A stretch of DNA of 27,736 nucleotides, taken from positions 1 through 27,736 of IMG/VR virus record IMGVR_UViG_3300021502_000006; one strand, given 5' to 3'. Position numbers and translations under genes: made by a program. Source of the stretch: a virus. Below the pieces are notes generated by a model. That model saw nothing but the letters and a program-made list of their open reading frames with translations. It was not told where the DNA came from and did no database searches. Shown in pieces: positions 1-27,736 of this stretch (positions are counted from its first letter, which is position 1; each line of letters opens with the position of its first letter).

Positions 1-2048
1 GTTGTTCGAGGTGTGCCGTTTGAGCCGTCTGAAATTAAATTCAAACTCTTTGTATCTGTCGCATTCCAGTAAGATCCTGCTTGCGTTGCATCATTTATTT
101 GACCATTATTTCCATTATCTGCTGTTACCGCGTTATGATGATATTGAGCAAAATGCCCCTGAAAAGCATCATCTAAATTTATTCCTTCTTGAGTAAGACG
201 GAATGTGCCTGAACCTGAATCAGTATAAGCTATTTTTGTTCCATCTATTATGGCATCATTTTCTGTATTATATAATAAAACAGCATTAGAAAACCAACGA
301 ACATAATATAATTGTCCATCTGTCATTCCTGTTGGAGCAGTTCCAGAGACAACTTTAAAAATAAATGGAATTCCATGCCTAAAAGAAGCTCTTGCTCCTG
401 AAATATTAAAGGTTAAATACCCTGATGTATTAACCACGTCACTGTTTGTAAACTCATAGTCAGGTATAGCAACTCTATCGTAAGCTCCTGGTACAGGAGT
501 GGGATAAAATAACGTACTTGATCCACTTAAATCTGCATCACCTGCAGCAACATGTTGATCATTGTAAAGATGTCCTATTTCTTCAAATAGTTTCGGGTAA
601 TTAGCTTGAGAAATAGCATTGTCGAAGTCGAAAGAAAGATAGCCGTAAGCTGATCTATCTTTATAAGTAGAGAAGTATCTTATACCTCCAATAGGAGTAC
701 CATCATCCTGTTTTGTTGTCGGCTCAGGCATCTGAATATTTACATCAAGGGTGGTATCATCTATGGCAACTCCAACAAAGACTATGTATTCCTGCCAGTC
801 AATATCTCCTTTAGTACAGAAAGCTCCATTATTGCCTAAATAATATTTATTCCCTGCCGTAAAAGAAGAAGCCGGAAAACCTGTTAACTTACCTTTAGAC
901 TGTACCTGTATTGTGTCTCCCGATGTTCCGCCTGTTGTTGCAAAGCCTGAAATAATAGCTTTATCTAAGTATCTTTTATCAGCCACTACAAGCTTTCCTG
1001 CATCAGCCGGATTATCTCCATCATCAGTACCATTATCAAAATAAACAAGGTCAAACTGAGAAATAGAGTCTGTCCCAACTACTCCGTTTACTTTAACTGC
1101 ACCACCTGTTTCAACTACTTCCCAATAAGTAGTATCTCCTCCTGGGTTAATATCAGGAGTTTGGCCTTTGTTATCCTGTACAGCTTTTATCAATACTCCA
1201 TTATAAGAAGTAATATCATCTTCTAAATAATCTACATCAGGGTCCCATCTCGTTCCATAAATATTCATTTCAGTCCAATAGGCTGTTTCGACTCCAGGCT
1301 CTTTATTCCTATTATTTGATAAAGATGTTGCAACATAAATTATACCTTGATGAAAAACGACATCTTTATCTACATAAAATATTCCAGAATCCCAATTTGA
1401 TATTCTTGATAAATATTTTTCCCAATATGTATAATTTGTGCCTGGAATAATACCTGTGCAAGGTGATAAACAAATCCAAAATTCTCCATCATATTGTACA
1501 ATACTATCTGTTGCATAATTATAGTCATTGTCATAATGCTTAGGCATAAAACCTTCACGCATTATAATATCGCCATTTTCATCAAATGCAAGCACGCCAT
1601 TTATTCTATCTACGAGCGAAGGAATAACAAGGGCTGTTTCATTATCAGCGAGTGAGGTACGAACAACACGATTGAGTTCTTCTTTCAACTGCTGTACAGC
1701 CATCATCAGTCTATCTGCAGCACGTTCATGAGAAGTAGCCGGAAAATCCCCACCGGTTGGCCAATGTGTCTCCTGAACTAATTCAACAGTTCTTCTTATA
1801 GAAAGTGTCCCACCATCGTATCCGGTCGAACCAAGATGAATCATAAACCCGGAATCAGTAAGTGTATCCACGGAGAATTCTGTTTCGTCAGAAGGGGAAT
1901 CAGAATAAGTTAATTCGGTTTCAACTCCCAGGTCGTCCACGTAAAAAACATGAACATCAGAAATATTGTCTATTTTAAAATCCGCACTAAAGTCCAGATT
2001 GCCGAGAACCGGCGTGTGATTTTTAACTGTTCCGGTGGTACTTATCAT
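1..2048 (-). CDS. Tail fibre protein, T7 gp17-like N-terminus with collar-like C-terminus (3' end outside window)
   Basis: Receptor-binding tail fibre. The frame is open from the ATG at 2048 to the window edge, about 682 residues. Residues 1-135 match the T7-type fibre attachment domain; the typical ending is visible as THWPTGGDFPATSHERAADR followed by MMAVQQLKEELNR. Residues about 174-211, 219-258 and 267-309 are three successive segments of the form 'aromatic, V/I-x-Y/H-x-G, P, YW', resembling carbohydrate-binding module 5/12 repeats. The last visible residues (DDAFQGHF near 627-634, then ISDGSNGTPRT) resemble the end of phage tail-collar fibres, so probably only a few dozen residues are missing. 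The start codon overlaps the stop of the preceding gene (ATGA), which suggests translational coupling. Family knowledge: such fibres form trimers on the tail and bind host surface glycans. The carbohydrate-binding role of the repeats is inferred. Confidence 0.85.
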   Translation of the reverse strand, partial: MISTTGTVKNHTPVLGNLDFSADFKIDNISDVHVFYVDDLGVETELTYSDSPSDETEFSVDTLTDSGFMIHLGSTGYDGGTLSIRRTVELVQETHWPTGGDFPATSHERAADRLMMAVQQLKEELNRVVRTSLADNETALVIPSLVDRINGVLAFDENGDIIMREGFMPKHYDNDYNYATDSIVQYDGEFWICLSPCTGIIPGTNYTYWEKYLSRISNWDSGIFYVDKDVVFHQGIIYVATSLSNNRNKEPGVETAYWTEMNIYGTRWDPDVDYLEDDITSYNGVLIKAVQDNKGQTPDINPGGDTTYWEVVETGGAVKVNGVVGTDSISQFDLVYFDNGTDDGDNPADAGKLVVADKRYLDKAIISGFATTGGTSGDTIQVQSKGKLTGFPASSFTAGNKYYLGNNGAFCTKGDIDWQEYIVFVGVAIDDTTLDVNIQMPEPTTKQDDGTPIGGIRYFSTYKDRSAYGYLSFDFDNAISQANYPKLFEEIGHLYNDQHVAAGDADLSGSSTLFYPTPVPGAYDRVAIPDYEFTNSDVVNTSGYLTFNISGARASFRHGIPFIFKVVSGTAPTGMTDGQLYYVRWFSNAVLLYNTENDAIIDGTKIAYTDSGSGTFRLTQEGINLDDAFQGHFAQYHHNAVTADNGNNGQINDATQAGSYWNATDTKSLNLISDGSNGTPRT

Positions 2049-5000
2049 TTATCTTCCCTCCTGTCTCCTCCAAGAATAACATGGATTGGTTTTCCTGTCA
2101 CGGAAAAATCTATCCAGTCGTTAGTTACGGCTGAATACCAACCAGCTATCCCAAGAGCATTTGAAAACGATTTTATTTGTTTTGCCATTTCTTCATTGCT
2201 ATTCATTGCCTTGTCCCACTTTTTCGCACTGAACATATTGAATACCCCTCTTACCGGAGCTGTGAAAACTCCGGAATCATAGTGAGTACCTTCTGATTGT
2301 GAAATTATTTCTTTTCCAATTATTGGTATCGCACTCACAGATCCGGCCAATAACGCAGCCGCAAAATCTTCCGGATCTTCCGGGACCTGTTTATGAGAGA
2401 GCATCCAAATTGCAGCGTTCATCGTCATTATTGCAGCAAGGCCATAAACCCCGGCAAGATGTTCTGCTTCTGAGTTTAAAGGATTAAGATTTGGCAACGT
2501 CTGATAAATAAGATAATTGTAAATCTTTGTCGGCTGCTGAGTAAACATTAAGGCCATACTCATGAGTTCACTGTGCCTGTAAAGACTCGGTAAAGTTCCT
2601 TTATCAGACGAAGGCTGTGTCAAAGCAACATAATCTCTGGCCATCTGTATCGCCTTTTCTTCTCCAACCAGGCTTTTGTTTTTTGAATAAATCGAATACC
2701 ACCCTATTGCTTTCATAATATTGTCAAAAACACTAATTCCCTTCATGCCGAAATCATCAATTTGTTTTTTCGTTTTAAGGATTTTATTCTTTTGATACCG
2801 GTATCCGAGCATATCTTCATATCCTGTCCCGGACTGAATCGAATAAGGATCTACCTCTGTGATAAAATCTATAATCTTATTTTTCGCTTTCTTCCCATCC
2901 ACATACCAGGAAGAATTAAACTTACCTATTGTACTCATAAACGTTCCGGGACCAGCTTCTGACATAAACATCATTACTGATGGAATCTGTCTTAACCAAA
3001 TAGCCGGGCGTGCAGCAAGAGCGGCTACAGCCATATTATGCCGAATAAACCTTGCCGACCGATCAATAAAAGAAGAGCCGTGAAGTGAGGATGGGTTTGC
3101 CACGTCTTCGATATACTTATCCAGCCCCTTAACCCAACTCTTATCGTAATTCTCCTGAATTGTTGCCCGGATCGTCTTGTCATTCATAAAATGCTTTGCT
3201 CTGGATACCCATTCCGCATGAGCGTTATATTCTTCCTGCTTGAAAATATAATTCTGCCATACATCCCAAAGGCCATCATTTATTTCATGTGCCTTGTCCG
3301 GAGTCGCCTCCTCTCTCTTTAATGTAAAATCTTTGCTGACTCCCTGTTTTTTATAATCTGTCCCACGGATCATTGTACGGAAAATATCTTCATCCAAAGT
3401 ATCGTATTCAACATTTATTGCCTGCAAAGGAAGATAGAATGATACCCGGCCAAGTCTTTTCTGATTCATTTTCTCATAGGTTGCAGCTATCCCATGCCAT
3501 GCTTCCTGTAAATCTCCCTGGAAAACCTGGGCCATTTTTTTCTCTTCTTTCGTTAAAACTGTATCGAGAATATCTGTTGTAAACATTTTTTCATCTACTT
3601 CATTTCCATAAACCAGATGTGTTTTTGCATCATTATCTTCCCCGATCTTTACCAGCCAATAATACATAAGCTGCTGTAGGGAGTATTCCTCGCCATTCAC
3701 CATCCTTGTTTCGTGCATTTTCTCGGCTATCTTTTTCTTTTCCATCCCAATTTCTGCAGTAATTTTATCTGCACGTTCTTTCATTGCAATCTTTGCTTTA
3801 TTGGCATTATCCAATCTTTGAGTCCATAAAAATTCAACGCCAAACTCACCGAAAAGCTTTTTGGCCCAATGGTATGGCATCATAGCTTCAAACTTTAACC
3901 CTTTTATTATACTTCCGTCTTTTTTTGATTTCTTCGCAACTTTATCCTGATATAGTAAGAATTCTGATTTTAGGATCTCATCATCAATTAAACGGTTTTT
4001 TGTTTTCTCAGCAAGTTCAACCTTCCCAATATACCGCATAACATCAAGATCAGTTTTGATTTTGAATAAGTCTTCTATGCTTAATTTCGGAGCGACCGCT
4101 TTCATTTCCTCGTTATAAGAGATCTTCATGTTGTTCAAAAGAATATCCGCAATCTCTTCTGCAGTCTGGTTATAGTTTGCTACAAATCCGCTTGGTACGG
4201 CCACTTCCGGGTTTTTACCAACCTGGATTACAGAATTGATATAATTTTTTACCTCTTCAATATCTGACTCACTCACAACTCCATTTGCCATAGAAATAAC
4301 TTTTTGCCATGTTTTGATAAACTCTGCAGCCGGGTAGGAGACGGTGGTTTCGACCGGCCTTAGAATAGAAGTCATGAGTTTATTTCCTTCAAGCTCTAAA
4401 TAATTATAAAGAGACTTCCGCATTTTGCTGATTAACATTTTTTTGAAATTCTCTATCTTATAGATAGCTTTCATCCTTGTTTTAGTTTTCTCTACCTCAG
4501 CCAAAACTTCAATTTCATTTATCTGTGTTGACGGTTTAACTAAATCGAGGTTTTCAGTTTCACTGATAGTTATCGCCTTGTCGTCATAAACAACATAATT
4601 TGTTCCCTTCTTATAACTTCTATTACCCATTGTTGTGTCGGCTGGATATTTTACTCCATCTATGCCGGCTCGAAGCATGAAAAGCGAAGCGTCTTTCGTA
4701 TTTGCAAAATGCTCAGTAAACTGTTTATATAAATCCTTATAGGTTATATCACTTGGAATTAACCTTGCTTCCGGACCATAGTTAGCAATTAAATCATCAA
4801 AAGCTTTTGTATATTCTGGCGTTCTTTCTTCTGGGCCACGTAAACTTTCATAATCTTTAACAAGTTGTAAAAACTTTTCCTTTGCCCTTGTCAGAGTAGT
4901 TCTTCTTATTATTGCGTCTATATCAGCATAATATTTATCATCCTTAGAGATCCCAACGTTTGAAAGGATATCAGAGAGATCTTTATCTTCCAGAAATTCA

Positions 5001-8000
5001 AACTCCCTATCTTCCATTTCGATAGCAACTTCTTTCATTATTTTCTCAAGCTGGTAATTCTTAATTGGTTCGTGCCATTCTGCATAATCGTATTGACTCG
5101 GGTTTTTCCCGTGATGAAGTATGATAGAATATACAATTTTTGTATCTGTTTTATTTGTCTGAGAAGCTCCAACAGCATATTTTTTTGCGATATCTTTCTG
5201 CGAAGTAAAATAATATCCTTCTGAGAAAAATTGCCCTCCGGCTCCTGTACTCATATATTCCGGGCTGAATTCATCAAAGATCCTACTACTACCATGATAC
5301 AATCCGCCTATCTGGTTGCTATCTCCAAACTTCTGTGTCTTACCCTTGTCTGTAGTTTCAGATATATCTTTAGAGAGAAGGGAATCAAAATATTCACTGA
5401 TCTCTTTAGGTAATTTCAATGTAAGCCCTGAGTCCTCTCGATCAAACAAAGCCTCCATAAATTTCCTGAACATATCAAATATTTTATTTAACCAGGATTC
5501 ATATTGAGTTTCACCCATAACTCTTTCCTGAAAAGCATGAGCAAATGTTTCACCCATCGAATAAGTCCACTTGTCTCCGGGCTTCCACTGTTTTTGCAAC
5601 ATTAAATTATAAGCATATTTGTCATGTGCCTTTTTTTCGAAATATAGTTTGTCAGAATATTCTTTATCTTTAGTTTCTCTGAATTTCTTTTCTAAAATAC
5701 GGATACGTTTATCATATTCTGTAACATAATTCTGTAATCTCTTTATTGTAGATTCATTGATCCACGGAGTAATCTGATTATGTTCCTCTGGCGACAAAGT
5801 AATTTCAAACAAATGCCCAAGCTCGTGTATTACAGTAAATGGAGTTGCATTATCACTGAACCAAAGAGCAACATGATTTTTGCCATCTTTCCCGGTATAA
5901 CTTGAAACACGGCCATACAATTCTGGATCTCTATTTTTCTTTCTATCCTCGAGTTCTTGAATTAGGTTATCATAAGCCTCACCTCGAAGAAATACATCAT
6001 CCTCAAATCCTATAAGATCCATTAACTCTTTTAATGAGAGGCCTTTTTTATTTGCCCTTAACTCAAGCAGCATTATCGCTGTCCGGTTAACCCCGGGTGG
6101 TACAGACTTTATATTCTGGCTAAAAAGTTTATCGAGGCGTAATCTTTCTTTTTGATTTGCTTCTTTTATCTCGTCAATAGCAGAAGTCAATTCTTCTTTA
6201 ATATCATTCTTGACTTGAGCTTTTTCTTCTGGATTTATTAACTTTGATCCTGCAGTTCCTTTTTTAATGCCCGGGATATTGTTTAATATTTCTTCTGGAG
6301 ATTTATTTTCAGCTTTTGCCTTTTCAATTTCATCAAGCATTTCCTGCTTTGCTTCGCTCAAATAATATAAAGTCTCCTGATCCTCGACTTCCTGGATGGA
6401 TTCGTCAACAATCTCCATAAATTTCTTGACAAGCTGCTCACTTTCAAGATCGCCATTGAGAAAAGATTGCATTTCCGGACTTTCAAATTCTTCGATTTTG
6501 TTATTTAATCTGGTATAAACATCTTCCAGTTTTAATCGGAGCCTTTGCTCATTGAAATTATTTCTGGAAACAGCATCTACAATATGGTTAATATTTAAAA
6601 CATCTGATTGAAGTTCATACTTTGCTTTGATAACTTCTCTTATCTGCTCTCCGATTTGTGCAAGAGCAGCTTTGTCTTTCTTGTATTTCGTTCCGAGGGA
6701 TTGCAACCGTTCGATCTCTTTATTGAGTTGGTCTATTTCAATCTCACTACGAATATTATAATCCGCAAGGGTTTGTACTTTAGAGCCGCCCTGGGCCTGT
6801 TCAACAAGATCTGAAACCTTTTTAATATTTTCCTGCAAAATATCTTTTGTTTTTTGATCTACGTCAACACTATCCAGAACCCTATTTAAGGTTGAAACAA
6901 CCGGCTTCATATTTGCAAGATATTTCTTAGAATCCGGGGCAGTATTCCAATTCTCAATATAATTATTCAGATTCCTTGCATTTTCTTTATATTTTTCAAA
7001 ACTTAATACTGCAGTATCCCCTTCCGGGTTTAACTCATAGGTATACTCTGTTCTCTCAACCCCTTTCTCGTCAGTATATTTCTTTTTATCTATGACATTG
7101 TAATTATTGAATACAAAATCTTCAAAAGTTTTATATCGCTGATAAAGAGCCGGTTCTGACATATTGAGAGGAGCAATGAAATCTCCAATATGTTTTTCTT
7201 TGTAAGCGTTCAGATCAGTTTGGAAAGCTTCTGATTTTGTATCCATATCTGGATTTTCTGCAACAAAAGCTTCGTAAAGTTTCTGATCTATATATTCCTT
7301 TACCAATTCATCTGTAACCTTGGATTGTCTTTGCAGATCCTGCATCAACTCACCTTGTTTGATTACTTGTCCTTTTGTCTTTTCGATAGTCTTGTCAGAA
7401 TATTTCTCCATCCGAGGGTCTTTCTGTACATATTCCTGTACCTTTTCAGCAGCAAATTCACCCTCTTCTTTCAAAACCTTTTCCGTGTTATCCCGAACTA
7501 TCTTCTCTACATCATCAGAAATTGCCTTATTTACTTTTACATGATTTGAGAGTGCGGTAAAACCACCACCAAAAAATGCCATCGGAGCAGTAGCCCAGAA
7601 AGTCTGAACAACAGTCTGATACATTTCTTTTTTAACCTGATCAAACCCGATCATATCATCCTTGAAGTATTCTTTATTCTGATCGAGAATTATTGCAAGG
7701 TTCTGAGCAACTTCATCGGTAGCTGTTTGTGTTATTTCCTGAGTAATCTCACTCATTTCTCCGGAGAGTCCAACTCTTGCAAAATCCACAAGTGCCCTAC
7801 TTACACCACGCTTGAGTGCTTTCTGTGACATCATGCTCAAAACAACTTCCGGATCACCGAATAATTTCTTTACACCGGGAATCTTTCCCAGAAAATACTT
7901 CTCAAAATACGCTTCAACCAATCCTTTAGCGAGCCCGGCATATTTTGATAAAACTCTTTTCGTCTCTTCATCCAGTTTTTTCCCCGGAACTATATTGCCC

Positions 8001-8941
8001 TCATCATCAACAGTATCTGCAGCCTTTATTGAAGAAAGCTGCATATACGTCTCTGCTTCCTCTGTGGCAGCATAATACTTAACTTCTGGTAAAGTAACAC
8101 CTGCAGTAAGTCCGACTGCTGTGGATGCTATTTTACCCCCTATCATAGGAGATATTCGTGAAGCAGCAAGCCCGGCGAGAGCTAATATTGAACGTGGAAC
8201 TTTTTCTTTCCCATAAGGACTATTCCCGGTAATCCAATCTACGAGTCCTTGAACCATTGGCTTGAATTCTAACTTAACACCTTCATCGGTTACATTCCCG
8301 GACTCTTCCAGCCGCATCATTATATTATCAGCACCGAGTATATAATTTGCAGCATAAAGTTGTCTGTATATCTGCTCAGTAGCACCAGTTGCCATCTTCA
8401 TGAGAATGTTTGACTCTTCATAGTTCGGAGGAAGTTTTGACTGTAAAAGGCCGAGTTCTGCCTCATACTTTTTCTCAGCTTCCGGAGAATATGGAGATTT
8501 CAAATACCGGGAAGTGAGCATTTCCATTTCGGTCTGGATTTTCCCGAGTTCATAGGAGTCTTTTATTCTTTGCCAGGCTTTTACCGGTTCGGTATCACCA
8601 GTAAAATGTCTCGCATATTTGTCATAATTATTGTAAATTTCACCATAGGGGAGGTTAAACTTCTTCATCATTAAAAATGTAGAAGCTATTTTTGCCTGTT
8701 CTTCTTCTTTGCTCTCTGCTGTTTTTACCCGGTTGTCGACAAATGGGGTGTGCATAAATTTAGACAGTTCCGGATCTTTGTAATTATATGGATCATATTT
8801 TGGTTTCGGAGCAGTCTGGAATAAATCCTCAACTGGGTTTCTTTCTATATTCTGCGTTTCTCCATTGAAATAATTTGAAAGTACAGGATCTTCGCCAGGT
8901 TGAAGAGTATTTGAAAATAATTCTTCTATTGCATCACTCAC
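2045..8941 (-). CDS. Giant internal virion/ejection protein: polyvalent protein with zincin and ADP-ribosyltransferase-like domains
   Basis: About 2,298 residues in the position of T7 gp16, the last internal core protein before the fibre. A TTG at 8944 is possible, but GTG at 8941 sits 6 nt after GGAGG and overlaps the previous stop (GTGA), so it is preferred. Visible parts: a hydrophobic or amphipathic stretch at about 250-285; long charged, coiled-coil-like regions at about 470-950; a zinc-metallopeptidase motif HELGH at about 1039-1043 with a likely third ligand in GETFAHAFQE near 1131; an ADP-ribosyltransferase-like domain at about 1212-1460 (LYHGSS, then GYYFTS, then a GIDGVKY...YVVYDD ending); and hydrophobic segments near 1969-2000 and 2163-2210. 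This architecture matches the 'polyvalent proteins' of phages and conjugative elements. No lytic transglycosylase motif like that of T7 gp16 was seen. Delivery into the host and modification of host targets are inferred. Confidence 0.85.
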   Translation of the reverse strand: MSDAIEELFSNTLQPGEDPVLSNYFNGETQNIERNPVEDLFQTAPKPKYDPYNYKDPELSKFMHTPFVDNRVKTAESKEEEQAKIASTFLMMKKFNLPYGEIYNNYDKYARHFTGDTEPVKAWQRIKDSYELGKIQTEMEMLTSRYLKSPYSPEAEKKYEAELGLLQSKLPPNYEESNILMKMATGATEQIYRQLYAANYILGADNIMMRLEESGNVTDEGVKLEFKPMVQGLVDWITGNSPYGKEKVPRSILALAGLAASRISPMIGGKIASTAVGLTAGVTLPEVKYYAATEEAETYMQLSSIKAADTVDDEGNIVPGKKLDEETKRVLSKYAGLAKGLVEAYFEKYFLGKIPGVKKLFGDPEVVLSMMSQKALKRGVSRALVDFARVGLSGEMSEITQEITQTATDEVAQNLAIILDQNKEYFKDDMIGFDQVKKEMYQTVVQTFWATAPMAFFGGGFTALSNHVKVNKAISDDVEKIVRDNTEKVLKEEGEFAAEKVQEYVQKDPRMEKYSDKTIEKTKGQVIKQGELMQDLQRQSKVTDELVKEYIDQKLYEAFVAENPDMDTKSEAFQTDLNAYKEKHIGDFIAPLNMSEPALYQRYKTFEDFVFNNYNVIDKKKYTDEKGVERTEYTYELNPEGDTAVLSFEKYKENARNLNNYIENWNTAPDSKKYLANMKPVVSTLNRVLDSVDVDQKTKDILQENIKKVSDLVEQAQGGSKVQTLADYNIRSEIEIDQLNKEIERLQSLGTKYKKDKAALAQIGEQIREVIKAKYELQSDVLNINHIVDAVSRNNFNEQRLRLKLEDVYTRLNNKIEEFESPEMQSFLNGDLESEQLVKKFMEIVDESIQEVEDQETLYYLSEAKQEMLDEIEKAKAENKSPEEILNNIPGIKKGTAGSKLINPEEKAQVKNDIKEELTSAIDEIKEANQKERLRLDKLFSQNIKSVPPGVNRTAIMLLELRANKKGLSLKELMDLIGFEDDVFLRGEAYDNLIQELEDRKKNRDPELYGRVSSYTGKDGKNHVALWFSDNATPFTVIHELGHLFEITLSPEEHNQITPWINESTIKRLQNYVTEYDKRIRILEKKFRETKDKEYSDKLYFEKKAHDKYAYNLMLQKQWKPGDKWTYSMGETFAHAFQERVMGETQYESWLNKIFDMFRKFMEALFDREDSGLTLKLPKEISEYFDSLLSKDISETTDKGKTQKFGDSNQIGGLYHGSSRIFDEFSPEYMSTGAGGQFFSEGYYFTSQKDIAKKYAVGASQTNKTDTKIVYSIILHHGKNPSQYDYAEWHEPIKNYQLEKIMKEVAIEMEDREFEFLEDKDLSDILSNVGISKDDKYYADIDAIIRRTTLTRAKEKFLQLVKDYESLRGPEERTPEYTKAFDDLIANYGPEARLIPSDITYKDLYKQFTEHFANTKDASLFMLRAGIDGVKYPADTTMGNRSYKKGTNYVVYDDKAITISETENLDLVKPSTQINEIEVLAEVEKTKTRMKAIYKIENFKKMLISKMRKSLYNYLELEGNKLMTSILRPVETTVSYPAAEFIKTWQKVISMANGVVSESDIEEVKNYINSVIQVGKNPEVAVPSGFVANYNQTAEEIADILLNNMKISYNEEMKAVAPKLSIEDLFKIKTDLDVMRYIGKVELAEKTKNRLIDDEILKSEFLLYQDKVAKKSKKDGSIIKGLKFEAMMPYHWAKKLFGEFGVEFLWTQRLDNANKAKIAMKERADKITAEIGMEKKKIAEKMHETRMVNGEEYSLQQLMYYWLVKIGEDNDAKTHLVYGNEVDEKMFTTDILDTVLTKEEKKMAQVFQGDLQEAWHGIAATYEKMNQKRLGRVSFYLPLQAINVEYDTLDEDIFRTMIRGTDYKKQGVSKDFTLKREEATPDKAHEINDGLWDVWQNYIFKQEEYNAHAEWVSRAKHFMNDKTIRATIQENYDKSWVKGLDKYIEDVANPSSLHGSSFIDRSARFIRHNMAVAALAARPAIWLRQIPSVMMFMSEAGPGTFMSTIGKFNSSWYVDGKKAKNKIIDFITEVDPYSIQSGTGYEDMLGYRYQKNKILKTKKQIDDFGMKGISVFDNIMKAIGWYSIYSKNKSLVGEEKAIQMARDYVALTQPSSDKGTLPSLYRHSELMSMALMFTQQPTKIYNYLIYQTLPNLNPLNSEAEHLAGVYGLAAIMTMNAAIWMLSHKQVPEDPEDFAAALLAGSVSAIPIIGKEIISQSEGTHYDSGVFTAPVRGVFNMFSAKKWDKAMNSNEEMAKQIKSFSNALGIAGWYSAVTNDWIDFSVTGKPIHVILGGDRREDK

Positions 8942-11265
8942 CAAAGACCTCCGGATGTGTATCCCATTGCTCTCATTCTCTCTTCTGCTGCCTTCTCAGC
9001 ATCACTCTTTTCTATCCCACCTGATACTGGTGGCAAAGTACCTGTCATCATATGATATTGTCTTGTGGCCGCAGCAGCAGCTTCTGCCTGCCTCGCTGCC
9101 TCGTCTTTATCATGCTTATTAAATTCAGCAGAAGTAGGCGGAGGTGTTTTAATAATCTTTGATTTCTCTGCAATGCCTTCCGGAGAGGGATCTTCAAGCG
9201 GTATTAGCCGGTAATTTCCATCATAAGTAAGTCCCCATAAATACGGATTCTTTCCATTTATCACATTACCATTTGCATTTACAGAGTAAAGTACAGTTTC
9301 TCCATTTATAACTTCACGTTTCATATCTCCAAGTTTTTGCCAGCCTTCATATGTCATTACTAACGGCTTGTTCCATTCCTGGGTTCCTTCCATTATTGAA
9401 CCAATCTTATATCCGAGAGCAAGATTCTTATATTTCTTTTCTGCTTTAGAAAGTTCAAGCATAACCGGTTGCTTCTTCTCTATATCAATTATATAGTCTT
9501 TTCCGTTTTCGTGATAAATCGGTATTCCCAACTTAAACTTTAATTCACCAGTATATGCTTTCCCTTTATGCAAATTCTTATAAGTCTCATCATAACTGCG
9601 CATTATTCTTTCGCGGAGAGCAGGATCAGCCACATCAAGACCAGCAGCACCACCGGCATTAACTTCATTTATAACTTTTTCCGGTCCGGAAAGGTAAAAC
9701 CTTGATAAAAACCCTCTTTTAGCACTGCCTGCAGCCATATTATTCAGTTTTTCAGTAGTTTCCTGATCTATGATGTTTTTTAGAATATTATCAAATACGG
9801 CTCTTTTCTCTGCATCTTTCATTGTTGCTGCCTCGGACTCATTTTCAAAATACCATTTCGTGATTGCATCCTCTGCTGCACTCAATTTCACCGGATCTAT
9901 TTCTCCATTATCTTTCACATATTGCTTATAAAAAGCAGATTTCTCAATATTATCCTTTGCATTGAATTTTGTGATATACCCAAGTTTATTCCCTGCCATA
10001 TCAGTCAATTTTATATAATCATCCGGAAGCAAATAAGGGTATTTATTCTCATCAACCATATTCATTAAAGATAATGCCTGTTTCATTGTTTCATCGGGAT
10101 CAACACCATTTAATATTGCAGAAGCTAACTGTTGCCGATAAAGGAAAGACCTTTCTTTCGCAATATTACTTGGAGATTTTGTTTTTGTATCTGGGTGTAA
10201 TAATAAATATAATCTATGCCAATCTTCCGGGTCCATATCCTTAACTTTTGAGTTTAAATATTCATCAGTCAGTTTGCTTTGATTAAACATTTCAAAAGCC
10301 TTGTCATATTCTGCCTGCTGTGCTGTTGTTTTTAAATATTTCTTTTCGCTTCTGAAAGAATTTAAAACTGTCTGCCTATCTTCTTCGGGAATTGCATCAT
10401 ACCCTTCTCCGGATAAAAATGATGTTACATCTAAATTATCACTCTGGAAATCTTTATAGGCTTGAGCAATCGCATCTCCTCTACCATATAATAATGCTTT
10501 ATGATTCTTGTCAAAATTATCTATAAGAGAGGCTTTGAGATCTGTAATTTGTTTATCATTGAACGTAATTTTATTTCCATCCGGGTCTATATAATAACCA
10601 TCCTTAATTAATTCAAAAGCATCCTTAACCGGGAGTTCTTTTAAATCTTTATATGTTGAATAATAATCAAACTCCAGCCTTGCTTTCTTTAATTCATTAT
10701 CTATTTGATTTGGAGGGAATAATCCTAAATCTGCAGCTCTCTTTATCGTTGACTCTACAGCAAACCAGTTCTCCTCTTTTATTGCTTTACTTCTATCAAG
10801 CGTATAGTTCTCTGCAAGAATTTTATTATTTTGAACATCGGCCTCCATCATCATTTTAAATGTTTTATTATTGATGTCCTCAACAAGCCGATTTTTTAAT
10901 TCTTCTTTTTCATTAGCAGACAAATCTTTCATACTGTCTACTTTGTAATACATATTCTCTATTAAGAAGTCTTTGTTATTATCAATATTCTCCAGATTAT
11001 TCGCATAATCTGCGATCCGATTTTGAGCTTCTGTATCGAGTTCCCTGAAAGCACTGTCCACCTTAACAGCACTTTGCTTTGCCTTCATATTCTTATAAAG
11101 AGCAATCCCATCATCAATCAGTCTTCCGAAAACTCCCAAGGCACTCCAGTTATTATAAAGAGGATTCTCTTTAGCGACTTCTACCCTTTGTAATTGACCT
11201 TGAGGAACGAGAGTTTTGGTTTCACTTTTGTAGTCCGGTAATTTTCTTACTTCTCTAACTGCCAT
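8938..11265 (-). CDS. Internal virion protein, T7 gp15-like by position
   Basis: 775 residues starting with MAVREVRKLPDY. The ATG follows AGGAGAGAGTA. The protein is highly charged and rich in predicted helix (K, E, D, N), with Ala-rich and Gly-rich stretches near the C-terminus (EAAAAATRQY, VSGGIEKSDAEKAAEERMRA) and no signal peptide or obvious enzymatic motif. It lies between a gp14-like protein and the giant gp16-position protein, so by synteny it is the middle component of the three-protein ejection core seen in T7-type podoviruses. Family knowledge: these proteins leave the capsid with the DNA and build a conduit across the cell envelope. The call rests on position, size and composition rather than a diagnostic motif. 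It overlaps the next gene by 4 nt (GTGA). Confidence 0.7.
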   Translation of the reverse strand: MAVREVRKLPDYKSETKTLVPQGQLQRVEVAKENPLYNNWSALGVFGRLIDDGIALYKNMKAKQSAVKVDSAFRELDTEAQNRIADYANNLENIDNNKDFLIENMYYKVDSMKDLSANEKEELKNRLVEDINNKTFKMMMEADVQNNKILAENYTLDRSKAIKEENWFAVESTIKRAADLGLFPPNQIDNELKKARLEFDYYSTYKDLKELPVKDAFELIKDGYYIDPDGNKITFNDKQITDLKASLIDNFDKNHKALLYGRGDAIAQAYKDFQSDNLDVTSFLSGEGYDAIPEEDRQTVLNSFRSEKKYLKTTAQQAEYDKAFEMFNQSKLTDEYLNSKVKDMDPEDWHRLYLLLHPDTKTKSPSNIAKERSFLYRQQLASAILNGVDPDETMKQALSLMNMVDENKYPYLLPDDYIKLTDMAGNKLGYITKFNAKDNIEKSAFYKQYVKDNGEIDPVKLSAAEDAITKWYFENESEAATMKDAEKRAVFDNILKNIIDQETTEKLNNMAAGSAKRGFLSRFYLSGPEKVINEVNAGGAAGLDVADPALRERIMRSYDETYKNLHKGKAYTGELKFKLGIPIYHENGKDYIIDIEKKQPVMLELSKAEKKYKNLALGYKIGSIMEGTQEWNKPLVMTYEGWQKLGDMKREVINGETVLYSVNANGNVINGKNPYLWGLTYDGNYRLIPLEDPSPEGIAEKSKIIKTPPPTSAEFNKHDKDEAARQAEAAAAATRQYHMMTGTLPPVSGGIEKSDAEKAAEERMRAMGYTSGGLW

Positions 11266-11274
11266 TACTCTCTC

Positions 11275-11769
11275 CTAATCAAATGGATTTAACCATGACC
11301 ATCCAGTATGTGATTTTTTTGCTTTATCACGAGTCGTTGTAGCAAATGTAATCTGGTTACCATGTTCGGCGGCCTGTTTTCCATAGATATCTGCCTGGCC
11401 TTGCATAATCCCTGCTTGTGCATTCATAAAATTCTGTACTCTGCCAACATCTCTCTCTGTTCTTCTCTCTATAGAAAGAGTTCTCGTCCTGTTCGATCCG
11501 GCAGTTCCCATACCGCTTGCGGCAGCGAGCGCCTGCTGATCCGCATTTGCAGAAGCTCCTTCCTCTCTTATATCTTGCATTTTCTCGGTCTGTTGCGTTT
11601 GGAAAAGATTTATTTTCTGATTCATTATTGCCTGGTTTTTTAACGCAATAGCTTGATCAGATAAGGCTTGTTTCCTCTGGTTTTCTGCTGCTATTTCACG
11701 ATTTTTTGCATCAGTATTTGCTTTTAAAATCGTTCCACCAATATTAAATAAATCACCAAACCATCCCAT
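11275..11769 (-). CDS. Internal virion protein, T7 gp14-like
   Basis: 164 residues. It starts MGWFGDLFNIGGTILK, a short amphipathic head typical of small podovirus core proteins, then a long Gln/Ala/Lys-rich helical region (AAENQRKQALSDQAIALKNQ) and a Gly/Ala hinge (AAASGMGTAGS). The C-terminus is WSWLNPFD. The ATG overlaps the stop of the tail nozzle gene by one base (TAATG) and has a GGAGG site. Position directly after the nozzle gene and before the 775-residue protein matches T7 gp14, which becomes an outer-membrane channel component during ejection. Assignment is by synteny, length and composition. Confidence 0.75.
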   Translation of the reverse strand: MGWFGDLFNIGGTILKANTDAKNREIAAENQRKQALSDQAIALKNQAIMNQKINLFQTQQTEKMQDIREEGASANADQQALAAASGMGTAGSNRTRTLSIERRTERDVGRVQNFMNAQAGIMQGQADIYGKQAAEHGNQITFATTTRDKAKKSHTGWSWLNPFD

Positions 11770-13700
11770 TAAAAGACCTCCACATTAATTGTCAGAGATA
11801 GAACCGTCATTGGTAAAGGAAGATCCTGTCTAATCATAATATCACCATTGAATTCATGGCCTCCACGATGTGGAACCCGGACAGTCCCGGATATAAGATC
11901 CTGCGGTACATCCATAACAATTGTTTTATCATAATTAAAATTATCCAGATTATCTTCGTCCTTTCCTTCTTTCCCTGCAAGAGTTTTGTAAACTTCTATT
12001 CCAACATTGGTTATTCTCTTTTTTGTGTTCTTTTTCAACCCAATATTCATAGGTACGAGATCGCTGAAATAATTATATCCAACCGTGAATTCTGTCCTTC
12101 TTGTTTCGAGCTGGATTTCCCCACTCGCACTAACAGTATATTCACCAACCGGGACAGGCCCGGACATCACGAATACAGTTTTGTTCGCAAGATGTGTCAT
12201 TCCAGTGATCAAATTATCAACTTCCTGAACGGTTCCTGAATCCTTTGTACCAAAATCATCCATAATTGGATATTGCCCGGTTATCTCATCGAGAAGTTTA
12301 AATGTTGTTGTATCTACTACCTCGACCTGGAAGATATTATAATCAAGCGTATCAACTCCGGTGTCCATAACCTTGACGAAGTCCCCGGTTGAATAACCAT
12401 GTGAAGCTGTTGTAACAACAGTAATCGAAGTAGCCCCCCAAGTGACAGATGATATATCAAAGACAGATCCGAAAACCTGTGTTTTTGCACAATCAAGAAA
12501 CATATAATCTTTCCCGGAAAAATCTATCGGCGCAAACTTCTCAAGATATCCTGTGCCGTCCCGGTCAACAATAGCATAGACCACTTCTGTATCATCTTCT
12601 CTTACAACAGCTATGGATTTATAATCACCTTCTGTATCATGATGAGTCCATGCCATTATCTTATTTTCTTGAGAATATGCGAAAGTGATCAATTCACCAT
12701 TTTCTTTTACTACCCAGACAATTGTTTCCGGTAAATTCTGTACAGCAACTTCTTTTACATACCCTTCTGTGATATGCTCGGCAGCAGCAGTAATATCCGG
12801 AGTTATATATCTGTCAACATTGATATCATACATTGCCAAGCGAATCTTTCGTTTCCCGGCCTGGACGTAAAATAACTCTCCACCGAGAAAGAATCCGGGG
12901 ATCTCACAAGCTGGAAAAGCCGAGTTCTGTTTTGCTGTGATAAGAGTAACTGGGGACATCAGATTGTTTTCATCAGAAACGCTGAATACACCCTTTGTTG
13001 TGCCAACAAACACACCTCTTGCCCCAATACCCCAATTTATCCTTGAACCTTTATTATCACTTATTTTAACTTCAAAAGCATCTGTTGCAAGAAGAGGATC
13101 AGCCTCCTCGAATGTTGTATTCTTTTTTACATTACTTCCCCACATATGTTTCGGGAAAGAATCTCCACCGAGGAATATTGCCCGGCCTTCGTAAAATGTA
13201 ATACCGACCGGTTGGTCGGTTTCCGGTTTATTCCCATCCCAACCAGTAGGATAGCCGACAGATGTTACATAAGCAGCGAAAGAGAAGGTTGGCCCAGACG
13301 AATCATAAGTAAGAATATAAGGGGCAACTTCCGGATGCGTGATGTACATTTCATCGCCGTCAATAGCAAATTGAATGGTTTTTATCTGTTCTGTCGTCCA
13401 GTAAGCAGTAATATCAGAAGAAGCAATTTCTGAACCATGATAGTAAACGTCCATTTTTAAATTATGAAAGGCAAGGACATATCCTTTCCCATCAGTACCT
13501 TCAAACTCAATCAGTCTTGTCCCGGATGTCATTGTATCAAGCATATACGAACCCGGCCGGCGGGTAGCGGCTCCTTGCGGCATAACAATAAAATTCCGCA
13601 GAGTTTCACAACCATTCATATACGCCGGAGAGTCTATTCTCCCCATTGCTTTTGGGGTAATCTCTCCATTGCTGAATGATACTAAAGAATATTCCTGCAT
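11769..13700 (-). CDS. Tail nozzle / tail tubular protein B-like (gp12-like stabilisation protein)
   Basis: 643 residues. The N-terminus shows the family pattern: FSNGEITPKAMGRID, then Y-x-N-G-C-x-x-L-R-N-F-I-V-x-P-Q-G, then RRPGSYML, as in podovirus tail nozzle/stabilisation proteins. The rest is beta-rich (many V/T/Y/G, few long helices), as expected for a propeller-like nozzle. In the virion it would form the hexameric distal tail tube below the adaptor. The ATG directly abuts the TAG of the adaptor gene and follows GAGG, so the two are probably translationally coupled. Length is in the usual range. Recognised from the N-terminal motif and gene order. Confidence 0.85.
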   Translation of the reverse strand: MQEYSLVSFSNGEITPKAMGRIDSPAYMNGCETLRNFIVMPQGAATRRPGSYMLDTMTSGTRLIEFEGTDGKGYVLAFHNLKMDVYYHGSEIASSDITAYWTTEQIKTIQFAIDGDEMYITHPEVAPYILTYDSSGPTFSFAAYVTSVGYPTGWDGNKPETDQPVGITFYEGRAIFLGGDSFPKHMWGSNVKKNTTFEEADPLLATDAFEVKISDNKGSRINWGIGARGVFVGTTKGVFSVSDENNLMSPVTLITAKQNSAFPACEIPGFFLGGELFYVQAGKRKIRLAMYDINVDRYITPDITAAAEHITEGYVKEVAVQNLPETIVWVVKENGELITFAYSQENKIMAWTHHDTEGDYKSIAVVREDDTEVVYAIVDRDGTGYLEKFAPIDFSGKDYMFLDCAKTQVFGSVFDISSVTWGATSITVVTTASHGYSTGDFVKVMDTGVDTLDYNIFQVEVVDTTTFKLLDEITGQYPIMDDFGTKDSGTVQEVDNLITGMTHLANKTVFVMSGPVPVGEYTVSASGEIQLETRRTEFTVGYNYFSDLVPMNIGLKKNTKKRITNVGIEVYKTLAGKEGKDEDNLDNFNYDKTIVMDVPQDLISGTVRVPHRGGHEFNGDIMIRQDLPLPMTVLSLTINVEVF

Positions 13701-14252
13701 CTATCTATCCTCAATCCATGTGTCAGTTTCCGGAATTATCCCATAACCCTTTGAATTCTCTGTTTTCGCTTTGAGCAGCCTCTTCTCATATAATTGTTCA
13801 AGTGTTGCTGCAAGCTGCAGATTCGCACTTGCAGAATAAGCAATTTTTGAAGCGAGTAAAGTTACAACTGCATCGAGAAATTTAGGTTTGAATAGGTTTA
13901 CATCTGAGATATTCGCTATGTAGATAAGATCGAGAGTTTCAGCATCGGCAAGAATTGTATGTCCTTCTTCCCTATACTCAAACTCACTTCCCTCTTCAAT
14001 ATAGATATGATTATAGTCAGGAGGTAATTCAAATGCAGCAGAAAAACCAAAAGCCGGAACAGTAGTCAACGCTGAAAGCGAAGTCCTTTTCCGGGCAAAC
14101 ATCCAATCATCTTCTGAAATAGCTGTCTCTATACAAAGGTCAATAAAAGTGCTTGCAACATCTGCGAGTTTACTTCCATCATCCTCGGAAGCAATCTGTT
14201 CTTCCCCTACAAGGAGAAGTGCCATGTTTATTAAAGTGGTACGGCTTGCCAT
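13701..14252 (-). CDS. Tail adaptor / tail tubular protein A-like (gp11-like)
   Basis: 183 residues. It begins MASRTTLINMALLLVGEEQI, the usual start of podovirus head-tail adaptors (short helix, then a conserved G after hydrophobics). Further on come W-M-F-A-R-K-R, L-P-P-D-Y-N-H and a helical C-terminus with YEKRLLKAKTENSKGYG. It would form the dodecameric ring joining portal and nozzle. It is the first gene after the terminator that follows the capsid accessory gene. Its ribosome-binding site (GGGAGGG, 14257-14263) directly abuts a 24-bp palindrome (14264-14287), suggesting specific control of expression at this point. Confidence 0.85.
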   Translation of the reverse strand: MASRTTLINMALLLVGEEQIASEDDGSKLADVASTFIDLCIETAISEDDWMFARKRTSLSALTTVPAFGFSAAFELPPDYNHIYIEEGSEFEYREEGHTILADAETLDLIYIANISDVNLFKPKFLDAVVTLLASKIAYSASANLQLAATLEQLYEKRLLKAKTENSKGYGIIPETDTWIEDR

Positions 14253-14263
14253 TATACCCTCCC

Positions 14264-14287
14264 AAAAACGAAACTAATTTCGTTTTT
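14264..14287. repeat. 24-bp palindrome, copy 1 (perfect arms)
   Basis: Two perfectly complementary 10-nt arms (left arm AAAAACGAAA, right arm TTTCGTTTTT) flank CTAA. It is identical to copy 4 at 25025-25048 and similar to the copies at 21400-21423 and 22174-22197. On the minus strand, the direction of transcription here, it ends immediately before the GGGAGGG ribosome-binding site of the adaptor gene. It could be a repressor operator, an RNA-level translational operator, or a short-stem terminator with a built-in U-tract. Confidence 0.85.
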
Positions 14288-14313
14288 AAAGAAGGGGAGG
14301 GTTTCCCCTCCCC
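14287..14313 (-). terminator. Rho-independent terminator after the capsid accessory gene
   Basis: Read on the minus strand: an 8-bp perfect GC stem (GGGGAGGG / CCCTCCCC) closed by a GAAA tetraloop and followed by TTCTTTA. It lies 6 nt after the stop of the Bbp16-like gene. It is placed as the T7 late terminator is after the capsid gene and would let capsid genes be transcribed more than the tail genes. Confidence 0.8.
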
Positions 14314-14319
14314 GATTCA

Positions 14320-14691
14320 TTAGGATGCGACAATACCTGCGGTGATCTGTCCTGCTGAGACAGAGGTTGCGGTAGTTCTTATACGTACAAACTGTTCACA
14401 CCCATCCGGGATGGGAAGTTTGAACATCGCACCATTCACAACCTGGGCTGCAGGATAGGCCGGTGAAGTAACAAGATCCGTATATGTACCGCCTTCGGTA
14501 TCACAAGTCTGTATTGTGAAGGTACAGGTTGTTGCACCTGCAAGATCTTCATTGACTACAATCCCGAAGAACGCCTGTTCCCCGACATCGAGATCGAGGT
14601 CTCCGGAATTAAGATCGAGAACATCCCCAACCACACCGGCAGCCACAATATCCTGCTCATAAGCAAAAAGAAGCTTTTTATCAAATATCAT
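14320..14691 (-). CDS. Bbp16-like capsid-associated (decoration/cement) protein
   Basis: 123 residues. It begins MIFDKKLLFAYEQDI, then A-G-V-V-G-D-V-L-D-L-N and a beta-rich body (TCTFTIQTCDTEGGTYTDLV), ending QITAGIVAS. This is the pattern of the small beta-sandwich proteins next to the capsid gene in BPP-1-like podoviruses (Bbp16 family): D-L-N/D-L-G near the start, a 'TF.I.T..' strand, and a 'R.R......G.ITAG.V' end. It probably stabilises the capsid surface. It has a GGAGGAAAGAT site, lies 11 nt after the capsid gene and is followed directly by a strong terminator. Family assignment is from memory of the pattern; the structural role is inferred. Confidence 0.72.
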   Translation of the reverse strand: MIFDKKLLFAYEQDIVAAGVVGDVLDLNSGDLDLDVGEQAFFGIVVNEDLAGATTCTFTIQTCDTEGGTYTDLVTSPAYPAAQVVNGAMFKLPIPDGCEQFVRIRTTATSVSAGQITAGIVAS

Positions 14692-14702
14692 ATCTTTCCT
14701 CC

Positions 14703-15653
14703 TTAGGTTACAGCGTCTTCGCTGGTCCCAATTGCCTCTACCATTTTGATAGGTTTTCCGAGGAAAGTGGTTACAGGTCTTCCAAAAGCCTCTGCAATAC
14801 CGAGATTTACATTGACTTTATCCTTTACGGCAATATCGAACTGTGTAAGCATTGAAGAGTCTGCATAAATTACCGCACCTTTACCACGGCCAGGCATCTT
14901 GTTGAGTGCTTTAATAAGAAGATCATCAACGCCAGAAGTAGCAATATCCTGAGAAGAATCAATGTTTGCAATTCTTGCATAATTATCCTCGTTGTTGATT
15001 ACCATACCGGCTGCAAGCTCGTAGTGGGAAACCCACATCTGCTTGTTTCCATTCGTACTGGTAATGAGTTTCTTACCAAGGTCCTCTTTATTGAGTCCAT
15101 GTTTCCATTCTCCTGGATAGATCATGTGACATTTGGTTTCGCCCCACTGCATAATAAGCAAAGATGTCCTATTTGCAGAGCCGCCGCCGTCATAAACCAT
15201 TGCCTGGGAGAGGGATTTCAGCCTTCCTCTTAGACCGACAAAACTTTTTCCATCAGTAAGCTCATTGATAAATGAGGCAGCAAAGGTTTTCCCGAGACCG
15301 GAAATAAACCGCTGATCCTGATTTGATCTGAACTTCTGTTTGTTTTTCGAGATACGTACAAGTCTGTCGTCAACTTTGGAATATGCTTCCAAGAAAGCCA
15401 TTTCCTCAGTTAATTCTACAAACTGCGCACGTTCGTCCGGAACGTCATCATTGATTGATGTCCATGTACCTGTAGGCTCGTTGAGAGTCTGTAAGTAGGT
15501 ATGCCCGGTAAGACCATTGGCCTGTACCCAAACCATATCCTCGAGTGCTTCAAACTGCTCTACGAGAGTATCTACAACAGGCAGGAATTCATCATCTTTC
15601 ATCTGTTTAACCAAATCCAGCAACGTTGGATTGGTTGAAGTGATAGTTGCCAT
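14703..15653 (-). CDS. Major capsid protein
   Basis: 316 residues starting MATITSTNPTLLDLVKQMKD. It has the layout of podovirus major capsid proteins of the BPP-1/Bcep22 type: a helical N-arm (PVVDTLVEQFEALEDMVW), then LPTG-like GTWTSINDDVPDE, a central helix with SKNKQKFRSNQDQRFISGLG, Gly-rich GRGKGAVIYADSS, and a C-terminal domain ending KPIKMVEAIGTSEDAVT. Length and position (scaffold, then capsid, then decoration) fit. Ribosome-binding site GGAG, then TATTTT and ATG. An HK97-like fold is expected from the family but cannot be tested here. A strong terminator lies one gene downstream, consistent with high expression. Confidence 0.85.
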   Translation of the reverse strand: MATITSTNPTLLDLVKQMKDDEFLPVVDTLVEQFEALEDMVWVQANGLTGHTYLQTLNEPTGTWTSINDDVPDERAQFVELTEEMAFLEAYSKVDDRLVRISKNKQKFRSNQDQRFISGLGKTFAASFINELTDGKSFVGLRGRLKSLSQAMVYDGGGSANRTSLLIMQWGETKCHMIYPGEWKHGLNKEDLGKKLITSTNGNKQMWVSHYELAAGMVINNEDNYARIANIDSSQDIATSGVDDLLIKALNKMPGRGKGAVIYADSSMLTQFDIAVKDKVNVNLGIAEAFGRPVTTFLGKPIKMVEAIGTSEDAVT

Positions 15654-15736
15654 AAAATACTCCTATAGTTTTTTACGCAATTCCGTCAACGTCAACCCGA
15701 TTTCCAAGTGGTTACCGGATCTGATCTTCTCAGGTC

Positions 15737-16567
15737 TTACAGCCCTTTCATTGATGGATAATAAATCTGTCCGGAAGGAACTTCTTCCTTATCATCCAGG
15801 TCTCCATCCAACAATGAATCCCCTTTCAGGGATTTCCCTTTCTCAACGAGAAAGGATATTACTTTGGGGTCGTTTCCAAGTCCAGTTTTATTAAGTTTCT
15901 CCAGGAGATCTTTTCCGCCAAGAGCCTTAATTCCATCCTCCATGAACTTAATGTTTTTTGTATAATCACTTCCCCATTCATTCTTAAAATGTGCCTCAAT
16001 CTTCTCCTTTTCTTCCAGATTGTGTTTTGCAATCGAATCGTATTCTCTCTTAGCTTCATCCGCATACCACTTCTGGAAAGCTTCAAACTGTTTCTCAGTC
16101 CAGGCATTGGTAAGTGCCAATTCCTGTAACCCTTTGAACTGCTCTTCACTTAATTGTACACCCTCTGGTAGGTCAGTGTCAACTTTTTTATACTCATTGA
16201 CATCTTCCGGGACCCCAATACTCTTTAAAAATGCCTTTTTTTCCTCTTCTGTGGCATCTTCTCCGGGTACAAAAGCTTTACCTGCCTTCAATTCCTCCAT
16301 TTCTTTGACTGTTTTCAGGTAAGCATCCGACAAATCATTGATTGTCTGGAATTGTTTTAAGGTCTCGTGAGTTTTATACTCGCCGGCATTTTGCGCCATC
16401 CATTTCGGGAAATCGTTATTCTGGCCCCCTCCATTTTGCGAACCTCCGCCGCCTCCACCATTACCGCCTCCATCTGGCGGGGTATTCTTATCTCCGTCCA
16501 AATCTCCACTGCCAAGCAATGAAGCATCTTCCGTTCCCGGATCACCGGTTCCAGGTTGATTTAGCAT
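15737..16567 (-). CDS. Capsid assembly scaffolding protein
   Basis: 276 residues, acidic and helix-rich. It has a disordered N-terminus with a Gly/Asn/Gln run at about 33-52 (GGGNGGGGGG core), then charged helices (EEKKAFLKSIG, LSEEQFKGLQELAL, KHNLEEKEKIEAHFKNEWGS), then a short tail IYYPSMKGL that could be the capsid-contact segment. The composition, the length and the position between portal and capsid genes are typical of podovirus scaffolds, which fill the procapsid and leave on maturation. ATG preceded by TAGGAGAAAATT. The 83 nt between its stop and the capsid gene show no gene. Confidence 0.8.
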   Translation of the reverse strand: MLNQPGTGDPGTEDASLLGSGDLDGDKNTPPDGGGNGGGGGGSQNGGGQNNDFPKWMAQNAGEYKTHETLKQFQTINDLSDAYLKTVKEMEELKAGKAFVPGEDATEEEKKAFLKSIGVPEDVNEYKKVDTDLPEGVQLSEEQFKGLQELALTNAWTEKQFEAFQKWYADEAKREYDSIAKHNLEEKEKIEAHFKNEWGSDYTKNIKFMEDGIKALGGKDLLEKLNKTGLGNDPKVISFLVEKGKSLKGDSLLDGDLDDKEEVPSGQIYYPSMKGL

Positions 16568-16576
16568 AATTTTCTC

Positions 16577-16828
16577 CTATATAAGTCGTGATATTATCAA
16601 TTCCTCATCTCCGACATCCCATTCGCCGAAGTATGAAAGTAATTGCTTTGCATAATTGCTCAGGGCAACCTCTTCTTCTGTCTCACATCTGCTAAAAAAA
16701 TGCAGATCTGTGAGAATCTTTGTGAGAACCCTCCTTCCATCCTCACTTCCAAAGACGACCCTGAAATCTCTCTCCATAAATTGTTCCTGTTCTTTACTTA
16801 GGACAGGTTTTTTGTGCCAGCTTCTCAT
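16577..16828 (-). CDS. Bbp19-like small head protein
   Basis: 83 residues. The core RDFRVVFGSEDGRRVLTKIL, followed by DLHFF-S-R-C and ALSNYAKQLLSYFG, matches the small alpha-helical Bbp19-like proteins next to portal genes in BPP-1-like podoviruses (pattern 'F...F.t..G..VL..L'). Its exact role is not established in the family. It overlaps the end of the portal gene (ATGA at 16825-16828) and is probably translationally coupled to it, with GAGGGG upstream. Confidence 0.7.
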   Translation of the reverse strand: MRSWHKKPVLSKEQEQFMERDFRVVFGSEDGRRVLTKILTDLHFFSRCETEEEVALSNYAKQLLSYFGEWDVGDEELIISRLI

Positions 16829-18447
16829 CCAAGCATCCCCTCTGCAGGACTACCCGGAACAATCGGCTGGTTAAGCCCAGGCATACTCTTCCCAACTTTC
16901 TCCATCTGCTCCATCTGCTGCTGCTGTTCCATTTGCTGCTGCTGTTCTGCTTTCTGCTGCTCAACCTCAGTCTCTGAAAATAGATTATCAGCCGGGAATC
17001 CATTGTTTATTGCAGCATCACGCATTGTATTTGGCCAATTAATAACCATACCAGCTTCCGGATTAAGCGGCATAACTCTTTCCAAATCGGAAAGTGTTGC
17101 CTTGAAGCCGTCATTAAAGGCCGCCCTCTTCTGCATCTGAGCCAATGGGCCGTAATATTCCCACCCGATCTCACCTTTCAATTCTGCCGGCGGTTCCGGC
17201 ATCCGGCCATTCTTTGCTTCAATATCGAATATCTTAAATAACATATTATCCAGAGCTTCTGACTCATAGTTTGATATTGGAGCCGAGATAAGGGAGGCTT
17301 TCTCTCCTTTCCTCTCTGCAACCTCCATCGCCGTCATTCTCTGTGTCAACTGAGTCAAAAGCTTCCAGTAATCAATGTAAAAAGCTGCATCGACAGCCTT
17401 CTTCTTCCTGTCCCATTGATCTACGCCAACCGGGTAATTTGTTGCCAAGTGCCAGGGCTGAACAATCCTCCCAGGATCTCCATAGTAATTCGCTCCGCCG
17501 GGTTTATTCCGGACTTTATCTTTCATTTCCTCCGGAATGTTAAGAGGTGGGTTTGCCGCCTTGTGAGCAGCTTGTAATAATGTTTTTGCCATGGCGTTAA
17601 GCCCTTTAATATCCGGAAGTGCATCATGCGCAGGGCCTCTTCCATACTTCTCAAGCCCTTCAACCCTATACCGCCAGACAATGAATGGAAATGTATCAAA
17701 TCCGCCAACCCGGATAATGTCTTTCTGCCCCTCCTCCCAGTATACAGAGGCAGTCTCACCTTTCACTCCGGGAAATTTGAACCATTCATCTTTCGCCGGG
17801 AATACGGCGTGCATTATTGTTACCTTCTCAAATGGACTCTCTTCGGCCATCTTCAACAACTCTTTAGATAACTTATTCTTTTCTTTGATAAAATAATTGG
17901 CTGCAGCCCTTGCACCAACCTTTATTTCCCGATATATTGTATCAACTTCACCAAACCAGTTATGATCCAGATATATCTCGCTCGGATGTCTTAAATTAAA
18001 AACAGCCCTCCCGGTGGCCGGGTCTTCCTCCATGTACATTGTCGCAGTCGCAATCGTTATACCCATTTTTGTATAACTCGGGATAACTTTGTAGAAATTA
18101 CTCCGGGCAAGAGCGGCCAGAATGATATAATTAACTTTCTGAAAATATGACTGTACGGTCAATTTTTTATTAATATCCGGATCCAGGGCTCTCATTCCAA
18201 CCCAGGGTGCGCTTTTGGATATTAAATTACCCACAATACCATCGGCCATCGTATTCGCATCCTCAATCCCGGTCGTATCATACACATCTTTGGCATATTC
18301 ATCAGACTCGGTGTCCTCTTTCTCAAACATCAACGATATCTGCGGATTTACATACTTTGCTATTTCCGTCCACGTCCCCACCTGCTTCTTGTTTTCTTCC
18401 TTAAGCATTTCGAGACGTTTGTTTAACGATTTAAGATCTGCACCCAT
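16825..18447 (-). CDS. Portal / head-tail connector protein (T7 gp8-like)
   Basis: 540 residues. Conserved podovirus connector features: a helical N-terminus (LNKRLEMLKEENKKQVGTW), then EIAKYVNP, then YDTTGIEDANTMADGIVGNL, W-V-G-M-R at the base of the core, LRHPSEIYLDHNW, and a central helix region with GRGPAHDALPDIKGLN. The C-terminus is low-complexity and Gln/Met/Glu-rich (repeated QQQQMEQ), ending NQPIVPGSPAEGMLG. As the dodecameric portal it docks the terminase during packaging and the tail adaptor afterwards. Start overlaps the previous gene by one base (TAATG) with a GGGAG site. Confidence 0.88.
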   Translation of the reverse strand: MGADLKSLNKRLEMLKEENKKQVGTWTEIAKYVNPQISLMFEKEDTESDEYAKDVYDTTGIEDANTMADGIVGNLISKSAPWVGMRALDPDINKKLTVQSYFQKVNYIILAALARSNFYKVIPSYTKMGITIATATMYMEEDPATGRAVFNLRHPSEIYLDHNWFGEVDTIYREIKVGARAAANYFIKEKNKLSKELLKMAEESPFEKVTIMHAVFPAKDEWFKFPGVKGETASVYWEEGQKDIIRVGGFDTFPFIVWRYRVEGLEKYGRGPAHDALPDIKGLNAMAKTLLQAAHKAANPPLNIPEEMKDKVRNKPGGANYYGDPGRIVQPWHLATNYPVGVDQWDRKKKAVDAAFYIDYWKLLTQLTQRMTAMEVAERKGEKASLISAPISNYESEALDNMLFKIFDIEAKNGRMPEPPAELKGEIGWEYYGPLAQMQKRAAFNDGFKATLSDLERVMPLNPEAGMVINWPNTMRDAAINNGFPADNLFSETEVEQQKAEQQQQMEQQQQMEQMEKVGKSMPGLNQPIVPGSPAEGMLG

Positions 18448-18962
18448 TATACACTCCCGGCAAAGGTGGCTGCTTCAATATCTTCTTTCTTCAATTTATC
18501 TGCAGTACCAATAACCTGTTTCAATAATTGTTTGATATATTCCCTGTCACTGTCTTTTCCACTCGGTTCCTCCCCGGTTGCATTACGGTATAATTTCCCA
18601 AATTCCTCATCATCCATCGAATCAATCGCATCTTCTGTAAGAAATTTCCCATCCGTATCAGTAAAAATACTCACAAGCTCCTTGTCAGAAACCGCCTTGT
18701 TCTTCTCGTCAATCTTATCCTGATCTATCAGCTTCTGATCAGAGGTCGCCAAAGTAGCCCCTTCCCCGGCTGCAAAGGTCTCTATCGGCCGGTCGCTCTC
18801 CCTCGTTGCCGTCCCGCTCTCCCCGGGAATACCCCCGGTGTCCGCAAAACTGCCTTCCTTATTCTTCGGCTGTATATCGTATTGACTCAATAAACTCTCT
18901 ACTTCGTCAGCATTATCCTTCCCGACAATCTCAATCAGCTTCTTTATTAACTCTTCCATCAT
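18447..18962 (-). CDS. Acidic hypothetical protein between terminase and portal genes
   Basis: 171 residues, strongly acidic (many D/E clusters such as IDSMDDEEFGKLY). It starts MMEELIKKLIEIVGKDNADE and has a low-complexity Gly/Ser/Thr/Glu middle (GGIPGESGTATRESD). Helix-rich ends flank the disordered middle. ATG follows GGAGGTAA. No known family recognised. Position between the large terminase and the portal in an otherwise morphogenetic operon suggests a packaging or head-assembly accessory, but this is inference from context only. Confidence 0.7.
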   Translation of the reverse strand: MMEELIKKLIEIVGKDNADEVESLLSQYDIQPKNKEGSFADTGGIPGESGTATRESDRPIETFAAGEGATLATSDQKLIDQDKIDEKNKAVSDKELVSIFTDTDGKFLTEDAIDSMDDEEFGKLYRNATGEEPSGKDSDREYIKQLLKQVIGTADKLKKEDIEAATFAGSV

Positions 18963-19104
18963 TTACCTCCAGCTCTTTAATATATTCTACCAAATACCGA
19001 ATTTCACTATCTATCAAATACTCGGCTACATTTTTCAATACGCCTCTCGCCCTGTAATCCTTTACTTCCTTGATGCAATCCTGCACTTTTAAGCGTTTTT
19101 TCAA
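18931..19104 (-). CDS. Small helical hypothetical protein (possibly the 3' part of a frameshifted gene)
   Basis: 57 residues from a TTG at 19104, preceded by GAGGAGG with 6-nt spacing: MKKRLKVQDCIKEVKDYRAR, then a basic/acidic helix rich in L, E and V ending VNKEAD. The same frame is open upstream to 19161 but has no other good start. The reading frame directly upstream (19007-19174) also looks protein-like, and deleting one base in the six-A run at 19096-19101 would join them into a single roughly 80-residue helical protein. It is therefore either a separate small gene or the second half of a broken or frameshifted gene. Function unknown. It overlaps the following gene by 32 nt. Confidence 0.5.
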   Translation of the reverse strand: MKKRLKVQDCIKEVKDYRARGVLKNVAEYLIDSEIRYLVEYIKELEVNDGRVNKEAD

Positions 19105-19174
19105 TCTCAGCCTCCTCTTTAATATAATCATAAAGCCAATCATTTCCTTTGCAAATATCAATTAAGCTTCCCAT
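19007..19174 (-). CDS. Small ORF overlapping the end of the large terminase gene (possible 5' part of a frameshifted gene)
   Basis: 55 codons starting MGSLIDICKGNDWLYDYIKE. ATG at 19174 lies 8 nt after GAGGAA, inside the end of the terminase gene. The first 26 residues look like real coding sequence (ending KEEAEIEK); after the six-A run at 19096-19101 the frame becomes less protein-like (GLQGERRIEKCSRVFDR). A +1 change at the A-run would fuse it in frame to the downstream 57-residue protein. Could be a natural mutation, a homopolymer sequencing error, recoding, or two overlapping genes. Confidence 0.4.
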   Translation of the reverse strand: MGSLIDICKGNDWLYDYIKEEAEIEKTLKSAGLHQGSKGLQGERRIEKCSRVFDR

Positions 19175-20700
19175 ACGTCAAATTCCTCTTCATCATGGCT
19201 ATATTCATCGTAAGACTCTACATAGTTCTTCTCAATAGCCCCGGTGGGAAACGGCATGAAAACAGCCTTATGATTAATCTTCGCCAGGCAGTCAAGCATA
19301 TCATCATGCTCCACAAACGGATATATCGTCAATTCCTGCTCTATAAACACCTTTACCAGGTCCTCGCTCTTATGTTCCCAATTAGTCCGGTAAATATGTT
19401 CCGGGAAATATATCCTCCCCTGCTCAAAAATAGGTACTAAACTCTGGATTCTCGCCTGTTTTGCCGAATTTTCCCTCAAACTCGTTATATGAAACCGGTA
19501 ATTGTACTGCTCCATTACGTATTTAAAATGCTCTATATCGTTCATCATCGCACTTTCCTCGTATCCGACAAACTTCGGATCATACTTCTGATGTAAATTA
19601 AACAATATAGACGCCCTTTCTGTCAAATTTAATTTATCCCGGATCATCTCAATTACATAATAGTTCTTGTCCGGGCCATATCCGATTACCCAGAAGACTG
19701 TATAGTCGTTATCCTTCCCTTTCTTTGAAGCCGGGTCGCAAAAAATCGCAACATTCAGCCCTGTATAAATCTCCCCGGGCCAATACTTCATCCACTTCTC
19801 TTCAAATCCCTGTTTATCTTCCTGCAGCGGGTCCAGAAGCATCTGTGCTGCAAATATATACGGCCCCATCTTCTTATATTTACCGGCCAATGTCTCCTTT
19901 GACATGAATACCGGTTCGCCGTCAGCTTTACCATTCTTCGTCGCCGGGTATATCCGGGGGATTATCTCCCCTGTTTTCCGGATCGTATCATATGTATCAT
20001 ACGGATGGTAAATTGTGCCTTCGTACCATTCTCGTCCGCCGTCCCTCCCAAGGTTTTGTGATAACCGCCAGCCGGCAGTTGTCTTTTCTCTCATAGCCTG
20101 CGTCAAAACAGTCTTATCAGTTACAATATCATTGTAAATCCTCAATACAAAATGCTTTGATGTAGGCTGTGCGTCAATAACTCCCCAGGCTTCCACAGTC
20201 TGCTCATTCGGATTCGTGTCTCTCTTAACACAAATCCCGCTCTCCGCACTCCAGCTGAATCCGTACTTCTTCGATTCCTTCTTCGGATTCTGCCAAAAAA
20301 TTTCCGGGAAAAGCCACTTCAACAATTCATTACTCTCAAGCTCTTTCATTATCATTTTCAAAAAAGCTTTCGCTATCGGCCGGTTAAAGGAGAATATACC
20401 GATAGTAATCTCCGGATCTTTACATATCTCCTGAATCGTCCCGGCAAACGTTATTAAACTCGACTTGTAATGCTCCCTCGCCCATAAGTCCAGTCTCGAG
20501 TCCGGATCCGCCTCAACTTCCCTCGCTCTCGCATATACCCAGTCATTATCCCCGTCCTTCCTCTTCAATACCCTCGTAAACAAAAAAAACCGGTCATGAA
20601 GTACCAATTCCCTCATGACCAGCCGTAATGTCTCTTTGCCGTGTTTCTCAGCTTTCTTTAGAGTTTCATCGTAATATGTATTGGCTTCTACTCTTGTCAA
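19162..20700 (-). CDS. terL: Terminase large subunit
   Basis: 512 residues; packaging motor ATPase and nuclease. N-terminal ATPase: a Walker A-like REHYKSS at 75-81 and a hydrophobic Walker B-like strand ending in Asp (LRIYND, D191). C-terminal RNase H-like nuclease: first Asp in IFCDPASKKGKDNDYTVF (D322), Glu at GYEES near 381-382, and Asp in HDDMLDCLA (466-470). The start is TTG, preceded by AGAGG at about 7 nt; there is no upstream ATG in frame before the neighbouring gene. The nuclease order D-E-D and the length are normal. It should dock on the portal encoded three genes downstream and act with the small terminase-like protein at 21423-21980. Confidence 0.92.
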   Translation of the reverse strand: MTRVEANTYYDETLKKAEKHGKETLRLVMRELVLHDRFFLFTRVLKRKDGDNDWVYARAREVEADPDSRLDLWAREHYKSSLITFAGTIQEICKDPEITIGIFSFNRPIAKAFLKMIMKELESNELLKWLFPEIFWQNPKKESKKYGFSWSAESGICVKRDTNPNEQTVEAWGVIDAQPTSKHFVLRIYNDIVTDKTVLTQAMREKTTAGWRLSQNLGRDGGREWYEGTIYHPYDTYDTIRKTGEIIPRIYPATKNGKADGEPVFMSKETLAGKYKKMGPYIFAAQMLLDPLQEDKQGFEEKWMKYWPGEIYTGLNVAIFCDPASKKGKDNDYTVFWVIGYGPDKNYYVIEMIRDKLNLTERASILFNLHQKYDPKFVGYEESAMMNDIEHFKYVMEQYNYRFHITSLRENSAKQARIQSLVPIFEQGRIYFPEHIYRTNWEHKSEDLVKVFIEQELTIYPFVEHDDMLDCLAKINHKAVFMPFPTGAIEKNYVESYDEYSHDEEEFDVWEA

Positions 20701-20710
20701 TTACAAACCT

Positions 20711-21004
20711 CTAAAATATCTCTTTCAATTTATCCTTAAGACCCTTCTTCTCTTTCTTTTTCTCAACCTTTTCTCTAATCTTCTCTTCTTTCTTAATTAC
20801 CTGTTCGACCGGTTTGTCTTCCAGCTTCTCCGCATCTACCATATCCGTTATCATCGGTCCCTTCCCGGGCAGCTCCCTATATACCCGGCCACATACCGGA
20901 CACACCATCGTTACCATTACCTGCCAGCCGTATGACATCTTTACCATCTTAACCACAGGTTTACCCTTCACATGCTTACACTTCCTCGCAAACCTTACCT
21001 TCAT
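20711..21004 (-). CDS. Basic protein with zinc-ribbon-like knuckle
   Basis: 97 residues. The N-terminal half carries C-K-H (9-11) and CPVCGR (35-40), a possible zinc-binding set around a short beta region (MSYGWQVMVTMV). The C-terminal half is a Lys/Glu-rich helix (KKEEKIREKVEKKKEKKGLK) that may be a coiled coil. It is overlapped by the preceding gene (ATGA at 21001-21004). A nucleic-acid-binding role is plausible from composition. With only three cysteines and one histidine visible, zinc binding is not certain. Located just before the large terminase, so a packaging accessory is possible. Confidence 0.65.
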   Translation of the reverse strand: MKVRFARKCKHVKGKPVVKMVKMSYGWQVMVTMVCPVCGRVYRELPGKGPMITDMVDAEKLEDKPVEQVIKKEEKIREKVEKKKEKKGLKDKLKEIF

Positions 21005-21426
21005 CTATTCCTCCTCGCCCATATTATCAAATGAGCATAATTCGCTATATCCGCCGCTTCCCTCTCAATCTCAAACACTATCCTCTCATCCATCATTTCA
21101 TCTATTATCGCCTTCCCTAATTCCTCAACTTCCCCCTGGAGTAAAAAATACAACTCCGTTATGTCAGTCGGAAATTCCCCCTTATTTACCCGGTCTTTAA
21201 ACTTGACTACCTGCCACCTATTCCCTAACCGGATAACCTTCTTATATGGCCTAAATTTCCTCCCGAAAATTCTATCCACTCTTTTAAAAATTTTTGGTAA
21301 ATAACTCGTGAGTAATCCACTACTGTTCCGTTTTAATTCAATGGGGGAGGGTGACGGGGTTGTGTTTCCAATATTACGTTTTCTATCCGTGAGTCTGTCA
21401 AATACGAAACTGGTTTCGTTTTTCAT
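21001..21426 (-). CDS. MazG-like nucleotide pyrophosphohydrolase-type protein
   Basis: 141 residues. The C-terminal 55 residues contain the two half-motifs of the all-alpha NTP pyrophosphohydrolase (MazG-like) fold: E99-V-E-E102 in LLQGEVEELGKAI and E123-A-A-D126 in EREAADIANYAHLII. These acidic residues bind Mg2+ in the family, which hydrolyses NTPs or dNTPs to monophosphate and pyrophosphate. The N-terminal 80 residues are basic and not recognised. The first codons after ATG are copy 2 of the 24-bp palindrome (residues 2-9, KNETSFVF). The start overlaps the preceding stop (ATGA) with AGGAG 7 nt upstream. Such proteins are often encoded by phages; its place inside the packaging operon is unusual. 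Confidence 0.65.
   Translation of the reverse strand: MKNETSFVFDRLTDRKRNIGNTTPSPSPIELKRNSSGLLTSYLPKIFKRVDRIFGRKFRPYKKVIRLGNRWQVVKFKDRVNKGEFPTDITELYFLLQGEVEELGKAIIDEMMDERIVFEIEREAADIANYAHLIIWARRNR
21400..21423. repeat. 24-bp palindrome, copy 2 (inside a coding region)
   Basis: Imperfect copy (AAATACGAAAC + TGG + TTTCGTTTTT) lying within codons 2-9 of the MazG-like gene, on the opposite strand to the coding sense. One arm mismatch (A for T) is shared, in inverted orientation, with copy 3 at 22174-22197, so these two copies are closer to each other than to copies 1 and 4. Confidence 0.75.
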
Positions 21427-21980
21427 TCGTCTGCTCCTACCAACAATCCTCTTCCTACTTCCTCATCGAGATACTTTTCCTTGACCGGTGGGTTTATTAT
21501 CCTTACGTTGTCTATCATGTCCCGGACCTCTGCTGGTAGTATGTCCTTCTCTTCCTTCTTTTCGCTTGGCTTGTATACTTCCGTAAGCTTCAGTAACCTA
21601 TTCTTCTCTTTCTGTATGTCTAAACATAACTTCAAACTCTGTATCTTCTGATCCCCTTCTGCGTTCTCCAGTGCTACCTTATACATATAGTCCAGATTCA
21701 GTATCGCACGCCCTAAGTGTTCAGTTCTTGCCTGCATACTGTTCCCTACTATATCATCTTTTGCCTTTCTCAAGTAGTTATCTATGGCACTATTAGTGAG
21801 TCCCCATGACTCAACCTCAGGATCTACTAATATCTGTGCTCTCTTCATCCCACGTGCTAAGAGGGTTATGATGTGGTCTATGCGATTTTGTATTATTGCG
21901 TTAGATTGTTTGGTATTTCTCTTTTTATGTATGATATCCATGAGAGTAGTATAACCGGGGGAAGGAGATTTTGCAATCAT
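21423..21980 (-). CDS. Terminase small subunit-like protein (start uncertain: 21980 or 21941)
   Basis: 185 residues from ATG 21980, or 172 from ATG 21941. The N-terminal part resembles a helix-turn-helix (RIDHIITLLARGMKRAQILV, then ESWGLTNSAIDNYLRKAK), followed by long helices (EHLGRAILNLDYMYKVALE, SLKLCLDIQKEKNRLLKL). This matches small terminases of the type with an N-terminal DNA-binding domain, an oligomerising helical middle and a disordered C-terminus. It would recognise the packaging site and recruit TerL. It is the first gene of the leftward operon. Neither start has a good ribosome-binding site. A promoter-like pair (TTGCAA, 17 nt, TATACT) places a transcript start at about 21941, so a leaderless mRNA starting MDIIHKKRN is possible. 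Confidence 0.7.
   Translation of the reverse strand: MIAKSPSPGYTTLMDIIHKKRNTKQSNAIIQNRIDHIITLLARGMKRAQILVDPEVESWGLTNSAIDNYLRKAKDDIVGNSMQARTEHLGRAILNLDYMYKVALENAEGDQKIQSLKLCLDIQKEKNRLLKLTEVYKPSEKKEEKDILPAEVRDMIDNVRIINPPVKEKYLDEEVGRGLLVGADE
21948..21976 (-). promoter_or_regulatory. Candidate sigma70-type promoter for the leftward late operon
   Basis: On the minus strand TTGCAA (21976-21971), a 17-bp spacer, then TATACT (21953-21948). A transcript would begin around 21941, which is the A of the second possible ATG of the terminase small subunit-like gene. The -10 matches 5 of 6 consensus bases and the -35 matches 4 of 6. Confidence 0.4.
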
Positions 21981-22124
21981 TTTTTGATTTGGTGTGTGTT
22001 TTTGTTGAGTTTTATTGGTTTTTATCTGGTTTCTGTCTCTTATGAGTCGGTCTCTAATGACTTATAGTGATTATAAGAGGGTTGGTAAAAGTGTGTCAAG
22101 TACCGACTGATCAGTCAGAAGTGA

Positions 22125-22166
22125 TTTGTTATTAAATAATTTAATAGGAGTTTGGTTGGCTATAAG
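22125..22166. repeat. Direct repeat, copy A (42 bp)
   Basis: Begins TTTGTTATTAAATA and ends TATAAG. Matches copy B at 22195-22236 in about 33-35 of 42 positions by eye, with start-to-start distance exactly 70 bp. The 24-bp palindrome (copy 3) lies between the two copies. Confidence 0.75.
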
Positions 22167-22173
22167 TTTAATT

Positions 22174-22197
22174 AAAAACGAAACTGATTTCGTATTT
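22174..22197. repeat. 24-bp palindrome, copy 3
   Basis: AAAAACGAAAC + TGA + TTTCGTATTT; arms match except one position. It lies between the two 42-bp direct repeats of the control region, consistent with an operator in the divergent promoter region. Confidence 0.8.
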
Positions 22198-22236
22198 GTT
22201 ATTAAATATTTTAATAGTAAGTGTGTTGGTTATAAG
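22195..22236. repeat. Direct repeat, copy B (42 bp)
   Basis: Begins TTTGTTATTAAATA and ends TTATAAG; partner of copy A at 22125-22166. Its end forms the left arm of the TATAAG-N5-CTTATA dyad at 22231-22247. Confidence 0.75.
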
Positions 22237-22253
22237 AATAACTTATATATCAT
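22226..22253 (+). promoter_or_regulatory. Weak candidate promoter for the rightward block
   Basis: TTGGTT (22226-22231), 16 bp, TATCAT (22248-22253), overlapping the TATAAG/CTTATA dyad. The -10 is good and the -35 poor. If used, the transcript would carry the long inverted repeat at 22344-22502 as a 5' leader before the first gene. Confidence 0.3.
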
Positions 22254-22343
22254 ATCATTGCTGTTTAGTTTCTTTAGTCTCTCTTGTTATCAATCTGTAA
22301 GTGATTTGTGTCTCTTCTTCTTCGGGTTTTTTAATTATGCACC

Positions 22344-22502
22344 CCTCGCAAAAAACTTTCAAGGCCGAGTCGGAGAAATATCAAAAATAATAACGGTCTT
22401 GCTTCTACTTCTTTATAGTCTTAGGTGTTCGTATGATTTTTGACATTTCTCCTTTAAACCTCCGCTTCGCTCCGGGCCTTGACTCGGTTTTTTGCTGCGA
22501 GG
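22344..22502. repeat. Long imperfect inverted repeat in the leader of the rightward operon
   Basis: Nested complementary segments: CCTCGC (22344-22349) with GCGAGG (22497-22502); AAAAAAC (22350-22356) with GTTTTTT (22487-22493); AAGGCC (22361-22366) with GGCCTT (22475-22480); and 20-nt arms 22372-22391 and 22433-22452 pairing at 18 of 20 positions around a 41-nt loop. CCGAGTC (22365-22371) can instead pair with GACTCGG (22481-22487), which is followed by TTTTTT, giving an alternative terminator-like form. Confidence 0.7.
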
Positions 22503-22540
22503 TTAAGAGTCAACCCATATTAAGAATCAAGGAGATCAAG

Positions 22541-22672
22541 ATGGCTTACAAAACATGGAAACAGTTAAATCTACGTACATTAAGGAAACAGTACAATTCA
22601 TTGTCAAAGGTGTTTCGTAATGAAATCAGTTTTGATGATTTTTGTACTACTTCGTATGACAGTAGACGTTAA
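22541..22672 (+). CDS. Small hypothetical protein, first gene of the rightward block
   Basis: 43 residues: MAYKTWKQLNLRTLRKQYNS, then LSKVFRNEISFDDFCTTSYD and a short basic end. ATG at 22541 is preceded by AAGGAGATCAAG, a strong ribosome-binding site, so this start is chosen over upstream in-frame codons. Basic N-terminal helix, acidic/aromatic C-terminus, no membrane segment. No family recognised. It follows the long inverted repeat, and its stop codon lies inside the first of four tandem hairpins. Small first genes like this in phage early operons often take over host functions, but nothing in the sequence assigns a role. Confidence 0.65.
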   Translation: MAYKTWKQLNLRTLRKQYNSLSKVFRNEISFDDFCTTSYDSRR

Positions 22673-22755
22673 GGCGTCCAGGGAGGTCCGAGTCCTCCCT
22701 GCTGCATAATGCTTTCTCGTATGAGAGAGTCTAATTTAATACCGCTCGAAAGAGC
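22665..22755 (+). ncRNA. Run of four tandem hairpins between two early genes
   Basis: Hairpins in order: GACG-TTAAGG-CGTC (22665-22678); CAGGGAGG-TCCGAGT-CCTCCCTG (22679-22701, 8 bp); CTTTCTC-GTAT-GAGAGAG (22712-22729, 7 bp with one G-T pair); GCTC-GAAA-GAGC (22744-22755, GNRA tetraloop). None is followed by a U-tract, so a simple terminator is unlikely. They may be processing sites, a stable mRNA spacer or a small RNA. Confidence 0.45.
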
Positions 22756-22767
22756 AAGGAGTTTATT

Positions 22768-23223
22768 ATGGAAATGAAGAAAATGTTTACAGACAAGATT
22801 GACGGGATTTACAACATCGATCAGTACGAGGATCCCAATACTGCATGGGAAGTGTTGGAATCACTTGCTAACGATCGTGGAATGGACGACAACATGAAGT
22901 TTGCTTTTAACCGCAATTTCTACGGTTACATCAAGGATTATGAACAGAAGTTTGATACTGAGATCATGCGCCCGGTTAAACATGGAGTTGAATATCTTCT
23001 CTCGCTTTCTCTTGATGATAGAGAAAAAATCTATCTTAAAGGCGACTTCTGGGGCAGGACTTGGAAACTTCTCGATCCTAATTCACAGTACGGCATCGCA
23101 TGGAAATCTGAATCCGGAACAGCAAGGTTCCCTTCTCAATACATGCACTTCGTTAAAATCGTGTTTATGAACGACCTTCACAAACATCTCTCAAAAGTTG
23201 TTCTTGAAAAGAAGGAGGCATAG
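22768..23223 (+). CDS. Hypothetical protein, 151 residues
   Basis: Begins MEMKKMFTDKIDGIYNIDQY and ends KHLSKVVLEKKEA. ATG preceded by AAGGAG at 6 nt. Soluble-looking, rich in aromatic and acidic residues (RNFYGYIKDYEQKFDTE, LKGDFWGRTWKLL); no cysteine pairs, signal peptide or membrane helix seen. No family recognised. It is followed one base later by the next gene, whose ribosome-binding site is inside its last codons. The N-terminal 'MFTDK' resembles 'IFTDKK' of the next protein, a very weak hint of relatedness. Confidence 0.7.
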   Translation: MEMKKMFTDKIDGIYNIDQYEDPNTAWEVLESLANDRGMDDNMKFAFNRNFYGYIKDYEQKFDTEIMRPVKHGVEYLLSLSLDDREKIYLKGDFWGRTWKLLDPNSQYGIAWKSESGTARFPSQYMHFVKIVFMNDLHKHLSKVVLEKKEA

Positions 23224-23224
23224 C

Positions 23225-23527
23225 ATGTTGATGTCTTCTATTTTCACAGATAAGAAAGATGTAAACCTTCTCAACCCAGAAAGAGTTTACTATCTTGAGG
23301 GCGGGTACAAACTCTCCCATTTCAAGGTATGGCGTCTTAGTTATGGTGAACGTGAGATTATGACTGAATCTCATGTTAATTTCTGGAATATAGTTGATCT
23401 ATTTCCCAGAAAGACTTACAAGTTCACAGACGTTGCTAACTTCGCTGTTGCGGAGTGGCAAGAGAAACAGTACGTCGGCAGCGATACAGAGGGTCATACG
23501 CTCGATCGGATAATCCGGTCAATGTAA
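23225..23527 (+). CDS. Hypothetical protein, 100 residues
   Basis: Begins MLMSSIFTDKKDVNLLNPER and ends HTLDRIIRSM. The ATG at 23225 follows AAGGAGG with a 6-nt gap, which decides the start; an ATG two codons later is also possible. Beta-like N-terminal part (RVYYLEGGYKLSHFKVWRLS), then FWNIVDLFPRKTYKF. No family recognised. Expressed with the preceding gene and closed by a strong terminator 8 nt after its stop. Confidence 0.7.
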   Translation: MLMSSIFTDKKDVNLLNPERVYYLEGGYKLSHFKVWRLSYGEREIMTESHVNFWNIVDLFPRKTYKFTDVANFAVAEWQEKQYVGSDTEGHTLDRIIRSM

Positions 23528-23534
23528 TCAAGTT

Positions 23535-23560
23535 GCTCCCTGAAAAGGGAGCTTCTTTTT
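23535..23560 (+). terminator. Rho-independent terminator
   Basis: Perfect 7-bp stem GCTCCCT / AGGGAGC with GAAA tetraloop, followed by TTCTTTTT. It ends the transcription unit containing the 151- and 100-residue proteins. Confidence 0.9.
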
Positions 23561-23630
23561 ATTTCCTCAGAATTTCTATAAGTAATTTTTTCTTTTTAGG
23601 GTAATCCGATATGGTTCTGACAATTATATT

Positions 23631-23659
23631 TTTTTGGATGAATAAATCATCTTTATAAT
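23631..23659 (+). promoter_or_regulatory. Candidate promoter for the ssb unit
   Basis: A perfect TATAAT at 23654-23659 with TTTTTG (23631-23636) 17 bp upstream; only the -10 is convincing. It lies between a terminator and the next gene pair, where a promoter is needed. Confidence 0.4.
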
Positions 23660-23681
23660 TTTTATTTAATAGGAGGTTTGA

Positions 23682-23828
23682 ATGTACGTAGAGGATATTA
23701 CCGATTATCAATTTAAAGAAGTGTATCATATGGATATATTTGATAGAGATGAATATGTCGAACTTCAAAATATCCGTGCTAATAAACGTAAAATCAAGAA
23801 ATATCATTTTAAGGGGGATTGGAGATGA
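23682..23828 (+). CDS. Small hypothetical protein upstream of ssb
   Basis: 48 residues: MYVEDITDYQFKEVYHMDIF, then an acidic stretch and a basic C-terminus (NKRKIKKYHFKGDWR). ATG lies 5 nt after AGGAGG. The stop overlaps the start of ssb (ATGA at 23825-23828), so translation of ssb is probably coupled to it. The acidic-then-basic layout suggests a small regulator or binding protein, but no family was recognised. Confidence 0.65.
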   Translation: MYVEDITDYQFKEVYHMDIFDRDEYVELQNIRANKRKIKKYHFKGDWR

Positions 23829-24166
23829 ATAATCTTAATTCATTTTTGGTTGAAGGTAATTTGGTTAGAGATCCGGAGTTGACTATAACGGAGGCCGGTA
23901 ATAGTGTATGTAATTTTACTATTGCCAGTAATCGGTATTATAAGAATGGTTCTGGAGAGCCTATCCAAGAAGTATCTTATTTCGATTGTGTTGCGTGGAA
24001 TGGACTTGCTGAGGTATGCTCTGAATATCTACATAAGGGCCGTGGTGTACGTATTGTCGGCCGTCTCAAACAGGATAGATGGATTGATACAGATGGCAAC
24101 AAAAAGGCTCGTATCAAGGTTATCTGCGATAGCGTTGATTTTAAACCTGTGTTTACACAACATTAA
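23825..24166 (+). CDS. ssb: Single-stranded DNA-binding protein
   Basis: 113 residues. OB-fold SSB signature: FLVEGNLVRDPELTITEAGN, then VCNFTIASNRYY, VSYFDCVAWNGLAEVCSEYL and GRGVRIVGRLKQDRW. It coats single-stranded DNA during replication or recombination. ATG 23825 is favoured because it overlaps the upstream stop (ATGA) and follows GGGGGATTGGAG; an in-frame TTG two codons earlier is less likely. The protein ends directly after the OB fold (DFKPVFTQH) and lacks the acidic, Phe-ended tail that cellular SSBs use to bind partners. Followed by a terminator. Confidence 0.93.
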   Translation: MNNLNSFLVEGNLVRDPELTITEAGNSVCNFTIASNRYYKNGSGEPIQEVSYFDCVAWNGLAEVCSEYLHKGRGVRIVGRLKQDRWIDTDGNKKARIKVICDSVDFKPVFTQH

Positions 24167-24173
24167 GGAGAAG

Positions 24174-24198
24174 GGGAGAATTCTTTTCTCCCTTTTTT
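24174..24198 (+). terminator. Rho-independent terminator after ssb
   Basis: Stem GGGAGAA / TTCTCCC with a 5-nt loop followed by six T residues, 7 nt after the ssb stop. Confidence 0.85.
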
Positions 24199-24251
24199 CT
24201 GAATAGTTCTACAGTTTTATGAATTGTGGATGATTAAATCTGGAGGGTGTA

Positions 24252-24689
24252 ATGGCTGATTATACAAGAAAAGAATTAGTTGAACTATTAATGGCAATGG
24301 AGAAATCGATACCGAGTGTTCGTATAACTTCTCCGAGTGATATTATTACAATGTTTGTTCAGGAAATGTATGCCAATCAGGAATTATTTATGGTTGTTGG
24401 TTTAGATGGGGCGCACAATATTATATACAAAGAGATTGTTACCAAGGGAATCCTTAACAAAACACTCGTCCACCCAAGAGAAATCTATAGAAAGGCTATA
24501 GTGGAAGGTTGTGAAAGCATAATCGCAGTACACAACCACCCATCCGGCAGCGCTGAGCCGTCAACCGAAGATGATCAAATAACAGAAAGATTGAAAAAAG
24601 CCGGTAAGGTTATCGGAATCAATCTCCTTGACCATATAATAATTGGAAAGAAAGGATATTTTTCTTACACTGAAGAATATAAATTATAA
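24252..24689 (+). CDS. radC: RadC-like JAB/MPN-domain protein
   Basis: 145 residues, essentially only the JAB domain of RadC. The JAMM metal motif is complete: E44 in NQELF, H94-x-H96 in AVHNHPSGSAEPS and D107 ten residues later. Cellular RadC proteins are longer, with an N-terminal helix-hairpin-helix region that is absent here. Family knowledge: JAMM proteins are zinc isopeptidases or hydrolases; the biochemical role of RadC-like proteins is unsettled and they are common next to antirestriction genes on mobile elements, as here (ArdC two genes on). ATG follows GGAGGGTGTA. Confidence 0.88.
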   Translation: MADYTRKELVELLMAMEKSIPSVRITSPSDIITMFVQEMYANQELFMVVGLDGAHNIIYKEIVTKGILNKTLVHPREIYRKAIVEGCESIIAVHNHPSGSAEPSTEDDQITERLKKAGKVIGINLLDHIIIGKKGYFSYTEEYKL

Positions 24690-24716
24690 CAGTAAAATTT
24701 TTTTTAGGAGTGTATT

Positions 24717-25025
24717 ATGAATTCTTTAAAAACTTTCATAAGATTGATGAATGATTTTGTTAAAGCACAGAAGAAGTATGCTGATTGTGGTGCATGGGAT
24801 ACCGAACCTTCATATCATTTCCGATATGGTGTTGCGAATATCTTAAGGGGTAACCCCTGGAAAGGTTTAACTCCGGATGAATGGGAATTGTATACAGAGT
24901 GTTCTAAAAGGAAGCTTGCAGCACGTGCATTAAATACAAGGATGCGAAGAATTGAAAGGTTTGTGTTGGATCACCCCATGATAAATGCAGAAAAACTTAT
25001 TGATATTGTAGATCAAAATTTTTGA
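24717..25025 (+). CDS. Hypothetical protein, 102 residues
   Basis: Begins MNSLKTFIRLMNDFVKAQKK. Helix-rich and basic in the middle (ECSKRKLAARALNTRMRRIE), ends DIVDQNF. ATG follows AGGAGTGTATT. Contains W-D-T-E-P-S-Y-H-F-R-Y-G near residues 27-38. No family recognised. Its stop codon overlaps the first base of palindrome copy 4, and the next ribosome-binding site follows that palindrome at once. Confidence 0.7.
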   Translation: MNSLKTFIRLMNDFVKAQKKYADCGAWDTEPSYHFRYGVANILRGNPWKGLTPDEWELYTECSKRKLAARALNTRMRRIERFVLDHPMINAEKLIDIVDQNF

Positions 25026-25048
25026 AAAACGAAACTAATTTCGTTTTT
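25025..25048. repeat. 24-bp palindrome, copy 4 (perfect arms)
   Basis: Identical to copy 1 at 14264-14287: 10-bp arms around CTAA. It starts at the stop codon of one gene and directly abuts GGAGGTTAAA, the ribosome-binding site of the 18-codon leader ORF. It could act as a terminator, a translational operator or a DNA operator. Confidence 0.85.
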
Positions 25049-25058
25049 GGAGGTTAAA

Positions 25059-25115
25059 ATGGCTGTATATATCATTTTTAAAGGCGAAGAAATTGTTGAA
25101 TGGGGTGGAAGATGA
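25059..25115 (+). CDS. 18-residue leader peptide ORF before ardC
   Basis: MAVYIIFKGEEIVEWGGR. ATG preceded by GGAGG with 6-nt spacing (TTAAAA included), the best ribosome-binding site in this stretch. Its stop overlaps an ATG of the ArdC-like gene (ATGA at 25112-25115), which itself lacks a strong site, so the mini-ORF probably delivers ribosomes to ardC by re-initiation. The palindrome just upstream may control both. Confidence 0.5.
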   Translation: MAVYIIFKGEEIVEWGGR

Positions 25116-25879
25116 AAGCAGCAGAATTGATAAATAAAGTCAAAGATGAGATCACCGATCCAAATCTGATTATAAAAACTCTCGAATATAATATCTTTGG
25201 TGCTGATATTCCAATGAAAAAATGGTCAAGAACAAATCAAATAATAGCATTGATGTATGGCCATACAGATGCAAGATCTTACAATGCCTGGAAGTCTATC
25301 AATAGAACAGTTAAAAAGGGCGAAAAAGCTTTTTATATTATAAAGCCCTATACTTTTAAAGATAAAGAAACCGGAGAAGTTACTCTCCGGTTTGGGACTC
25401 AAGCTGAATTTGGATATATTCAGACTGAGGGTGAAGTACCACCAGAATACAATAAAGTTGAAGAAAAGGCAATAGTTTATCCCGATGTTTATAAAATTGC
25501 TGATATGCTTGGAGTTGAGATTGTAAAAGATGTTTCGCGAACTGGAGAAGCTGCTTCTTATAACAACACAACAAAAACAATCAGAATAACATCCGATGAT
25601 CCCAATGCAGTATTTCATGAATTATCCCATGCAATAGATCATGCTGTAAATGAGAATCTCGGAACAACTGCAGAAAAAGAAATTGTTGCAGAATTTTCCT
25701 CAGCTGTTCTCAGTATGTATTATAAAGTAGACAACGATATGGGAGTTTCCAAGGGATATCTTGAGTATTTTTCCGAAGGAAATCTTGTTCATAAATTAAA
25801 TATTTTGTTGCCAAGAATTGAAAATGTGATAAAATATGTTGTAGATGCTAACGATACAGTATTACAAAAAGTGTCATAG
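25112..25879 (+). CDS. ardC: ArdC-type antirestriction protein (ssDNA-binding domain plus zincin metallopeptidase)
   Basis: 255 residues from ATG 25112, overlapping the leader ORF; an in-frame ATG at 25100 would add four residues. N-terminal ArdC-like single-strand DNA-binding domain: W-S-R-T-N-Q-I-I, then RSYNAWKSINRTVKKGEKAF (family pattern 'Y..W......VKKGEKA'). C-terminal zincin domain: SYNNTTKTIRI, then HELSHAID with H169-E170-L-S-H173 and a candidate third ligand at E190 or E194 (EKEIVAEF). Known ArdC proteins protect incoming single-stranded plasmid DNA from restriction; here it would shield phage DNA or act on host proteins. The motif set is complete. Confidence 0.88.
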   Translation: MKAAELINKVKDEITDPNLIIKTLEYNIFGADIPMKKWSRTNQIIALMYGHTDARSYNAWKSINRTVKKGEKAFYIIKPYTFKDKETGEVTLRFGTQAEFGYIQTEGEVPPEYNKVEEKAIVYPDVYKIADMLGVEIVKDVSRTGEAASYNNTTKTIRITSDDPNAVFHELSHAIDHAVNENLGTTAEKEIVAEFSSAVLSMYYKVDNDMGVSKGYLEYFSEGNLVHKLNILLPRIENVIKYVVDANDTVLQKVS

Positions 25880-25956
25880 GTCTATGAAGCGCAGTGCGAC
25901 CGCCTGACATGATGTCGAAGCTTTTTCAAGTGACCCTGGCCCAATACCGGGGAGGT
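25880..25956 (+). ncRNA. GC-rich structured gap after ardC
   Basis: A gap of about 100 nt, clearly GC-richer than its surroundings, with possible stems AAGC/GCTT (25887-25890 with 25920-25923) enclosing GC-AGT-GC and TGAC-ATGAT-GTCG, then CCCTGG-CCCAATA-CCGGGG (25934-25952). The last has a 7-nt loop with C-A-A where tRNA T-loops have C-R-A, but no closing acceptor stem is found, so a tRNA is not claimed. May be a riboswitch-like or processing element upstream of the next gene. Confidence 0.35.
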
Positions 25957-25982
25957 GGTATACAAACTTTTGGAGGGTGAAG

Positions 25983-26282
25983 ATGAAAAGAGTTTTATAT
26001 ATTAAACCGAGTGAGCATGTAACAGATATTGATAATATAAATAATTCTGTACATATTTGCGCAATAGAGAAAAAAACTGGTACTGTTAGTCTCATTGCAA
26101 GACTCCCTGATACTAATTATGGAGTTATTCCAATAACCAAAGATGCTTCTATTTATGACAGCAGGAACAGAGTGGTCAGTATGAGAACATTCGTCAGAAA
26201 CAACATTGATGATTTTGATTTTTATGCTTTTGATGATGTATATGAAATGCTTGAATGGTTACTCAAAAGAGATGATTTATGA
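25983..26282 (+). CDS. Hypothetical protein, 99 residues
   Basis: MKRVLYIKPSEHVTDIDNIN to WLLKRDDL. ATG 25983 follows GGAGGGTGAAG, preferred to an in-frame GTG two codons upstream. Alternating beta-like N-terminus (VHICAIEKKTGTVSLIARLP) and acidic helical C-terminus (DDFDFYAFDDVYEMLEWLL). No family recognised. Overlaps the next gene (ATGA at 26279-26282). Confidence 0.7.
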   Translation: MKRVLYIKPSEHVTDIDNINNSVHICAIEKKTGTVSLIARLPDTNYGVIPITKDASIYDSRNRVVSMRTFVRNNIDDFDFYAFDDVYEMLEWLLKRDDL

Positions 26283-26476
26283 AAATCTATGCAAAATTGA
26301 AAGATGGTCGTTTGGATTGGTGGCCTGTTACCTATATTGAGTTTACAAAAGAAGGTAATTTGAAATGGGTAAAAGGAATCATCAATTTTGCCAGAAAACA
26401 AAATTATCCAATTGGTGCACATATTGATGAAATTGATCTTGATAAGAGATTGGAAATCAAATTTGTTAGAGAATAA
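26279..26476 (+). CDS. Hypothetical protein, 65 residues
   Basis: MKIYAKLKDGRLDWWPVTYI, then EFTKEGNLKWVKGIINFARK and an acidic/basic end (DEIDLDKRLEIKFVRE). Start overlaps the previous stop (ATGA), so the two small proteins are probably made together in similar amounts. Compact beta-like, with three Trp in the first 31 residues. No family recognised. Confidence 0.7.
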   Translation: MKIYAKLKDGRLDWWPVTYIEFTKEGNLKWVKGIINFARKQNYPIGAHIDEIDLDKRLEIKFVRE

Positions 26477-26497
26477 TTTTTTACAGGAGGTAATTGT

Positions 26498-26902
26498 ATG
26501 AAAAAAATTAGCGGTAAGCTGATGCTGGCAGTGTTGTTGTTTTCTCTGTTCGCAGCAATGTTGTCAGCGATGATCGTTCCGGTCATCAACAGCAGCCGGG
26601 CAGAGTTTAGTAAACTGCAGGTTGTTGCCGAAGTTAACAAGATCCCGGTGAAAGGAGAAGTAGCAGTGCAGCCTGTTTCGGCGGCGCACAGTGAAATTAT
26701 GGCAGTCCAAACTGTCAGATATAAACCGGGATCGAAGGCTACATTTTATAATAACCGTCCAGCAGGACAAAACGCTGTCAGCTTTCTATATTATGTGGTC
26801 GTACTGATAGCAATTGGATTTTCCACCGCATTGATCAGCGGTACTACTCGAACATACCAGAAAGGTATAGGAGGATATCTGCATATTGCAGGTTATACTT
26901 AA
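26498..26902 (+). CDS. Small membrane protein with two hydrophobic helices
   Basis: 134 residues. Strong ribosome-binding site (AGGAGG, 8 nt before ATG). Hydrophobic segment 1 at about 8-30 (LMLAVLLFSLFAAMLSAMIV) follows MKKISGK, so it may be a signal anchor; the stretch from 31 to 92 is polar; hydrophobic segment 2 at about 94-115 (SFLYYVVVLIAIGFSTALIS) precedes a short basic tail. Two helices with an exported middle would suit an envelope-modifying or superinfection-exclusion protein, or an odd holin or spanin-like component, but no motif decides. Its codons look more GC-rich than those of the neighbours, hinting at separate origin. Confidence 0.65.
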   Translation: MKKISGKLMLAVLLFSLFAAMLSAMIVPVINSSRAEFSKLQVVAEVNKIPVKGEVAVQPVSAAHSEIMAVQTVRYKPGSKATFYNNRPAGQNAVSFLYYVVVLIAIGFSTALISGTTRTYQKGIGGYLHIAGYT

Positions 26903-26924
26903 CCATTTTCTTTTTAAAATATAT

Positions 26925-26995
26925 ACGGCTGTAGTTCAAGATTGCAGAATACTGGATCGTGCACCGGAGATGCAGGGCCATGCCTGTCAGCCGTA
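26925..26995 (+). tRNA. tRNA-His-like cloverleaf with aberrant loops (probably non-canonical or degenerate)
   Basis: Stems: perfect 7-bp acceptor ACGGCTG / CAGCCGT (26925-26931 with 26988-26994); D stem GTTC / GAAT with a 9-nt loop; anticodon stem CTGG / CCGG (26952-26955 with 26964-26967) with loop ATCGTGCA; T stem GCAGG / CCTGT (26972-26976 with 26983-26987) with 6-nt loop GCCATG. It aligns along its length with bacterial tRNA-His (GCTATAGCTCAG, CTGGATTGTG in E. coli), placing GTG in the anticodon position. Odd: position 33 would be C rather than the invariant T, the T-loop lacks TTCRA, the D-loop lacks GG, and no CCA is encoded. Either a decayed tRNA or a tRNA mimic. Confidence 0.5.
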
Positions 26996-26999
26996 ATTG

Positions 27000-27033
27000 A
27001 AGGTGAATATCTATGAAGCACCTTTTTAAACTA
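27000..27033 (+). promoter_or_regulatory. Hairpin with U-run covering a 10-codon ORF
   Basis: AAGGTG (27000-27005) pairs with CACCTT (27019-27024) and is followed by TTT, a weak terminator form. The left arm is also a possible ribosome-binding site for ATG 27013 (MKHLFKLKID, stop at about 27043), so the hairpin would hide it. Probably separates the two tRNA-like elements. Confidence 0.3.
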
Positions 27034-27062
27034 AAGATAGATTGACAGCCGGAAAGACGGCG

Positions 27063-27206
27063 TAGGCAAGTGGCGGAAGTAGACGCTCTCTAAATAGCGG
27101 TAATTAGAGAAAATGGCCAGGCGTGTCAGTGCGAAAATCCGGTAGTAGGACGTCTTAATAAGTGAACGGTCGCACACATTGCAGGTATCAAATCCTGCCT
27201 TGCCTA
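27063..27206 (+). tRNA. tRNA-Leu-like structure with an enlarged variable region (about 70 nt)
   Basis: Acceptor arms TAGGCAAG (27063-27070) and CTTGCCTA (27199-27206) pair over 8 bp. Next come TG and the D-arm GCG-GAAGTAGA-CGC, which with its flank reads TGGCGGAAGTAGACGC, close to the class II Leu signature TGGCGGAATTGGTAGACGC but lacking TTGG. Then TCTCTAA-N10-TTAGAGA (27087-27110) in place of a normal anticodon arm, then about 70 nt holding GTGCGA / TCGCAC (27129-27134 with 27170-27175), then a T-arm GCAGG-TATCAAAT-CCTGC (27181-27198, 8-nt loop instead of 7). Total 144 nt against about 85 for a class II tRNA. No group I intron core was recognised. Could be a disrupted tRNA gene or a tRNA-derived RNA. 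Confidence 0.5.
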
Positions 27207-27292
27207 TAATCGGATATGCTTCCGTATGGGAGATTACCGGCAAAGGCTATCCCTGAATAGTCTACACTTCAAAATTAGAGAAAAACTTTTTA

Positions 27293-27317
27293 CCAGCTTC
27301 AGGGAGCTGGTTGTTTT
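27293..27317 (+). terminator. Rho-independent terminator after the tRNA-like cluster
   Basis: Perfect 6-bp stem CCAGCT / AGCTGG with a 6-nt loop followed by TTGTTTT. It closes the structured interval before the next gene. Confidence 0.8.
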
Positions 27318-27396
27318 ACAAGATTATAATATGGAATCCTAAGACTGGTAAGAAAGAAAATTATTGTATGGCAGTTATTAAATACGGGGGTAAAAA

Positions 27397-27736
27397 ATGA
27401 TAGATAGATCAAAAATAAAGAAGATGTATGTATGGGATACGGATATCACATACAAGGTAAAAAGATATGTTATAGATACGTTTAAAGATGGATCGTGTTT
27501 GATTGTTTCTGAAGAAAGTGAATGGTCTTTTGAGAATGGAGAAAAGTATATGACATTAAATTATCTTCATTATAAAGAAATCACTGAAGATAAGTATCGT
27601 CCGTTTAAAGTAGAAGAAACGTCGGAAGAATTTCTTGACTATCTTTTCCGGAGGAAGAATGGAATCGGTCAGATATCTAAATGTACAACTGTGTCATCAA
27701 TGAGTGGGGGTGTTTACATAACAGGTTTTTGGAAAG
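27397..27736 (+). CDS. Hypothetical protein (5' part; runs off the right edge)
   Basis: 113 residues visible and still open. Begins MIDRSKIKKMYVWDTDITYK; ATG preceded by GGGGGTAAAA. Beta-rich N-terminal half (VKRYVIDTFKDGSCLIVSEE, EWSFENG), then a charged helix (YRPFKVEETSEEFLDYLF). No family recognised from the visible part. It follows the terminator at 27293-27317, so it probably has its own promoter between 27317 and 27397, though none stands out. Confidence 0.65.
   Translation, partial: MIDRSKIKKMYVWDTDITYKVKRYVIDTFKDGSCLIVSEESEWSFENGEKYMTLNYLHYKEITEDKYRPFKVEETSEEFLDYLFRRKNGIGQISKCTTVSSMSGGVYITGFWK

Follow-up and report, generated by a model that had tools for sequence, protein, structure and literature searches.

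The closest precedents for the sites described here are two systems known from mycobacteriophages, namely the stoperators of cluster A and the SAS/ESAS elements of cluster K. Stoperators, as known from L5 and its Rep protein, are many dispersed sites in short intergenic gaps that are served by one phage DNA-binding protein, and both the motif and the repressor differ between phages; those of L5 are asymmetric 13-mers that are bound by a monomer and strongly oriented (PMC9283540, PMC6550527). At many genes, an element that contains the RBS is immediately preceded by the inverted repeats of an ESAS, the consensus of which varies from one subcluster to the next. Each ESAS has a pair of imperfect 17-bp repeats around a variable spacer and is linked to the conserved SAS GGGATAGGAGCCC, and no binder is named (PMC3203893, PMC12699233). 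With regard to recognition of palindromes, the exchange of Arg and Gln in the recognition helix of ParB and Noc decides between contact with G and with A (PMC7383237).

The sites analyzed here are found in a virus fragment of 27,736 bases, hereafter called the window. Like stoperators they are multiple and dispersed over short intergenic gaps, and like ESAS they are located upstream of the RBS at multiple genes, with a sequence specific to the phage. Unlike stoperators with their fixed orientation, however, they are 24-bp palindromes, with copies 1 and 4 opposite in orientation to their genes; the putative regulator belongs to an unrelated family, DUF3102, and often has a copy of the site inside its own gene. 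They differ from SAS/ESAS in their 10-bp arms and 4-bp centre, in having no fixed RBS sequence common to the sites (the sequence downstream is a variable RBS only), and in that a binder can be proposed. A putative HTH protein on a palindrome, with an Arg tied to C:G at base 9, is reminiscent of ParB-parS and Noc-NBS (PMC7383237), as is a weak similarity to the HTH fold of ParB, while the site sequence, the placement at junctions and the lack of a matched CTPase domain in the DUF3102 protein of a relative (G005) are unlike ParB-parS. In our assessment, the palindromes are quite probably DNA operators of a phage DUF3102 protein (HTH plus coiled coil), bound by a dimer, which would control late, tail and early accessory genes together.

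The window contains genes for terminase, connector, major head and tail proteins, and also encodes a Bbp16-like protein, SSB and RadC. A 2299-aa ORF with a HELGH metallopeptidase-like motif (2045-8944, minus strand) and homologs in the relatives G008 and G005 is probably a large ejected internal virion protein. A region without long ORFs (26930-27350) looks tRNA-like by eye (e.g. GGTATCAAATCCTGCCTTGCC), and neither ARAGORN nor Rfam finds anything there. No match to the window was obtained by megablast against phages.

An earlier note, made from the letters of the window, had reported four copies of the palindrome, and all of them are present exactly where it had placed them (Table 1). Copies 1 and 4 are indeed identical, with perfect 10-bp arms, and adjoin ribosome-binding sites on opposite strands, while the arms of copies 2 and 3 pair at 9/10 positions; all four are of the type AAAWNCG...CGNWTTT. 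The position of copy 2 at the start of an ORF, directly after the stop of ORF 21423-21980, also held, whereas the MazG-like label given to its gene was not confirmed, the product having no match in Pfam or PHROGs; relatives of this protein were not found in viral contigs. The divergent control region assigned to copy 3 was likewise borne out, the copy being located between two direct repeats. The exact core ACGAAA-N4-TTTCGT occurs four times in the window against 0.002 expected from a first-order model (none in 100 simulated windows), and with up to two mismatches it has nine matches compared to 1.7 in shuffles. No Rfam match at gathering scores was found in the window, no sigma-70 promoters were found overlapping copies 1 or 4, and a literature search for the palindrome motif and for KNETSFVF yielded nothing.

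Table 1. Palindrome copies and neighboring features, in positions of the window.
Feature	Position	Strand	Remarks
Tail protein gene	13701..14252	-	phrog_394; directly downstream of copy 1
RBS GGGAGGG	14257..14263	-	adjoins copy 1; ATG 14250-14252, 11 nt off
Palindrome copy 1 (candidate operator)	14264..14287	-	between terminator hairpin (position kept in relatives) and tail-gene RBS
Intrinsic-terminator-like hairpin	14294..14313	-	directly upstream of copy 1; position kept in relatives
Palindrome copy 2	21400..21423	-	codons 2-9 (KNETSFVF) of ORF 21001-21426
Consensus sigma-70-like promoter, TTGACA-18-TATAAT	22070..22099	-	near copy 3, towards late block; pattern match only
48-nt direct repeat, left of copy 3	22124..22171	+
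Palindrome copy 3	22174..22197	.	divergent control region
48-nt direct repeat, right of copy 3	22194..22241	+	81% identical to left repeat
Palindrome copy 4	25025..25048	+	at stop codon of ORF 24717-25025; adjoins RBS GGAGG (+), ATG 10 nt away
18-aa leader ORF	25059..25115	+	after copy 4; overlaps start of ArdC-like gene; read from sequence
ArdC-like gene	25100..25879	+	downstream of copy 4; weak ArdcN match; phrog_7245 anti-restriction

Relatives were fetched by means of the major head protein (66-81% identical), and could be aligned to the window from the gene after the head gene to the next tail gene. The order in this region is terminator-like hairpin, palindrome, RBS and ATG, and the site homologous to copy 1 is occupied in both L008 (AAAAACGCAAGTAGTTGCGTTTTT) and L012 (AAAAACGCACCTACATTCGTTTTT), with a compensatory change in L008. 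Searches of whole records showed that the motif is conserved as dispersed copies in each of three relatives, with six in G002, seven in G005 and eight in G008, the last being a more distant relative with 54% terminase identity, while a backwards control pattern gave no matches in the same searches. The outer arms (AAAAACG / CGTTTTT) are common to the window and the relatives. The inner triplet, on the other hand, is specific to each phage and is the same at nearly all sites within it, i.e. AAA/TTT in the window, CAA/TTG in G002, mostly CAC/GTT in G005 and ACA/TGT in G008. Since it changes in concert within each phage, this pattern argues for a trans-acting factor that varies from phage to phage.

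The placement at translation starts that the earlier note had emphasized holds in the relatives as well. The window, G002, G005 and G008 together have 25 distinct sites, and by a tally made by hand, with the ATG of G002:78 at 10 nt read separately, the distance from the end of the site to an ATG preceded by an RBS is 9-15 nt in 15 of these. Several sites overlap the stop codon of the preceding gene or come immediately after it. Clear exceptions are two sites of G008 that fall within genes, namely its DUF3102 gene and a tail gene. Neither a loss of the motif in relatives nor a scatter unrelated to starts was thus seen.

The pattern AAAWACGAAA-N4-TTTCGTWTTT was matched in 50 genomic stretches from bacteria and archaea and in 14 stretches of viral contigs, where the reversed control pattern had no match. 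As one motif-bearing prophage had a DUF3102-like protein, motif-bearing records were searched for PF11300, for which neither Pfam nor PHROGs gives a function, and it was found in nine out of the ten viral records with the motif that are 30 kb or longer. Its background in three samples of bacterial genomes is 1-4% (11/296, 7/291 and 4/395). In a follow-up test on records from another pattern scan, where a record counted as palindromic with at least 4/5 inner pairs, DUF3102 was present in 4/4 palindromic and 1/25 non-palindromic records (Fisher p 0.0002), two of the four palindromic positives being below the Pfam cut-off. Some motif-bearing genomes (Solidesulfovibrio and G019) had no PF11300 match. 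Many copies of the palindrome were observed in Solidesulfovibrio aerotolerans, which lacks a PF11300 match, and also in the uncultured bacterium Loclat_bin-14761 (L032, L049, L053, L061 and the CAIOST01 contigs L019, L029, L031, L043, L045 and others).

Both G005 and G008 encode DUF3102, and a tblastn search with the G005 protein gave no match in named phages. At both ends of the G008 contig (start of L164, end of L166) there are parts of one and the same DUF3102 gene, and the ends therefore overlap or are mis-joined. No DUF3102 gene was recognized in the window; however, judged by synteny with G005, the window ends several kb before the corresponding position, and the gene of this phage is for that reason presumed to be in the unsequenced remainder.

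The 24-bp palindrome of AAA...TTT type recurs within DUF3102 genes from both genomes and viral contigs, e.g. in G014, G016, G020, G021, G032, G033 and one G025 gene, and also in the Streptococcus phages 5093 (an S. thermophilus phage, with AAATTCGACAACGTTGTCGAATTT), 20617, CHPC642 and Javan623. Most of these in-gene sites are found just 3' of the codons of an S-x-R-T-A-Q-x-x-M helix. With at least 9/10 positions paired as the threshold, 34 out of 60 distinct DUF3102 genes had such a palindrome, against 2.2 in synonymous-codon shuffles, and 17 of the 60 had perfect arms, against 0.07; the genes were mostly gathered independently of the motif, though a few (G020, G014, G033 and near copies) had entered by way of it. 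The remaining 26, at this threshold, have no in-gene palindrome, and neither has G005's own DUF3102 gene. The sequences of the sites vary widely (AAATCCGACAACGTTGTCGGATTT, AAATTCCGAAACGTTTCGGAATTT, AAATGTGCAATCGATTGCACATTT), and the encoded residue pairs (T..Y, P..D, A..H and S..N) change together as DNA complementarity demands, from which it appears that the in-gene site is kept by selection acting on the DNA. The sites of L270/L271 and G021 are read in a different frame, those of L270/L271 moreover being placed ahead of the helix codons, which suggests that in-gene sites arose more than once.

A connection between protein and site was also found at the level of single residues. Base 9 of the half-site is predicted by the recognition-helix residue that comes after A-Q, or by the equivalent of this residue, the base being C in 12/12 genes with a helix Arg and 0/24 without it; with later genes added, the counts are 15/15 and 1/27, the sole exception being a Lys in phage 20617. 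The p-values are indicative only, since the helix residues were assigned manually and the genes share ancestry. In a tree from which the helix and site columns had been excluded, each of the two traits switches six times, and out of six independent pairs in all, the four on well-supported (starred) branches agree, which is too few for significance alone. The dispersed sites of the podovirus relatives fit the same rule: G008 combines the helix PRTAQRYM (Arg) with sites of the form ACGACA, where base 9 is C, while G005 has IRTAQKYM (Lys) and ACGCAC, base 9 not being C in its commonest sites. The in-gene ACA palindrome of L270/L271 similarly accompanies an Arg helix. The chemistry is a familiar one, given the Arg/Gln exchange of ParB and Noc mentioned above. 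A second candidate rule, connecting Arg or Lys two residues before A-Q to CG at bases 6-7, is not claimed, as only a single independent pair on starred branches bears on it.

The model of one DUF3102 protein (mean pLDDT 85) has an HTH-like pair of helices (residues 60-68 and 72-84) and, after it, long coiled coils, and the shorter protein of G005 is modeled with confidence in its first approximately 90 residues only. Fold searches with full models were dominated by coiled coils, with otherwise weak matches only, and sequence searches gave no convincing relative of solved structure. Two other annotations in the family concern methylation, i.e. a weak MT-A70 methyltransferase match in the C-terminal half of a DUF3102 protein from a genome of the spirochaete phylum (L190:907-1740, minus strand), and a DNA-methyltransferase-like annotation of the DUF3102 protein of a Paenibacillus phage.

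Another possibility is that DUF3102 acts on its sites as ParB does on parS, gathering them for condensation, segregation or packaging instead of controlling genes. Palindromes like parS are likewise dispersed, the coiled coil could bridge sites, and Foldseek aligned the HTH region with Spo0J/ParB (1vz0_E) over 93 columns with an rmsd of 3.0. That alignment is weak, however, with an E of 1.4 and amid coiled-coil matches, the matches listed for the G005 model included no ParB, and in the G005 protein only DUF3102 was matched. Moreover, the sites are concentrated at gene junctions beside RBSs, and in the integrase-bearing Streptococcus phages 5093 and 20617 the DUF3102 gene is located between a cro/HTH gene and an antirepressor. 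We consequently judge an organizing or partitioning role unlikely.

The earlier note had preferred a translational operator or a site of RNA processing, and had named a DNA operator for one regulator as its alternative; it is the alternative that our results favor. As an RNA element, the palindrome would form a hairpin in the 5' leader next to the RBS, which could control translation, be processed by an RNase or stabilize the mRNA. The spacing to start codons given above would suit an RNA element, hairpins with perfect arms have folding energies of -6 to -10 kcal/mol, and the flanking terminator hairpin is conserved. Over all sites, however, the range is from -10.1 to only -1.7 kcal/mol, the latter for one of several G005 sites that barely fold. 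A leader hairpin would also leave unexplained the mid-gene sites in DUF3102, remote from any start, and in a tail gene, as well as the orientation of copies 1 and 4, and the site co-varies with a recognition helix of the DNA-binding HTH type. An RNA-level function of the palindromes thus appears improbable.

A mobile or REP- or RPE-like repeat, spread by copying and without any phage regulator, would agree with the presence of similar palindromes in unrelated genomes, some with many copies, but is highly improbable given the concerted change within each phage, the homologous site kept in relatives, the association with DUF3102 and the helix covariation. Three further candidates were dropped: a promoter for a single-subunit RNA polymerase, as no such polymerase was recognized by eye among the G005 gene calls; the palindrome itself as an intrinsic terminator, its stem being A/T-rich and some sites being inside genes; and a LacI-type operator, considered for the AACGTT centres in some genomes, because the centre varies freely.

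Returning to DUF3102 as the binder of DNA operators, we infer that a dimer would physically occupy the palindrome, with one recognition helix per half-site, and thereby influence transcription. Within this podovirus family the operators would mostly be found between a stop codon and the next RBS, in addition to the divergent control region. Binding could have its effect as a roadblock, by repression or by looping, and the bound protein would most likely either reduce transcription through the junction, in a manner similar to stoperators, or repress nearby promoters. In the former case RNA polymerase would be hindered from entering the next gene, as has been proposed for stoperators (PMC9283540), a likeness that we put forward by analogy; in the latter, the consensus-like promoter beside copy 3 is an example of a possible target. 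Late, tail and early accessory genes could in either case be controlled jointly. The presence of one site inside many DUF3102 genes also suggests that the protein may regulate its own gene negatively.

We know of no described target site for DUF3102, although the family is spread over phages and prophages of Streptococcus, Paenibacillus, Clostridia, spirochaetes and cyanobacteria, and the palindrome would be the first likely target for this widespread and unstudied group of proteins. A wider proposal, to which we would give even chances, is that DUF3102 is a broad family of site-specific DNA-binding phage regulators, often with their own operator embedded in the gene, usually right behind the recognition-helix codons, and that the podovirus lineage has expanded this self-site to a genome-wide network of junction operators coordinating early with late genes, in which amino acid and base correspond by a readable code. 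Having a predicted site and a simple rule (helix Arg with C at base 9) makes the function of DUF3102 directly testable. If true, dispersed phage junction sites would be known from a further and apparently unrelated system, beside stoperators and ESAS, and the in-gene palindromes would be a clear example of DNA-level selection preserving a site within the gene of its own regulator.
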